A stretch of 64,000 bases of DNA from Spartobacteria bacterium (GTDB lineage Bacteria > Verrucomicrobiota > Verrucomicrobiia > Chthoniobacterales > UBA6821): positions 1 through 64,000 of the forward strand of contig CANIVT010000002.1 of assembly GCA_947471565.1 (NCBI GenBank), given 5' to 3'. The notes beneath the pieces are model-generated. The model ran no database searches and was not told the origin of the DNA. It worked only from the letters and a program-made list of their open reading frames with translations. The position numbers and the translations under genes were made by a program. Shown here one piece after another: positions 1-64,000 of this stretch (position 1 is its first letter; every line of letters begins with the position of its first letter).

Positions 1-60
1 ACAATGATCCTTGAGTACGAAGTGACTGAAGGACTGTTTAGGAGGTTTTTTCAGTCCTAA
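1..60 (+). CDS. Possible C-terminal tail of a gene entering from the left edge
   Basis: Frame 1 is open from the first base and ends at a TAA at 58-60, giving a 19-residue tail that ends in RRFFQS. Nothing in so short a piece identifies a family. A small hairpin (CAACC-GCTT-GGTTG) follows the stop, but there is no T tract. The frame could be open by chance, so this is only a candidate. Confidence 0.3.
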   Translation, partial: TMILEYEVTEGLFRRFFQS

Positions 61-130
61 TGCAACCGCTTGGTTGACGAAATTTGTCGGATTCTGTCGG
101 ATTTGCCTGCAGACCCGCATAAATACTGGC

Positions 131-202
131 GACCCTAACGGGATTCGAACCCGTGTTACTCCCGTGAAAGGGGAGTGTCCTAGGCCACTGGACGATAGGG
201 TC
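131..202 (-). tRNA. tRNA-Glu (anticodon TTC)
   Basis: Read on the minus strand, this 72-nt stretch folds as a cloverleaf. The acceptor arms GACCCTA and TAGGGTC pair, the T arm carries GGTTCGAATCC, and the anticodon loop CTTTCAC contains TTC. CCA is not encoded. The gene is divergent from hemB. Confidence 0.95.
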
Positions 203-283
203 GTGAGTGGGAGGGAAGAAGATGCCTGAAGCGCCGCTGAATTCAAGCAAAGTTCGCCCTTCCTTGACTAGGAGCGTGTCTGG

Positions 284-1300
284 ATGAAGATATCTGGCAT
301 GGCAACCAATGCAGGAATCAACCTGGTCCGCAGGATGCGCCGCAACCGGGGTACGCCATCCATTCGATCCCTTGTCCGTGAAACAGTCCTTCGCACAGAA
401 GATCTGATCCAACCGCTTTTTGTCCGTTCCGGGGAGGGGGATCCCGATCCGGTGGCCTCTATGCCCGGCGTGGTGAGGCACACCGTTACCACGCTTGCCG
501 AGGAGTGCCGAAAAGTCGCAGGTCTGGGGATTCCGGCCGTGGCCCTCTTTCCCCGCATCGAACCCTCATTGAAGGATTCCACGGGCACTCATGCCACGGA
601 TCCCGCCAATGTGCTTTTCGCCGCCATCCGAGCGGTGAAGAAAGCAGTCCCCGGACTCACACTGATCGTCGATGTGGCCTTGGATCCCTACACCGATCAT
701 GGCCACGACGGGATCCTGGATGGCAAGGGATCCATCGAGAACGACTCCACCGTGGAGGCGCTTAGCCGCTTGGCGGTGGCACAGGCGGAAGCCGGAGCCG
801 ATATCGTGGCCCCCTCGGACATGATGGACGGCCGGGTCAGGGCGATCCGCACGGCCCTCGACGCCGCAGGTCATCAGGGTGTGAGCATTCTTGCTTACTC
901 GGCGAAGTACGCCTCGGCGTTTTATGGTCCATTCCGCGATGCGGTCGGCAGCGGTGAAGTTTCCGCTCCTCTCGACAAGCGGACTTACCAGATGGATCCC
1001 GCCAACGTGCGTGAGGCCGTTCTCGAGGTCCAACTCGACGAGCAGGAGGGGGCTGACATGGTGATGGTGAAGCCGGCAGGTCCGTATCTGGATGTGGTCC
1101 GTGCGATTCGTGAGGCAACAGATCTTCCACTGGCGGCCTATCAGGTCTCGGGGGAATACGCCCAGATCCATGCCGCCGCAAAACTCGGTTGGCTCGACTA
1201 TGTTTCGACACGTGACGAGGCGCTGCTGGCCATCAAGAGGGCAGGGGCCGACATGATCCTCACCTACTTCGCGGCGGAGGTCGCGGAATCGCTGCGGTGA
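284..1300 (+). CDS. hemB: Delta-aminolevulinic acid dehydratase (porphobilinogen synthase)
   Basis: The enzyme condenses two 5-aminolevulinate molecules to porphobilinogen in cytosolic tetrapyrrole synthesis. The 338-residue length fits the family. Both Schiff-base lysines are visible: Lys208 in YSAKYASAFYGPFRDA and Lys263 in MVMVKPAGPYLD. The metal-site segment at 130-143 reads DVALDPYTDHGHDG with no cysteines, so this is the zinc-independent, magnesium-type version rather than the E. coli cysteine type. The chosen ATG has an AGGAG nine bases upstream; Met6 (base 299) is an alternative start. The stop overlaps the GTG of the next gene (GTGA), which suggests translational coupling to an L,D-transpeptidase-like gene. 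Confidence 0.97.
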   Translation: MKISGMATNAGINLVRRMRRNRGTPSIRSLVRETVLRTEDLIQPLFVRSGEGDPDPVASMPGVVRHTVTTLAEECRKVAGLGIPAVALFPRIEPSLKDSTGTHATDPANVLFAAIRAVKKAVPGLTLIVDVALDPYTDHGHDGILDGKGSIENDSTVEALSRLAVAQAEAGADIVAPSDMMDGRVRAIRTALDAAGHQGVSILAYSAKYASAFYGPFRDAVGSGEVSAPLDKRTYQMDPANVREAVLEVQLDEQEGADMVMVKPAGPYLDVVRAIREATDLPLAAYQVSGEYAQIHAAAKLGWLDYVSTRDEALLAIKRAGADMILTYFAAEVAESLR

Positions 1301-1851
1301 ACCGGGCGCGCTTATACGCTACTTTTGCTTGCGGAATCGGTCTGTTCTTGTCGGGTTGTGCCGACACGCATCATCGACTGATCGTCAGCATTCCCGATCA
1401 GAAGATGCTCGTGCTGACCGACGGGAAGCCTTCGGCACTGTATTCGGTCTCCACGTCGAAATTCGGGTCGGGGGACCGTGAGGGAAGCTACGCCACGCCG
1501 CTTGGTCATCTCTGCGTGCGCAGGAAGATCGGCGGGGGATCCCCCCTGGGCACGGTCTTCCATTCACGCAAACCGACCGGAGAGGTGTTGCCACCCAATG
1601 CGCCGGGCCGAGACCCCATCGTGACGCGGATCCTCTGGCTGGACGGCTTGGAAGATCATAACCGGAACGCCTTCAGTCGCTGTATCTACATCCATGGAAC
1701 CCCCCAGGAGGAGATGATCGGCACGCCGGCCAGTTATGGATGCATCCGGATGAAATCCGCGGACGTCGCGAAGCTCTACGACCTGGTGGGTCATGGTGCC
1801 CATGTCACGATCACCGAAAGTTCCTTGAAGGTCGGTCCCGTGGCTCCCTGA
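1297..1851 (+). CDS. L,D-transpeptidase-like (YkuD) lipoprotein
   Basis: YkuD-fold enzymes form or modify 3-3 peptidoglycan cross-links or attach proteins to the wall. The N-terminus is a lipoprotein signal with lipobox LSGC (Cys21), so export and lipid anchoring are expected. The family signature is complete: HGT at 133-135 and PASYGCIRM with catalytic Cys149. The start is the GTG that overlaps the hemB stop. The next gene is a close paralogue with the same PNAPGRDPIVTRILWLDG block, so the pair is a tandem duplication. The wall substrate cannot be read from the sequence. Confidence 0.88.
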   Translation: MNRARLYATFACGIGLFLSGCADTHHRLIVSIPDQKMLVLTDGKPSALYSVSTSKFGSGDREGSYATPLGHLCVRRKIGGGSPLGTVFHSRKPTGEVLPPNAPGRDPIVTRILWLDGLEDHNRNAFSRCIYIHGTPQEEMIGTPASYGCIRMKSADVAKLYDLVGHGAHVTITESSLKVGPVAP

Positions 1852-1908
1852 ACTCTTCATGAGACTGCGGGTTGACGAATCGTTCCTATAAGGTGAACTT
1901 ATAGGCTG

Positions 1909-2562
1909 ATGATTTTTCGAGGAACCCTTCGATCCCTTCCGCTCTCGCTTCTTTCCATTTTGTTTCTGACAAACGGCATGCTTCGTGCCGAGTCCGATCC
2001 CCACCATGAGATCGTGGTGAGTGTGAAGGACCAGCAACTTCTTCTGAAAACCGATGGGAATCCGGAGGCCGTCTATCCGGTTTCCACATCCCGGTTCGGA
2101 ATCGGTGATCGTTTTGGCAGCTATGCGACGCCGCTCGGAAAATTTTTGGTGAAGGTGAAGATCGGGATGGGACGGCCCCTTGGCAGTGTCTTTCGGTCAC
2201 GCGTCCCCACCGGCGAAATTCTCAAGCCCAACGCCCCCGGGCGCGATCCGATCGTGACGCGCATTCTGTGGCTGGATGGCATGGAATCGGGAAATCGCAA
2301 CGCCTTTGCCCGTGGCATCTACATCCACGGGACACCCCAGGAAAAACTGCTCGGAAAACCGGCCAGCTTTGGCTGCATTCGGATGCGATCAACCGATGTG
2401 GCAATGCTTTGCGACAGGATCGGGACGGGGGCGCTTGTCACGATTACCCGGGATCATCTGCCGGGCCATGAGCCCTCCCTGAGGAATTTCCTAAATCCCC
2501 ACCGCCTCGTAGCGGCGAATACCCGCGCGCCACAGGCTCCGGGCCAGCAGGAAGCAGAGTAG
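1909..2562 (+). CDS. L,D-transpeptidase-like (YkuD) exported protein, tandem paralogue
   Basis: This is a paralogue of the upstream gene with the same SYATPLG, PNAPGRDPIVTRILWLDG, IHGTPQE and GCIRM blocks. The catalytic cysteine is Cys156 and the HGT motif begins at His140. Instead of a lipobox it has a hydrophobic leader ending near MLRAES (about residues 10-28), so it is probably released into the periplasm. The last 30 or so residues lie outside the YkuD domain. The final 72 bases are antisense to the 3' end of the convergent permease gene, so the tail is probably not conserved. Confidence 0.86.
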   Translation: MIFRGTLRSLPLSLLSILFLTNGMLRAESDPHHEIVVSVKDQQLLLKTDGNPEAVYPVSTSRFGIGDRFGSYATPLGKFLVKVKIGMGRPLGSVFRSRVPTGEILKPNAPGRDPIVTRILWLDGMESGNRNAFARGIYIHGTPQEKLLGKPASFGCIRMRSTDVAMLCDRIGTGALVTITRDHLPGHEPSLRNFLNPHRLVAANTRAPQAPGQQEAE

Positions 2563-3333
2563 CACCCAGGTTGCCTGGATGCAGAGGCCGCGGACCAGTG
2601 CCGCCCCGGTGATCTTTTCCATCAGGACGGCCACGGGGAAGTAGAGCTCGTAGGGGAAGGGGAGAAGACGCAGCAGGGTGCCGGCCGTCCCGGGAATCGT
2701 GTCGAGGGGGAAGAGTTTTTCGCTGAGGAAATATTCGAAGGAGTAGAGGATGAAAACGACCGTCGAGATTTCGAGGATCCAGAAGGCAAGCATCGCCAGG
2801 GAGAAGGCGATCAGGAACTGGATGGCCGCCGCCATCACGAGGCTGGGAAAGAACACCAGCCATGTGGAGAGATGGACCGGTCCGTGCAGGAATTCGCGAT
2901 ACCACCAGAAGACGCCGAGGACCGGGAGGAGCGTCACAGCCGTGTAGAGAAGGCGCGATCCGACAAAGAGACAGGAGCGGTAGGCGAGGAAGTCGAATGG
3001 TTTGAGGAGCAGGGAGCTGAGTTGTCCCTCGCGGATCTCGGCGGCGATCTGCCACTCGTCCTCCGTGGGGGTGATCAGGTTCTCCACCAGCAGGACGATC
3101 AGGAAATAGAGGATCATCTCGCCAAAGTCGTACCCGGCGATCGTTCCCGAGGTGCCTCCGTAGATGGAGCGCCAGACAAAGACCGTGCCGAAGAGCGGAA
3201 TCAGCGCAAAGAGGGAGCGCAGGAGAAAATTCCAGCGGTAGACAAAGGTATTCTGGAGGCCAAGAGAGAAGACTGCTCCGTATTTTGCGAGGATCTCGCA
3301 GAACGAATGTCGTGATGGGGAGACTCCCGTCAC
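2491..3333 (-). CDS. ABC-2 type transporter permease, orphan
   Basis: A 280-residue polytopic membrane protein with about six hydrophobic segments: roughly 38-55, 70-86, 120-140, 155-185, 190-205 and 245-262. An amphipathic loop, ITPTEDEWQIAAEIREG, is typical of ABC-2 permeases of the COG4587 type. The usual ATPase partner and second permease are not adjacent. The start is a GTG overlapping the stop of the oxidoreductase upstream (GTGA), so it is probably translated with that gene. Its C-terminal codons overlap the convergent L,D-transpeptidase gene. The substrate is unknown. Confidence 0.75.
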   Translation of the reverse strand: MTGVSPSRHSFCEILAKYGAVFSLGLQNTFVYRWNFLLRSLFALIPLFGTVFVWRSIYGGTSGTIAGYDFGEMILYFLIVLLVENLITPTEDEWQIAAEIREGQLSSLLLKPFDFLAYRSCLFVGSRLLYTAVTLLPVLGVFWWYREFLHGPVHLSTWLVFFPSLVMAAAIQFLIAFSLAMLAFWILEISTVVFILYSFEYFLSEKLFPLDTIPGTAGTLLRLLPFPYELYFPVAVLMEKITGAALVRGLCIQATWVLLCFLLARSLWRAGIRRYEAVGI

Positions 3334-4505
3334 GAGAGCGACGTCCAGCGGGCGTTGTTCCTCGAGCTCTCGACCACCGCCTCGATGAAAGCCATACCCC
3401 GGATGCCGTCGGCGATCGTCGGGTAATCAAGCGTGATGGGATCGGGTGAGGTGCCGTCCAGAACGGCCCGGAGGTGGTTGGCAAAGTTACGGTAGATGTT
3501 GGCGAAGGCCTCAAGGTATCCCTCGGGATGGGCGGGCGGCGTGCGGGTATTGGCCGCGGCGACCGGAGCGAGGTAGCCCATGCCGGTGCGCCAGACTTCC
3601 ATCGGCTTGTCCGACCATTTCAGCAGCAGGGTGTTGGGCTCTTTCTGATGCCACTCAAGGCCTCCGAGTTCGCCGTAGACGCGGATATTGAGGTTGTTTT
3701 CTTCGCCCACCGAGATTTGGGAGGCATGAAGAACACCTTTGGCCCCGTTTTCAAAACGGAGGAGGATGTTCCCATCGTCATCGAGGGCGCGGCCCTCGAC
3801 AAAGGTGGTGAGATCGGCGGCGAGTTCTCTGATTTTCAGGCCCGTGACGTATTCAGCAAGATTCTCGGCATGGGTGCCGATGTCGCCGATACAGCCTGCG
3901 GCTCCCGAGCGGGCGGGATCGGTGCGCCAGGCGGCCTGCTTCTGGCCGCTTTCCTCCAGGCGCGTGGAGAGCCATCCCTGCGGGTACTCCACGACAACTT
4001 TCCTGATTTTCCCGAGACGACCGGAAAGAACGAGTTCCCGTGCCTGCTTGACCAGTGGATAGCCGGTGTAGTTATGGGTGAGTCCGTAGAGCAGGCCGGT
4101 GCGTGCGATGAGCCCTCCGAGTTCCTTGGCCTCCGCGAGGTCGAACGTTGCCGGTTTGTCCGAGATGACATGAAAGCCATGCTCCAAGGCACATTTGGCA
4201 GCGGGAAAATGGACATGGTTGGGAGTGACGATGGCGGCGAAATCCATCCGTTCGCCCAAGGGAAGCGCCGCTTCCCCCTTCATCATCTCCTCAAAGGTTC
4301 CGTAGCAGCGGTCAGGCGGCAGAAATAGATCGGCACCCGAATCACGGGAGCGCTGGGGATCGCTGCTGAAGGCGCCGCAGACGAGTTCGATCTGGCCGTC
4401 GATGGCGGCGGCGATGCGGTGCACTGCTCCGATGAAGGCCCCGCGGCCTCCTCCGATCATCCCCATGCGGATTTTGCGCTTTGACGCGGGTAAGGAGGTG
4501 CTCAT
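3330..4505 (-). CDS. Gfo/Idh/MocA-family oxidoreductase (cytosolic)
   Basis: An NAD(P)-dependent sugar or cyclitol dehydrogenase-type protein of 391 residues. The Rossmann loop [12 protein letters not shown] lies at 15-26, TPNHVHF at 94-100, and DKP at 116-118 replaces the usual [19 protein letters not shown] carries the family's catalytic-region histidine. There is no signal peptide, unlike the four exported members further along. The gene sits between an isomerase/epimerase (ATGA overlap) and a permease (GTGA overlap). That arrangement suggests a short pathway interconverting an oxidised sugar or inositol-like compound. The exact substrate is not deducible. Confidence 0.88.
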
Positions 4506-5551
4506 TTGCCGGCCTTATCGAAAGCCGCGTCAAAGGCGGCGGAGTTCGGCTTGAAGTCGAGCCTGCGGACAAAGGAGGCTGATTCCGTGGCGCCGTGGAC
4601 GCGATCCATGCGACCGTCCTCCCACTCAACGGAAAGGGGACCCTGGTACCCGATATCGTTCAGGGCGACGATCACCTCCTCGAACCGGATGTCTCCACGG
4701 CCGCAGGAGCGGAAGTCCCAGTGGCGCCGGGCATCCCCAAAGCTCGTGTGACCGCCGAACACGCCGACCGTGCCGTCGCCGTGACCCCACCAGGCGTCCT
4801 TCATGTGGCAGTGGAAAATGCGTCCGGCAAAGTTGCGGAGGAACTTCACGTAGTCGACACCCTGGTAGCCGAGGTGGGATGGGTCATAGTTGAAGCCAAA
4901 GCGGGGATGATTCTTCACCGCAGCCAGCGCCCTTTCGGCAGAGGCGGTGTCGAAGGCTATTTCCCCCGGGTGGACCTCAAGGGCAAAATTGACGTTTTCC
5001 CGATCAAAGGCGTCCAGAATCGGAGTCCAACGGCTGGCAAAATCATCGAAGCCCTTCTGCCAGTACTCTTGGGAGGTCGGTGGGAAGGCATAGAGAGAGT
5101 GCCAGACCGAGGAACCGGTGAAGCCGTTGACCGTGACGGGGTGCGGGTTGGATGCAAAGCTGGGCTTGCGGTTAAAGAAATTCCGGGCGGCCTTGGCGGT
5201 CAGGATCATCCGTTCCGCGGCCCTCTGACGCACTCCCTCAGCGGAACCATCACCCCAGATCTCGGGCGGAAGGATCGCCTGGTGGCGCTCATCGATCAGG
5301 TCACAGACAGCCTGGCCGACCAGATGACTGGAAACGGAGTAACAGGTGAGTCCGTTATCCGTGAGGAGCTTCCAGAGATTGTCGCAATATCCGGCTGATG
5401 TTGCGGCATCCGCCGCAGCCCCCACGTCGAAGTGATCGCCCCAGCAGGCGAGTTCGACCCCGTCGTAACCCATTTTTTTGACCAAGGGGGCGAGTTCTGT
5501 GATGGGAAGGTCGGCCCACTGGCCGGTGAAGAGGGTGACGGGGCGGGGCAT
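4502..5551 (-). CDS. Sugar phosphate isomerase/epimerase-like TIM barrel protein
   Basis: This belongs to the xylose-isomerase-like TIM barrel superfamily (IolE, hydroxypyruvate isomerase and keto-sugar epimerases). It opens with a TIM strand, [15 protein letters not shown]. The metal ligands expected of the fold are visible: Glu192 (ALEVHPGE), Asp223 (FNYDPSHLG), His249 (FHCHMKDA) and Glu309 (LSVEWED). The 349-residue length is normal. Its stop overlaps the start of the oxidoreductase gene (ATGA), so it is the first gene of a coupled minus-strand trio. Relatives act on 3-keto-sugars and inosose; either would suit the neighbouring oxidoreductases. Confidence 0.87.
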
Positions 5552-5754
5552 GACGTGATGATTAGGGGGTGCTTAGTTTTTGGTTAAGCCAAAGAAAGCA
5601 AGAGACGGCATTTGATGACAATGATGAAAGATTCTCGCGGGCATTTGAGGTTGGTCGGTGACCCGCTGTTTTCTTGAGACGCCCCAAGCCCGGCGTTTCT
5701 CTTCGGAAAGTTTTTTGCATGTTTTCCCATTTTACGATCTCTTAGGCATTCAAG

Positions 5755-7110
5755 ATGTCCCTCCCCCAGGAACTCGATCGACGAAGATTCCTCAAGCTGT
5801 CCTCGGCTGGAGTTCTGGCGGCGTTTCTACCATTGCCAGCAAGGGCATTTTCCGATGCTTTCCCGCCGCTGGGAACTGCGCCATCTCGAAAAATCACCCT
5901 GGGAGTGATCGGTTGCGGATGGAGGGGGGGCGAACTGCTCACCAACGCGCTTGGATCGAATGAGATCCGGGTGATCGCGACATGCGATGTGAATCTGGAA
6001 AACGCCCGCTCGGCTGCCGCGCTTGTCGACGCATTTTACGGCTTCCGGAAAGCCTCCGGAACTTCCCGGGGATGCAGCATTTACAAGGATTTCAGGGAAT
6101 TGCTGGCACGATCGGATCTCGACGCCGTCATCATCGCCACGCCGGATCACTGGCATGCGTTAATGACGGTCGCTGCTGTCAATCAGGGGAAGGATGTCTA
6201 TGTCGAAAAGCCCCTCGCCAAAAGCATTCCCGAGGGGAGGGCGGTGGTCGATGCAGTCTCCAGAACGGGGGCTGTCGTGCAGGTGGGGAGCCAGCAGCGC
6301 TCCATGCGAAGCTTCCAGCGAGTGGTGGAATTGGTGCGGAACGGCCATCTCGGAAAAATCGAACGAGTGATCGTTCATTTGCCTCGTTCCATGCGCTTCA
6401 AGGGAGGGGATCCCGTGCCACCCCTTGCCCCCGAGTTTCCTCCCGTAGGTTTTGACTATGATCTCTGGCTGGGACCAGCACCCCAAGTGCCCTACTTCGC
6501 TGCCCGCTGCGATTATAACTGGCGCTGGTCCTATGATTACAGCGGAGGCCAGGTCTCCAACTGGATCGGACATCATTACGACATCGCTGCCTGGGCCCTA
6601 GGGCTTCAGACGCAGTTCCCCGTCGAGATTTTCAATGCCCGTGCCACCTTTCCTAAATCGAATCCGCTATTCAACACGGCGACCGACTTTTCGTTCTCGA
6701 GTCGTTATGCCGACGGACGGGTGATCGATGTCCTTTCCTCGGGCTCGGAGGAGGCTGGGGTTGCCGTCCGTATCGAGGGATCCTCAGGTTGGGTGGAAAG
6801 TTCCCGTTCCTTTTTTCGCACCTCGTCGGAGGACCTGCGTCGGGCGACCATTCCCGCGGAAGGGTTCCGGTGCCTCTCCGTGAACCATCTCTCGGACTTT
6901 GTGCACGCCGTCCGGAACCGCACGGAGCCGGTATGCCCGGTCGGTGACGGACACCGCATTGCAGCAGTCGCCCATCTTGCCAACGCGGCTTTCCTTTCCG
7001 GGCGTTCCTCCGTCCGCTTCGATGCAGACACCGAGCGGATCCTGGGTGCCCCTGATGCCGATGCACTGCTCGTTTCGACGTTCCGTGCGCCCTGGTCCCT
7101 CCCTGTTTAG
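5755..7110 (+). CDS. Tat-exported Gfo/Idh/MocA oxidoreductase 1
   Basis: A 451-residue member with a twin-arginine signal (RRRFLKL at 9-15, then a hydrophobic stretch to about residue 30). It should therefore be folded with its dinucleotide in the cytosol and exported, as known for glucose-fructose oxidoreductase. The Rossmann loop GVIGCGWRG lies at 50-58, TPDHWH at 129-134 and EKP at 151-153. A GGQVSNWIGHHYDIA block holds the His pair at 273-274. It is closely similar to the product of 11235-12554, which points to duplication. It is the first gene of the plus-strand island, about 200 bases from the divergent isomerase gene. Confidence 0.9.
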   Translation: MSLPQELDRRRFLKLSSAGVLAAFLPLPARAFSDAFPPLGTAPSRKITLGVIGCGWRGGELLTNALGSNEIRVIATCDVNLENARSAAALVDAFYGFRKASGTSRGCSIYKDFRELLARSDLDAVIIATPDHWHALMTVAAVNQGKDVYVEKPLAKSIPEGRAVVDAVSRTGAVVQVGSQQRSMRSFQRVVELVRNGHLGKIERVIVHLPRSMRFKGGDPVPPLAPEFPPVGFDYDLWLGPAPQVPYFAARCDYNWRWSYDYSGGQVSNWIGHHYDIAAWALGLQTQFPVEIFNARATFPKSNPLFNTATDFSFSSRYADGRVIDVLSSGSEEAGVAVRIEGSSGWVESSRSFFRTSSEDLRRATIPAEGFRCLSVNHLSDFVHAVRNRTEPVCPVGDGHRIAAVAHLANAAFLSGRSSVRFDADTERILGAPDADALLVSTFRAPWSLPV

Positions 7111-7148
7111 CCTTCACGACACGAATCACCCACTTCCCGGACACGACC

Positions 7149-8840
7149 ATGATGATCACGAAACCATGCCTCAAAGCCCTCCTTCTGCCTGCAACACTTC
7201 TTCTGACCGCGGCCACGCTGTTTTCCTCCGAGCCCAAGAAGATCCTGTTCTTCACCAAATCGAGCGGATTCGAGCATCCCGTCATTTCTTGGAAAAACGG
7301 CCAGCCGAGTTTCGCCGAGAAGGTGTTGAGCGACCTTGGCAAGAAAAACGGCTGGGAATTTACCTTCTCCAAGGACGGCTCCAAATTCAGCAAGGAGTAT
7401 CTTTCTCAGTTCGACGCCCTCTTTTTCTACACCACTGGCGACCTCTGTGCGCCCGGGACCGACAAGCAACCACCGATGACCCCCGAGGGAAAGCAGGCAT
7501 TGATCGACTCTGTGCGTTCCGGCAAAGGGTTCATCGGCACGCATTCGGCCAGCGACACCTTTCACACGGGCAATGAGTCCAAAAAGGGCCCCGATCGTTA
7601 TCAAAACCACGGATCCAAGGCCGACCCCTATGTGCTCATGTTGGGTGGTGAATTCATCAAGCATGACACCCAGCAGGTGGCCACGAACACGGTGATCGAT
7701 GCAAAATTCCCCGGATTCGCTGATCTTGGGACGAATTTCGCCTTTCTGGAGGAATGGTATTCCCTCAAGGACTTTGCCCCCGACGACCATGTCCTCACGG
7801 TGATCGATGCGCCCCGAATGAAGGGCAATTCCTACAATCGTCCTCCGTTTCCTAACACCTGGGCCCGGATGGAAGGGAAGGGGCGTGTCTGGTACACGGC
7901 GATGGGGCATCGGGAGGACGTCTGGACCAACCCCGTCTTCCAACAGATCCTGTCAGGTGGCATCAGATGGGCGCTGGGGGATGCGGTTGCTGAGGTGCCT
8001 CCGAACATTAAGGAGGCGGCTCCCGGTGCCTACACCAATCCCCCATACGTCCCCGACAAACCCAAGCCAACACCTAGCCCCTCTCCGGGCGTAGAAGTTC
8101 TGGCTGGTGACCAGTTTCCCAACACCCTTTCGGAAACCGAGAAGGCTGCAGGGTGGCAACTGCTTTGGGATGGAAAAACCACCGATGGATGGAGGGGTGC
8201 CCGTTCACAAGATTTTCCCGTGGAGGGATGGGGGATAAAGGATGGGGTTCTGACCGTTCACGAGAACGGTGGAGAGGAGTCTGCCAAAGGCGGAGACATC
8301 ATCACGTGCAACCGTTATTCGGACTTTGAGCTTACCGCCGATTTCAGGATCACGGCCGGCTGCAACAGCGGCATAAAGATCTTTGTTCAACCCGAGCTTT
8401 CGCCAGTTGACAAAAAGACCGGCGATCCGACTCATCTGGGATCCTCGATCGGTTTGGAGTTCCAAATTCTCGACGACGAGCGTCATCCTGACGCAAAGAA
8501 GGGTGTGGAAGGAAACCGCTCCATAGGCGCCCTATACGATCTTATTCCTCCCGCTAAGGACAAAAAAGTCATGCCGATGGGAGAGTGGAACCATGCAAGG
8601 ATCATTTCCCAGGGCGGGCATGTGGAGTTCTGGCTCAACGGCGTGCGTACGGTCGAATTCGACAGGGGATCGGAGCAATTCCGACAGCATGTCGCTCGTA
8701 GCAAATTCAAGAAAATCCCGGGCTTCGGCGAGTGGGAAGACGGTCACATCCTCCTGCAGGAGCACGGCGGGGAGGTTTCCTTTAGGAACATTAAGATCCG
8801 CCTCCTGAAACCCGCCCTTACCAACCCTTCAAGCCCGTGA
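7149..8840 (+). CDS. Exported ThuA-like domain fused to DUF1080 (3-keto-disaccharide hydrolase) domain
   Basis: The 563-residue protein starts with a signal peptide (about 1-27). A ThuA-like domain covers roughly 30-275, with KILFFTKSSGFEH, GTHSASD at 130-136 and WYTAMGHRED. A Pro-rich linker at 301-313 joins it to a DUF1080 concanavalin-like domain at about 335-555 (LLWDGKTTDGWRG, CNSGIKIFVQPE, NHARI, FRNIKIR). ThuA proteins are linked to trehalose utilisation and 3-keto-sugars, and DUF1080 members hydrolyse 3-keto-glycosides. The fusion puts both on one periplasmic chain. The stop overlaps the start of the next oxidoreductase (GTGA), indicating coupled expression. Confidence 0.87.
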   Translation: MMITKPCLKALLLPATLLLTAATLFSSEPKKILFFTKSSGFEHPVISWKNGQPSFAEKVLSDLGKKNGWEFTFSKDGSKFSKEYLSQFDALFFYTTGDLCAPGTDKQPPMTPEGKQALIDSVRSGKGFIGTHSASDTFHTGNESKKGPDRYQNHGSKADPYVLMLGGEFIKHDTQQVATNTVIDAKFPGFADLGTNFAFLEEWYSLKDFAPDDHVLTVIDAPRMKGNSYNRPPFPNTWARMEGKGRVWYTAMGHREDVWTNPVFQQILSGGIRWALGDAVAEVPPNIKEAAPGAYTNPPYVPDKPKPTPSPSPGVEVLAGDQFPNTLSETEKAAGWQLLWDGKTTDGWRGARSQDFPVEGWGIKDGVLTVHENGGEESAKGGDIITCNRYSDFELTADFRITAGCNSGIKIFVQPELSPVDKKTGDPTHLGSSIGLEFQILDDERHPDAKKGVEGNRSIGALYDLIPPAKDKKVMPMGEWNHARIISQGGHVEFWLNGVRTVEFDRGSEQFRQHVARSKFKKIPGFGEWEDGHILLQEHGGEVSFRNIKIRLLKPALTNPSSP

Positions 8841-10243
8841 ATCCAAGTTTCCTCCCAATACGCCGCAGGTCCTTTCTGAAGGGGGCCCTTTGCACCGGTG
8901 CGTCCGCATTTTTCTTGCCCCGCTTTTTGGCTGCTGATCCCTCGGGAGGAAAAATCAACCTCGCCTGTTGCGGGATAGGGAACCGCGGGGCCGAGGATGT
9001 GATGTCTTTCGCCAAAACCGGCCTGGTGAATTTTGTCGCCTTCTGTGACACGGACATGGGGGCTCCGCATACCGAAAAAGTGCTGAAAATGTTCCCGGAC
9101 GTCCCCCGTTTTCAGGACTTCCGGCAGATGTTCGACAAGATGGGCAAACAGATCGAAGCGGTATGCATAGGGACTCCGGACTTTTCGCACTTTCCCATCG
9201 CGATGCTGTCGATGTCCTTGGGAAAACATGTGTATTGTGAGAAGCCGATGGGACAGAGTTTTCGTCAGATCGCGCTCATGATGGAGGCCGAGCGGAAGTA
9301 CAAAGTGGCCGCTCAAATGGGCAATCAGGGCCATTCCGAGGCAAACTATTTCCAGTTCAAGGCTTGGACCGAGGCAGGCTTGATCAAAAACGTCACCAGG
9401 ATCGATGCCTTCATGAACAAGCACCGTCGCTGGCATGGGATGCATGTTGACGGCTATCTCCCCGCCGAATCCATACCCCCGTCGTTGGATTGGCCCGACT
9501 GGTTATCAACAGCGCAGGAGCACGCCTACAACAAGGGCTACATGAACGGGGAATGGCGCTCTTGGTATGACTTCGGCAACGGCGCGCTCGGTGACTGGGG
9601 AGCCCACATCTTCGACACCTCGCATGAGTTCCTTTACCTGGGGCTGCCCTCCGATGTGGAGGCCGTGAAACTCGATGGCTGGAGCCCCTACATCTTCCCG
9701 CAGGCCTCCACGCTGGCTTTCCGTTTCCCGGAACGCGGCATGATGCCTCCTCTGACGCTCACTTGGTACGATGGCCTCAAAAACCTCCCGCCGCTTCCAA
9801 ACGATTTTGGCGAGGAGGTGGTCGATCCCAACATTCCGCCTCCAACTGCCGGTGGTAAAGATGCCCTCAAAAGCCCTACCGGCAAGGTCATCTACGGCGA
9901 AGGTCTCACCTTCAAGGGCGGTAGCCACGGGAGTACCCTGAAAATCATTCCTGATTCCAAGGCCAATGAGTTGGCATCCAGTCTACCTCCTGTGCCGAAA
10001 AGCCCTTCAAACCATTATGTGAATTTCGTCCGTGCAACCCGCGGCGAGGAGAAGTGCCGTTCCTCGTTTGCGGTTGCCGGACCCCTTTGCCAGACGATGA
10101 GCCTCGGGGTGATCGCGCAACGTTTGAACACCAAGTTCCGTTTCGATGCCGCCACCGGTCGCATCACTGACAATGACAAGGCCGATGCGTTGCTGGCTGG
10201 AGTTCCTCCGCGAAAGGACTGGGAACAGTTTTACAAACTTTGA
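8837..10243 (+). CDS. Tat-exported Gfo/Idh/MocA oxidoreductase 2
   Basis: A 468-residue protein with a GTG start overlapping the upstream stop. Its Tat signal is RRRSFLKGALCTGASAFF (9-26), followed by an AAD cleavage-like site. The Rossmann loop CCGIGNRGAEDV begins near 44, GTPDFSHF lies at 112-119 and EKP at 135-137. A GDWGAHIFDTSHEF block resembles the His-containing catalytic region. It is clearly more distant from the other three exported members and carries a long insert of about 290-390, which belongs to the planctomycete/verrucomicrobial type. Translational overlap with the ThuA-DUF1080 gene suggests the two act on the same sugar. Confidence 0.9.
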   Translation: MNPSFLPIRRRSFLKGALCTGASAFFLPRFLAADPSGGKINLACCGIGNRGAEDVMSFAKTGLVNFVAFCDTDMGAPHTEKVLKMFPDVPRFQDFRQMFDKMGKQIEAVCIGTPDFSHFPIAMLSMSLGKHVYCEKPMGQSFRQIALMMEAERKYKVAAQMGNQGHSEANYFQFKAWTEAGLIKNVTRIDAFMNKHRRWHGMHVDGYLPAESIPPSLDWPDWLSTAQEHAYNKGYMNGEWRSWYDFGNGALGDWGAHIFDTSHEFLYLGLPSDVEAVKLDGWSPYIFPQASTLAFRFPERGMMPPLTLTWYDGLKNLPPLPNDFGEEVVDPNIPPPTAGGKDALKSPTGKVIYGEGLTFKGGSHGSTLKIIPDSKANELASSLPPVPKSPSNHYVNFVRATRGEEKCRSSFAVAGPLCQTMSLGVIAQRLNTKFRFDAATGRITDNDKADALLAGVPPRKDWEQFYKL

Positions 10244-10301
10244 TGGTCATGCCCGATTCGGTTGCCCGAAAGTCGTACTTTGATTTTACTTCATAAGCTC
10301 C

Positions 10302-11192
10302 ATGAGAAGAGATGATTCAATATCCAACCGGTGCAGCGCTCCTTGGCCGGTGATTTTCCCATCAACTTTTCTTGTTTTGCTGATGATTGTCGGCGGACAA
10401 GCGGACGAAGGCGTCAATAGCGGCTCAGTCGGTCCATCCCCCAAGCCTTCGCCTGCTATGGAGCCTGCGGGCACGTGGTATGTCCATGACGAAAAGCGCC
10501 CCCAACCAAAGGTCGTCACGCCTGGGGCCGCATTCAGTCAGGGCGCTCCGGCCCCTTCCGATGCCGAGGTGCTATTCGACGGACACGGACTTGCCAAGTG
10601 GGAGGGAGTCAAGACTCCCGAGCCCAGTTGGCCGACTCAGGACGACTACGTCTCTTCAACCCGAGCGGGCGGCATCCGGACCAAAGGCAAGTGGGAGGAT
10701 TTCCAACTTCATGTCGAATGGGCTGCTCCCAATCCACCTTCCGGCACGTCTCAGAGCAGAGGTAACAGCGGGATTCTGATCAATAACATGTACGAGATTC
10801 AGGTTCTTGACTCCTACCAATCGGAAACATATCCCGACGGTCAGGCAAGTGCTGTCTATGGGCAGTCGCCCCCGCTTGTGAATGCCTGCAAGCCACCCGG
10901 TGAGTGGCAGAGCTATGACATCCTTTTTGAGTCTCCTCGCTGGAACAACAAAGGGGAGTTGGTCAAGAAGGCTATCGTGACCGTCCTTCACAACGGCTTG
11001 GTGACGCAGAACCACTATGAACTGGTTGGATGCACCGACGGGATCAATCCCTCTGTCGTTCCCTATCGCTCGGCTTCCAAATACTCTGCACCCCACGATT
11101 CCAAGATGTTCATCCAGTTACAGGATCACAACAACCCCGTCCGTTTCCGCAATATCTGGATCCGCCCCATGCACTTGGGTGAGAATCTGTAA
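10302..11192 (+). CDS. Exported DUF1080 (3-keto-disaccharide hydrolase-like) protein
   Basis: A 296-residue protein with a hydrophobic leader (about 17-32) and then a low-complexity Pro/Ser region. A single DUF1080 domain covers about 85-293: LFDGHGLAKWEG, GIRTKGKWEDFQLHVEW, RGNSGILI, MYEIQVLDSY, and a C-terminal FRNIWIRPM strand. The NSGI..YEIQVLD pattern is the signature of this lectin-fold hydrolase family, which cleaves 3-keto-glycosides in characterised members. It lies between two Tat oxidoreductases, consistent with oxidation followed by cleavage. It differs enough from the DUF1080 part of the fusion protein that a second substrate class is plausible. Confidence 0.88.
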   Translation: MRRDDSISNRCSAPWPVIFPSTFLVLLMIVGGQADEGVNSGSVGPSPKPSPAMEPAGTWYVHDEKRPQPKVVTPGAAFSQGAPAPSDAEVLFDGHGLAKWEGVKTPEPSWPTQDDYVSSTRAGGIRTKGKWEDFQLHVEWAAPNPPSGTSQSRGNSGILINNMYEIQVLDSYQSETYPDGQASAVYGQSPPLVNACKPPGEWQSYDILFESPRWNNKGELVKKAIVTVLHNGLVTQNHYELVGCTDGINPSVVPYRSASKYSAPHDSKMFIQLQDHNNPVRFRNIWIRPMHLGENL

Positions 11193-11234
11193 TTCTACCC
11201 GGACCTTTCCACCACAACCATACGCACCGCTCCC

Positions 11235-12554
11235 ATGGACAGACGTTCCTTCCTACGATTGATGGCCCTTACCTCGGGTTCGACCATGTTTCCCACCATG
11301 CTGCGCGCAGCTGGAACTCCCGTTATGAGGCGATCCCCTAACGATAGGATCAACGTCGGCCTCATCGGTTGCGGTGGCCAGGGGCGTGCAGACATGAGTC
11401 AGGCGCTGGCCTCCTCCAATGCGCAGGCAATCGGTGTCTGCGACGTGAATGATTCGCATGCCGCTGCTGCCAAGCAGGATGTAGAGCATCGTTACGCTTC
11501 AGAGAAGGCCTCGGGAGCCTTCAAGGGGTGCGACACTTACCGGGATTTCCGAGAGTTGCTTTCCCGAACCGATCTGGATGCGGTCATCATCGGCACCCCG
11601 GATCATTGGCATCCGATCATTCTGATCGCTGCTGTGAATGCCGGGAAACATGTCTATGTCGAGAAGCCCTTGGCTCCAAGCATCGCTGAGTCGCGCGCGA
11701 TGGTGGACGCGGTCCGAAGAACGGGTGCGGTCGTGCAGGTGGGGGGGCAGCAACGTTCCTCCGCCTATTTTCAGAGAGGTGTGGAATTGGTACGGAATGG
11801 TTTTCTCGGGAAGATTACCAAAGTGACAGTCGGTCTGCCTCAGGGGAGGAGCGAAAAGGGAGGTCCCTTCATCACGCCTCTTGCACCGCAGACACCGCCT
11901 CCCTATTTCGACTATGACTTCTGGCTGGGGCCCGCCCCTTTTGTTCCCTATTACAAGGAGCGCTGCGATTGGAACTGGCGCTGGTCCTACGACTATGGCG
12001 GCGGTCAAGTGACCGATTGGGTAAGCCATCACTACGACATAGCCATCTGGGCCATGGGTCTCAATGGAGAGGCTCCGGTCGAGATTCTCAATGCCACGGC
12101 CGAGTTCGGTCCGCCGAGCCCGCTTTTCAACACAGCCACCAAATACCAATTCCAAGCCCGTTACTCCGGTGGCCAAATCATTGATGTGCTGCCTGGCGGT
12201 TCGGTCCGTTTTGATGGTGAAAACGGATGGGTGGATTGTTCTCGCAGCGGCGTTTTATACAGCGGCTCGAATATCAGGAATGCCATCATCCCCTCGGATG
12301 GATTCCATTGCGGGATCACGGGACAATCCCACATGGAAAATTTCCTATCCTGTATTCGGACGCGCGAAACCCCGATCCATCCTGTTTGGGACGCGCATTA
12401 CGCCGCCTCCATGGCTCATCTTGCCAACGCAGCGTTTCGGTCTGGTCTCGCTCGGGTCAAGTACGATCGCGGTGCTGAGCAGATCGTCGGGGAACCTTCC
12501 GCCAACGCCCTGCTGCACCGAGCCTACCGGGCCCCCTGGGTGTTGCCGGCATGA
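11235..12554 (+). CDS. Tat-exported Gfo/Idh/MocA oxidoreductase 3
   Basis: A 439-residue paralogue of the 5755-7110 product. The Tat signal begins at once (DRRSFLRLMALTSG). The Rossmann loop GLIGCGGQGRAD starts at 42, GTPDHWHP is at 120-127, EKP at 143-145 and SHHYDIA at 264-270. Both paralogues share WNWRWSYDY or YNWRWSYDY followed by GGQV. The last four bases overlap the start of the ThuA-HEAT gene (ATGA). Two near-identical architectures in one island suggest division of labour, for example oxidation versus reduction or different linkages, but this is inference. Confidence 0.9.
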   Translation: MDRRSFLRLMALTSGSTMFPTMLRAAGTPVMRRSPNDRINVGLIGCGGQGRADMSQALASSNAQAIGVCDVNDSHAAAAKQDVEHRYASEKASGAFKGCDTYRDFRELLSRTDLDAVIIGTPDHWHPIILIAAVNAGKHVYVEKPLAPSIAESRAMVDAVRRTGAVVQVGGQQRSSAYFQRGVELVRNGFLGKITKVTVGLPQGRSEKGGPFITPLAPQTPPPYFDYDFWLGPAPFVPYYKERCDWNWRWSYDYGGGQVTDWVSHHYDIAIWAMGLNGEAPVEILNATAEFGPPSPLFNTATKYQFQARYSGGQIIDVLPGGSVRFDGENGWVDCSRSGVLYSGSNIRNAIIPSDGFHCGITGQSHMENFLSCIRTRETPIHPVWDAHYAASMAHLANAAFRSGLARVKYDRGAEQIVGEPSANALLHRAYRAPWVLPA

Positions 12555-15500
12555 TGCACCTTTCCTCTTATCCCACCCGTTTTTTTGATCTCATGAAACT
12601 TCACTGCCTGTTTCCCTTTTACGCTTTCCTGACAGTAGCGGTTTTCGCCGAACCGATCGCGACTCCTTCCCCCTCTCCGAAAGTCTACACCACGCCCGCA
12701 CTGGCCGTGGCGCCGATTCCGGCTGCTGATCTGGACTCGATCAAGGCAGCCCTCCCTGCACGCGCCGCCACGACCCCAAAACAGCCCCGCAAGCTGCTGC
12801 TCTTCTACAGGGCGGAGGGGTTCGTTCATCCCTCCATCCCGTACGGTGTAGAAGCGATCAGTGAACTTGGCCAGAAGACCGGCGCATTCACCACGGTTTC
12901 CAGTGATGACATGGCGATGTTCGATCCCGCGACGATTAAGCAGTTCGACGCGATTGTCTTCGTCAGCACGACGCAGTTGAAATTTGAGAATCCGAATTAC
13001 AGGAAGGCCCTGCTGGATTTCGTTGCTTCAGGCAAGGGGGTGGTCGGCCTCCATGCGGCCTCCGATAATTTCCCGACTTGGCCAGAGGGACAGGAGTTGA
13101 TGGGGGGCGTCTTCCATGGTCACCCATGGCATGCGGGTGATCTCGTCGCCATCAAACTGGACGATCCGTCGCATCCCATCAACGGCGGTTTCAATAATCA
13201 GGGTTTCCGTCTCAAGGAGGAGATCTACCAGATCACCGGACCTTACGGCCGGGACAAGCAGCGGGAACTCGTGAGTCTCGACATGAGTAAGCCCGAGAAC
13301 CTGCAGAAGATGGTCGACAAGGATGGGAAACCACTGCTCGACAAGGGTGGCAAGCCCCTGATCGTGTGCACGGATAATGATTTCCCCATTTCATGGATCA
13401 AGAAAGAGGGTAATGGGCGCGTCTTCTACACCTCGCTCGGTCACAATAAGGACATCTATTTCGTTCCCCAGATCCTGCAGCACTACCTCGACGGGATTCA
13501 GTACGCCCTTGGGGATCTCGCCGCGGACGACATGCCGACATCATCACTCGGCACTCTCCCTAAGCCGGCCTTGGCACCGGAGGGATCCACGGAAACGCTC
13601 CAGAAAGTGAGCGCCGTCCCCGAACCGCCCAAGAAACAGGCCGCTCCCCAGTCACCATCTCCAGCACCGTCACCAACATCGGCCGTGACTCAGACTCCAG
13701 AGCAGATCAAGGAATCGGGTGAGGCCTCCATCAAGGATCTCCCCAAATACGCTTATGGTGATTCCACGGAGGCCCTGTTCAACGTTCTCGAGGCGATCCG
13801 ATTAGGAAATGACGAAAACCGGAAACGCTTCGAACCCGCACTCGTTGCCTTGCTCCAGGATGCCTCCGCGACGCCTGCTTCCAAGGAGACGGTTTGCCGT
13901 TGGTTGGGATGGATGGGAGGGGAGGACGCTGTTCCCGTCCTATCCAAGATCGCGACCTCGGCCTCCGGATCATTGGGTGGGTATGCCATCCGGGCTTTGG
14001 CCACCATTCCTGCAAAGTCGGCCGACATGGCCCTTGTGGATCTGCTGGCCTCAGGAGACGAAGCGCGTCAGTTGGCAGTCATGAGCTCCGTGGGGGTCCG
14101 CGGCACCACCACCGCGATTCCCAAGCTCTCGAAAATCGCGACTGCGAAATCCCCTCTTGTTTCCGAAGCGGCATTCCAGGCGCTTGCCGCATTGCGTTGC
14201 GTTGAATCCCTGAATGCGATCCTCAAGGTCAAGGCCACGGCGGGTAACGGGACGTTCCAGAATGAGGCCGTGATCAGTGCCTCCTCTTCACTGGTCGCAA
14301 AAGGAAAAGCCTTGCCCGTCGCTGCCTCCGAAAAACTCAGTTCAATAGCGGGATCCAAAGCCTCCTATGCCCAGCGCCTCTCTGCCCTGCGCGTTCTTCT
14401 TTCCGCAAAATTCCCAGCAGGGGTGCCGCAAGCAATTTCGTTCCTCAAGAGTGAGGACTACCACCTCCGAGAGGGTGCCGCCGAGTCGTTGGCTGAGTTG
14501 GGAACACCCGATCAATTGTCTGCAATTTCCTGGGATGAAGCCGCCGATGCCAGGGTTGTGCTTTTGAAGGGGCTTGCGCAGAAAGCCAATCCTGCATCCC
14601 TTCCTCTGTTTCTTGAGGCGCTTGCCAGCTCTGACGATAATGTTCGTTTGGCTGCGATCGACGGCATCTCTCGTAGCGGAGATGGGAAGAATCTCGAGAT
14701 GCTGACCCCGCTGCTTTCGGACACCAATGCTATCCTGGCACGGGCCGCCAAGAGTGCCGTTGCGGGTCTGAAGGGGGGCGATGTGGGTGACCGACTGATC
14801 TCGTTGGAGGGCTCCACCAACCCCGCTGTTTCCGGCATTCTGCTCTCCGTGCTTGCCGATCGCCAGGATCACAAGGCTTTCGATGCAGCGATCGCTGCCA
14901 TGAGTTCCCAGGACCCAGCTCTTCGTGCCGCAGGTTACGGGTCCTTTTCACGTCTTGCGGCTTCCGGTGATCTTGCCAAGTGCCTCGCCTTGGTGCCGAC
15001 GGTGAAGGAAGCTTATGCCGAGAACTTCCAGAAGGGTTTGGTCCGTGCCGTCCTTCTGGATCCCTCGCCTTCCTCGTCCGCCGCCCAGATCAGCGCTGCA
15101 TTCGATCAAGGAAATGCCGCCCAGAAAGAAATCATGATCAATGTGCTTGCTCGTCTCGAGGTCAAGGAGGCCAATGACAAGCTGCAATCCATCCTCTCCT
15201 CGACGGATGCCGACCAGCGGAAGCAGGCTGTCAGGGCCCTTGCCTCGGCGCGAAGCAGCGCTTCACTTGAATTGCTCCCAGCGGTCGCGGAAAATGGTCA
15301 GACGAATTCGGAAAAAATCCTCGCCCTGAAGGGGTACATCGACACGATCGGGGCAATCTCGGACTTGAAGGACAACAAGCGGTTCGAGGCTTACCAAAAG
15401 GCATGGAAACTCGCTGTCCGTGACGAGGAAAAGGCTGCCGTCCGGTCCGCGGTGAATAAAATCCCGCAGAAAAAAATTCCCAAGGGCAAGGAAGCCGTGG

Positions 15501-15571
15501 ACTTCCTTAAGGAAATCAACACACCTTCACCGACACCCGCCGGAGCGCAATCCACGCCGGCAAAAATCTAA
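12551..15571 (+). CDS. Exported ThuA-like domain fused to HEAT-repeat solenoid
   Basis: A 1006-residue protein; the likely functional start is Met15 (base 12593), which begins a signal peptide. A ThuA-like domain spans about 80-325 (KLLLFYRAEGFVHPS, VGLHAASDNF at 165-174, HGHPWHAGD, VFYTSLGHNKD). A Pro-rich linker covers 355-382, and the rest (about 400-985) is an alanine/leucine-rich alpha solenoid of HEAT-like repeats. HEAT solenoids bind proteins or glycans, so a scaffold role for the exported sugar enzymes is conceivable but unproven. It overlaps the upstream oxidoreductase by ATGA. Hidden secondary starts and exact repeat limits were not resolved. Confidence 0.85.
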   Translation: MMHLSSYPTRFFDLMKLHCLFPFYAFLTVAVFAEPIATPSPSPKVYTTPALAVAPIPAADLDSIKAALPARAATTPKQPRKLLLFYRAEGFVHPSIPYGVEAISELGQKTGAFTTVSSDDMAMFDPATIKQFDAIVFVSTTQLKFENPNYRKALLDFVASGKGVVGLHAASDNFPTWPEGQELMGGVFHGHPWHAGDLVAIKLDDPSHPINGGFNNQGFRLKEEIYQITGPYGRDKQRELVSLDMSKPENLQKMVDKDGKPLLDKGGKPLIVCTDNDFPISWIKKEGNGRVFYTSLGHNKDIYFVPQILQHYLDGIQYALGDLAADDMPTSSLGTLPKPALAPEGSTETLQKVSAVPEPPKKQAAPQSPSPAPSPTSAVTQTPEQIKESGEASIKDLPKYAYGDSTEALFNVLEAIRLGNDENRKRFEPALVALLQDASATPASKETVCRWLGWMGGEDAVPVLSKIATSASGSLGGYAIRALATIPAKSADMALVDLLASGDEARQLAVMSSVGVRGTTTAIPKLSKIATAKSPLVSEAAFQALAALRCVESLNAILKVKATAGNGTFQNEAVISASSSLVAKGKALPVAASEKLSSIAGSKASYAQRLSALRVLLSAKFPAGVPQAISFLKSEDYHLREGAAESLAELGTPDQLSAISWDEAADARVVLLKGLAQKANPASLPLFLEALASSDDNVRLAAIDGISRSGDGKNLEMLTPLLSDTNAILARAAKSAVAGLKGGDVGDRLISLEGSTNPAVSGILLSVLADRQDHKAFDAAIAAMSSQDPALRAAGYGSFSRLAASGDLAKCLALVPTVKEAYAENFQKGLVRAVLLDPSPSSSAAQISAAFDQGNAAQKEIMINVLARLEVKEANDKLQSILSSTDADQRKQAVRALASARSSASLELLPAVAENGQTNSEKILALKGYIDTIGAISDLKDNKRFEAYQKAWKLAVRDEEKAAVRSAVNKIPQKKIPKGKEAVDFLKEINTPSPTPAGAQSTPAKI

Positions 15572-15599
15572 GAACCAAACATCCCGAAAACTTTCACCC

Positions 15600-16124
15600 A
15601 TGAGCACCACAAACTCCACCTCACTGCTGAACGGCCAGACACTGGCCTTTCTTATTCTTCGCGGCTGGCTTGGCATCCGAGCCCTGATCGCGGGAATCGA
15701 CAAATACTCCGAATCCGTGAAGGTGCAGAAACCGCTGATGGATCCGGTCACCGGCATGCAGGATCCAAGCGGCGCGATGGTCGACGTGATCCAGAAAGTC
15801 TACGGACTGCACAGGTATCATGCAGTTCCCCAGGTCCTTCAGGACAAGTTTGCCCTGGAACCTCTGCTTCCCTCTTTTCTCCTCAAACCGTTTTACGCGC
15901 TTCTCGGCCCCTCACTTATTATTTTGGGTATCACGCTGTTGCTCGGACTCTGCACCCGCATCTCCCTCGCTCTGCAGGGTGTCCTCTACATCGCCCTCAC
16001 GATCGGCCTCATGCTCATCAATCAGAATGACGGTGCCACCTTCCTTGGCATCCACATCGTGCTTGTGGCCATGGCCCTCGTGCTGGTCGACAACAACCGG
16101 CTCACCCTTCTCAAGAAATGGTAA
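15600..16124 (+). CDS. DoxX-like membrane protein
   Basis: A 174-residue membrane protein with four hydrophobic segments: about 17-33, 95-115, 118-138 and 143-162. The order and size match the DoxX/DoxD family, whose members are quinol-oxidase accessory subunits or thiol-linked membrane proteins. A periplasmic-type loop at about 35-90 separates the first two segments. It is sandwiched between ThuA-HEAT and the fourth oxidoreductase, whose start overlaps its stop by seven bases. A role in removing electrons from the exported dehydrogenases is an attractive inference. No heme or quinone ligand can be assigned by eye. Confidence 0.72.
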   Translation: MSTTNSTSLLNGQTLAFLILRGWLGIRALIAGIDKYSESVKVQKPLMDPVTGMQDPSGAMVDVIQKVYGLHRYHAVPQVLQDKFALEPLLPSFLLKPFYALLGPSLIILGITLLLGLCTRISLALQGVLYIALTIGLMLINQNDGATFLGIHIVLVAMALVLVDNNRLTLLKKW

Positions 16125-17479
16125 CGCTCAACGAGGCCGCTTCCGGCGGCGACATGACGCGTCGCCGTTTCATGCAACTTTCGACTGCGGCAGGTGCAGG
16201 TGCCCTGATTTCCTCCCTGCCATCACTCCGTGCCCAATCGGGCAAATCCCCGAACGACCGCCTTCAGGTGGCCCTTGTCGGACTTGGCATGGAGGGACGA
16301 GTCCTTCTTGAGTCGCTCCAGGTCATCCAGGGGATCCAACTCGTCGCCATCTGCGATATCTGGAATTACCCTCTCAAATACGTCCAGCGAAAGCTCAAAA
16401 ACGAAAGCAACCTGGACGTCAAGGCCTACGAGAATTACGAGGAATTGCTGGCAGCCGAAAAGAACCTCGACGCCGTCATCGTGGCGACTCCCGATTTCTG
16501 GCATGCCCCGATCACCAACGCCTGCCTCAAGGCCGGGATCAACGTCTATTGCGAAAAGATGATGAGCAACACCGTGGAGGGAGCGCGATCCATGGTTCGG
16601 ACGATGAAGGAGACCGGAAAACTCCTCCAGATCGGCCATCAGCGCCGCAGTAATCCCCGCTATCTCTTCGCGTTGAACCGCCTGATGAACGAGGCCAAGA
16701 TTTGCGGCCGTGTGACCGCTGCCCAGGCGCAGTGGAACCGAGCCGCCTCACCGGATCTCGGTTGGCCCAAAGGAAAGGAAATCCCGCCCGACGTCCTAAA
16801 GAAATACGGTTACTCCGACATGAACCAGTTCCGCAACTGGAGGTGGTTCAAGGCGCTGGGGGGTGGTCCCCTGAGCGATCTCGGCGCCCACCAGATCGAT
16901 ATCTTCAACTGGTGGTTCGGCGTCCATCCCCGGGCCGTGATGGCGGCCGGAGGCGTCGATTACTACCCGAACCACGAATGGTTCGACAACGCGATGGTGA
17001 TTTACGAGTACCCCCTTCCCACCGGGATTGTCCGTGCCTTCTACCAGGTGCAGACGACGACGAGTGCCGGCGGGGGCTACTGGGAGTATTTCATGGGTGA
17101 TCAGGGATCGCTCAAGATGTCCGAGGATCCGCGGTTGAGCGCGATCTGGCGCGAACCCAACGCACCCTCCTGGGATAATCTCATCTCCAAAAACTACATC
17201 CGGCCCCAGGAACCCACCTATGCGGCTCCGAAGGCGGACGATGCCAAGGTGGATGCCAGGGAAACCCCGGCGGCGGCGGTCTTTGACATGCCGATCAGCT
17301 TCAACAAAAAGATCCACCAACCTCACCTCGAAAACTTCTTTGACTCCATCCGAGGCAAGGCAAAACTCAATTGCCCGGCCGACGAGGCCTTCGCAAGCGA
17401 GTATGCGATCATGATGGCCAACGAGGCGGTGACCGCCCGTCGCATGCTTGACCTTGATCCAAAGGACTTTATTGCCTGA
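16118..17479 (+). CDS. Tat-exported Gfo/Idh/MocA oxidoreductase 4 (variant EKM motif)
   Basis: The open frame gives 453 residues; Met13 (base 16154) directly precedes the Tat motif TRRRFMQLSTAAGAGAL and is the likelier start. The Rossmann segment VALVGLGMEGR, ATPDFWH and HQRRSNPRYLFA are present. The normally invariant EKP is EKM here (VYCEKMMSN), so the proline next to the catalytic-region lysine is replaced while the lysine is kept. LSDLGAHQIDIFNWW provides the conserved histidine. It follows the DoxX gene with a seven-base overlap and precedes a discoidin-like gene. It forms a different branch from oxidoreductases 1 and 3. Confidence 0.88.
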   Translation: MVTLNEAASGGDMTRRRFMQLSTAAGAGALISSLPSLRAQSGKSPNDRLQVALVGLGMEGRVLLESLQVIQGIQLVAICDIWNYPLKYVQRKLKNESNLDVKAYENYEELLAAEKNLDAVIVATPDFWHAPITNACLKAGINVYCEKMMSNTVEGARSMVRTMKETGKLLQIGHQRRSNPRYLFALNRLMNEAKICGRVTAAQAQWNRAASPDLGWPKGKEIPPDVLKKYGYSDMNQFRNWRWFKALGGGPLSDLGAHQIDIFNWWFGVHPRAVMAAGGVDYYPNHEWFDNAMVIYEYPLPTGIVRAFYQVQTTTSAGGGYWEYFMGDQGSLKMSEDPRLSAIWREPNAPSWDNLISKNYIRPQEPTYAAPKADDAKVDARETPAAAVFDMPISFNKKIHQPHLENFFDSIRGKAKLNCPADEAFASEYAIMMANEAVTARRMLDLDPKDFIA

Positions 17480-17509
17480 TTCGCAGCAAACCAACACCAA
17501 CTCCATCCC

Positions 17510-18181
17510 ATGAAGACTCCGTCACTTGCCCTCCTCGCCCTCCTCCTGACAGCTGGTGTCTCGTCTCTCCGTGCCCAGGACGGCAAGGTGCCCCTGACCA
17601 CCGCTTTTCCTCCCCCGCTGACCATCGGCACCCCGGTTCCCATCAAGCTCCCCAACCTTGAGGCTCTTGATCCCAACAAGAAGCAGGAACTGATGGTGCC
17701 CGCCGACACGACCAATCTGGCGCTGAAAAAGCCTGTCAAATCCAGCGACTCGGACCCCCTTCTCGGGACCCTTGACCTGGTGACCGACGGCGTCAAGAGC
17801 GCCGACGAGGGTAATTATGTCGAGCTTGCCCCCGGCAAGCAGTGGATCCAGATCGACCTCGGTTCCAAAGCCGACATCTACGCCCTCTGGGTCTGGCATT
17901 ACCATTCCCAGAAACGTGCCTACAAGGGGGTCGTCGTGCAGGTGTCCGATGATCCCGATTTCATCGACGGGGTTAAGACCATCTTCAACAACGACGCCGA
18001 TAACAGCAACGGACTCGGCGCGGGGAAGGATCCCGCCTACATCGAAACCAATCAGGGACGCCTGATGCCCGTCAAGGAACCCGTTCAGGGACGCTACGTT
18101 CGCCTGTATTCCAACGGCAACTCCTCCAATCCGAGCAACCACTACATCGAGGTGGAGGTTTACGGAAAGCCGGCGAAATAG
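17510..18181 (+). CDS. Exported discoidin-like (F5/8 type C) carbohydrate-binding-type protein
   Basis: A 223-residue protein with a clear signal peptide (1-23, ending LRAQ). The region from about 68 to 220 has the jelly-roll pattern of F5/8 type C domains: NLALKKPVKSS at the entry, DGVKSADEGNYVEL, QWIQIDLGSKADIYALWVWH, VVVQVSDDPDF, and RYVRLYSNG near the end. These domains usually bind glycans or cell surfaces. No catalytic domain is attached. Its place at the end of the oxidoreductase series suggests it tethers or presents sugar substrates for the exported enzymes. Confidence 0.8.
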   Translation: MKTPSLALLALLLTAGVSSLRAQDGKVPLTTAFPPPLTIGTPVPIKLPNLEALDPNKKQELMVPADTTNLALKKPVKSSDSDPLLGTLDLVTDGVKSADEGNYVELAPGKQWIQIDLGSKADIYALWVWHYHSQKRAYKGVVVQVSDDPDFIDGVKTIFNNDADNSNGLGAGKDPAYIETNQGRLMPVKEPVQGRYVRLYSNGNSSNPSNHYIEVEVYGKPAK

Positions 18182-18262
18182 GTTCGGTCATTCCACTCGG
18201 GGTGATCGGGATCCCCACGCCCTCCTTCCTTCCTGAGAGGCGGGAATCGGAGACCTACCGTG

Positions 18263-19087
18263 ATGGAATCAATACACGCTTTCAACCACCAGGCGATGAG
18301 CACCTGGTGGCAGGTGCGGATCTCCGGCGGGGAGGCAATGTACGCGGCCCAGGCGGCTCAGGCCGCGTTCGCGGTGGCGGACCGGATGGAGCGGCTCATG
18401 AGCAGGTTTCGCGACGACAGCGAGATCTCCGCGATTGCCGGACTGCCCGACGGTGGACGCAGGAGAATTCCGAAAGAGCTTTTCGATTGCCTTTTCCTGG
18501 CCAGGGAAATGGAGGCATTGACCGGGGGTGCCTTCGATATCCGCACCGCCGCAGGTATTTCCCGGGACGCCCTGCCCCGGTGGAGACTTGAAGCCGCGGA
18601 ACGGGAGATCCTAGTCGATTCAGGGTCGTGCCGTTTGGATCTCGGTGCGATCGCCAAAGGATTCACGCTGGATCGGATGGCGGAGGAACTTGCCGAATGG
18701 GAAATCTCATCGTGCCTGCTGATGAGTTCTGGAAGCAGCATCCTCGCCGGTGATCCCCCCTCCGGGGAGGAGGGTTGGAGGGTTCGGCTTGGAGAGGGGG
18801 AAGTGGCGAGGGAAGTGCTTCTTGCTGGGCGTGCTATCGGAACATCCGGAACCGCAATGAGGGGGAGCCATATCATCGATTCCGCCACGGGAGATGCATC
18901 CTGCCGCCATTGTCGCTCTTGGGCCATGAGCGGATCCGCTGCAGAGGCCGACGCGTTGTCGACCGCCTGGATGAACATGGACTGGGATCAGATTGCCGAA
19001 TGCTGTGCACGTCGACCTGATATCGGCGCCGTCATCATTGACCACGGAGGGGAAACACGTTCGGCGGGAACCCTGTCCGAATTTTGA
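18263..19087 (+). CDS. apbE: FAD:protein FMN transferase (ApbE family)
   Basis: ApbE attaches FMN covalently to Thr/Ser of exported redox proteins. Family blocks are visible: an N-terminal NHQAMSTWWQVRI, FRDDSEIS, LTGGAFDIRT, DLGAIAKGFTLDRM (substrate and Mg region) and HIIDSATG near the C-terminus. I chose the ATG at 18263; a GTG directly before it at 18260 is also possible. No lipobox or signal peptide is obvious. The usual flavinylated partners (Nqr/Rnf subunits, FMN-binding domains) are not in the window. Placement after the oxidoreductase island may mean an ApbE-dependent electron acceptor elsewhere. Confidence 0.87.
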   Translation: MESIHAFNHQAMSTWWQVRISGGEAMYAAQAAQAAFAVADRMERLMSRFRDDSEISAIAGLPDGGRRRIPKELFDCLFLAREMEALTGGAFDIRTAAGISRDALPRWRLEAAEREILVDSGSCRLDLGAIAKGFTLDRMAEELAEWEISSCLLMSSGSSILAGDPPSGEEGWRVRLGEGEVAREVLLAGRAIGTSGTAMRGSHIIDSATGDASCRHCRSWAMSGSAAEADALSTAWMNMDWDQIAECCARRPDIGAVIIDHGGETRSAGTLSEF

Positions 19088-19147
19088 GGAATGATTCCGT
19101 TTGGTGTCTTTCGTCAGGCCTTTCGCTGATGAAGGAACAGGGATGTT

Positions 19148-20368
19148 TCAGTTTTTGGCCAAGCCGGAACGGAAATGTTTCTGAAGCGAAAAAACAATCA
19201 GGAACAGGACAATCAGTACGCAGGGCAGAACAGCTATTTTCCCAAGAACCTGCAGACCGGCCGCGGCCTCGATCGACGGGGTAGGGTGCTGGCCCAGGGA
19301 GAGCCTTGAGGCGATTCCCTGGTCGTAGATCCGTCCCATGACCGGCAGTACGATGCTCACGCTTAGCATTCCGGCTCCTCCCATGAAAGCCAGTCCCATG
19401 GCCCCCGTTTTTGGGAAACGCTCACTGACATACCCAAGCATGGTTGGCCAGAAGAAGCAGACACCGGCCGCGAAGAGCGTTGCCGCTGCGAAGGTCATGG
19501 CCCCGGATCCGATGCTCAAGGCGTAGAGTCCAGCGGCACTGATAGCGGCGCTAGCCAGTAGCATGCCTTCCGGCGCGATCCTGTGGACAAAGACACCGGC
19601 GAACATCCTGCCGATCGCCTGGATACCTGTGATCCAGACAAGAACCAGGATGCCGGATACCCCGGCATTGGTGAGGATATTGGGAATCCATTGGTTGGGA
19701 CCAAGTTCCGTGGCTGCCGTGAGAAGCATGCACCCGGCCATCAGAAGGAAAACCGGGTTCAGGCACGCGGTGAACATCTCCTTTGTCGAGACGCCCTGCT
19801 GGACGCGCTCGGTTCTTGGAAATTCCTGACCAAGAAACATTGCGGCATAAATCACGAGCGGGATGAGCATGCAGCCGAACTGGATCCTCCAACCAAGGCC
19901 AAGGTGTCCCAAGGCAAAGGATAGCAGACCTCCGATGACGATCCCACCGGGGAACCAGACATGAAAGCCGTTGAGTCTGGTTGTCTTGTCGTCGGGATAG
20001 AGCGTCGCGACGAGGGGATTGCAGGCCGCCTCCACGGACCCGTTGGCGATTCCAAAGAGGAGGGTGCCGGCATACAGGCTATGGTAATCCCAGGCAAAGA
20101 GTGTCAGCAGGATGCCTGCAAGGTGACCTGCAAAAGCAATCCTGACGATGGATGCCAGTCCCAGCGCGTCGCAGAGAGGTCCCCCGATCACCATTGCCAA
20201 GGTGAATCCCCAGAAGGCCGTCCCGTTGATCCAACCCAGCTGTTCATTGGAAAGATGGAACTCCGAACCCCATGAGGCGGCGGCGCTTCCCCTGAGGGCA
20301 AAGCTCATGGCGGTGACGATCAGAGCGACGCAACTGGCGCGGAAAAGTCGGGATGGGGAGTGGTTCAT
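19148..20368 (-). CDS. Major facilitator superfamily transporter, sugar-type
   Basis: The open frame begins at 20401, but the methionine at 20368 (MNHSPSRLFRAS) is the more natural start, giving 406 residues. About twelve hydrophobic segments are separated by a central loop near 195-215 (PRTERVQQGVSTKEMF). FHVWFPGGIVIGGLL and GYVSERFPKTGAMGLA resemble the fucose/glucose-galactose permease-like MFS branch. The gene converges on apbE from the opposite strand. It could import the products made by the exported sugar oxidoreductases. Substrate assignment is inference. Confidence 0.85.
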   Translation of the reverse strand: MNHSPSRLFRASCVALIVTAMSFALRGSAAASWGSEFHLSNEQLGWINGTAFWGFTLAMVIGGPLCDALGLASIVRIAFAGHLAGILLTLFAWDYHSLYAGTLLFGIANGSVEAACNPLVATLYPDDKTTRLNGFHVWFPGGIVIGGLLSFALGHLGLGWRIQFGCMLIPLVIYAAMFLGQEFPRTERVQQGVSTKEMFTACLNPVFLLMAGCMLLTAATELGPNQWIPNILTNAGVSGILVLVWITGIQAIGRMFAGVFVHRIAPEGMLLASAAISAAGLYALSIGSGAMTFAAATLFAAGVCFFWPTMLGYVSERFPKTGAMGLAFMGGAGMLSVSIVLPVMGRIYDQGIASRLSLGQHPTPSIEAAAGLQVLGKIAVLPCVLIVLFLIVFSLQKHFRSGLAKN

Positions 20369-20489
20369 GGGGGTGGTGCGATTCTTTCCAAGGCATGACA
20401 CGAAGCAAGCAAGTTGGGGACAAAAGTCACTAGAGGCTTCCGGGCTTTTTTAAATTCGTTTTCACAGACTGGTTGGCTAAAAAGAAGCC

Positions 20490-22445
20490 ATGTCCACCCT
20501 GCTAGATTCCATTGCGTCCGCCGAGTCCTCGGGCGCCCTATTGAAATCCTCCGCGGAGAACATCCGAGAGATGCTGTCCAAGGGAACCTCGAAGCTCGCT
20601 GAGACCGTGATCTCCGAACTCGCCGCCGAGGGTCGTTGGGAGGAGCTCAACAACCGCTTTTTCCGCACGATGGCCTTCGGAACCGGCGGACTCCGCGGTA
20701 AGACCATCGGTGCCGTCGTGACCAAGGCCGAGGCCGGCCCCGGCCGTCCCGACGGACGTCCACAGCACGCCTGCATCGGCACCAATGCGATGAATGAGTA
20801 CAACATCGCACGTGCCACCCGAGGGCTCGCGCAGTATGTCCGCGACTGGCACCGTCTCGAGGGAAAGCCCGGCCGTCCCGCGATCGCGATCAGCCACGAC
20901 ACGCGCTTCTTCTCCCGTGAGTTTGCGGAACTCGCGGCCAAGGTAATGACCGATCTCGGCTGCGACGCCCTGCTCTTCGAGGGGCCCCGTTCCACGCCCG
21001 AGCTCTCCTTTGCCGTGCGTCTCAAGAATGCCGCTGCCGGCATCAACATCACCGCCAGCCACAACCCTCCCGGCTACAATGGCTACAAGGTCTACTTCGA
21101 CGACGGTGGTCAGGTTGTGGCTCCGCATGACCAAGGGATCATTGACCGGGTGAACGCCGGGGATGACAGCTACGAGGCACTTCCCGAATCGGAGAGGGGA
21201 AAGATTCTCCCGATCGGGCGCGAGGTCGACGAGGCCTACATGGAGCGACTGGAGAAGCTAATCGTCGATCCGGAGCTTTTCCGCCGGAAGCCCGCTCTCA
21301 AGACGGTCTACACACCGCTTCACGGGGTGGGGGGCGTCATCATTGTCCCGATGCTCCACCGCCTCGGAGTTGAGTGCTTTCCCGTCCAGTCCCAGATGGT
21401 GCCCGACGGCCTTTTTCCGACCGTTAAGTCGCCGAACCCCGAGTACCCCGAGGCTCTGAGCTTGGGTCTCGAGTTGGCCGATCGTGAAAAAGCCGATCTT
21501 GTTCAGGCGACCGATCCCGATGACGACCGCATGGGTGTCGCTGCGCGCGACGAGTCCGGGAAGTTGGTCCTTCTCACCGGCAACCAGATCGGCTCCCTCA
21601 TGGTCTGGTACCGCCTCAAGCGCTTCTTTGAAAAGGGCATCCTCACCGAGGGCAACCGCGACCGGGCGGTCGTCATCAAGAGCCTCGTCACGACCGATCT
21701 CCAGAAGGTGATTGCGCTCGGCTTTGGCGTGAAGTGCGTGGAGACGCTGACCGGTTTCAAATATATCGGAGCTAAGCAGCGGCTCTATGAGGAGAATCTC
21801 CCCGAGGCAATCCGTACCCGATACCGGGATCTTTCCGAGGAGCAGACCCGCGAGGCGCGGTTGAAGGATTCGCTCTTCTTCGTGTTCGGGGGCGAGGAGA
21901 GCTACGGCTACAACACGGGGGACTTTGTCCGAGACAAGGACGGCAACGCCGCTGTGATCTGCTTTGCGGAGGTGGCGGCCTATGCAGCCTCTCAGGGAAT
22001 CACCGTCGTCACCCTGCTCGACCGGATCTATTCCGAGTACGGCTTCTACCTGGAGCGGGGCGAGTCACTCACCTTCGACGGGGCCGAAGGGGCCGCCAAG
22101 ATCACGAAACTCGTCGATTCCTACGCGGGGAATCCACCCGCAGAAATTGCGGGAGTGAAGGTTCTGTCGGTTCTGAACTACGCTACCCAGGATCTCCATG
22201 ACTCCGAGGGAGAACTCATTCCAAAGGAGGCGATGATCACTTTCGAGACCGAGGGGGGATGGAAAGTCACGGTCCGCCCCTCCGGAACCGAGCCCAAGAT
22301 CAAATACTACCTCTATGCCAGTGAGAAGCCGGACTCGGGAACATTCACCAAGGAGGAGTTAGCCGCCACCAAACACCGCGTCGCTACGGGTCTCGACAAC
22401 CTCTGGCTGTGGCTCAAGGCCGATGCCGAGGGGAGGGCTGCGTAG
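20490..22445 (+). CDS. Phosphoglucomutase/phosphomannomutase family protein
   Basis: An alpha-D-phosphohexomutase interconverting hexose 1- and 6-phosphates. The active-site serine is Ser190 in TASHNPPGYNGYK, the Mg-binding loop DPDDDRMGV lies near 340, the sugar-binding GGEESYGY near 470, and the phosphate loop is RPSGTEPKIKYY near 595-606. At 651 residues it is longer than the roughly 580 of the PgcA/Pgm2-like group. Extra length is visible at the N-terminus (before EELNNRFFRTMAFGTGGLRG) and in a PGRPDGRPQHAC stretch. It stands alone between the MFS gene and ybjQ. Confidence 0.93.
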   Translation: MSTLLDSIASAESSGALLKSSAENIREMLSKGTSKLAETVISELAAEGRWEELNNRFFRTMAFGTGGLRGKTIGAVVTKAEAGPGRPDGRPQHACIGTNAMNEYNIARATRGLAQYVRDWHRLEGKPGRPAIAISHDTRFFSREFAELAAKVMTDLGCDALLFEGPRSTPELSFAVRLKNAAAGINITASHNPPGYNGYKVYFDDGGQVVAPHDQGIIDRVNAGDDSYEALPESERGKILPIGREVDEAYMERLEKLIVDPELFRRKPALKTVYTPLHGVGGVIIVPMLHRLGVECFPVQSQMVPDGLFPTVKSPNPEYPEALSLGLELADREKADLVQATDPDDDRMGVAARDESGKLVLLTGNQIGSLMVWYRLKRFFEKGILTEGNRDRAVVIKSLVTTDLQKVIALGFGVKCVETLTGFKYIGAKQRLYEENLPEAIRTRYRDLSEEQTREARLKDSLFFVFGGEESYGYNTGDFVRDKDGNAAVICFAEVAAYAASQGITVVTLLDRIYSEYGFYLERGESLTFDGAEGAAKITKLVDSYAGNPPAEIAGVKVLSVLNYATQDLHDSEGELIPKEAMITFETEGGWKVTVRPSGTEPKIKYYLYASEKPDSGTFTKEELAATKHRVATGLDNLWLWLKADAEGRAA

Positions 22446-22450
22446 GCAGT

Positions 22451-22548
22451 GTTAAAAGAGTTAAAAGAGTTACAACGTGAAACGTGGCTGACCGACACGC
22501 TTGTTTTCCCTTCTCTTTGTAACCCTTCAACCTTTTAACAATTTTAAC
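22451..22548. repeat. AT-rich imperfect inverted repeat between two genes
   Basis: The left arm (22451-22475) carries GTTAAAA twice and ends in GTTACAA. The right arm (22517-22548) starts with TTGTAAC and ends with TTTTAAC twice, so the arms are roughly complementary around a 40-base loop. The right arm lies 14 bases before the ybjQ-like start. It could be a transcription terminator for the mutase or a leader structure for ybjQ. The TTTTAAC unit recurs before the gene at 60206-61225. Confidence 0.45.
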
Positions 22549-22562
22549 TTCTCCTCACCCCC

Positions 22563-22889
22563 ATGCTTGTCTCCACGACCTTTGATATCCCGGGTTACCG
22601 GATCACCGCTCACAAGGGGCTGGTCCGTGGGATCATTGTCCGCTCCCCTACTATTGCCCAAGGGATTCTGGGGGGGCTCAAGAGTATCATCGGCGGCCGG
22701 ATAGGCGCCTACACCGAGATGTGCGAGCAGGGACGACAGCATGCCTATGACTCCATGATTGCCCATGCGACCGAACTCGGGGCCAATGCCATTGTGGGCG
22801 TCCGTTACGACGCTTCCGATCTTGGGGCAAATCTGTCAGCCACCGAGGTGCTCTGCTACGGGACGGCGGTGACGGTGGAGACACTTTAA
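22563..22889 (+). CDS. YbjQ/UPF0145 family protein
   Basis: A 108-residue protein matching the YbjQ family along its length: [19 protein letters not shown] at the start, the Gly-rich [19 protein letters not shown], then [25 protein letters not shown] and a [10 protein letters not shown] end. The family forms small oligomers sometimes described as heavy-metal-binding-like; its function is not settled. It is a single gene between a mutase and tRNA-Pro. Confidence 0.92.
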
Positions 22890-22932
22890 CCCTTCCCCCC
22901 AAACCGATCCTTCCGTAGGGTATTCTTTTTTC

Positions 22933-23006
22933 CGGGGCGTAGCTCAGCTTGGTAGAGCGCTTGGTTTGGGACCAAGAAGTCGCAGGTTCGAATCCTGTCG
23001 CCCCGA
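22933..23006 (+). tRNA. tRNA-Pro (anticodon TGG)
   Basis: The acceptor arms CGGGGCG (22933-22939) and CGCCCCG (22999-23005) pair, followed by discriminator A. The anticodon loop TTTGGGA contains TGG, and the T arm carries GGTTCGAATCC. CCA is not encoded. A 10-base perfect inverted repeat (ATCCTGTCGC with GCGACAGGAT) spans its 3' end, and a near copy of the 3' end recurs at 23186-23204. Confidence 0.95.
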
Positions 23007-23015
23007 TTTTTTTGC

Positions 23016-23193
23016 GACAGGATGAGAACTTCAGTTTGACTCGCTCGCTCCCGCGCGGCTCGCCACTAACGGGCTGCGCTTTGCGCAGTCTATCCAGACC
23101 CCATTGCGGGCTCATGTATTGACTGCCCGCGAGATAGTGCTTCCCTGAGCGAAGCCATTTTTGCAGAGCCCGGCTTGCCGGGATCATCCTGTC
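23016..23193. repeat. Structured intergenic repeat with 10-bp terminal inverted repeats, next to tRNA-Pro
   Basis: The 178-base element is bounded by GACAGGATGA (23016-23025) and its exact complement TCATCCTGTC (23184-23193). Inside are ACTCGCTCGCTCCCG, a GGGCTGCGC-TTT-GCGCAGTCT hairpin, a GCGGGC/GCCCGC hairpin (23106-23130), the linker GCGAAGCCATT (23149-23159) and a CCCGGC/GCCGGG hairpin (23169-23182). The linker plus the two flanking hairpins recur at 42281-42342, and the first part recurs near 55391-55437. Nothing coding is visible between 23007 and 23293. Confidence 0.6.
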
Positions 23194-23293
23194 ACCCCGA
23201 TTTTATCCGTTTCATCCCCTTTTGGGGTATTGCGGACGGCATGAAAGCATTTACACGCCCAGTGATTCCTGCGAATTTCTAACCCTAGCAGAA

Positions 23294-24625
23294 ATGGCCA
23301 GAGATCTCTTCCAGAAGTGCCGGGAGTATAGCGATTCCACCGTGGCTCGGGCACAGGGGTTCTATCCCTACTTCCGTTGCATCGAGCAAAGCTACGGCAA
23401 CCATGTCGTCTGCGAGGGCAAGGAGAAGATCATGATCGGGTCGAACAACTACCTCGGCCTCGCTCAAGATCCGCGTGTCGTGGAGGCCGCGTGCGAGGCA
23501 ACCCGCAAGTTTGGTGCTGGATGCACCGGCTCCCGTCTGCTGAACGGCACAATTTCCCTGCACAATCAACTGGAGGAGGCCTTGGCCGATTTCCTTCAGC
23601 GCGAAGCGGTGATCCTTTTCTCCACCGGTTTCTTTGCCAACCAAGGGGCCCTCGCAGCACTTACCGAGGCCGACGACTTCATCCTTTGCGACAAGGAGAA
23701 CCATGCCTCGATCATCGAGGGATGTCAGGTAGCCCCAGCGAAGCTCATCCCTTACCGTCATAATTCGGCTGAAGTTCTTCGCAATCGCCTCAAGCGCCTG
23801 CCTGCCGAGGCCGGAAAACTCGTCATTATGGACGGCGTTTTCAGCATGTCTGGAGATATCGCCGACCTACCTCCGATGATCAAGGCGGCCAAGGAATTCG
23901 GAGCGGCCCTCTATGTCGACGAAGCCCATTCGCTTGGGGTCGTCGGCCCGGAAGGCCGCGGCATTGTCCACCACTTCGGGGCCAACGACGAGGTCGACAT
24001 CGTGATGGGAACATTTTCCAAGTCGCTCGGGTCGATGGGTGGTTTCATTGCGGGATCCGCGGAGATGGTTGAATTCATCAAGCACAAGGCCCGCTGCATG
24101 ATTTTCACCGCTTCCTTGGCGCCGGCCGTCGTCGGAGGGGTTCTCAAGGCCCTCGAAATCATGAGGGCCGAACCGGAGCGAATCGACCAACTCTGGAAAA
24201 ACACCCGCAAGATGCATGAGGGCTTCAAACAGATCGGCTTCAAGATTGGCTCCACTCAGACTCCGATCGTCCCGATCCTGATCGGTAGCGAGGCCAAGGC
24301 CTTCGCCTTCTCCCAGCGTCTGTTCGACGAAGGGGTCTTCGCCACTCCAGCCATCTACCCCGCCGTCCGTTACGGTGAGGCCATCGTCCGCACCAGCTTC
24401 ATGTCGAGCCATACAGAGGAAGATCTCGACAAGGTGCTTCAGATCTTTGCCAAAATCGCCAAGGAACTAGGAACTTTCGATGACCCCGCCTACACAGAAC
24501 CAGGACGCCGCAAGAACGTGTTCGATTTCAATTTGCCGGACTCCAGCGGAGTGGAAGCGTTTCGAGGAGATACCGGAGTTGCTGCACGGAACGGATCCGG
24601 CCTTCACGCCACCGTTTCCAGGTAG
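23294..24625 (+). CDS. Serine palmitoyltransferase-like alpha-oxoamine synthase (PLP enzyme)
   Basis: A fold-type I PLP enzyme of the alpha-oxoamine synthase family (serine palmitoyltransferase, KBL, BioF). From the chosen Met (MARDLFQKC; the open frame extends to 23222) it has 443 residues. It shows NNYLGLA (51-57), GSRLLNGT, the cofactor-binding VDEAHSLG (Asp209, His212) and the Schiff-base Lys243 in GTFSKSLGSMGG. Serine palmitoyltransferase condenses serine with an acyl thioester to 3-ketosphinganine. The GNAT-like and SDR-like neighbours favour this role over biotin synthesis. The last 49 codons overlap the next gene in another frame and look non-conserved. Confidence 0.85.
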   Translation: MARDLFQKCREYSDSTVARAQGFYPYFRCIEQSYGNHVVCEGKEKIMIGSNNYLGLAQDPRVVEAACEATRKFGAGCTGSRLLNGTISLHNQLEEALADFLQREAVILFSTGFFANQGALAALTEADDFILCDKENHASIIEGCQVAPAKLIPYRHNSAEVLRNRLKRLPAEAGKLVIMDGVFSMSGDIADLPPMIKAAKEFGAALYVDEAHSLGVVGPEGRGIVHHFGANDEVDIVMGTFSKSLGSMGGFIAGSAEMVEFIKHKARCMIFTASLAPAVVGGVLKALEIMRAEPERIDQLWKNTRKMHEGFKQIGFKIGSTQTPIVPILIGSEAKAFAFSQRLFDEGVFATPAIYPAVRYGEAIVRTSFMSSHTEEDLDKVLQIFAKIAKELGTFDDPAYTEPGRRKNVFDFNLPDSSGVEAFRGDTGVAARNGSGLHATVSR

Positions 24626-25634
24626 TGTCGTCAAGCTGATCGGGCCGAAGTCGGCCTTCGCCCACAAGCACGGCGAGATCCACCCGTTCATTGCTTATCG
24701 TGACGGGAAGCCCGTGGGTCGCATTGCCGCGATCGTCAACCGCTCCCATAACGACCATAACAAGGATTCCGTGGGCTTCTTCGGCTTCTTTGATTTTATC
24801 GATGAACCCGCCGTGGCCAAGGCATTGGTCGATGCCGCCGCCGCCATCCTTGAGAAAAAGGGGCTTACCTCGATGAGGGGGCCCTACAACCCCTCCATCA
24901 ATGACGACTGCGGCGTCCTGACAGAGGGCAATGACAGGCCGACATTCATCTCGATGCCCTGGAATCCCCCCTATTACGAGAGCGTTTACAAGGCGGCTGG
25001 CCTCGAGAACATCAGGACGCTTTACGCATACGACATTCCCCTGCACCGAGAGTCGCCAGCGCGTGTCACCAAGATCGTTAACTGGCTGCAGAAAAGGAAC
25101 AAGGTCTCGATCCGAACGATCGATATGAAGAACCTGACCAAGGAACTGGAAACGATCCATCGCCTTTACAATCAGTGTCTCGACCGCAACTGGGGATTCT
25201 ATCCCATTGCCTTGGAGGATCTGCTCCACGCCGCCGATGATCTCAAGGCGATCGCCGACCCGAGCATCATTGTCTTTGTCTGTATTGATGGCCGCGAGGT
25301 TGGCTTTACGCTCGCCCTTCCCAATGTGAACGAGGTGTTTCATGCCGCACGCGGCAGAAAAGGCATTCTCAGATTCCTGGAAATGGCACTCCGTCTGCAG
25401 TTTCAGAAAATTAAGACGGACCGCCTCACCGTTCTTGGTGTCGAGCCAGCCTATCGTGACAAGGGCCTGAGTGCGCTCCTGTTCTTCGAGAGTTTCCGGA
25501 TTGCCAAGGCGAAGTACCAACTCTCCGAGGTCTCTTGGGTCGAGGCCAATAATACCGAGATCCTTGAGGCCGCGGAAATCATGGGAGGCCACCGCTCCCG
25601 CACCTACGAACTCTTCGAAAAGCCGATAGGCTGA
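24480..25634 (+). CDS. GNAT-like N-acyltransferase, candidate bacterial ceramide synthase
   Basis: A 384-residue protein of the large GNAT-like type. Recognisable blocks are TPAEWKRFEEIPELLHGTDP, RDGKPVGRIAAIVN, a GFFGFFDFID segment, MRGPYNPSINDDCGVL and MPWNPPYYESVYKAAGL. A C-terminal acetyltransferase-like fold follows (VLGVEPAYRDKGLSALLF, then WVEANNTEILEAAE and GGHRSRTYELF). In Caulobacter the bacterial ceramide synthase was reported as a GNAT-type protein encoded near serine palmitoyltransferase. Here the gene lies between a serine-palmitoyltransferase-like and an SDR gene, overlapping the former by 146 bases. Assignment as ceramide synthase is inference from context. Confidence 0.7.
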   Translation: MTPPTQNQDAARTCSISICRTPAEWKRFEEIPELLHGTDPAFTPPFPGSVVKLIGPKSAFAHKHGEIHPFIAYRDGKPVGRIAAIVNRSHNDHNKDSVGFFGFFDFIDEPAVAKALVDAAAAILEKKGLTSMRGPYNPSINDDCGVLTEGNDRPTFISMPWNPPYYESVYKAAGLENIRTLYAYDIPLHRESPARVTKIVNWLQKRNKVSIRTIDMKNLTKELETIHRLYNQCLDRNWGFYPIALEDLLHAADDLKAIADPSIIVFVCIDGREVGFTLALPNVNEVFHAARGRKGILRFLEMALRLQFQKIKTDRLTVLGVEPAYRDKGLSALLFFESFRIAKAKYQLSEVSWVEANNTEILEAAEIMGGHRSRTYELFEKPIG

Positions 25635-25644
25635 GCATCTGCCC

Positions 25645-26637
25645 ATGGAGCTTCTTCTGACCGGTTCCACGGGCTTTGTTGGGCGAAATCTCCTGCTTCG
25701 TCTGGCGGGCGACAACCGATGGTCCCGGATCATCCTGCCTGTCCGCGACCCGGAAAAACTGCGCTCTCAGTTGGTGGGGGAGAGAATTTTAGACGAGCGG
25801 ATGGTTCCCTGCCAGGTGAGCGATGATCTCTGGCAACTTCCTCCCGGCACAGCCCCCGATCTGGCCATCCATGCCGCGGGGCTCCTTTTTGGGCGAAGGA
25901 AAGAGGATTACTTTGAAACCAACGTCGAGGGGAGTCTGCGTCTCGCCGCCCAGTTGCCCAGGACCTGCAGGATGATTCTGCTTTCCTCGTTGGCTGCAGG
26001 CGGGCCGACTCCCAAAGGGGCCAAGCTGCGCACCATCGATCATGAGGACCGTCCGGTCTCTTGGTATGGCGCCTCCAAGCTGACAATCGAGAGAGAACTC
26101 CGGAACCGGCTGGGACGACGTCTTCTGATCCTTCGTCCTCCGATGGTACTGGGACTCCGGGATGCGGCGACCGTGCCTCTCTTCCGGATGGCTCGCGGAC
26201 CCGTGAGGATCAAGCCGGGATTCACTCCCAAGCACTACAGCTGGATCGAGGTCGGGGCGCTGTGTGACGCGATCCTGTCAGCGGCATCGGATCCGCAGGA
26301 GTGCGAGCGACACGGGCCGCTCTATCTTGGATGCGAGGGAACGATCACCGACGACGAGTTGATTACCACTGCCGCCGAGGTGATCGGATCCAGGGGAGTC
26401 ACTCTCGCGGTCCCCCAAGTGCTCATCCGGATCGCTTCGCTGGCTGTGGATGCCGTTCCGGCGTGGCGTGCAGCCGCCCCAAGCCTTGGGATCGACCGGG
26501 TGAGGGAGATCCTCCCAGAACGATGGGTCTGCGATTCGACCATCTTTCGTGAGGCATTCGGCTGGACTCAGGGGGAGAGCCTGAAGGAGACCCTTGCCAA
26601 AACCGCCGCATGGTTGGAGGAGCAGGGAAAAATCTAA
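25645..26637 (+). CDS. NAD-dependent epimerase/dehydratase-like SDR, candidate ketosphinganine/ceramide reductase
   Basis: An extended short-chain dehydrogenase of 330 residues. The glycine-rich loop is TGSTGFVG (6-13), followed by HAAGLLFG, LSSLAAGGP and the catalytic SWYGASK (Tyr-x3-Lys). RPPMVLGLRD and a C-terminal substrate domain complete the fold. It starts ten bases after the GNAT-like gene. In Caulobacter the ceramide reductase CerR is an SDR annotated as NAD-dependent epimerase, so a parallel role is proposed here. A sugar-nucleotide epimerase is the main alternative. Confidence 0.75.
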   Translation: MELLLTGSTGFVGRNLLLRLAGDNRWSRIILPVRDPEKLRSQLVGERILDERMVPCQVSDDLWQLPPGTAPDLAIHAAGLLFGRRKEDYFETNVEGSLRLAAQLPRTCRMILLSSLAAGGPTPKGAKLRTIDHEDRPVSWYGASKLTIERELRNRLGRRLLILRPPMVLGLRDAATVPLFRMARGPVRIKPGFTPKHYSWIEVGALCDAILSAASDPQECERHGPLYLGCEGTITDDELITTAAEVIGSRGVTLAVPQVLIRIASLAVDAVPAWRAAAPSLGIDRVREILPERWVCDSTIFREAFGWTQGESLKETLAKTAAWLEEQGKI

Positions 26638-26678
26638 AACAAGTCTCCAAAAACTAACGGTTTTTCAGCCTGACGGCC

Positions 26679-27254
26679 TCAATTCAGCGACAGATCATCC
26701 GGCGCCATCGCCATCAGGTGGTACCAAGGGCCGAGCGATTTCATGATCCCGCGCCAGATCGACTCTCCTTCTTCGGTTGATTCGGGGGAGGCGAGCAGTG
26801 CGGTTGTCGGAGGGAGGGTGATCCACGATTTCTCGGCAATTTCGCGCTCCAGTTGCCCCGCGCTCCAGCCAGCGTACCCGGTGAAGGCCCTAAGTTCTCC
26901 CTCGGGGAGATTGGTGGGGAGTTGATTGCTTTCCTCCCTCCCCAAGGGCTCAAAGCTCGTGGTGGCATCGGCCACGATCATCCGAGCCAGGATCAGTTGC
27001 TGCTTTTCAACGGGGCCGCCCTCGAAGACGGCAACTTTATCCAGTCCTTCCGGGAGCGAGTCAGCTGCATTGTCCCCGAGATCGGCCACGCGGGTGCCTT
27101 TGGGACGGTTGAGAATCACTCCCATGGCCCCCTCCGAGGGGTCGTGATTGACCATGAAGAGAATGGTCCTGCGGAAGTTCGGATCCAACAAAGACGGTAG
27201 CGCCACCAGCAATGAGCCGGTGAGATTGGCGGGCTCGCTTCCGGTAATTCTCAT
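26679..27254 (-). CDS. YqgE/AlgH family protein (UPF0301)
   Basis: The open frame runs upstream to 27374, but the conserved family sequence starts with TGSLLVALPSLLDPNFRRTI, so the ATG at 27254 (MRITGSEPAN) is chosen, giving 191 residues. Family blocks include MVNHDPSEGAMGVILNRP, VFEGGPVEKQQL, RAFTGYAGWSAGQLEREIA and SWITLP. The biochemical function is not established; AlgH/YqgE has been linked to transcriptional effects and resistance to stress. It is divergent from the rplK operon. Confidence 0.93.
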   Translation of the reverse strand: MRITGSEPANLTGSLLVALPSLLDPNFRRTILFMVNHDPSEGAMGVILNRPKGTRVADLGDNAADSLPEGLDKVAVFEGGPVEKQQLILARMIVADATTSFEPLGREESNQLPTNLPEGELRAFTGYAGWSAGQLEREIAEKSWITLPPTTALLASPESTEEGESIWRGIMKSLGPWYHLMAMAPDDLSLN

Positions 27255-27339
27255 CGTTGGTATGATTGGGTGGCTTAGCCAAAAGAGGGTTCTGGAAAGA
27301 CGAGAAAAGAGCAGAAACACAAAAAAATCCAGAAATCGC

Positions 27340-27368
27340 TTGTGCAGAACGAAGAGTTCGGCTTTTAT
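27340..27368 (+). promoter_or_regulatory. Candidate sigma70-type promoter of the rplK operon
   Basis: TTGTGC (27340-27345) and TTTTAT (27363-27368) are separated by exactly 17 bases and lie 54 bases before the rplK ATG. They sit inside the divergent yqgE-rplK gap, where a strong promoter is expected. The -10 box is not a perfect match, so this is a motif-based call only. Confidence 0.4.
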
Positions 27369-27421
27369 TTCCACCCTTTTCGCCGGATCCGGCGCACCGA
27401 AACCTCTTTCCGAAACACACC

Positions 27422-27847
27422 ATGGCCAAAGAAATCACAGGACAGATCAAGCTCCAGATCCCCGCCGGGCAGGCGAATCCAGCACCTCCGGTCGGTCCAG
27501 CCCTCGGTCAGCAGGGTGTCAACATCATGGCCTTCTGTAAGGAGTTCAATGCCGCCACGCAGAAGCAGGCCGGTGACATCCTTCCTGTCGTCATCACCGT
27601 CTACAAGGACAAGAGCTTCACCTTCATCACCAAGTCCCCGCCGGCCGGAGTTCTCCTCAAGAAGGCCGCCGGCATTGCCTCAGGATCCAAGGAACCCAAC
27701 AAGGTCAAGGTGGCCAAGCTGACCAAGAAGCAGGTCATGGATCTCGTCAAGATCAAGATGAAGGACATGAACGCTCGAACCGAGGAAGCCGCTTTCCGTA
27801 CCCTTTGCGGTACCGCCCGCCAGATGGGTATTGAGATCGAGGCGTAA
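27422..27847 (+). CDS. rplK: Ribosomal protein uL11
   Basis: The 141-residue protein contains the expected [33 protein letters not shown] block that binds the GTPase-associated region of 23S r[14 protein letters not shown] and an ending in [11 protein letters not shown] are also visible. The ATG at 27422 is preceded by AAACACACC rather than a Shine-Dalgarno motif. It heads rplKAJL-rpoBC. The usual secE and nusG are not upstream; yqgE takes that place on the other strand. Confidence 0.98.
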
Positions 27848-27909
27848 TTTTTCAACAGAAACCCCAACCGCAGGAGGCCCGGACAGGGCCGCTTGAACTG
27901 CAACCCAAC

Positions 27910-28608
27910 ATGCAACACAACCGCAGCAAACGCTACCGCGCCGCCCACGCTCTTGTTGAGCAGGGCCGCAAGTACTCCCTGAGCGACGCACTTGCCGTCC
28001 TCAAGAAGATGCCCGCAACCAAGTTCGACCAGACGGTCACCGTCTCGCTCCGAATGGGTGTCGATCCCAAGCAGAGCGATCAAATGGTCCGCGGCACCTG
28101 CCCCCTCCCTCATGGAAGCGGCAAGAATGTCCGGGTCCTGGTGTTCGCCACCGGTGCCGCCGCAACGGCCGCCCAGGAGGCTGGAGCAGAGCATGTCGGT
28201 TTTGAAGATCTCCTCAAGAAGGTTCAGGGTGGATTCTCCGACTTCGACGTCGCCATCGCGACCCCTGCCGCCATGACCGAGGTTCGCAAGCTCGGTAAGG
28301 TTCTCGGACCCCGCGGACTGATGCCCAATCCCAAGACCGGCACCGTCAGCGATGACACGGCCACCGCAGTCAAGGAGGTCAAGGCCGGGCGCGTTGAGTT
28401 CAAGCTCGACAAGAACGCCAACATCGCCGTTCCGGTAGGCAAGTTTTCCTTCACCGAGTCTCAGCTGCTCGATAACGGCAAGGCCGTCATCGAGGCGGTC
28501 GTGAAGTCCCGCCCGGCTACGGCCAAGGGCGCCTTCGTCGAGTCTGTGACCCTCGCCGCGACCATGCTACCCGGCATCGTCGTGGATGCCGCCCCCTTCC
28601 TTAAGTAA
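27910..28608 (+). CDS. rplA: Ribosomal protein uL1
   Basis: A 232-residue L1-stalk protein with RSKRYRAAHALVEQGRKYSL, FDQTVTVSLRMGVDPKQSDQ, VLGPRGLMPNPKTGTV and a C-terminal TLAATMLPGIVVD. It binds 23S rRNA and, in many bacteria, represses its own operon by binding a mimic of its rRNA site. No Shine-Dalgarno motif precedes the ATG (CAACCCAAC leader). It lies 62 bases after rplK and 24 before rplJ. Confidence 0.98.
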   Translation: MQHNRSKRYRAAHALVEQGRKYSLSDALAVLKKMPATKFDQTVTVSLRMGVDPKQSDQMVRGTCPLPHGSGKNVRVLVFATGAAATAAQEAGAEHVGFEDLLKKVQGGFSDFDVAIATPAAMTEVRKLGKVLGPRGLMPNPKTGTVSDDTATAVKEVKAGRVEFKLDKNANIAVPVGKFSFTESQLLDNGKAVIEAVVKSRPATAKGAFVESVTLAATMLPGIVVDAAPFLK

Positions 28609-28632
28609 GCAGCAACCAACCAACCGATCACC

Positions 28633-29148
28633 ATGCGCCCCGAGAAACCCACGATCGTCGAGGATGTCAAACTGCGCCTCAATAACTCCCCGTTCCTCAT
28701 CGTCGTTGATTACGGCGGAATGAACGTCGATCACTTCGCCGAGCTCCGCACCCGTCTCGCCGGTGCCGGTGCAGCGATGACGGTCGTCAAGAACACCTTC
28801 CTCCGCCGCTCCATCAAAGAGGCCGGACTCCCCGAGCTCGATGCCCACCTCAACGGGCAGACCGCTTACGTGACGGGAGACAAGGACATCTGCTCCGCCG
28901 CGAAGATTCTTAAGACCTTCTCTTCCGAGTTTGAGAAGCCCAAGATCCGCGCAGGCGTCCTGGACAACGCCGTCCTTGATACTCCTCAGGTCATTGCGCT
29001 GGCCGACCTTCCCTCCAAGGAAGTCCTCCAGGCCCAGTTGCTTGGTATGCTGCTCCAGCCAGCCACCAAGCTGGTCCGTACCCTCAATGAGCCCGCCGCC
29101 AGCCTCGCCCGCGTCCTGCAGGCGAAGGTTAAAGCCGCAGGCGAGTAA
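28633..29148 (+). CDS. rplJ: Ribosomal protein uL10
   Basis: A 171-residue stalk-base protein that anchors L7/L12 dimers to the 50S subunit. Visible are RPEKPTIVEDVKLRL, VVDYGGMNVDHFAELR, VVKNTFLRRSI and a C-terminal alpha helix (VLQAKVKAAGE) for L12 binding. The ATG follows an ACCAACCAACC leader without a Shine-Dalgarno motif. The short gap to rplA leaves no space for a separate L10 leader. Confidence 0.97.
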   Translation: MRPEKPTIVEDVKLRLNNSPFLIVVDYGGMNVDHFAELRTRLAGAGAAMTVVKNTFLRRSIKEAGLPELDAHLNGQTAYVTGDKDICSAAKILKTFSSEFEKPKIRAGVLDNAVLDTPQVIALADLPSKEVLQAQLLGMLLQPATKLVRTLNEPAASLARVLQAKVKAAGE

Positions 29149-29325
29149 TCCGAGGGATCCTTTTCCTCGAACCCAACCACCACCTTAACCGAACAAATTT
29201 CTCCCGGCGTACGAAGCCACGACGGGTGAAGGAACAACAACACGGCAACAAGTCGGGCCGGCGGCTGCCGGTCTCAAATGTCCTGAGGCTTCGGGACGCG
29301 ACATTGCCAAACTCCAAACACCAAC
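29149..29325 (+). promoter_or_regulatory. rplJ-rplL leader with hairpins
   Basis: The 177-base gap holds a CCGGCGGCTGCCGG-type hairpin and, at 29280-29297, a seven-pair hairpin with GTCCTGA and TTCGGGAC arms around loop GGCT (one G-T pair). It lies 28 bases before the rplL start. L7/L12 is needed in four or more copies per ribosome, so extra translation or processing control at this gap is expected. The hairpin's role is inference. Confidence 0.4.
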
Positions 29326-29712
29326 ATGTCAGACATCAACACCCTCGTTGACCAGCTGGGCAACCTCACCGTTCTCCAGATCGCCGACCTCGTCAAAGCC
29401 CTCGAAGAGAAGTGGGGCGTGAGCGCCGCCGCTCCCGTCGCAGTCGCCGCCGCCGGTGGTGCAGCCGCCGGAGCCCCTGCCGCCGCCGCGGAGGAGAAGA
29501 CCTCCTTCGACGTCATCCTCAAGGAAGCCGGATCCAACAAGATCGGCGTCATCAAGGAAGTCCGCGCCGCCGTTCCCGGACTCGGCCTGGCCGAGGCCAA
29601 GGCCCTCGTCGAGAGCGCTCCCAAGCCCATCAAGGAAGGCGCTACCAAGGAAGAGGCCGAGGAGATCAAGAAGAAGATCGAGGCCGCCGGAGCCAAGGTC
29701 GAGATCAAGTAA
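29326..29712 (+). CDS. rplL: Ribosomal protein bL12 (L7/L12)
   Basis: A 128-residue stalk protein. The N-terminal dimerisation domain (about 1-35) leads into an Ala/Gly/Pro-rich hinge near 37-60. A C-terminal factor-binding domain follows ([49 protein letters not shown]). It recruits translation GTPases to the ribosome. The ATG follows a CA-rich leader (CAAACACCAAC) with no Shine-Dalgarno motif. A 328-base structured gap separates it from rpoB. Confidence 0.98.
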
Positions 29713-29718
29713 TCTCCT

Positions 29719-29790
29719 TAAGCGAATCACAGCCGGTCACTGTGGCCAGCGGGAAATATCCCGTGTTGACACGGTGGCCGGTTTCGCTTA
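29719..29790 (+). ncRNA. Nested long stem in the rplL-rpoB leader
   Basis: TAAGCGAA (29719-29726) is exactly complementary to TTCGCTTA (29783-29790). Inside, CCGGTCAC (29733-29740) pairs with GTGGCCGG (29774-29781) with one G-T pair. The tip has CGGG-AAATAT-CCCG (29750-29763). The three nested stems form a 72-base folded RNA starting six bases after the rplL stop. In E. coli the same gap carries an attenuator and an RNase III site; an equivalent function here is inference. Confidence 0.55.
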
Positions 29791-29858
29791 CTTGTTTCTG
29801 TTCCACACGTCCTGCACCCTGCACCACGGATCCCCGACATCCTGCTATTTGGTAACAG

Positions 29859-29897
29859 AGGCCGCCCGCGCAATGAACGCGACAGGCGGCTCTTTTG
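29859..29897 (+). terminator. Terminator-like hairpin (possible attenuator) before rpoB
   Basis: GCCGCC+CGCG (29861-29870) pairs with CGCG+GGCGGC (29878-29890) around loop CAATGAA, with a three-base ACA bulge, and is followed by TCTTTTG. The GC-rich stem with a T run is a plausible partial intrinsic terminator lying 144 bases before rpoB. It would lower rpoBC relative to ribosomal protein transcripts. The rest of the gap to 30040 shows nothing else I can name. Confidence 0.55.
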
Positions 29898-30040
29898 CCT
29901 TCCGAATCTCCCCCTCCCGAATTTCCGTTTCCCCCCGGAATTCACAAATCGGATTTCTCCGATCGGGCCACAGCCTGATCTGAGGAGTCCCCGCCCCGGC
30001 AACGGGGCAAACCCAACCGCGCCAAACCGAAACACGCACC

Positions 30041-33000
30041 ATGTCTGAACGTATCTCCTTCGGAAAACTGCACGAGGCCATCCAGCCCCCGAACCTCATT
30101 GAACTGCAGATCAGGTCTTACGAGGAATTCTTCCAGACGGGTGTCGAGCCCTCGAAGCGCAAGAATGTCGGTCTTCAGGCCGTCTTCCGCGAATTTTTCC
30201 CCATCTACGGCTTCGAGGAGAAGTCGAATCTCGACTTTGTGAGCTACACGCTGGAGGAGCCCAAGATCTCCCCGGTCGAGTGCCAGATCGACGGCCAGAC
30301 CTATAGCGCACCCCTTTACGTCACCTTCCGCTACAAGGACGAGAAGTCCACCAAGGAAGAGAAGGTTTACATGGGCGAAATCCCGCTCATGACAAATGCA
30401 GGCACCTTCATCGTGAACGGTGCCGAGCGCGTTGTCGTCAGCCAGCTTCACCGCTCGCCCGGCATCTGCTTCGAATCCGACGTTCACCTCAACGGCAAGC
30501 TCCTCCACGGCTTCCGCATCATTCCCGACCGGGGATCCTGGACCGAGGTTCAGTTCGACACGAACGACCTGCTCTACGTCTACCTCGATCGCCGCAAGCG
30601 CCGTCGCAAGTTCCTTGCCACCACCTTCCTCCGTGCGCTGGGCTACCCCACCGACGAGGAGATTGCCGCCCTCTTCTACAAGATCGAGACGCTCAAGCTG
30701 AGCGACAAGCTCGACGAGGAGGAAATCGGCACCAAGGTGCTGCTGGCCGACGTTCGCGAAGGCGATGCCATCATCGCCCGTGCCTACGAACCCCTTACTC
30801 CTGCCGTCGTTCGCGATCTCGTCCGTGCCGGCCATGCTTCCGTCAAGGTGATTGACACCAAGGAGGACGACACCGTCGTTAAGTCCCTCAAGCGCGATCC
30901 CGCCCGTAACGAGGAAGAGGCCCTCAAGGATATCTACCGCAAGCTCCGCCCTGGCGATCCCCCGACCGTCCAGAACGCCCGCGGGATGCTCAAGCGCCTC
31001 TTCTTCGACGCCAAGCGTTACGACCTGGGTCGCGTTGGACGTCACAAGATCCAGCAAAAGCTTGGCCTCGACCAGAAGATCGACGACCGCATTCTACGCA
31101 AGGAGGACATCGTCGAGTCGATGCGCTATCTCCTCAAACTCCGCAAAGGCGAGGGAATGCTCGACGACATTGATCACCTCGGCAGCCGCCGTGTCCGTAC
31201 CGTCGGTGAGCTTCTCGCCAATCAGTGCCGAGTCGGTCTTTCCCGCACGGAGCGTCTCGTCCGCGAGCGCATGGCCCTCTACGACCCTTCCGTTGATCAC
31301 ATCACCCCGCAGAAGCTCATCAATCCCAAGTCGCTGAGCGCCGTGGTCCGTGATTTCTTCGGTCGTTCGCAGCTGAGCCAGTTCATGGATCAGACAAACC
31401 CGCTCTCCGAGCTCACCCACAAGCGTCGTCTTTCGGCCCTTGGGCCCGGGGGACTCTCCCGCGAGCGCGCCGGCTTCGAGGTCCGAGACGTGCATCCCTC
31501 GCACTACGGCCGTATCTGCCCGATCGAGACACCTGAAGGTCCCAACATCGGTCTCATCAGTTCCCTCTCGACCTACGCCCGTGTCAATGACTTCGGGTTC
31601 ATCGAGACCCCGTACCGCAAGGTCATCAACGGCCGTGTCACCGACGAGATCGAGTATCTCACCGGCGACCGTGACGAGAATTTCTACGTAGCTCAGGCCA
31701 ACTCGCCTGTCGACAGCAAGGGTAAGTTCCTCGGTGAGACCGTCTCCTCGCGTTTCCGCGGCGACTTCGTCGAGATCGAGCCCGAGAAGGTCCAGTACAT
31801 GGACGTTTCACCGAAGCAGCTCGTCTCCGTGGCCGCAGGCCTCATCCCCTTCCTCGAGCATGATGACGCCAACCGCGCGCTCATGGGCTCGAACATGCAG
31901 CGCCAGGGCGTTCCGCTTCTCGTCTCCGAGTCGCCGATCATCGGCACCGGGCTCGAGGGCCGCGTTGCCCGCGATTCCCGTGCGGTGATCGTCTCCGAAT
32001 CGAACGGCAAGATCGCTTCCGTCGATTCCCAGCGCATCATTGTCACCAAGGACGGCGAGCTCCCCGAAGGTAAGAAAAAGATCAAGAACGATCCCGAGGA
32101 GGGCGTTTACGTCTACGAGCTGCGCAAGTTCATGCGCTCCAACAGCAGCACCTGCATCAACCAGCGCCCAATCGTCAAGAAGGGTCAGCCTGTGAAGAAG
32201 GGCGATGTGCTCGCGGACGGACCGAACACCGAGAACGGCGAGCTCGCGCTTGGCCGCAACATGCTCGTCGCGTTCATGCCGTGGAACGGCTACAACTTCG
32301 AGGACGCCATCCTTATCTCCGAGCGCGTGGTCAAGGAGGATATCTACACCTCCATCCACATCGACGAGTTCGAAATCGGAGCCCGCGACACCAAGCTTGG
32401 TCCCGAGGAAATCACCCGTGACATCCCCAATGTCAGCGAGGAGGCACTTCAGAACCTCGGTCCGGACGGTGTCATCCGCATCGGCGCGGAGGTGAAGCCC
32501 GGCGACATCCTCGTCGGAAAGATCACCCCGAAGAGCGAGACCGAACTCGCCCCCGAAGAGCGCCTCCTGCGCGCCATCTTCGGCGAGAAGGCCGCCGACG
32601 TGAAGGACACCTCCCTCACCGTCCCCTCCGGCACCTACGGCATCGTCATGGACGTGCGCGTCTCCTCCAAGGAGAAGGCTGCCAAGATCAAGATGACGCC
32701 CTCCGAGAGCAAGCGTCAGCAGAAGATGATCCAGGACGATCACAAGAAGCGCAAGGAGGAGCTCTACGAGCAGCTCACCGAGGGCCTCGCCAACGTCCTG
32801 CTCGGCGAGAAGATCCCGCTCGACGTCGTCAACGGCGAGAGCGGTGAGATCATCATCCCCGCCAACCGTAAGATCACCAAGATGCTCCTGCGCAAGCTTG
32901 CCGGCGTCTACAATGTGGTCGAGATCGACCCGAGCCCGATCCGCAACAAGATCCGCGAGATCATTGGCCAGTTCGAGCACCGCTTCGCCGACCTCGAGAA

Positions 33001-33844
33001 CGAGAAGGAGGAGAACCTCGGCCGCGTCGAGAGCGGCGATGACGTCGATCCCGGCATCATCAAGCAGGTCAAGGTCTTCATCGCCAGCAAGCGCAAGCTT
33101 TCCGTCGGTGACAAGATGGCCGGACGCCACGGTAACAAGGGCGTCGTTGCTAAGATTGTCCCCGAGGAAGACATGCCCTACCTCTCCGACGGAACCCCCG
33201 TCGACATCGTGCTCAATCCGCTCGGCGTGCCGAGCCGAATGAACGTCGGCCAGGTTCTCGAGACCCACCTCGGCGTCGCCGCCAAGGCCCTCGGATTCAA
33301 GGTCGCGACCCCCGTCTTCGACGGCATTCCCGAGAGCCGCATCCGCGAGTACCTCAAGGAAGCCGGCCAGAAGGAGGGCTTCTCCTGGATCCAGGAGAAC
33401 GGCAAGTCGCAACTCTTCGACGGCCGCACCGGCGAGGCGTTCGACCAAGAGGTCGTGGTCGGCATCATCTACATGCTCAAACTCGGCCACCTCGTCGCGG
33501 ACAAGATCCACGCCCGCGCCGTCGGTCCCTACTCCCTGGTCACCCAGCAGCCGCTCGGTGGAAAGGCCCAGTACGGAGGACAGCGCTTCGGCGAGATGGA
33601 GGTATGGGCGTTGGAAGCTTACGGCGCCGCCTACACGCTGCAGGAACTGCTCACCGTCAAATCAGACGATGTGCAGGGCCGTACGCGCATCTACGAGAGC
33701 ATCGTCAAGGGGGACAACTCCCTGGAAGCCGGCATCCCCGAGTCCTTCAACGTGCTCATCAAGGAAATGCAGGGCCTCGGCCTCGACGTCCGCGTCGGTG
33801 CCAAGGACGAACCCCGTTCCTTTATCGACTCCGCAGCCGTCTGA
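30041..33844 (+). CDS. rpoB: RNA polymerase beta subunit
   Basis: A 1267-residue beta subunit. Conserved landmarks in order are the N-terminal lobe; the rifampicin-region [26 protein letters not shown]; the active-site block [31 protein letters not shown]; and [25 protein letters not shown] near residue 1025. The C-terminus has [24 protein letters not shown]. The reading frame is intact. It follows rplL after a regulated gap and precedes rpoC by 47 bases. The ATG has no Shine-Dalgarno motif (AAACACGCACC leader). Confidence 0.99.
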
Positions 33845-33891
33845 TCACTGATCATCTACAAGCACCTTAACTTCCCAGCATTCCAAGAGCC

Positions 33892-38025
<4,134 letters not shown>

Positions 38026-38072
38026 TACCCCGTCATTCACACACCAACACAAGCATCCAACATAACGATCCC

Positions 38073-38795
38073 ATGTCCGTTGAAATCATGACAGAGCTCC
38101 TGGAGGCAGGAGTCCACTACGGTCACCAAACCAAGCGATGGAACCCCCGCATGCGGGACTACATCCTCGAGGAAAAGAACTCCATCCACATCATCGACCT
38201 TTCCAAGACGGTCGATCAGCTTGCCAAGGCGGGGGAATTCCTCTCGGGTGTGATTGCCGGAGGCGGAAAAATCCTTTTCGTCGGCTGCAAGAAGCAGGCG
38301 CAGGAGGCGGTCAAGGAGGCCGCGCAGGCCAGCGGGCAGTTCTACGTGAACCAGCGTTGGCTCGGCGGCACCCTCACGAACCTCGTGACCATCCGCAAGA
38401 GCGTTTCCAAGCTGCGTGATTTCGAGGCCCTTGAGAAGAGTGCCGGATTCAACAAGATCAACAAGGCCGAGGCCTCCGCGCTCCGTCGCGAGGCCACCCG
38501 CGTCCGCAAGAACCTCGAGGGAGTGCTCGATATGGAGAAGCTTCCCGATGCGATTGTCATCATCGATACAGTCAAGGAGTCGATCGCGGTGGCCGAGGCC
38601 CGCAGGCTCAACATTCCGATCGTTGCCGTCGTTGACTCCAACAGTAACCCCGAGGAGATCAACTACCCAATCGCTGGTAATGACGACGCCATCCGTTCCA
38701 TTCGCATCATCCTCCAGAAGTTGGTGGATGTGCTGACAAAGAACCGTGGCAACCGCGCTCCCGCCGTCGGCGAACTCGCCGCCGTTGCAGAATAG
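38073..38795 (+). CDS. rpsB: Ribosomal protein uS2
   Basis: A 240-residue protein with ELLEAGVHYGHQTKRWNPRM, FVGCKKQAQEAVKEAA, FYVNQRWLGGTLTN and PIVAVVDSNSNPEEINYPIAGNDDA, all hallmarks of S2. It is needed for S1 docking on the 30S subunit. It is followed by tsf as in most bacteria, but here the pair continues directly from rpoBC. The leader is CA-rich without a Shine-Dalgarno motif. Confidence 0.98.
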   Translation: MSVEIMTELLEAGVHYGHQTKRWNPRMRDYILEEKNSIHIIDLSKTVDQLAKAGEFLSGVIAGGGKILFVGCKKQAQEAVKEAAQASGQFYVNQRWLGGTLTNLVTIRKSVSKLRDFEALEKSAGFNKINKAEASALRREATRVRKNLEGVLDMEKLPDAIVIIDTVKESIAVAEARRLNIPIVAVVDSNSNPEEINYPIAGNDDAIRSIRIILQKLVDVLTKNRGNRAPAVGELAAVAE

Positions 38796-38814
38796 TTACT
38801 CAGGCTGCACGACC

Positions 38815-39747
38815 ATGGCTGAGATCAATCCCTCACTCGTCAAGACGCTCCGCGAAAAAACCAACGCGGGGATGATGGACTGCAAGAAGGCCCTTACCGA
38901 AGCAAGTGGGGATCTTGAGAAAGCCGAGGCTCTCCTTCGTCAGAAGGGTATTGCCAGCGCCGGCAAGAAGGCCGGACGCGCCGCCAAGGAGGGCGTCATC
39001 GTCGCCTCGATCCAGGCCTCGGGCCGTGTCGGTGTGATCGCCGAGATCAACTGCGAGACAGACTTCGTTGCCAAGAACGACATCTTCACTAAGTTCGTGA
39101 AAGAGGTCGCCGAGGAACTCTCCTCGGACGCCGCCAGCGGCTCCTCCAGCCTGGAGCAGGCTTCCGAGATCAAGCTCACTTCCTCCGGACTTGCTTTGAA
39201 GGATGCCTTTGCCGCGAAGACCGCCGAACTCGGCGAGCGCATGCTGCTCCGCCGCTACGACCGCTATGAGATTCCCGCGGGTTCCGAGGGCATCGTGGCC
39301 TCCTACATCCATCTTCAGGGTAAGGTTGGCGTTCTCGTCGAGGTAGCCAGCACTAGCGCGGAGGCTGCCAAGAACGACTCCTTCCGCGACATGGTCAAGG
39401 ACATCACGCTCCAGATCGCCGCTGCCAGCCCCACTGTTGTGTCGCGTGATCAGGTTGACCAAGCCCTCGTCGCCTCCGAGCGCGAGATCTACAAGGCGCA
39501 GGTTCAGGGCAAGCCCGAGAACATCGTCGAGAAGATCGTCGACGGCAAGATGGACAAGTTCTACAGCACCGCCTGTCTCCTTGAGCAGGCCTGCATCAAG
39601 AATCCCGACATCACCGTCACCGAACTGCTTGCCTCCAAGGGCAAGGAACTCGGTGCGACCCTTGAGGTTCGACGCTTTGCACGCTACATGGTGGGCGAGG
39701 ATGCCCCCGGCGCTGCGGACATCGAGGGAGACGGCCAGCAGGATTGA
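38815..39747 (+). CDS. tsf: Elongation factor Ts
   Basis: The nucleotide exchange factor for EF-Tu. I use the ATG at 38815 (MAEINPSLVKTLREKTNAGMMDCKKAL), giving 310 residues; the open frame extends further upstream but only that start gives the canonical N-terminal TS-N domain. Also visible are VIAEINCETDFVAKND, the EF-Tu contact region, and VGVLVEVASTSAEA. It starts 19 bases after rpsB. Confidence 0.97.
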   Translation: MAEINPSLVKTLREKTNAGMMDCKKALTEASGDLEKAEALLRQKGIASAGKKAGRAAKEGVIVASIQASGRVGVIAEINCETDFVAKNDIFTKFVKEVAEELSSDAASGSSSLEQASEIKLTSSGLALKDAFAAKTAELGERMLLRRYDRYEIPAGSEGIVASYIHLQGKVGVLVEVASTSAEAAKNDSFRDMVKDITLQIAAASPTVVSRDQVDQALVASEREIYKAQVQGKPENIVEKIVDGKMDKFYSTACLLEQACIKNPDITVTELLASKGKELGATLEVRRFARYMVGEDAPGAADIEGDGQQD

Positions 39748-39781
39748 CCCTTGGTCATCCCCCCTTTCGGGGAGGACACCC

Positions 39782-40243
39782 ATGACTCTCGCCAGCCTGC
39801 TCTCCGAGGATCAGATCATTCCCTCGATGGCGGCCACCGACAGGTGGCAGGCCATCGGGGAGATCGTCGACCGCCTCGTGGCCTGCGGCAGACTCGAGGC
39901 ATCCCATCGCGAAGAGGCGGTCGCCGCGTTGCGACATCGCGAGGAGACTATGAGCACTGGTGTCGGTTTTGGCATCGCCATCCCGCATGCAAGCTGTGAC
40001 GCGGTATCCGAGGTGACCGCCTGTTTCGGCCGTTCCTCGGCTGGAATTGACTTCGAGTCGCTTGACGGGAAGCCGGTTCACTTCATCGTGCTCTTCCTTG
40101 TTCCCAAAGACCAGTTCCAGACCCATCTCAGGACACTCGCCGCGATTGCCAAGTTTCTGAATGACCCCAATGTCCGCAAAGAACTCGGTGAGGCCATCGA
40201 CGCGAAGTCGATCCTTGCGGTCTTTGGAAGGAAGAGACCGTAA
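39782..40243 (+). CDS. PTS EIIA domain protein (fructose/nitrogen type, PtsN-like)
   Basis: A 153-residue stand-alone EIIA domain. The phospho-acceptor is His69 in GVGFGIAIPHAS, preceded by the family block AVAALRHREETMSTGVG. The C-terminal part has PVHFIVLFLVPKDQFQTHLRTLA. It is probably regulatory, like EIIA-Ntr, because no EIIB/EIIC or HPr is nearby. The start is supported by one of the few strong Shine-Dalgarno motifs in the window, GGAGG at 39771-39775. It follows tsf closely and may be cotranscribed with the translation genes. Confidence 0.88.
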   Translation: MTLASLLSEDQIIPSMAATDRWQAIGEIVDRLVACGRLEASHREEAVAALRHREETMSTGVGFGIAIPHASCDAVSEVTACFGRSSAGIDFESLDGKPVHFIVLFLVPKDQFQTHLRTLAAIAKFLNDPNVRKELGEAIDAKSILAVFGRKRP

Positions 40244-40371
40244 GCCGTGCGGCTTTCGGGAGGCTGTTAGCGATTTCGACTGAAGACTGTTAGGAAATCC
40301 TCGGAGAAAAACTGAGTGGCTGAATCGGGCCGATTGTTGCGCTTGAAACAAGCTTCTGTATCGAAACCTAT

Positions 40372-40399
40372 AGCCTTCAGTCTTTAGTCTTCAGCCTAT
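40372..40399 (+). repeat. Four tandem heptanucleotide repeats just before argS
   Basis: AGCCTTC-AGTCTTT-AGTCTTC-AGCCTAT runs for 28 bases without interruption and ends four bases before the argS ATG. The consensus AGYCTTY recurs before aroB (minus strand) and near 53701. It takes the place where a ribosome binding site would be expected; none is seen. Confidence 0.65.
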
Positions 40400-40403
40400 T
40401 CCT

Positions 40404-42116
40404 ATGTCTTTACAAGCCACCCTTTCCGTACGCGTTGCCTCTGCTCTTCAGGCGGCGGGTATCGAGGACTCGCTTGCCGTGGTCATGCCTTCGGTCGACA
40501 CACGCTTCGGCGACTACCAGACCAACGCGGCGATGGTCGCAGCCAAGGCCCTCAAAAAGAATCCACGCGAGTTGGCGGCCTCGATTCTCTCCCATCTCCA
40601 TGTTGAAGATCTCTGCGAGGTCCCGACGGTGGCGGGTGCCGGCTTTATCAACTTTAAGGTCCTCGACGCGACACTCTCTGAGGCCCTCAACGGAGTCCGC
40701 GGCGACGGGCGTCTCGGGGTGATCCCAGTCGGTTCGCCAAAGACGATCATCATCGATTTTAGTTCGCCTAATGTTGCCAAACCGATGCATGTCGGCCACA
40801 TCCGCAGCACCATCCTCGGGGATTCGCTGGCCAGAATCGCCCGCCGTCTCGGTCACCGGGTCGTCACCGACAACCACATCGGCGACTGGGGAACCCAGTT
40901 CGGCAAGGTGATCCATGGATGGAAGCATCTCCTCAATGCGGAAGCGCTTGAGAAGGCCCCGATAGCGGAACTTGTCCGCCTCTACCGTGAGGTCAATTCC
41001 GCCGAGGAAAATAATCCAGGCCTCAAAGAGACCGTCCGCCACGAACTCGTGAAGCTACAGCAGGGTGATCCTGAAAACCTTGAAATTTGGAAACAGGCAG
41101 TAGCCCTGTCTTGGAAGGAATTCGAGCGACTCTACGGCCTGCTCGACATCACCTTTGACGAACGCCTTGGGGAGAGTTTTTACAACGATGCTCTGGCACC
41201 GCTGGTGGAGCGTCTCTTGAACGAAGAGATCGCCGAAAAGAGTGAAGGAGCCGTTTGTGTCTTTTTCCGTGGAAGCCCGGAACTGGAGGAGAAGCCATGC
41301 CTCATCCGCAAGAGCGACGGCGGTTTCCTTTACGCGACCACCGACCTCGCGACTCTTGAATACCGTGAGCAACGCTGGAAACCGGATGCCGTCTGGTATG
41401 TGACCGGTGCACCCCAGCAACTGCACTTCGAGCAAGTTTTCGCCACGGCCCGCCGCATGGGAGTGACGACGGATCTGCGTCATATCGCCTTCGGCAGCAT
41501 CCTCGGCGAGGACCGGAAGATGATGAAGACCCGTTCGGGGGAAAACGTCGAACTCGGGGGACTTCTGTCCGAGGCTATTGAGCGTGCGTTGACCGTGGTC
41601 GCTGAGAAAAATCCCGATCTTTCAAAGGATCAGCAGGAGGAAGTAGCGCGGATCATCGGCCTCGGTGCGGTGAAGTACGCTGATCTGATGCAGCACCGCC
41701 TTACCGACTACGTCTTTTCCTGGGATAAGATGCTCTCCTTTCAGGGGAACACCGCTCCCTATCTGCAGAACGCGTACGTCCGGATCCGCTCGATCTTCCG
41801 CAAGGCGGAGGCCGAAGGAATTTCAACCGCGGTCTCCCCGATTGTCATCGCCGATCTGGCCGAGCGGGCTCTTGCCCTTCAGATTATCCAGTTTAGCGAG
41901 GTTCTCTACACCGTTTTGGAAGACCAGCGCCCCAATCTCCTCTGTCTCTACCTTTACGAACTGGCGGATCGCTTCCATAAGTTCTACGAGGCTTGTCCGG
42001 TCATCAAGTCCGGGGGGGATGTGCGCGCGTCTCGCCTTACCCTGGCTGGATTGACGGCTGATATTCTGAGGGATGGGCTCGGCCTCTTGGGAATTCGCGT
42101 TCCCGAGAGAATGTAG
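40404..42116 (+). CDS. argS: Arginyl-tRNA synthetase
   Basis: A class I synthetase of 570 residues. The HIGH-type motif is HVGH in KPMHVGHIRSTILGDS, and the KMSKS-type loop is KMMKT in GEDRKMMKTRSGENVE. An N-terminal additional domain (about 1-110) and a C-terminal DALR anticodon-binding domain (YLYELADRFHKFYEACPV) are present. The length and order are normal for bacterial ArgS. Heptamer repeats sit directly upstream. The ending VPERM is the normal ArgS C-terminus. Confidence 0.98.
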   Translation: MSLQATLSVRVASALQAAGIEDSLAVVMPSVDTRFGDYQTNAAMVAAKALKKNPRELAASILSHLHVEDLCEVPTVAGAGFINFKVLDATLSEALNGVRGDGRLGVIPVGSPKTIIIDFSSPNVAKPMHVGHIRSTILGDSLARIARRLGHRVVTDNHIGDWGTQFGKVIHGWKHLLNAEALEKAPIAELVRLYREVNSAEENNPGLKETVRHELVKLQQGDPENLEIWKQAVALSWKEFERLYGLLDITFDERLGESFYNDALAPLVERLLNEEIAEKSEGAVCVFFRGSPELEEKPCLIRKSDGGFLYATTDLATLEYREQRWKPDAVWYVTGAPQQLHFEQVFATARRMGVTTDLRHIAFGSILGEDRKMMKTRSGENVELGGLLSEAIERALTVVAEKNPDLSKDQQEEVARIIGLGAVKYADLMQHRLTDYVFSWDKMLSFQGNTAPYLQNAYVRIRSIFRKAEAEGISTAVSPIVIADLAERALALQIIQFSEVLYTVLEDQRPNLLCLYLYELADRFHKFYEACPVIKSGGDVRASRLTLAGLTADILRDGLGLLGIRVPERM

Positions 42117-42199
42117 GCTCGGATACAGCTCAGGGATGAGTGTCACACGGGCCTTCTTGACCTTCGGGGACGAAGGATTATTCAGCAGTCTCAGTTTTA

Positions 42200-42273
42200 G
42201 GAAGGGTGGCTGAGCTTGGTTTAAGGCACACGACTCGAAATCGAACGTGGGGTAATTCCCACCGTGGGTTCGA
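42200..42273 (+). pseudogene. Truncated tRNA-Ser copy
   Basis: These 74 bases match the functional tRNA-Ser at 42440-42513 with one mismatch (A at 42230 for T). The match stops in the T loop (GGTTCGA), so the 3' T-stem strand and acceptor strand are missing. The mismatch also breaks an anticodon-stem pair. The copy is 240 bases upstream of the intact gene and its end abuts the structured repeat at 42272. Confidence 0.8.
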
Positions 42274-42395
42274 TCACCATGCCGCGATGAGCGGCAATTT
42301 GAATGGGCGAAGCCATTCCGTAGCACCTTGGCGCAGCCAAGGAAATCCTACCCCGCAGGGGGCAAGGAGGAGAACCCACTTCTAGAATGGTGATC
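42272..42395. repeat. Structured repeat with 9-bp terminal inverted repeats beside tRNA-Ser
   Basis: The 124-base element is bounded by GATCACCAT (42272-42280) and ATGGTGATC (42387-42395). It contains a GCCGC/GCGGC hairpin (42281-42295), the linker GCGAAGCCATT (42307-42317), a CCTTGG/CCAAGG hairpin (42326-42342) and then ATCCT and CCCCG. The same order of hairpin, linker, hairpin, ATCCT and CCCCG occurs at 23106-23199. The gap 42117-42533 holds this element, the two tRNA-Ser copies and nothing coding. Confidence 0.6.
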
Positions 42396-42439
42396 TTGAC
42401 CTCCTCGTGATCTGAATTAAGGTGAATTACCAGTTTTAA

Positions 42440-42531
42440 GGAAGGGTGGCTGAGCTTGGTTTAAGGCACTCGACTCGAAATCGAACGTGGGGTAATTCCC
42501 ACCGTGGGTTCGAATCCCACCCCTTCCGCCA
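42440..42531 (+). tRNA. tRNA-Ser (anticodon CGA), CCA encoded
   Basis: A class II tRNA: GGAAGGG (42440-42446) pairs with CCCTTCC (42521-42527), then discriminator G and an encoded CCA. The anticodon loop CTCGAAA holds CGA. The long variable arm is GTGGG-GTAAT-TCCCAC, and the T arm carries GGTTCGAATCC. One anticodon-stem pair is mismatched (C-A). The gene ends two bases before the convergent aroB stop. Confidence 0.93.
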
Positions 42532-42533
42532 CT

Positions 42534-43613
42534 CTATTTAAGCCTTCTCAGTGCCTCGGTTACGTCTTCGAGGGTCACCTTATTGCTTAGAAAGGCTGTA
42601 CCGAGTTCCTTTGTGAGGACGAAGCGGATGGCTCCACGATCGAATTTTTTGTCGCGGGATAGGGCAGCCAGGATTTTATCCTCGCCGAGGTCGCCGGGTA
42701 CCGATGTTGGCAGGCCGCAGGCTGTGATGATTGCCTTCACCCGATCGGCCTGAGCTTGAGGCAGACCTGCGATGCTGACCGACAGATTGAGGGCGGCGAT
42801 CATGCCGATCGCCACGCATTCACCGTGCGAGAGTGTGCCGTATCCTGCCACGGCTTCGATGGCATGACCGAGGGTATGGCCGAAGTTAAGGAGCGCGCGC
42901 GTTCCCTTGGTCTCAAACTGATCCTCGGCCACGATCCGCGACTTGATCATGGCGTTGTCCGCAATCAGTTGGGAAAGATCACCTGTCCTCGCTGGTGGGA
43001 GTGTCGCGAGCATTGTAGCGTCCGCGATGACGGCATGTTTGATCACCTCGGCCAGTCCCTCGCGGAAGATCCTTTCTGGCAGTGTGTCCAGCAGGGTCGT
43101 ATCGGAAATCACAAGCCGCGGTTGGTGGAAGGTGCCGATCAGGTTCTTGCCCAAGGGGCTGTTGACCCCAGTCTTACCTCCAATCGAGCTGTCGACCTGG
43201 GCGACCACGGTGCTTGGAACCTGGATGATCGGAATGCCCCTGTAATGGATTGAGGCGACGAATCCCGCGAGATCCCCGATCACTCCGCCACCAAGGGCAA
43301 AGAGAACACTCTTACGATCCAATCCGATGGAAATGAGCCGGTCGCAGAGGGAAGCAGCCATTTCCATCGATTTAGAGGCCTCGCCCGCAGGCACAGTAAT
43401 GAGGTGCGCATCGAATCCAGCGTTATTGAGGCTAGCCAGCAGATTTTCTGCATGAAGCGGAGCGACCTGATCATCGGAGATGACCGCACAACGTGATGGG
43501 GTGATGACCTTGGTCGAGAGTGCCCCCGCCTGCTCAAGCAACCCCCTGCCTACAAGGACGTCGTAGGGATTGTCCCGAAGGGCTACGGGAACGGTGAGAT
43601 GTTCTGAGGACAT
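42534..43613 (-). CDS. aroB: 3-Dehydroquinate synthase
   Basis: The second shikimate-pathway enzyme, converting DAHP to 3-dehydroquinate with NAD and a divalent metal. I start at 43613 (MSSEHLTVPVALRDNPYDV); the frame continues upstream to 43661, but that stretch is repeat DNA. The resulting 359 residues fit the family. Key blocks are ALGGGVIGDLAGFVASIHYRG, PSTVVAQVDSSIGGKTGVN, the metal-ligand segment EGLAEVIKHAVI, and NFGHTLGHAIE. It ends head-on against tRNA-Ser, two bases apart. Confidence 0.97.
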   Translation of the reverse strand: MSSEHLTVPVALRDNPYDVLVGRGLLEQAGALSTKVITPSRCAVISDDQVAPLHAENLLASLNNAGFDAHLITVPAGEASKSMEMAASLCDRLISIGLDRKSVLFALGGGVIGDLAGFVASIHYRGIPIIQVPSTVVAQVDSSIGGKTGVNSPLGKNLIGTFHQPRLVISDTTLLDTLPERIFREGLAEVIKHAVIADATMLATLPPARTGDLSQLIADNAMIKSRIVAEDQFETKGTRALLNFGHTLGHAIEAVAGYGTLSHGECVAIGMIAALNLSVSIAGLPQAQADRVKAIITACGLPTSVPGDLGEDKILAALSRDKKFDRGAIRFVLTKELGTAFLSNKVTLEDVTEALRRLK

Positions 43614-43617
43614 TTCA

Positions 43618-43653
43618 AACAGACTGAAGGCTTGGGGGTTAAGGCTGAAGGCA
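43618..43653 (-). repeat. Heptanucleotide repeats just before aroB
   Basis: On the minus strand this reads in sevens: (A)GCCTTC, AGCCTTA, ACCCCCA, AGCCTTC, AGTCTGT, then TTGAA and the aroB ATG. The phase is kept even where one unit has drifted. It is the same consensus and the same distance (about five bases) from the start codon as at argS. Confidence 0.55.
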
Positions 43654-43684
43654 AAAAACAAAAGCCCCCGTCCGGAAAAATCAT

Positions 43685-44323
43685 TTATTTTTCAACCGTC
43701 ACCGGAGTCCCCATCGGAGTCACCTCGAAGAAAATCTTGGCCATTCGGTCGGGCAGGCGGATGCAGCCGTGCGAATCAGGAATACCGGGAAGGAAGCCCG
43801 TATGCATGCCTACCCCGGGAGCGAATTCCATGAACCAAGGCATCGATGATCCCTGGAAATGACAACCCGCAGGCGGCTTATCCTTGGTAGCGTCGACGTT
43901 TTTGACCACGACCGTGCCGCTCACGTCCACAAAGTCGCCGTAGAGGTTGGATGCGTGCTGCTTCTCCTTTTTGCGCACTTTGAAATTCCCGACAGGGGAA
44001 TCATGTCCCTCCCTTCCGGAGGAAATCGCAGAGATGCCGACAAGCTTCCCTCCGCGGTAATAATAGAGTTTCTGTTGACCGATATTGATCACGATGTGGG
44101 CCGAACCCGAGGCGGATTCGCCCGCCCAGTAGGATTCGCGGTCGGCCAAGGAGGCGGTCGATGTCCTGCTCACGATGGATCCGTCCGTTCCAAGATACTG
44201 CGTGACGGACGAATTAAGGCGACCGTCGTAGGATGCGCAGGCTGACAGCAGTGCCGTTACAATAGAGAGCATCATGGCTCCCCGGAAAACCCCGTGTTTT
44301 TCGATCGTATTCGAGTCGTGCAT
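43685..44323 (-). CDS. L,D-transpeptidase-like (YkuD) lipoprotein
   Basis: A third YkuD protein, of 212 residues and a different subfamily from the tandem pair near hemB. A lipobox-like LLSACAS puts the lipidation cysteine at 29. The domain starts at AHIVINIGQQKLYYYRGGKL (about 75-94), with GREGHDSPVGNFKV and the catalytic PDSHGCIRLPD (Cys187; His174 in GVGMHTGF). It probably acts on peptidoglycan at the outer membrane side. It shares the strand with aroB but the repeat-rich gap suggests separate translation control. Confidence 0.88.
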   Translation of the reverse strand: MHDSNTIEKHGVFRGAMMLSIVTALLSACASYDGRLNSSVTQYLGTDGSIVSRTSTASLADRESYWAGESASGSAHIVINIGQQKLYYYRGGKLVGISAISSGREGHDSPVGNFKVRKKEKQHASNLYGDFVDVSGTVVVKNVDATKDKPPAGCHFQGSSMPWFMEFAPGVGMHTGFLPGIPDSHGCIRLPDRMAKIFFEVTPMGTPVTVEK

Positions 44324-44403
44324 GGAAGTTCAGAAGAATTAGTTATCGACCGGAAATGGCGGGCGTCAAGCGACTCCTTGTGGAATTTCCGCCAATCATT
44401 TTC

Positions 44404-45450
44404 TTAATCGATCCTGGATGAGGGAAGCACAGGCGGATTGCTCGGTCCTGCTGTCTGGGGCTTCGGCGTGGGAGATATCCCGGGCTTATTGGTCGGTTGT
44501 TTGGCGGAATTCTTGGATGGGGGTGACGGCGATTTTTCCGGTGTCAGCGAGGGGATGGGGGCATCGAGGGCCACGGGCCGATCGGAGAGCTTTGGGATCA
44601 CTGCGGGTGTGGGTGGGGCCTTGGGATCATACGGGATGCCACCTTGGACAGCCACCGTGCCATCATTCGCCCGCACAAGGCGTGGTCTATCCTTGGGGGC
44701 GCTGTAGGTCAACCGCTGGAGGATTTTCCCGTCCAGACCGACCTTTGAGTAGATGAATTCACGGGGAATGTTGTTCTGGAGGATATGAATCCCGTTTTCA
44801 GCATCGAGCTGGATCTCCGGTTTCCCAAATGAAATGCAGTCTCCCAGCCTGTGAGTGCAGTAGATGACGCCGGCCTGTTTGTCCTCGATACGCAGGTAAA
44901 GATCCGTCCTGTCGGCCAGTCGGTGGGTCAGCAGGTTGATGGTCCTGGTGGCACCCGCAATGCCCACCCCGCCCGGCACCCCCACGGTCTGCTGCCAAAT
45001 CAAGCGTCCCTCGGTAATCTCAACCGTGAGAGGCGGGCTGGTGAAGTAGGAGGAAAGTTCGGCGGCGTAGACACTGGCCCTGATCCGGTAGCTGCCAAGA
45101 TCACCCAGGGGATAAAGCTGGGTGAGGTTCACCGTGCGGGTGATGGAGTCCCCCGGTTCGATTTGGATGGGGGCGATCTCGTACTCTGGATCACTTGGGG
45201 GGATCGGTCGGCCATCCAAGGTCTCGATCTGGAAACCAAACCACTTTTTTGCCTGCACGTCGGCTAGTAGAAGCCGGGCTCCCGTCAGGTTGGTGATCCT
45301 GACGGTCGCCAGCAGCGGCTCGTAAGCCACGAAGATGGTCCTCTTGATGGAGAGATCCACCGTGACCTGCGCCCTCAGGAGAGCCGATGAGAACAGCATC
45401 ATGAGGAGCGCCGCTAGCAGGGCGGTCGGGCGAGGAAGGCGTGAGCGCAC
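44404..45450 (-). CDS. Exported protein of unknown function with Pro/Ser-rich tail
   Basis: A 348-residue protein with a signal peptide (about 8-27, ending LLRAQ). The middle (30-250) is beta-rich, with an Ig-like segment (KRTIFVAYEPLLATVRITNLTGARL) and YRIRASVYAAELSSYF, and resembles an exported beta-sandwich of the kind that follows HtrA-type clusters. It holds two cysteines at about 200-206. The last 70 residues are a Pro/Ser/Lys tail. I do not recognise a family. It is the last gene of the ExbB-HtrA minus-strand run. Confidence 0.75.
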   Translation of the reverse strand: MRSRLPRPTALLAALLMMLFSSALLRAQVTVDLSIKRTIFVAYEPLLATVRITNLTGARLLLADVQAKKWFGFQIETLDGRPIPPSDPEYEIAPIQIEPGDSITRTVNLTQLYPLGDLGSYRIRASVYAAELSSYFTSPPLTVEITEGRLIWQQTVGVPGGVGIAGATRTINLLTHRLADRTDLYLRIEDKQAGVIYCTHRLGDCISFGKPEIQLDAENGIHILQNNIPREFIYSKVGLDGKILQRLTYSAPKDRPRLVRANDGTVAVQGGIPYDPKAPPTPAVIPKLSDRPVALDAPIPSLTPEKSPSPPSKNSAKQPTNKPGISPTPKPQTAGPSNPPVLPSSRID

Positions 45451-45466
45451 GAGGCTTTAAAGGTCC

Positions 45467-46237
45467 TTAGGGTTCGTCCAAACCAATGAAGTATTTGGGT
45501 TCGAAAAGTTTTTTCAGTTTTGGGGGATCCGCCCGGCAATCCTGCAGGTCGCCCTTGTAGTAAATCGCCACGACATAGCCTGCAAAACGGACGTCGGGAT
45601 CAGCCGTGTCGGAAAGATAGCGAACCTCGAGGAGTTCTGGTTTCCCGTTCTTCCAGTCCACGGGGGCACTCAGCCAGCGGGAGGTCACTTGGGCCTTGCT
45701 CGGGACAATTTCCCCGTTCTGCTCGTCATAGAAATAGACCTGCACCTTGACCTGGGGAACATCGATCGCTTCGCGTGAACGTGACTTGATCGCCAACTGC
45801 AGGGTTTTGGAACCGCCTTCGGTTCCCTTGAGGTCGGCATTAAGGATCTCAATCACTGCACCGTCGGGGGAAGCCGCATCGGAGGGGGGCTGTCGGAACG
45901 GCCGGTCGGTGGACTCGGAGCCTGGTACGGTTGGTGCCGAGTTTTGCTGATCCGCAGGTTCCGGAGCAGTAGTAGCAGCGGGCGACTCGGCTACGGTTTT
46001 GACTGGGTTGGAATGAGCGTTTGGTGGTTGCGAGTCGGGAGGCAAAGTTGCCTGTTGCAGGGAGGAAGGTTGGGACAAGGGTTCCGATTTCCTCATCGTC
46101 GAGGCTACTTTGGGAGCAAGACCCACCGCCCCCACAAGCAGTTCCACTACGGCCACGATTCCAAGCACCCAATAGGCGACGACGAGTGATCGGTCGCTCC
46201 GGGTGCCGGTGGTTCCTGTCAGCAGTTCCGTGGGCAT
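45467..46237 (-). CDS. Single-pass membrane protein of unknown function
   Basis: A 256-residue protein with one hydrophobic segment at about 19-42 (LVVAYWVLGIVAVVELLVGAV). A Pro/Ser/Gln/Ala-rich linker (50-120) is followed by a compact C-terminal domain of about 125-250 (KTLQLAIKSRSREAIDVPQVKVQVYFYD, EVRYLSDTADPDVRFAGYVVAIYYKG). The layout is that of an inner-membrane-anchored periplasmic protein. No enzyme motif was found. It lies between the htrA-like gene and the beta-sandwich gene. Confidence 0.75.
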   Translation of the reverse strand: MPTELLTGTTGTRSDRSLVVAYWVLGIVAVVELLVGAVGLAPKVASTMRKSEPLSQPSSLQQATLPPDSQPPNAHSNPVKTVAESPAATTAPEPADQQNSAPTVPGSESTDRPFRQPPSDAASPDGAVIEILNADLKGTEGGSKTLQLAIKSRSREAIDVPQVKVQVYFYDEQNGEIVPSKAQVTSRWLSAPVDWKNGKPELLEVRYLSDTADPDVRFAGYVVAIYYKGDLQDCRADPPKLKKLFEPKYFIGLDEP

Positions 46238-46288
46238 GTCAGAAGGAGACTCTAGGGGCTTGGAGTGACCTTTCGCAAGCGTGCCCGA

Positions 46289-47464
46289 TCAGCTTTCGGG
46301 CTCTTCCTCCATGGTCACGCTTGCTTCCATGGGTTTTCCCCCGCGAAGAAAGCCCAAGGTGACCGGGGATCCGATTCCCGTCCCTGCTACCCGGATCCTG
46401 AGGTCATTGCCATCGCGGATGTGCTGGCCGTTGAAGGAGACGATCACATCCCCGCTGGCAAGGCCGGCACGATTCGCCGGTGAACCCGCCATGGTAGCCG
46501 CCACGAGGGCACCGTGGCTGTCTGGGAGCCCGAGTTGGTCGGCAAGTCGCTGATTCAGCGGCCTCATCACCACGCCTAGCCACGGATGAATGACACGCCC
46601 GTTGTGGACGATCTCCTCGTAGGTCCGTCGCGCGACGTTGGAGGGGATGGCAAATCCGATGCCCTCCGATCCTCCGCTGTGGCTAAGGATGAAGTTGTTG
46701 ATCCCGATTACCCGGCCATGAATGTCGATCAGCGGTCCGCCTGAGTTGCCGGGATTGATCGTGGTGCTGGTCTGAAAAAATTCGTTGGCCGCCTCGCTGG
46801 TCGTGCGCCGCCCCTTGGCGCTGATGATTCCCTGCGTCACCGTTTCCTGAAGCCCGAATGGGTTGCCCACGGCGAAGACCATCTGACCCACGCGTACTTT
46901 CTCGGAATCACCGAAGGCAATGGGGATCAGGCCCTCACCCTCGATCTTGAGCACGGCGATGTCGGAACGGGGATCCGCTCCCGCAAGTCTCGCAGGGAGT
47001 GTCCGCCCATCACTGAGTTGGACCGTGACCTGAGAGGCTCCCTTGACGACATGCCAGTTGGTCACGATGTGACCCTCGGGTGAGACGATCATTCCCGAAC
47101 CGACCTGAGTGAGAGGGCGGACCGGACCGCGGGTGAGGCCGAAAAACTGCCTGACCATCGCCTCACGGTCCGGGGCGGTCACCGTATTAATACTAACCAC
47201 CGAGGGGATCACATGGTCCACGAGATCAGTGAACTCACGGTCCATGAGCTCCAGGGAACGTCCCGAGGCGAGCGGTTCCCTGTCTCCGGCAGACCACGGG
47301 GCGGCACTTCCACGGGAAATCTGCGGGTAGGAAATGCCTGGAGGTCTGGTCAGTCGCCAGAAAGCGACGACTCCCACCAGTAGGGCGAGGGCCAGCACGA
47401 AAAGCAGGAATGCGGGGAGATTGCCCCGTGGCTTGATCGCGAGCCGGGAGAGTTTGCGTTTCAC
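46289..47464 (-). CDS. Membrane-anchored HtrA/DegS-type serine protease with PDZ domain
   Basis: A 391-residue trypsin-like protease anchored by one transmembrane helix (about 17-37). The catalytic triad is His138 (TNWHVV), Asp168 (RSDIAVL) and Ser241 (NPGNSGGP). One PDZ domain covers about 300-385 (AGSPANRAGLASGDVIVSFNGQ). A single PDZ and an N-terminal anchor make it DegS-like in layout; a DegP-type soluble role is less likely. Its start overlaps the upstream gene's stop (ATGA), so it belongs to the ExbB-ExbD-TPR operon. It may cut envelope proteins in response to stress. Confidence 0.92.
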   Translation of the reverse strand: MKRKLSRLAIKPRGNLPAFLLFVLALALLVGVVAFWRLTRPPGISYPQISRGSAAPWSAGDREPLASGRSLELMDREFTDLVDHVIPSVVSINTVTAPDREAMVRQFFGLTRGPVRPLTQVGSGMIVSPEGHIVTNWHVVKGASQVTVQLSDGRTLPARLAGADPRSDIAVLKIEGEGLIPIAFGDSEKVRVGQMVFAVGNPFGLQETVTQGIISAKGRRTTSEAANEFFQTSTTINPGNSGGPLIDIHGRVIGINNFILSHSGGSEGIGFAIPSNVARRTYEEIVHNGRVIHPWLGVVMRPLNQRLADQLGLPDSHGALVAATMAGSPANRAGLASGDVIVSFNGQHIRDGNDLRIRVAGTGIGSPVTLGFLRGGKPMEASVTMEEEPES

Positions 47465-48141
47465 TGGGCCGGATCGAGGACGAGTCCCGACAGAACCGCC
47501 TCACGGAGATCGCGCAGTGCGGGCGCCTCATCTTTGGCCGATTGCCAGAGGATGACGGCGACGGTGCCGGTCTGATCATTGGAGCGAAGCACCTCGGTGA
47601 CCTGGAGGGGAGTGTCGGTCTGGACGGGGAATTCAAAGCGGATTTCCCGGTAGGCTCCGGTGGTCGAATCGGAGATAGGGGACGCCTCCTCGCCCGCCTT
47701 TTCGCGGGCTTCCCTGGCGATGCCCAGGGCGTAGTCCCCTGCCTTTATTCCGGAATCCTTGGCCCCGTTTCGGTCGATGGTCATGCTCAGGCCAGTGGTC
47801 CAGGAATCATTCTCGCTCGTGATCTTTTCTCGGACGGCTAGCAGCACATCCCCCTCCAGCAACTTTCCGGGAAGAAAGGTCCAGTCGGAAGGAATCGAGA
47901 TTTTTCCTCGGATGCCTGGAATGTCACGAGCGACAAGGGCTTCCTTTGCCGGGTTGGCCTTTGTGGAGGAAGAAATAGGTGCCGGGGAGTTGGCGGGGGA
48001 AGCAGTCGCCTTTGCTGAGGGGGTTGCCGGCGCGGGAGACGGCGAAGGGGAAGGGGAAGGATTTGCAGCGCCAAGGTCGGAAAGAACCGAGACTACTGAG
48101 AGTAGTACGGCAATCTTCAGGTGATGCGGTCGGCCATTCAT
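47461..48141 (-). CDS. Exported protein of unknown function, Ala/Pro/Ser-rich N-terminus
   Basis: A 226-residue protein with a signal peptide (about 8-25) and a long low-complexity stretch of Pro, Ser and Ala (27-65). The folded part (about 75-225) has GIRGKISIPSDWTFLPGKLLEGDVLLAVREK, SWTTGLSMTIDR and a C-terminal VTEVLRSNDQTGTVAVILW. The order of strands recalls PsbP/DcrB-like domains, but I cannot confirm it. It overlaps its neighbours by four bases on each side (ATGA), so it is tightly coupled to the TPR and protease genes. Confidence 0.78.
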   Translation of the reverse strand: MNGRPHHLKIAVLLSVVSVLSDLGAANPSPSPSPSPAPATPSAKATASPANSPAPISSSTKANPAKEALVARDIPGIRGKISIPSDWTFLPGKLLEGDVLLAVREKITSENDSWTTGLSMTIDRNGAKDSGIKAGDYALGIAREAREKAGEEASPISDSTTGAYREIRFEFPVQTDTPLQVTEVLRSNDQTGTVAVILWQSAKDEAPALRDLREAVLSGLVLDPAQ

Positions 48142-50732
48142 GGTTTCGATGTTGGGAAAACTGCATCATGGGTTTGCCGCTTTCGCAACTCTTCCCGGAT
48201 CTTTTGTTCCTCGGCGGGGTTCCCTGCGCGGCGGTAGGCCTCTGCGGCTTTTTCAAAGGCCCGTAGAGTGAGTGTTTGGTCATCGTTGAGGTAGGCCACG
48301 GTCAGGTAGGCCTTGGCAGCTCCCGCAAAATCCTGTTTTGCGGCGAGGATGTCTCCGGAAAGCAGGCGTGCCTCGGCATTGATCGGGCCTTCGGGTTGCA
48401 GAAGCATCGCCTCTTCGATCTGGGAGGAGGCTGAGGTGAAATTTTTGAGGGATCGCTGGATGTCGGCTGAAACCAGGAGGGCCTTGGCCCGTGAGGAGGG
48501 ATCTCTGGCGAGTTTCAGGCAGGCGGCGGCGGGTGCCAGTGCCTCCTTGAATTTCCCCTGCCCGGTAAGAGCGGAGGAGAGCATGCCCTGGATTTCGGAA
48601 TCGGTTGCGCCGGGCATCCCCTCCTTGGCGAGCGGTGCCAGGAAGCGCTCCGCAGCGGCTTTGTCACCCTTCTCGAGCGATTTCTGTCCGAGCCAGCGCC
48701 CCACCTCCGGCGGGATGAGGGAGGTTTTGATCGCAGCAGCTTCACGCGCTGTCGCGGCGCTGTCCCCGAGATAGTATTGGCAGAGCAGAATCCGAAGGCC
48801 CGCGCGCTCGCCGAACTGCTTTGCATCTCCGTCGCGCGAGGCGGTCAATTCGGGCAGTGCTTTCGGGTAGTCTTTGGCTTCGAAGGAGACCCATCCCCTC
48901 CAGTAATGCGCCTGCGCGGCGGCCTTGCTCTTCGGGTAATCCCGCAACAACTCCCCGAACACCTCCGCCATCTCGGCGTTACGCTGGAGTTGGCCGAGGA
49001 GAAGTGATTTCTGCTGGAGGGCGAGCTCCCGTTCGGGAGCCTTGGGATAACTCTGAGCCAGCAGGTCGAAGTCGGCCAGAGCACCCTCAAAATCCTTCGA
49101 TTCCTGCCGGAGCATCGCCCGTTGTGCCAGCGCTGCGGGGGCGCGCTCTTCGGCCGGATAGGATTTCAGAAAGAGGGACAGGGCCTTCGAGCCACCCTCG
49201 TGGTTTCCCGCCTGCAGCAGGGCCCATGCCTGTTTGTAGAGAATGTCCGGTTTTGACGATGCTGGGAGTGCGGAGGTATCGATCTCACCGTAGAGGACGG
49301 CGGCACCAGCGTAGTCCCTTGCAGCAAGCGTCGCCTCCGCTTTGAGCAACTTGGCCCGGGACCGGTCACCCGGATCGGAGGCGGTCAGCAGATATTGGTC
49401 GATTTCGGTGCCAAGCGACGGGGAGTGCATGGCGTGGAGCGAGAGCAGACGTTGGAACGGCGCCTTGGCGGCAGCCGTGCTGCGCGGAGTCTCCCTCATG
49501 ATGGTGTCGTAAAGCTCCAGTGCCTCAGGGTTGCGACCCTTGCGCCGGAGGGCGTCGGCACGGAGGAGCAGGATCTCAGGGCGGTTCTCCTGATCGGCGG
49601 TGGCTGCTTCTTGGGAGAGTTTCAGGACGGTGTCATCCTCGCCTTTGGAGGCGGCGATCCTCAGCAGGGCAAGCGTGGCAATCCCGTGCCAGGAACCTGT
49701 TTCCTTCGAGGCTGCCACCATGGAGAACAATTTGCGGGCTTCCTCCTGCTTTCCGAGTTCCGCCAAGAGTGCTGCCGACCGGAGCGCAGCCTCGGCCCTG
49801 GCATCTGAAGGGGCTGGAGATGCGAGGATCTTGGCGTAATAGCCGATGGCTTCATTCTTGTTTCCGACGGCATTGGCGTTGGAGGCGAGATGCAGAAGAG
49901 TGGGGATGAGATAGGGATTCGTCGTCTGGGACTTCGGTGAGGAGTTGGTATTCCCGGTGTCAGCAGCCTCCGGGGCGATCAGCGAGGTGAAGAGTTCATC
50001 GGCTTCTTTCTGTCGGCCGGTTTTTTCAAAACACTCCGCCTGTCGATAGAGAGCGGCCTGGCGGACTGCGGGATCAGCGGTTCCTGACGCGGCTGCGGCG
50101 AAGTTCGTGGCAGCCGCGGAAGGATCTCCGGCGGCTTGCCGGAGTTCGCCCAGGCGGAAAGCCGCACCCGCCCGGTAAGGGCTCGTGGGGGATGTGCCCG
50201 AGAGAATGGAGGCGTAGGTCGCCTCGGCTGCCACCGTGCTTCCCATCTGTCTTTGGGACTCACCCAAACGGTAAAGGGCCTTTTCACGATCCGGATGATC
50301 CTTGGGCACCATGATGAGGAATTTCTCATATTCCGGGACTGCGGAAGCCGGATCTTTCCTTGAGTAGAATCCGTCGGCCAGGGCCAGTTGAGCCTTTGCC
50401 GCCGACCCAGGATCCGAGATTGCCGAGGGGCCGAGGCGGATACTGCCGGCATCATCGGTCTCTGTGCGGTTGATGATCGGAGCCGATACCCGTTGGGGCG
50501 ATGGAGTGACTGAGGGAGGGGCGGGGGTATGTGGTGCAACAGGTGAGGGGGCGCTTGCAGGATTCACCGGGATCGCCCTCATTACGGGGACGTCAGCGGG
50601 CAACGGGACGGCTGACTGCGACGGAGTGACCGGTATCGCTCTGCGGATCTCCGGCAGCGGAGCATCCTGTGCAACGCTTGGAAAGCCCGCCGCGAGGAAA
50701 AGCAGGGAGGGAAGGACTTTCCTCTTCCTCAT
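48138..50732 (-). CDS. Exported TPR-repeat protein (YbgF/BamD-like scaffold)
   Basis: An 864-residue periplasmic protein with a signal peptide (about 6-22) and a Pro-rich linker (50-90). From about 115 to the end it is a long solenoid of tetratricopeptide repeats, for example AQLALADGFYSRKDPASAVPEYEKFL, ADALRRKGRNPEALELYDTIM and ALADFDLLAQSYPKAPERELA. TPR scaffolds assemble multiprotein machines; next to ExbB/ExbD it takes the place of the Tol-system protein YbgF. The stop overlaps the next start and its own start overlaps the ExbD stop (ATGA both times). Confidence 0.88.
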   Translation of the reverse strand: MRKRKVLPSLLFLAAGFPSVAQDAPLPEIRRAIPVTPSQSAVPLPADVPVMRAIPVNPASAPSPVAPHTPAPPSVTPSPQRVSAPIINRTETDDAGSIRLGPSAISDPGSAAKAQLALADGFYSRKDPASAVPEYEKFLIMVPKDHPDREKALYRLGESQRQMGSTVAAEATYASILSGTSPTSPYRAGAAFRLGELRQAAGDPSAAATNFAAAASGTADPAVRQAALYRQAECFEKTGRQKEADELFTSLIAPEAADTGNTNSSPKSQTTNPYLIPTLLHLASNANAVGNKNEAIGYYAKILASPAPSDARAEAALRSAALLAELGKQEEARKLFSMVAASKETGSWHGIATLALLRIAASKGEDDTVLKLSQEAATADQENRPEILLLRADALRRKGRNPEALELYDTIMRETPRSTAAAKAPFQRLLSLHAMHSPSLGTEIDQYLLTASDPGDRSRAKLLKAEATLAARDYAGAAVLYGEIDTSALPASSKPDILYKQAWALLQAGNHEGGSKALSLFLKSYPAEERAPAALAQRAMLRQESKDFEGALADFDLLAQSYPKAPERELALQQKSLLLGQLQRNAEMAEVFGELLRDYPKSKAAAQAHYWRGWVSFEAKDYPKALPELTASRDGDAKQFGERAGLRILLCQYYLGDSAATAREAAAIKTSLIPPEVGRWLGQKSLEKGDKAAAERFLAPLAKEGMPGATDSEIQGMLSSALTGQGKFKEALAPAAACLKLARDPSSRAKALLVSADIQRSLKNFTSASSQIEEAMLLQPEGPINAEARLLSGDILAAKQDFAGAAKAYLTVAYLNDDQTLTLRAFEKAAEAYRRAGNPAEEQKIREELRKRQTHDAVFPTSKP

Positions 50733-51175
50733 GGTGTCGCGGGGGCGGAACCCTGAACAGTCGTCCCGGGGATCGCCGTCGCGAAGGCGACGTTCCAGAT
50801 ATTGGCCTTGCGGCAGAGATCGAGCGTCCGAACGATGGTCCCGTAGTCGACCCGCTGGTCGCCGCGGAGGACGACAGCCTGATCGGGATAAAGCTTGGCC
50901 ACTTGGCTGAGAGCCGAGAGAAGGGCATCAGGCGTCATCGGACGCCTGTTCATCACGAGCGTTCCATCGGACTTGACGTTGATGATGACCTCGCCGACGG
51001 AGCGCCGCTGCTCCTTGCTCTCGCCGGCTGTCGGCATCTGCACGTCCAGTTCGCGCTCCTGACGTGCAAAACTCCAGGTCAGCATGAAGAACCCGAGCAG
51101 CACGAGCAGGATGTCGACCATGGGGGCGATCAGGAATCCCCGCGGCTCCGGTTGGGTGCGCGTGCGGAAATTCAC
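50729..51175 (-). CDS. ExbD/TolR-type proton-motive-force transducer
   Basis: A 148-residue protein with one N-terminal transmembrane helix (about 15-37). The family's essential acidic residue is Asp21 in APMVDILLVLLGFFML. A periplasmic domain follows (EVIINVKSDGTLVMNRRPM, VVLRGDQRVDYGTIVRTLDLC), typical of ExbD/TolR. It partners the ExbB/TolQ-type protein encoded 22 bases upstream. No TolA, TolB, Pal or TonB gene is close, so the output of this motor is unclear. Confidence 0.94.
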   Translation of the reverse strand: MNFRTRTQPEPRGFLIAPMVDILLVLLGFFMLTWSFARQERELDVQMPTAGESKEQRRSVGEVIINVKSDGTLVMNRRPMTPDALLSALSQVAKLYPDQAVVLRGDQRVDYGTIVRTLDLCRKANIWNVAFATAIPGTTVQGSAPATP

Positions 51176-51197
51176 GGGTCGTCGTTGGTTGGGGGAA

Positions 51198-51863
51198 TCA
51201 GGAACGGGGTTTGATCCTGCCGATCAGTAGCTTTACCAACAGAAGGGAAGTGGCACCTTCCATCTCCGAGATCATCCCCTGCACCTTCCCACGGAACCAG
51301 GCATAGGCGGCCATTGCCGGGATGCCGATCACGAGTCCTGCGGCTGTCGCCACGAGGGCCTCCGCCACACCTTCGGCGAGAAGCATTGGCCGGGAGGCGG
51401 CCACGTCGTTGGCCATCACGCTGAAGGAACGGATCATTCCAAAAACCGTTCCGAGCAGACCGAGCATCGGAGCAATGGTGGCGATGTCGGCGAGCCAGGC
51501 AATCCGCTGGTTCAGGATCGAGGCCTCGCGGGCCCCCTCGGTCTGGGCGATCTCACGGATCTGCTCATCGGATGCGGCGGAGTTTTCGGCCACGAACGCC
51601 AGCACCCTGTTCATGATGGCAGCGACGATGTCGCGATGGCGTGCGGAGACCGCCATCAGGCCCATCAGGTCGCCCTTGGTCAGGAGTGTTTCGGCGGTTG
51701 TCATGTAACGACCGGACGCGACCGTGCCCCGTCGCAGGGTGAACAGATAGACAAGGATCAAGGCCAGCGTGATCACCGACAGCAGGGCCAGGGGGATCAT
51801 CACAACACCGCCAGCCGAGAGAAGCTTGGCGAGGGAGTCGGGACCGGAAGATGGGAATGTCAT
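51198..51863 (-). CDS. ExbB/TolQ/MotA-type proton channel subunit
   Basis: The 221-residue product starts at 51863 (MTFPSSGPDSLAKLL); a longer frame to 51920 is less likely. Three hydrophobic segments fit the family: about 20-42, 125-150 and 170-192. The conserved Thr/Pro-rich core IAPMLGLLGTVFGMI and the second block EALVATAAGLVIGIPAMAAYAWF are present. It forms the proton channel with the ExbD-like protein. It is the first gene of the minus-strand envelope cluster, divergent from a small gene. Confidence 0.94.
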   Translation of the reverse strand: MTFPSSGPDSLAKLLSAGGVVMIPLALLSVITLALILVYLFTLRRGTVASGRYMTTAETLLTKGDLMGLMAVSARHRDIVAAIMNRVLAFVAENSAASDEQIREIAQTEGAREASILNQRIAWLADIATIAPMLGLLGTVFGMIRSFSVMANDVAASRPMLLAEGVAEALVATAAGLVIGIPAMAAYAWFRGKVQGMISEMEGATSLLLVKLLIGRIKPRS

Positions 51864-52031
51864 GGTTGCAGTTCCGTTGAGGGCTTCCCGGTAGGATAGC
51901 GGGGGTATGTTTGCGTGCAAGGACGGCCCTTACTCAGGCGGAATGGATTGAGGGCGATTTTAACTTGGGAACAAAAACATTTTGAACACGTGGATCAGCG
52001 CTTCTGTCTCAACTATCAGAAAGTAAATACC

Positions 52032-52205
52032 ATGAAAAAACACACCACCTCTAAGAACTATATCTCACTCGGCGACTTGGTCGCCGCAGTCTCGAGCTAT
52101 TCACGCAACGAACGTGAAATGGTGAGCGCCGTCTACGATCTCTTCCGCAGGGGGGATGTCGTGGCAAAAACCCGCCAGGGCACCAAGCGCCTCAAGTTAG
52201 CCTAA
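52032..52205 (+). CDS. Small basic protein of unknown function (57 residues)
   Basis: The open frame begins earlier, but the ATG at 52032 (MKKHTTSKNYISLGDLVAAV) is the likely start because the upstream part reads as noncoding. The protein is small and basic; SLGDLVAAVSSYSRNEREMVSAVYDLFRRGDVV suggests two helices with a winged-helix-like turn. A strong terminator lies 48 bases after the stop, supporting a single-gene transcript. I do not recognise the family. It is divergent from the exbB-like gene. Confidence 0.7.
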   Translation: MKKHTTSKNYISLGDLVAAVSSYSRNEREMVSAVYDLFRRGDVVAKTRQGTKRLKLA

Positions 52206-52253
52206 GCGGGGTGGGGCCCAGGGGCTGTTAGGCGTTAGGATTTGAGCCAAGGA

Positions 52254-52278
52254 GGCGGGTATCACCCGCCTTCTTTTT
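52254..52278 (+). terminator. Intrinsic terminator after the small 57-residue gene
   Basis: GGCGGGT (52254-52260), loop ATC, ACCCGCC (52264-52270), then TTCTTTTT. It has a perfect seven-pair stem with a T run and lies between the small gene and purB. Confidence 0.85.
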
Positions 52279-52331
52279 GTGAGGTGGCAAAACGGGCTTC
52301 CTTGGGATCGCGGCCTCGCTAAACTCCCGGA

Positions 52332-53627
52332 ATGATTGATCGCTATAGCCGCCCTGAGATGCGCTCCATTTGGACGGAGCAGAGGAAACTGGAAATCTGG
52401 CTCGAAATCGAGACTCTTGCCTGCGAGGGAATGGCCCAAATCGGAATTGTCCCCAAGGAGGATGCCGAGGCGATCCGAAAGAAGGGAACCTTCCGCATCG
52501 ACGAGGTCAGGGAGATCGAGAAGCGGACAAATCACGACGTGATCGCCTTCCTCGAGGAAGTCGCCGTCCATGTCGGCGAGCCGGCCCGATGGATCCACCG
52601 CGGACTCACCTCTTCGGACCTGCTCGATACCACGCTGGCGGTGCAGATGGTGCAATCGGCCGACATCCTGCTCAAGGACCTTGAGGAGTTGCTTCAAGCA
52701 ATTGCCGTGCGGGCCAAGGAGCACAAGTTCACCCCGATGATCGGCCGCAGCCACGGCATTCATGCCGAGCCGGTCACCTTCGGTCTCAAGCTCGCTGTCA
52801 TGTACGACGAGTTCCGCCGCGCTATCGAGCGCCTTAAGCAGACCCGTGAACGCATCGCTTATGGCGCGATTAGTGGGGCTGTGGGAACGAATGCCCACCT
52901 CGATCCCAAGGTCGAGACCTATGTCTGCGAAAAGCTCGGCCTCAAGCCCGCGAATATTTCCACTCAGATCATCCAGCGCGACCGTCATGCCGAGTTCATG
53001 ACGACGATCGCGCTCATCGGCTGCAGCATCGACTGCTGGGCCACCGAATTCCGCCACCTCCAGCGCACGGAAGTCCTGGAGGTCGAGGAGGCTTTCGCCA
53101 AGGGGCAGAAGGGTAGCTCCGCCATGCCGCACAAGCGTAACCCGATCACCGGGGAGCGGCTTTGCGGCCTTGCGCGCGTTCTGCGCGGCAATGCCCAGAC
53201 TGCCATGGAAAATGTCGCCCTTTGGCATGAGCGCGACATCAGTCATTCCAGCGCGGAGAGGATCATCCTTCCTGATTCCTGCACCCTGCTCGACTACATG
53301 CTGGTGCTGCTGACCCGACTCGTACGCGACCTGACCGTCTATCCCGAGCACATGAAGCGCAATATGGACCTCACCCTGGGGCTCTGGGGGAGTCAGGCCG
53401 TCCTACTGGAACTCACCGACCGAGGCATGGCCCGCAAGAATGCCTACGAGGCTGTCCAGCGCGCCGCCATGCGAACCTGGGCCGAAAAGCTCCCGCTGCT
53501 TCAGACCCTCCGTGAGGAAACCGAAGTCATGGAGCACATCGATGCCGCGGAGTTGGAAAAAATCTGCTCGCCCGAGCGCCATTTCGCGCACGTGGAGACA
53601 CGCCTCCGCAAAGTCGGAATCGAGTAA
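52332..53627 (+). CDS. purB: Adenylosuccinate lyase
   Basis: An enzyme of the fumarase/aspartase superfamily acting twice in purine synthesis (SAICAR and adenylosuccinate cleavage). The 431 residues begin MIDRYSRPEMRSIWTEQRKLEIWL. TSSDLLDT and IGRSHGIHAEP carry active-site residues, and the signature loop is GSSAMPHKRNPITGERLCG with its serine. The gene follows the small-protein terminator, so it has its own promoter. Confidence 0.98.
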   Translation: MIDRYSRPEMRSIWTEQRKLEIWLEIETLACEGMAQIGIVPKEDAEAIRKKGTFRIDEVREIEKRTNHDVIAFLEEVAVHVGEPARWIHRGLTSSDLLDTTLAVQMVQSADILLKDLEELLQAIAVRAKEHKFTPMIGRSHGIHAEPVTFGLKLAVMYDEFRRAIERLKQTRERIAYGAISGAVGTNAHLDPKVETYVCEKLGLKPANISTQIIQRDRHAEFMTTIALIGCSIDCWATEFRHLQRTEVLEVEEAFAKGQKGSSAMPHKRNPITGERLCGLARVLRGNAQTAMENVALWHERDISHSSAERIILPDSCTLLDYMLVLLTRLVRDLTVYPEHMKRNMDLTLGLWGSQAVLLELTDRGMARKNAYEAVQRAAMRTWAEKLPLLQTLREETEVMEHIDAAELEKICSPERHFAHVETRLRKVGIE

Positions 53628-53693
53628 GGCCTTTCTTGGGTAGAGTCAGCTTTAGCGGTCGGATATATCCCTATCAGAGATCCTGTGTCTCTT

Positions 53694-53721
53694 CCCTAGC
53701 AGCCTTCGGTCTTCGGTCTAT
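53694..53721. repeat. Heptanucleotide repeats between purB and a DUF2934 gene
   Basis: CCCTAGC-AGCCTTC-GGTCTTC-GGTCTAT runs in sevens for 28 bases. The units match the AGYCTTY consensus seen before argS and aroB. Here they lie at a convergent junction, touching the stop of the minus-strand gene, not at a start. Confidence 0.55.
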
Positions 53722-54051
53722 CTACCTTTTCTTAAGGGGCTTCTCGAGGGCCTCTGCGCGGAGTTGTCTTTCCGCATCCGCCCAGTCGGTCGCTGAGTCA
53801 CCTGGCCAACCCATCTTTTGCCGGCGCTCCCCGATGAAGTAGGCGCGCAGCGCGATGTCATCGTGGTGAATCACTGGTTCGGCAACGGGGGATTTCGGTT
53901 CCAGTGAGAAACTTACGGGAAGCTTGGTGGAGGCCTTGCCGGGGGTGCGTTTTTTGCGCGTACCGGTTTTTAATGCGGCTTGCGGTTTTTCGGAGATTGC
54001 TTTCTTCACCCTCGGCGTCTTGGCGGTGGTGGTTTTCTTAGTGGTTGCCAT
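53722..54051 (-). CDS. DUF2934 domain protein with basic N-terminal tail
   Basis: A longer frame runs to 54456, but the ATG at 54051 (MATTKKTTTAKTPRVKK) gives a sensible 109-residue product. The first 50 residues are Lys/Thr/Pro-rich and basic, resembling a nucleic-acid-binding tail. The C-terminus (IALRAYFIGERRQKMGWPGDSATDWADAERQLRAEAL) matches the DUF2934 pattern, a helical motif common in soil and plant-associated bacteria. Its function is unknown. Confidence 0.75.
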   Translation of the reverse strand: MATTKKTTTAKTPRVKKAISEKPQAALKTGTRKKRTPGKASTKLPVSFSLEPKSPVAEPVIHHDDIALRAYFIGERRQKMGWPGDSATDWADAERQLRAEALEKPLKKR

Positions 54052-54148
54052 ATCGTCTACTCCTTGAAAGCAAAGGGTATGCCGTACCGGGATGGCGTAA
54101 AATGGTTTTTTATGCCATTTCGCCCCCAAAAGGGCCAATCTGGTACCC

Positions 54149-54565
54149 ATGAAGGAATTTCTCCTCCGTTGGTTCGTCACGACCCTCTCCGTCCTAGGGG
54201 CTACCTGGTTGATTCCGGGCCTCCATTGCGACACTGCGGGGGCCCTGCTGGGGGCGGCCCTGCTCTTGGGGATCATTAACGCGTTGGTGCGTCCCGTCCT
54301 CCTGCTCCTGAGCCTCCCTTTCATCATTGTGACGATGGGGTTTTTTATCCTGGTCGTGAACGCCCTGCTGATTCTCTTCGTGTCGAAGGTGATACCCGGT
54401 TTCCATGTCGCGGGATTCTGGACAGCACTTTTTGCGGGTATCGTGATCGGGATCATCAGCTGGATCCTGAGTAGTTTTTTCCGTGGCAGTGACGGAACGA
54501 TTCATCCGGTGACCTATCACCCCAGCATCAAGCAGGCACAGGGTCGGGTGGTTTCCGAGGATTAG
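54149..54565 (+). CDS. Phage holin family 4 / DUF360-like membrane protein
   Basis: A 138-residue protein with four hydrophobic segments: about 5-22, 27-48, 53-80 and 87-110. The order FLLRWFVTTLSVLGATWLIPGL, GALLLGIINALVRPVLLLLSLP and LFVSKVIPGFHVAGFWTALFAGIVIGIISWIL matches the family of small membrane proteins (PF04020-type) found widely in non-phage genomes. Phage lysis is not implied. It stands alone between a DUF2934 gene and trpF. Confidence 0.88.
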   Translation: MKEFLLRWFVTTLSVLGATWLIPGLHCDTAGALLGAALLLGIINALVRPVLLLLSLPFIIVTMGFFILVVNALLILFVSKVIPGFHVAGFWTALFAGIVIGIISWILSSFFRGSDGTIHPVTYHPSIKQAQGRVVSED

Positions 54566-54582
54566 CCAAAGACGGAAATGTC

Positions 54583-54606
54583 GCGCGGAGACGCAGAGGC
54601 GCGGAG
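54583..54606. repeat. Three tandem octamers upstream of trpF
   Basis: GCGCGGAG-ACGCAGAG-GCGCGGAG runs for 24 bases, 60 bases before trpF. It is a short low-complexity tandem repeat with no visible structure. Confidence 0.5.
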
Positions 54607-54666
54607 TGTATTGAAAAACTCGCTTAAGCTCTTTCTTCCTCAGTTCCTGATTTCCATATTTTCCCC

Positions 54667-55326
54667 ATGATTCCCTTTTTCGATCATAGCCCGGCAGGCC
54701 CCAAGATCTGTGGGATCACGACACCGGAGGATGCGCTTGGTTGTATCGAGGTAGGTGCGGCGGCTCTGGGATTTAACTTTTACCCCCTCTCGCCTCGCTC
54801 GATTCGGAGCGACAGCGATCTCGGCTGGATCAACAAGTTGAAGTCCGATTACCGCGACGTCGCCTTTGTAGCGGTAGTGGTGAATCCCGATGCGGCACTT
54901 CTTGCCCGGTTACGCACCGCCGGTTGCTTTGACGCGATCCAGTTCCACGGTGATGAGACGCCCGAGTTCTGCAAGGCGGAGGGAAAACGATTTGCACAAT
55001 GGATCAAGGCTCTGCGTGTTCGCACGGAGGCGGATCTGGCCCCCGCATTGGCCTTCGATACTCCCTATCTCCTGCTCGATGCCGCAGTTCCGGGAACCTA
55101 CGGGGGAAGCGGTGAGACAACCGACTGGGGGCTCGCGGCAGATTTTGTGGCGAAGCATCCCGAGAAGAGGGTGATCCTCGCCGGGGGACTCACTCCTATG
55201 AATGTTTCCGGGGCTGTGCAGCGCGTCTGCCCCCATGCGGTCGATGTCGCCAGCGGGGTGGAGTCTGAACCTGGCTGCAAGGATCCCGCCAAGGTCGCTG
55301 CCTTCATCCAGTCGGCCCTTGCTTGA
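54667..55326 (+). CDS. trpF: Phosphoribosylanthranilate isomerase
   Basis: The third step of tryptophan synthesis. The 219-residue TIM barrel has the opening PKICGITTPEDAL, followed by GFNFYPLSPRSI, FDAIQFHGDETPEF and LLLDAAVPGTYGGSGETTDW. The phosphate-binding end is VILAGGLTPMNVSGAV...VDVASGVESEPGCKDP. No other trp gene is adjacent. A terminator-like hairpin follows at 55438-55468, separating it from leuB. Confidence 0.96.
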   Translation: MIPFFDHSPAGPKICGITTPEDALGCIEVGAAALGFNFYPLSPRSIRSDSDLGWINKLKSDYRDVAFVAVVVNPDAALLARLRTAGCFDAIQFHGDETPEFCKAEGKRFAQWIKALRVRTEADLAPALAFDTPYLLLDAAVPGTYGGSGETTDWGLAADFVAKHPEKRVILAGGLTPMNVSGAVQRVCPHAVDVASGVESEPGCKDPAKVAAFIQSALA

Positions 55327-55387
55327 CCACGAAGACCTGCCCAGATTTGCGGGATCAGCGGAGGATGAAGGAGTTTTTTCTGATTTT

Positions 55388-55468
55388 GATTCACTCGCTC
55401 CCGCTCGATTCACCCGTTAAGGGCTGCTTCGCAGTCCAAACTTCATCTTCCCAGATGAAGTTTTCTGA
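55388..55468 (+). terminator. Repeat-derived hairpin pair between trpF and leuB
   Basis: A GGGCTGC-TTC-GCAGTCC hairpin (55421-55437) is followed by AAACTTCATCT (55438-55448), loop TCCC and AGATGAAGTTT (55453-55463), a perfect 11-pair stem, then TTCTG. The second is a plausible terminator of trpF. The preceding ACTCGCTCCCG at 55391-55401 and the first hairpin resemble 23036-23090. Confidence 0.5.
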
Positions 55469-56605
<1,137 letters not shown>

Positions 56606-56684
56606 TTCGCTGTCGTCGTCGGGCGAGCCTCTGCACGGGGGAAAAATCCTTGCCAAAAACAGGTCGGGGAAGGCACCTTCGCAC

Positions 56685-58244
56685 ATGGCTGAGATATCCA
56701 ACCTCGACGGAGTGTTTTACCGCAATGCGGACGAGTTTTTCTCCACTAATTCCGATATCGGGCTGACCTACGACGACGTCACCCTGGCCACCCTCTACTC
56801 AGAGGTGCTCCCCGCTCTGACGAAGCTTGATTCGCGACTGGCCGATGGTCTCCAGTTGAATATCCCGATCATCTCCTCCGACATGGACACGGTGACCGAG
56901 TCCCGGATGGCAATCGCCATGGCGCTCAACGGCGGCCTGGGGTTGATTCACTATAACATGCCTGAGAGCGAGCAACTCAAGCAGGTCAGCCGTGTGAAAT
57001 ACCACGTCCAGGGATTGATTCAGGATCCGATCAAGGTCTCCCCCGATCTGCACATCGCCGACGTACTCGAACTCATCGAGGAGAAGAAATTCGGATTCAG
57101 TACCTTCCCGGTCGTGGACGCACAGGGAAAACTCGTCGGTCTGCTTTCGGGCCATGTGGTGAAGCCCCGCTATGCGGCGAAGACGGTTGCCGAGGCACTC
57201 ACTCCCCGCGCCCAGGTTCACACCGTCACAAGGAGGGAACTCGGGAACGATCCCATCGCCGTGGCCGATAAGTTTTTCACCGAACACGTCGGCATTCACA
57301 AGCTGCTTGTCGTTGATGACGAGGATCGACTGCATGGTCTCATCACCATGAGTGACGTGGAGAAGATCACCCAGGAGCGGAAGGCCCAGTTCAAGCCCGC
57401 CCGTGACTCCCAGTTCCGCCTTCTCTGCGGCGCCGCTGTCTCCGCCACCCGCAACGCCTTCGGCGAACTAGACCGTGAGCGGATCCTCGGCCATGTCAGC
57501 GCTCTCGTCGACCGAGGCCTTGATGTCGTCGCCGTTTCCACAGCCCACGGGCATACGATGGGAGTCGGTGATACTGTCCGGATGCTCCGTGACGCCTTTC
57601 CGAAGCTCCCGATCATCGCCGGTAACGTGACAAGTGCCGCCGGGGTCGAATTCCTGGCCGACAGCGGTGCCAGCGTAATCAAGATCGGTCAGGGGCCCGG
57701 GTCGATCTGCACGACCCGCATTGTGGCAGGCGTCGGCATCCCGCAGATGACGGCCCTTCATATCTGCTCCAAGGCAGCTGCTGCAAAAAAGGTTTCCATC
57801 CTCGCCGACGGTGGCATCACCAAATCGGGCGATATCGTGAAGGCGCTGACCCTATCTCACGGCGTGATCTGCGGTGGCATTCTCGCGGGTTGCACCGAGT
57901 CTCCCGGCGAGGTGATCGAGATCGGAGGCAAACTTTACAAACAGTACCGCGGCATGGGCAGTCTGGCTGCCATGAAGGCCGGCAGTGCAGCCCGCTACGG
58001 CCACGAGAAATCAGACACCACCCGCAAGGTGGCGGCGGAGGGGATCGAGGCCCTCAAAGAGGAGTCCGGTCCTCTGGACCGCGTTCTTGCCAGCCTCATC
58101 GGAGGAATCCAGAGCGGCATGGGATATCTTGGCGCCGCAGATCTCCCTGAACTCCGAGCCAAGGCCCGCTACATCCGCGTCAGTCCCGCAGGCCAGCGCG
58201 AGGCGGCTCCCCACGACGTGGTGGAACTCAAGACACGGAATTGA
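56685..58244 (+). CDS. guaB: IMP dehydrogenase
   Basis: Converts IMP to XMP in guanine nucleotide synthesis. I start at 56685 ([14 protein letters not shown]), giving 519 residues; the frame continues upstream to 56580, inside leuB. The catalytic Cys342 lies in [20 protein letters not shown]. Two CBS domains cover about 112-230, [10 protein letters not shown] is the substrate strand, and [15 protein letters not shown] is the N-terminal phosphate/core motif. The C-terminal [12 protein letters not shown] is the flap. It lies 79 bases downstream of leuB and may be its own unit. Confidence 0.96.
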
Positions 58245-58319
58245 CTCATCGGTCCTCTTGATCTCGGGGTCTATTTCCTGAAGAACCGGGTCTGATCTGG
58301 TCGTCATCTTCATTCCTCC

Positions 58320-60188
58320 TTGAGCACACCTTTCAAAAAATCCCCCTCCCTGCTCTGGTTGGCCGCCCTCGGGGTTGTCTTCGGTGATATCGGGACCAGT
58401 CCGCTGTACGCCCTCCAGACGGCTGTCAGTCTGACCGGCGCGTCGCATGCCGTGGCGGTTGCCTCCTTGATTATCTGGACCGTGATTCTGGTGGTGAGCG
58501 TGAAGTACGCTTACATCCTGATGAAGCAGGACTACAAGGGTCAGGGAGGTGTCTTTGCCCTGTTCGCCTTGTTCAAGAAATCCCGCGCCGGGAAACCCAT
58601 TGGATTCGGGATCATCGCCGTTGTGGCTTTCGGTGCCTCCCTCCTGTTGGGGGATGGAACATTAACGCCGGCGATCTCGGTGCTCAGTGCCGTCGAGGGA
58701 ATCGTGACGATCCATCCGGGTCTTGCCATTTATACCCCGTCGGTCGCTATTGCCATCCTGATCCTGCTTTTTGTGATCCAGCGTTTCGGGACGGGAAAGC
58801 TCGGCAATGTTTTCGGGCCGGTGATGCTCCTCTGGTTCCTGAGCATCGCCCTTCTGGGCACGCTTCAAATCGCACACCATCCTTCGGTGCTTCGGGCCCT
58901 AGACCCGCACCTCGGGATCTCACTGCTTGCCCGATCTGGTTGGCACGGGTTTGTCATCATGGGGGCAGTGGCACTTGCCGTGACGGGTGCGGAGGCCCTC
59001 TATGCGGATCTGGCCAATTTTGGAAAACGTCCGATTCTCACGGCGTGGTACGGGATAGCTTGTCCGGCGCTTCTTCTCAACTACCTGGGGCAGGCGGCTT
59101 ATCTCGACAGCAATCCCTCCGCCGCCTCGAACACGGGACTCTTTTTCCTGCTCTGCCCAATGGTTTTGCGAGTGCCGCTCGTCGTTTTGGCCACCGTGGC
59201 CACCGTGATCGCATCTCAGGCCCTCATCACCGCAGTCTTCACCCTCTGCCGTCAGGCCCGCTCCCTCGATCTCTTTCCCCCATTTCTTACACGGCACACC
59301 AATTCCAAGGTGCGCGAGCAGATCTACATCCCCACGATCAACTTCCTGCTCGGGCTTGCCTGCGTCCTGCTGGTGGCCTTCTTCCAGACGGGTGCTTCTC
59401 TGGCCAACGCCTATGGGGTTTCCGTGACCGGGGCAATGGCGGTCACCTCCATCCTCTGGGCCGCAGTGATGTTTTCCCGTGCGGGAGAATCCCGATGGAA
59501 GACCATCCTGACGCTTTGCGGGTTGCTTTCTCTTGATCTGATCCTGTTCGCCTCCTGCATGACCAAATTCTTCGCCGGAGGATACATCCCGTTCCTGTTT
59601 GCCCTTGCCGTCATGGTCCTGATGTTCACGTGGAACCGAGGCCGCAAGCTGATCTGTGAGGCAATGAAGAAGGCAATCTCACCCGAGGAACTCGGAAAAT
59701 TGCTGACCCGTTCAGACTACCCGCGAGTTCCGGGAACAAGGGTCTACCTGACCCGTGAGAGGACGCCGGAACACTCTGTTGCCTCGGTTCTTGAATTCCA
59801 GCGCAGGACCAAATCGGTCGCAGAGAATATCGTGATCCTGATGCTTCCCTCCACTTGGGCGGACCCCAACCAAGTCATCGGTGATCCCTTGGTGAAGCGG
59901 CACGAGGGGGGACTCTGGGAAATTTCTGTTCCGCACGGATACATGGTGGACGCCGATGCCCCGGCCAGTCTCCAGTCCGCATCGCGTGCCAGCAACGGGC
60001 TCTTTACCTACGACCCGAATGACACCTTCTACATCTTCCCCAAGGAGTTGCCGGCTCCGGAAAGAGGGAAGATGCCCGTTTGGCAGAAACGGCTCTTCTC
60101 ATTCCTCGTCAGGAACGTGGTTCTCCCGGATACGTTCCGCATCCCTGCTGATCAACTGATTGTCTACTTTGCCTACGTGAAGGCTTAG
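58320..60188 (+). CDS. kup: Kup-type potassium uptake protein
   Basis: A K+/H+ symporter of 622 residues. The opening LWLAALGVVFGDIGTSPLYALQTA is the family signature, followed by GQGGVFALFAL, GDGTLTPAISVLSAVEG and about twelve membrane segments to residue 445. A cytosolic C-terminal part has FLTRHTNS and GTRVYLTRE blocks. I take the TTG at 58320 as the start because no ATG or GTG lies before the first membrane helix. No Shine-Dalgarno motif is visible, so the exact start is unsure. Confidence 0.95.
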   Translation: MSTPFKKSPSLLWLAALGVVFGDIGTSPLYALQTAVSLTGASHAVAVASLIIWTVILVVSVKYAYILMKQDYKGQGGVFALFALFKKSRAGKPIGFGIIAVVAFGASLLLGDGTLTPAISVLSAVEGIVTIHPGLAIYTPSVAIAILILLFVIQRFGTGKLGNVFGPVMLLWFLSIALLGTLQIAHHPSVLRALDPHLGISLLARSGWHGFVIMGAVALAVTGAEALYADLANFGKRPILTAWYGIACPALLLNYLGQAAYLDSNPSAASNTGLFFLLCPMVLRVPLVVLATVATVIASQALITAVFTLCRQARSLDLFPPFLTRHTNSKVREQIYIPTINFLLGLACVLLVAFFQTGASLANAYGVSVTGAMAVTSILWAAVMFSRAGESRWKTILTLCGLLSLDLILFASCMTKFFAGGYIPFLFALAVMVLMFTWNRGRKLICEAMKKAISPEELGKLLTRSDYPRVPGTRVYLTRERTPEHSVASVLEFQRRTKSVAENIVILMLPSTWADPNQVIGDPLVKRHEGGLWEISVPHGYMVDADAPASLQSASRASNGLFTYDPNDTFYIFPKELPAPERGKMPVWQKRLFSFLVRNVVLPDTFRIPADQLIVYFAYVKA

Positions 60189-60205
60189 AGCAATCGGAGG
60201 ATTGT

Positions 60206-61225
60206 TTACCAACCAAGGATCAGGGCGAAGACGAGTGGTGCGACGATCGAGGCATCCGACTCGATGATGTGCTTGGGGGTGTTGATGCCGAGCTTGCCCC
60301 AGGTGATCTTCTCGTTGGGAACGGCACCGGAGTAGCTGCCGTAGCTGGTCGTGGAATCGCTGATCTGGCAGAAGTAGCCCCAGAGAGGGACCTCGGGACG
60401 CTGGAGATCTTGGTGGAGCATTGGGACCACGCAGATCGGGAAGTCACCCGCGATGCCGCCGCCGATCTGGAAGAATCCGATCGAGCCGTCCGGTGAGTCG
60501 GCATGGCGTCCTGTGCCGGCGCTCGTGGTGAGGGGCTTCGAGTTCTTGGTGTACCAGTCGGCGAGCGCGATCATGTACTCGATGCCGGTGCGGACCGTGT
60601 GGACATTCTTCACGTCGCCGCTGATTACGTGTCCGGCGAACATGTTGCCGAGGGTGGAGTCCTCCCAACCGGGGACGAACATCGGGAGATTCTTCTTTGC
60701 GGCCTCCATGAGCCAGCTGTTCTTGGGATCGATCTGATACTCGAGCTTCCCGCCGAGCAGGATCCGGTACATGAACTCGTGGGGAAAGAGGCGCTCTCCC
60801 TTCTTGTCGGCGGCTTCCCACTCGGCAAGGACGGCAGACTCAATACGGCGCATTGCCTCCATCTCGGGGATGCAGGTGTCGGTCACGCGGTTCAAGTGAC
60901 GCTCCAGCAGGGCCACCTCGTCCGCTCCGGTCAGGTCTCGGTAGTTGGGAACCCGCTCGTAGTAGTCGTGGGCCACAAGATTAAAGACATCCTCCTCGAG
61001 GTTTGCTCCGGTGCAGCAGATGGCATGCACCTTGTCCTGACGGATCATCTCGGCAAGGGAGAGGCCTATTTCCGCAGTACTCATCGCGCCGGCGATGGTC
61101 AGGAACATGGAGCCACCCTTTTGAAGGTGGGCGGTGTAGCTGTGAGCGGCGTCCTTCAGCGCGGCGGCGTTGAAGTGGCGGTAGTGGTGTTCGATGAACT
61201 GGGAGATGGGGCCTGTTGTGGACAT
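60206..61225 (-). CDS. Deoxyhypusine synthase-like protein
   Basis: A 339-residue protein of the deoxyhypusine synthase family, which transfers an aminobutyl group from spermidine. NAD-binding-type blocks (FLTIAGAMSTAEIGLS, ICCTGANLEEDV) and GGGIAGDF are present. Lys311 in EKITWGKLGIN corresponds to the catalytic lysine of the human enzyme (SWGK). Bacteria lack eIF5A, so the bacterial members have other acceptors or polyamine products (homospermidine-like synthesis has been proposed). It ends 17 bases from the convergent kup stop. Heptamer-like repeats precede its start. Confidence 0.9.
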   Translation of the reverse strand: MSTTGPISQFIEHHYRHFNAAALKDAAHSYTAHLQKGGSMFLTIAGAMSTAEIGLSLAEMIRQDKVHAICCTGANLEEDVFNLVAHDYYERVPNYRDLTGADEVALLERHLNRVTDTCIPEMEAMRRIESAVLAEWEAADKKGERLFPHEFMYRILLGGKLEYQIDPKNSWLMEAAKKNLPMFVPGWEDSTLGNMFAGHVISGDVKNVHTVRTGIEYMIALADWYTKNSKPLTTSAGTGRHADSPDGSIGFFQIGGGIAGDFPICVVPMLHQDLQRPEVPLWGYFCQISDSTTSYGSYSGAVPNEKITWGKLGINTPKHIIESDASIVAPLVFALILGW

Positions 61226-61240
61226 GGGAAAAAGTGGAGG

Positions 61241-61261
61241 GTCAAAAGTTAAAAGTCGAAT
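61241..61261 (-). repeat. Heptanucleotide repeats upstream of the deoxyhypusine-synthase-like gene
   Basis: On the minus strand the sequence reads ATTCGAC-TTTTAAC-TTTTGAC, then CCTCCAC-TTTTTCCC and the ATG at 61225. TTTTAAC also occurs twice before the ybjQ-like gene. The unit differs from the AGYCTTY family but has the same length and position. Confidence 0.5.
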
Positions 61262-61280
61262 GCCGGCAAATGCAATCAGT

Positions 61281-61321
61281 ACCCGAAAAAGAAAGGCCGC
61301 ACCGGTTGCCCGATGCGGCCT
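61281..61321 (-). terminator. Intrinsic terminator of the entericidin-like gene
   Basis: On the minus strand, AGGCCGCA (61321-61314) pairs with TGCGGCCT (61301-61294), followed by TTCTTTTTC. It is an eight-pair perfect stem, 20 bases downstream of the entericidin-like stop. Confidence 0.8.
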
Positions 61322-61341
61322 GAAAAAAAATCCTGACCAGA

Positions 61342-61494
61342 TCAGTTCTGGATCTTGCGCTCGACGGTGGAGGCAGCCTTGCTGAGGTCACGGCCAGTAG
61401 CACTGACGTCTTGACCAACTCCCTTGACGGTGTTGCAGGCCGAAAGCGAGGTGGCGACGATAACGAGGGATAGGATTGCAATGAGGTTTTTCAT
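61342..61494 (-). CDS. Entericidin-like small lipoprotein
   Basis: A 50-residue lipoprotein beginning at 61494 (MKNLIAILSLVIVATSLSAC). The lipobox LSAC places the lipidated cysteine at residue 20, followed by NTVKGVGQDVSATGRDLSKAASTVERK, the entericidin pattern of a short amphipathic helix. Entericidin B-type proteins are small outer-membrane lipoproteins. A good terminator follows. No antidote partner (ecnA) is visible. Confidence 0.87.
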   Translation of the reverse strand: MKNLIAILSLVIVATSLSACNTVKGVGQDVSATGRDLSKAASTVERKIQN

Positions 61495-61542
61495 AGGTTT
61501 TGTGTTTTCCCAAAAATATTTCCCGTTGTCCAAGGCTTAATG

Positions 61543-63243
61543 TCACTCGGTGGCGCGGATTGCCGGAGCGGAACGGTTGGCTACACTTGTTCCCGACGCG
61601 GAGTCGTCCGTGCGGAAGGTGGATGCGGGAAGTCCCTCGCTGTTATAGAGATTGCAGCGGGGCGAGTGTGCCCACCCGTAACGGACTGCAACAGGGTTTG
61701 GTACCGATTGAGAGGAGACAATGACGTCGTTTCCTTCGATCACGGCATTCGCCTCCACCCAGTTCTGGTCGGATCCGGCAATCACGAAGCCGATCAGTTT
61801 GTCGGTGGAGAGCGGTTCCACACCCTTGGCACACCAAGGTGCCTGACCCGGTTTCAGGCCCTTGGCCGTCTCCTTGAAGGAGACGCGGATCTTGTCACCC
61901 TCTATCTTGTACCCTAGGTAAAGCGGGCCGGAGGCATCGATCTTCTCGCCGTAGATGTCGCGGCGTGCCAGCAGGGAGAGGCGCTTTCCGACATCGAGTT
62001 TGTCACCTGGATGAACGTTGTTAGGGTCGCCGATATCGATGGTGATCGCCATCGCGGTCCTTGGTTCCTTGAGCGTCATGAACTGGGCTTCGCGGAGGAA
62101 CGGTTCACCATCCTTGGCAACGGGCACGGGATCCTTCCCGTTCATCGGGAGTTGGACAAAGAGAAAGGGGAAATCAACACCCCACTGCTTCCTCCACCCC
62201 TGGATCAACCGGGGGAAGAGTTCCCGGTACTCGATTCCCCTGCCGGCATTGGCCTCACCCTGGTACCAGAGCACCCCCTTGAGGGCAACGGGGCTCAGCG
62301 GGGCAATCATGGCATTGTAGGCAATGCTCGGGGTGGAGGGGCGACGCGAGGGGGAGGGATGACCCATCGGATCGGGATTTGTAGGCTCCTTCCATGCAGG
62401 CTTCGGCTTTTCTCCCACAGGTTTCCCTGCCGCCTTGTCGGCGTTATAAGCTTTCAACGCCTCAGTGAAACCGGGATAGACCTCCTTCTTCCACTGTTCC
62501 AGCTTGGCCTCGTAGTCGGAGACCAATTTGGGATCCGCCTTCACCTTGGCGTAGTCCTCCAGCGCCTTGTCCCATTTGGCGAGAACATTGGTCAGTGCGG
62601 GGGATGCCTTGATGGACTCAAGGCTCATCCAGGTCTCGATGGGGGTTCCTCCCCAGGGCGCTGAGACGACACCGACCGGCACATCGGCGGACTTCCTGAT
62701 CTCTCGGGCAAAAAAGTAGGCGACAGCCGAGAAATCCTTGGCGCTGACGGGGTCGCTCGCCTTCCACTGTCCGGTGACATCGGCCTGCGGTTCGGCCGCG
62801 GTCTTCTTGGTCACATTGAAAAAACGGAGTTTGTCGTCCGTGGCTTGGGGAAGGACTTCGGCGGCATTGTGGGCGGCGAACAGTGGGGAGCCCATGTTGG
62901 ACTGTCCTCCTGCCAGAAAGACGTCTCCGACCAGGACGTTCGATACCTTGGTTTGGGAACCGCTGGCGCTGATCGTCATCTCGGACAGGGAGGAGGAGGC
63001 TTGGACGGGATCGAGTTTCACCATCCAGAAACCTTTGCCATCGGCCTTCGAACTCTTCTTCTGTCCCGAAAACTCAACGGTCACCTCCTCACCCGGATTG
63101 GCCGTCCCCCAGACCGGAAGAACGGCATCCCGCTGGAGCACCATGCCGTCCGTGAAGAGACTCATCGGCTTGGCAGCGGCAAGGAGCGAAGCGCCGGAAG
63201 TGAGGCAGAGGGCAAGAAGGAGACGGATGGGGGGGGCTTTCAT
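61543..63243 (-). CDS. Sialate O-acetylesterase-like SGNH hydrolase
   Basis: A 566-residue exported esterase with a signal peptide (1-23). The nucleophile is Ser115 in FLAGGQSNMGSP, with VGVVSAPWGGTPIETWMS and GVLWYQGEANAG as further SGNH blocks. An N-terminal beta domain (about 25-105) precedes the catalytic part. The family removes O-acetyl groups from sialic acids or, in many bacteria, from plant xylans and other acetylated glycans. Near it lies a GH29 fucosidase, which suits degradation of acetylated, fucosylated glycans. Confidence 0.92.
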   Translation of the reverse strand: MKAPPIRLLLALCLTSGASLLAAAKPMSLFTDGMVLQRDAVLPVWGTANPGEEVTVEFSGQKKSSKADGKGFWMVKLDPVQASSSLSEMTISASGSQTKVSNVLVGDVFLAGGQSNMGSPLFAAHNAAEVLPQATDDKLRFFNVTKKTAAEPQADVTGQWKASDPVSAKDFSAVAYFFAREIRKSADVPVGVVSAPWGGTPIETWMSLESIKASPALTNVLAKWDKALEDYAKVKADPKLVSDYEAKLEQWKKEVYPGFTEALKAYNADKAAGKPVGEKPKPAWKEPTNPDPMGHPSPSRRPSTPSIAYNAMIAPLSPVALKGVLWYQGEANAGRGIEYRELFPRLIQGWRKQWGVDFPFLFVQLPMNGKDPVPVAKDGEPFLREAQFMTLKEPRTAMAITIDIGDPNNVHPGDKLDVGKRLSLLARRDIYGEKIDASGPLYLGYKIEGDKIRVSFKETAKGLKPGQAPWCAKGVEPLSTDKLIGFVIAGSDQNWVEANAVIEGNDVIVSSQSVPNPVAVRYGWAHSPRCNLYNSEGLPASTFRTDDSASGTSVANRSAPAIRATE

Positions 63244-63309
63244 GGGCTCATGATAGGCTCTCGGACGCGGGTGGTTGCAATCAGGAATGATTTGGGAGTC
63301 AATCAGGCG

Positions 63310-64000
63310 ATGCGAGTTCCCCCCTCCGCTCTGATCGCTCTCCTGATCCCCGCCATGAGCTTTGCCACGAGGTCATCGGCGGAGGTCGCTTCGACTCCGC
63401 AATCCTCCCTGTCTGCCCCGGCATCATCCCCCGTCAGTTGGCTTCCGGGGGAGACCAAGGAGGCGAAGGATGCCCGGATGGCCTGGTGGACGAAGGCGAA
63501 GTACGGGATGTTCATCCATTGGGGGCTCTATTGCGTTCCCGCGGACGGGGAGTGGCACATGCGGAACAAGAAAGTTTCCTATGCCGAGTACTCCAAGCTC
63601 GCGCAGGAGTTCAACCCGGCCCGTTTTGATGCCGACGCGTGGATGACTCTCGCCCGCGACGCGGGGATGAATTACGTGGTCATCACCACGAAGCATCACG
63701 AGGGCTTCGCGATGTTTCAGTCCAAGGCGAGCTCCTACAACATCGTGGACGCCACCCCCTTCAGGCGCGATGTGGTCAAGGAACTCTCGGAGGCCGCACC
63801 TCGCCACGGGGTGACGTTCTGCGCCTACTACTCCTTCCTCGCCGATTGGGGGCATCCCGGTGGACAGGCCGGATGTCCTCATTGGGACCCCGGGTTTCAG
63901 GACGGGGACAAGAGGGCCTATGTGACCAATGTCGCCATTGCCCAGGTCAGGGAACTCCTCTCCAACTACGGGAAAATCGGCGTGCTCTGGTTCGACACGG
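63310..64000 (+). CDS. GH29 alpha-L-fucosidase, truncated by the window edge
   Basis: The frame is open from the ATG at 63310 to the end, so only the N-terminal 230 residues are visible. After a signal-like leader (about 1-24) comes MAWWTKAKYGMFIHWGLYCVPADGEW, then YVVITTKHHEGFAMFQSK, YYSFLADWGHP and, at the very edge, VLWFDT, which carries the nucleophile aspartate of the family. It releases alpha-L-fucose from glycans. It is divergent from the sialate O-acetylesterase, 66 bases away. Confidence 0.9.
   Translation, partial: MRVPPSALIALLIPAMSFATRSSAEVASTPQSSLSAPASSPVSWLPGETKEAKDARMAWWTKAKYGMFIHWGLYCVPADGEWHMRNKKVSYAEYSKLAQEFNPARFDADAWMTLARDAGMNYVVITTKHHEGFAMFQSKASSYNIVDATPFRRDVVKELSEAAPRHGVTFCAYYSFLADWGHPGGQAGCPHWDPGFQDGDKRAYVTNVAIAQVRELLSNYGKIGVLWFDT

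Follow-up and report, generated by a model that had tools for sequence, protein, structure and literature searches.

A conserved DoxX-like, Gfo/Idh/MocA and ApbE gene core in a putative envelope sugar-oxidation island of a freshwater verrucomicrobial bacterium

Given a 64,000-nucleotide stretch of DNA (the window) from a freshwater verrucomicrobial bacterium, we found that the genes at 5755-19087 probably specify an envelope-located oxidative route for glycoside cleavage, with a Tat-exported Gfo/Idh/MocA protein (GfoD), a DoxX-like membrane protein, a discoidin protein and ApbE as its conserved core unit. The sugar chemistry is of a known kind, and the new part is the conserved, redox-associated core. 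The combination of an exported dehydrogenase, a DoxX-type protein and a near-constant ApbE appears to be undescribed; a search of the open-access literature for DoxX together with Gfo and ApbE returned nothing. Tat-signal Gfo/Idh/MocA enzymes are very common in Verrucomicrobiota and their relatives. How such enzymes recycle NAD outside the cytosol is unsettled, and the DoxX partner and co-travelling ApbE provide concrete genes for that question, while the core itself is a new place to seek ApbE substrates.

Open reading frames and Pfam matches placed all ten genes named in an earlier, sequence-only reading on the plus strand of the island. The overlaps that it had described as GTGA or ATGA were present at 8837 (GTGA) and 12551 (ATGA), but the junction at 16118 is instead a 7-nt overlap, ATGGTAA. 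Within the 2.28 Mb host genome, five of the seven above-cut-off Gfo matches fall within 3330-17479, both above-cut-off DUF1080 matches and all ThuA-protein matches lie in the island, and so does the single copy of ApbE, indicating that the grouping exceeds chance. Gfo, ThuA and DUF1080 genes are abundant in some relatives (DUF1080 matches number 15 in G026 and 25 in G036), as a coincidental grouping of common verrucomicrobial genes would lead one to expect; however, in a host with so few such genes, nearly all in the island, and with a core gene order that recurs across phyla, we regard coincidence as highly improbable, and for the core its conservation rules it out. The island is accessory within the host's genus. 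The unit is also wider than first described: based on synteny with genome G001 and, in part, with G027 and G030, we assigned to it a divergent gene pair at 3330-5551 and an MFS gene at 19148-20401, all on the minus strand.

Upstream of the core, the island encodes three predicted Tat-exported Gfo/Idh/MocA proteins, GfoA (5755-7110), GfoB (8837-10243) and GfoC (11235-12554), identified by Pfam or NCBIfam matches. The twin-arginine signals reported for these three and for GfoD were confirmed as RRxF[LM] motifs near each N-terminus, and the host genome encodes TatC (188 bits). GfoB resembles BT2158-type glycoside 3-dehydrogenases, matching the NCBIfam family BT_2158_fam (NF058561) at 254 bits over 441 residues against an equivalog cut-off of 750, and PDB entries 8tdf and 8tdh at 165-167 bits; the score below the equivalog cut-off counts against the pathway proposed here. 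So does the active site of GfoA, in which Asn replaces the usual Asp (NWIGH). GfoA is missing from the corresponding place in G001. Both G001 and G030 carry GfoC, and G027 carries related copies. Interspersed with these genes are a secreted ThuA-DUF1080 fusion (7149-8840; PF06283 128 bits, PF06439 159 bits), a second secreted DUF1080 protein that is a candidate 3-keto-glycoside lyase or hydrolase (10302-11192; PF06439 128 bits, PDB 4qhz 191 bits), and a secreted ThuA protein with HEAT repeats (12551-15571; PF06283 144 bits, HEAT_2 113 bits) that has homologues in G001 and G030. Both DUF1080 domains, members of a family that cleaves 3-keto-glycosides, lie far above the cut-off of 26.8 bits.

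The divergent pair comprises a xylose-isomerase-like TIM barrel (4502-5551; PF01261), a candidate 2-hydroxy-3-keto-glucal hydratase or related lyase, and a Gfo/Idh/MocA protein with no export signal (3330-4505; Pfam), a candidate 3-keto-sugar reductase whose closest PDB match is 3v5n (421 bits). The latter is 92 % identical to its counterpart in G001, 84 % in G027 and 68 % in G030, and it is paired with the TIM barrel in all three; in many loci, strongly similar homologues of the TIM barrel also precede the core. The TIM barrel matches 2zds, an uncharacterised protein, at 367 bits and the 2-hydroxy-3-keto-glucal hydratase 8ro4 at 135 bits over 329 residues, and this greater closeness to 2zds than to the hydratase is a further point against the pathway. 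The MFS protein (PF07690), a candidate sugar importer, adjoins the module in G001 and G027 too and lies at most 2.5 kb downstream of ApbE in 11 of 53 loci, though its substrate may be unrelated.

From this gene content and these signals, the island seems equipped for oxidising and cleaving sugars outside the cytoplasm, and we infer the reactions, substrates and locations of the route as follows. The Tat-exported Gfo proteins, having probably bound NAD(H) in the cytoplasm before export, would oxidise a glycoside at C3, and the secreted DUF1080 proteins, with the ThuA proteins, would cleave the 3-keto-glycoside. The freed 3-keto-sugar or 3-keto-glucal would be imported, possibly via the MFS protein, after which the TIM barrel may hydrate the product and the non-exported Gfo reduce it to an ordinary sugar. 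GfoD would most likely act on the surface of the inner membrane, where the DoxX-like protein would hold or serve it. An exported 3-keto-sugar pathway had been proposed from the sequence, and this reading probably holds: the families (GfoB with BT_2158_fam, GfoD with DgpA, and DUF1080), the Tat motifs and TatC all fit. It was incomplete as first listed, because the hydration and reduction steps would fall to the divergent pair that the list omitted. With the pair and the MFS protein added, the set matches the known oxidation-elimination-hydration-reduction route for glycosides, which has been described in A. tumefaciens (PMC10628242), for levoglucosan (PMC7676230) and, with a lyase from B. thetaiotaomicron, for C-glycosides (PMC13273386); DUF1080 also has a part in lactose use (PMC9007349).

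In grouping a candidate Gfo glycoside 3-dehydrogenase, DUF1080, a TIM barrel and a second Gfo, the island is similar to the B. thetaiotaomicron BT2156-BT2159 type of 3-keto-glycoside locus (NCBIfam BT_2158_fam and BT_2159_fam; BT2157 in PMC9007349). It differs from that locus in scoring below the equivalog cut-offs, in having four Gfo proteins with export signals and ThuA fusions, and in the presence of DoxX, discoidin and ApbE. Like the glycoside elimination operon of A. tumefaciens (GlycDH, AtOGE, AtHYD and a Gfo reductase; PMC10628242), it sets a hydratase-like TIM barrel, homologous to 8ro4, beside a candidate Gfo reductase; unlike that operon, where the first oxidation falls to GlycDH, treated in the literature as a GMC (flavin) enzyme, here it would fall to Gfo enzymes and the cleavage to DUF1080. 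Periplasmic disaccharide oxidation followed by DUF1080 cleavage would be shared with Caulobacter LacABC (PMC9007349), which is a membrane-bound three-part lactose dehydrogenase rather than a set of Gfo enzymes. Finally, the placing of ApbE next to a membrane-protein gene and the gene of an exported redox protein recalls ApbE-dependent extracytosolic electron transfer systems (PMC8238504, PMC11334425), but the host genome has no FMN_bind or NqrB/RnfD target, and DoxX and Gfo go unmentioned in the main text of both papers.

The conserved neighbourhood sought in other genomes was found, and strongly so: a core set of DoxX-like protein, Tat-signal GfoD, discoidin, a GT-C membrane glycosyltransferase and leaderless ApbE recurs across Verrucomicrobiota and Acidobacteriota. 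Its carriers include the cultivable Terracidiphilus gabretensis and Granulicella sp. L60. Counted from domain coordinates, the gene immediately before GfoD is DoxX in 78/78 loci, and the two are adjacent in every locus with room in which DoxX was found; 38 of 59 measured junctions show the 7-nt overlap. Discoidin follows within 1.5 kb in 63/71 loci, and ApbE is in the core in 52/57. Across genomes, ApbE is present in 57 of 58 that are DoxX-positive and in 171 of 326 others (odds ratio 52). Both DoxX and ApbE are indeed linked to GfoD. The surroundings of the core are also patterned. Other Gfo genes with export signals concentrate in the nearest 5 kb: they occur upstream in 28/64 loci at 0-2.5 kb, then in 17/59, 4/54 and, beyond 7.5 kb, 0/44, and with distance the TIM barrel falls from 15/64 to 0/44 and ThuA from 15/64 to 1/44.

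In most relatives discoidin and ApbE are separated by a GT-C gene of the TIGR03663/PMT_2 type, which belongs to the core in 53/57 loci and fits sugar breakdown poorly. Together with a GT2 gene close to the core in loci L116, L117 and L129, it is what would be expected if the core served envelope glycan synthesis, with GT-C (and GT2 in some loci) transferring a lipid-linked sugar, GfoD oxidising a sugar of the glycan, and the catabolic genes lying nearby for some other cause. We consider this improbable, as GT-C is absent from the island in the window and in G001 (the host homologue is on another contig) and the genes that crowd the core and thin out with distance are of 3-keto-sugar families; among them, in Acidobacteriota, is a TIM barrel close upstream that carries the twin-arginine motif RRKF.

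The DoxX-like protein (15600-16124) is a DoxX/MauE-like four-helix membrane protein modelled with a pLDDT of 92. Its sole profile match was MauE, below threshold (16.6 bits against a cut-off of 27), and we therefore call it DoxX-like without filing it as a DoxX/MauE member; the label used in the sequence-only reading is nevertheless reasonable by fold, since this high-confidence model is closest to TMEM35A/NACHO (Z 13.1, rmsd 3.3, 127/133 aligned). Foldseek gave no match under E 0.001, and we make no claim for a VKOR-type match. GfoD (16118-17479; Pfam, Tat motif) retains the GxGxxG, EK and D-x-x-x-H motifs, and its K147, D254 and H258 are invariant over 64 sequences. In profile comparison the solved protein closest to it is DgpA, a puerarin-oxidising glycoside 3-oxidase that shares the Gfo fold (PMC11239390), although only the Rossmann half aligns with GfoD by sequence and the available part of that paper mentions no DoxX partner. 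The folds nearest to the GfoD model include GFOR, WlbA, DgpA, glucuronide-3-dehydrogenase and levoglucosan dehydrogenase; with GFOR-type enzymes, which bind NADP permanently, the likeness is one of fold. The secreted discoidin (F5/8 type C) protein (17510-18181; PF22633, PF00754) and ApbE, an FAD:protein FMN transferase with no leader peptide (18260-19087; PF02424, 121 bits), complete the core.

Two versions of our preferred explanation, the oxidative route with its core, differ in where the electrons go. In one, which is quite plausible if short of probable, the redox cycle is closed: the bound NAD(H) of the exported Gfo proteins is regenerated by reduction of 3-keto-glucose or another keto-sugar, no electrons leave the cycle, and DoxX does no more than anchor or scaffold. 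DgpA works by a ping-pong mechanism in which NADH is bound and 3-oxo-glucose accepts the electrons (PMC11239390), and because known Gfo enzymes regenerate NAD in this way, no exit is required. GFOR and WlbA are among the top fold matches of GfoD, and the several exported Gfo paralogues per island could split donor and acceptor roles. This version, however, leaves ApbE without a role and makes a very conserved DoxX merely passive.

In the other version, electrons pass from GfoD, perhaps flavinylated by leaderless ApbE before Tat export, to DoxX and then to quinone. A membrane electron exit had been proposed from the sequence; it is possible, but we think it unlikely, and it is unsupported in that ApbE is leaderless, no known flavinylation target was found in the genome and known Gfo relatives need no exit (PMC11239390). 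The constant DoxX-GfoD pairing with its frequent overlap and the enrichment of ApbE speak for it. So does a hydroquinone enzyme, vitamin K carboxylase, ranking second among the fold matches of DoxX, although its Z of 7.2 lies within the chance range for a helical bundle. Moreover, a cytosolic ApbE would suit a Tat substrate that is folded and loaded before export, and the module ApbEs form a clade of their own (support 1.0) with the catalytic residues (DLGxxAKG, HIID, ADALST) kept in 58-64 of 65 copies. Against it, Gfo enzymes bind NAD(P) rather than flavin, and a canonical flavinylation motif is essentially absent as a conserved feature in DoxX, GfoD, discoidin and GT-C. Still somewhat less likely is the full form of this proposal, that DoxX, GfoD and ApbE make up a new membrane redox complex in which a dedicated ApbE would flavinylate a nicotinamide-type Gfo dehydrogenase in the cytosol at a non-canonical site, and this enzyme, once exported by Tat, would oxidise sugars in the envelope and pass the electrons through DoxX to quinone.

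Since FMN_bind and NqrB/RnfD proteins were not found in the host genome, no known target can be assigned to its only ApbE. A genome-wide search for the flavinylation motif gave one clear canonical match in a long ORF, which we judged coincidental, as the protein reads like a parallel beta-helix. A gene of about 1.5 kb between discoidin and ApbE in relatives, considered as a possible flavoprotein, proved to be the GT-C glycosyltransferase.

All of the genes that the sequence-only reading had assigned to the exported sugar-oxidation island (5755-19087) were recovered, and their families were as claimed. A twin-arginine motif was present in all four of the listed Gfo proteins, GfoA (5755-7110), GfoB (8837-10243), GfoC (11235-12554) and GfoD (16118-17479), and the genome encodes TatC. 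Three gene overlaps had been described, two of which were exactly as claimed, while the junction between the DoxX-like gene (15600-16124) and gfoD was instead a 7-nt overlap. Seven Gfo matches scored above the cut-off genome-wide, five of them at 3330-17479; both DUF1080 domains in the genome and its single ApbE (18260-19087) were also located in the island. In GfoA, the active-site Asp is replaced by Asn (NWIGH for DWxxH), and judging from this residue the protein may be inactive or altered.

The island also included flanking genes that had been overlooked. Two minus-strand genes, divergent from gfoA and overlapping each other by 4 nt, encode a TIM-barrel protein (4502-5551) and a Gfo that has no signal peptide (3330-4505); both are kept in genus mate G001 and in G027 and G030, two other genomes with part of the island, at 68-92% identity. 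The TIM barrel matched 8ro4, a solved 2-hydroxy-3-keto-glucal hydratase, at 135 bits, and was closer to the uncharacterised 2zds (367 bits). In A. tumefaciens, the eliminative breakdown of glycosides is completed by a hydratase of the 8ro4 kind and a Gfo reductase (PMC10628242), and levoglucosan is known to be degraded in the same four steps (PMC7676230); the hydratase-like TIM barrel and signal-less Gfo of the island resemble this pair. On the other side, an MFS transporter (19148-20401) also accompanies the island in G001 and, in the form of a distant homologue, in G027. Tandem YkuD-type paralogues adjoin ALAD at 1297-2562, an order common to G001.

We scanned an alignment of GfoD against named genomes and obtained 80 loci; these belonged to Verrucomicrobiota and Acidobacteriota, apart from a few in records labelled Lentisphaerae or planctomycete. 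The order of the core was strikingly constant: DoxX-like protein, GfoD, discoidin (17510-18181 in the window), GT-C (TIGR03663/PMT_2) and ApbE. DoxX adjoined the start of GfoD in all 78 loci with room for it, and a reverse search from DoxX placed GfoD directly downstream in every DoxX-found locus with room. Discoidin followed GfoD in 63 of 71 loci, and GT-C and ApbE were present in 52 (ApbE) and 53 (GT-C) of 57. There was no GT-C inside the island of the window or of G001; the TIGR03663 homologue of the window genome is encoded away from the island and neighbors a divergent GT2-like gene on contig C12 (L140, G000:C12:52000-61000).

The share of loci with another exported-type Gfo upstream of DoxX was 28/64 for the first 2.5 kb, 17/59 for 2.5-5 kb, 4/54 for 5-7.5 kb and 0/44 farther out, and the frequency of TIM-barrel and ThuA proteins dropped with distance in the same way. 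In Acidobacteriota, the gene between a Gfo and DoxX codes for a TIM barrel bearing a twin-arginine motif (RRKF in locus L086, RREF in L091). These neighbors link the core to 3-keto-sugar chemistry and speak against a chance grouping. Overall, the chemistry of the island is of a known kind, the gene combination is a new variant, and the core appears to be undescribed in the open-access literature searched.

The sequence-only reading had also proposed that the pathway has its own membrane electron exit, and here the evidence pointed both ways. In favor of an exit, DoxX is the invariant partner of GfoD, and its modeled fold resembles that of TMEM35A and, more weakly, that of vitamin K carboxylase. 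ApbE likewise favors an exit: among 384 genomes of the class, it occurred in 57 of the 58 whose DoxX match was strong (E 1e-34 or better) vs. 171 of 326 others (Fisher P 2.5e-13, relatedness of genomes ignored); only 11 of the 58 had FMN_bind. The 65 core copies of ApbE split perfectly from 15 other ApbE sequences as a separate clade (support 1.0) with catalytic residues retained. Most core copies lack a leader peptide, so a cytosolic site of action is expected, one that would fit a protein loaded ahead of its export by Tat. Against an exit, the canonical flavinylation motif was conserved in none of the core proteins, and searches of the host genome for FMN_bind and NqrB/RnfD found none. Moreover, the solved structure nearest GfoD by profile is DgpA, which recycles its bound NADH with 3-oxo-glucose (PMC11239390). 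We consider a closed cycle, in which the exported Gfo keeps its bound NAD(H) and regenerates it on keto-sugar, somewhat likelier than the membrane exit. The main text of two flavinylation surveys (PMC8238504, PMC11334425) mentions neither DoxX nor Gfo. An exact canonical motif, DGTSGATVT, does occur at G000:C2:74014-74039 (L158), in a large, parallel beta-helix-like protein about 55 kb from the sole ApbE gene, and is probably coincidental.

The host genome (2.28 Mb, 97% complete) was compared with 15 further genomes of its genus. Only G001 carried the full ThuA-HEAT protein, with a weak HEAT-only match in G004, and only G001 carried the DoxX-like protein; DUF1080 was found in G001 and once in G011, and among the matches listed ApbE occurred in no genus mate apart from the host. 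With so few of the genus mates carrying these genes, the island genes as a set are accessory in this genus. Among named relatives that have the island, the closest is a Spartobacteria MAG (L059, contig CAIPWR010000049), whose GfoD is 93% identical and whose contig has the gene content of G001:C49. In G001 (L027:287-5790), the GfoA/ThuA-DUF1080/GfoB part gives way to another Gfo and a protein carrying two DUF1080 matches; two seemingly PAS-like open reading frames lie next to them.
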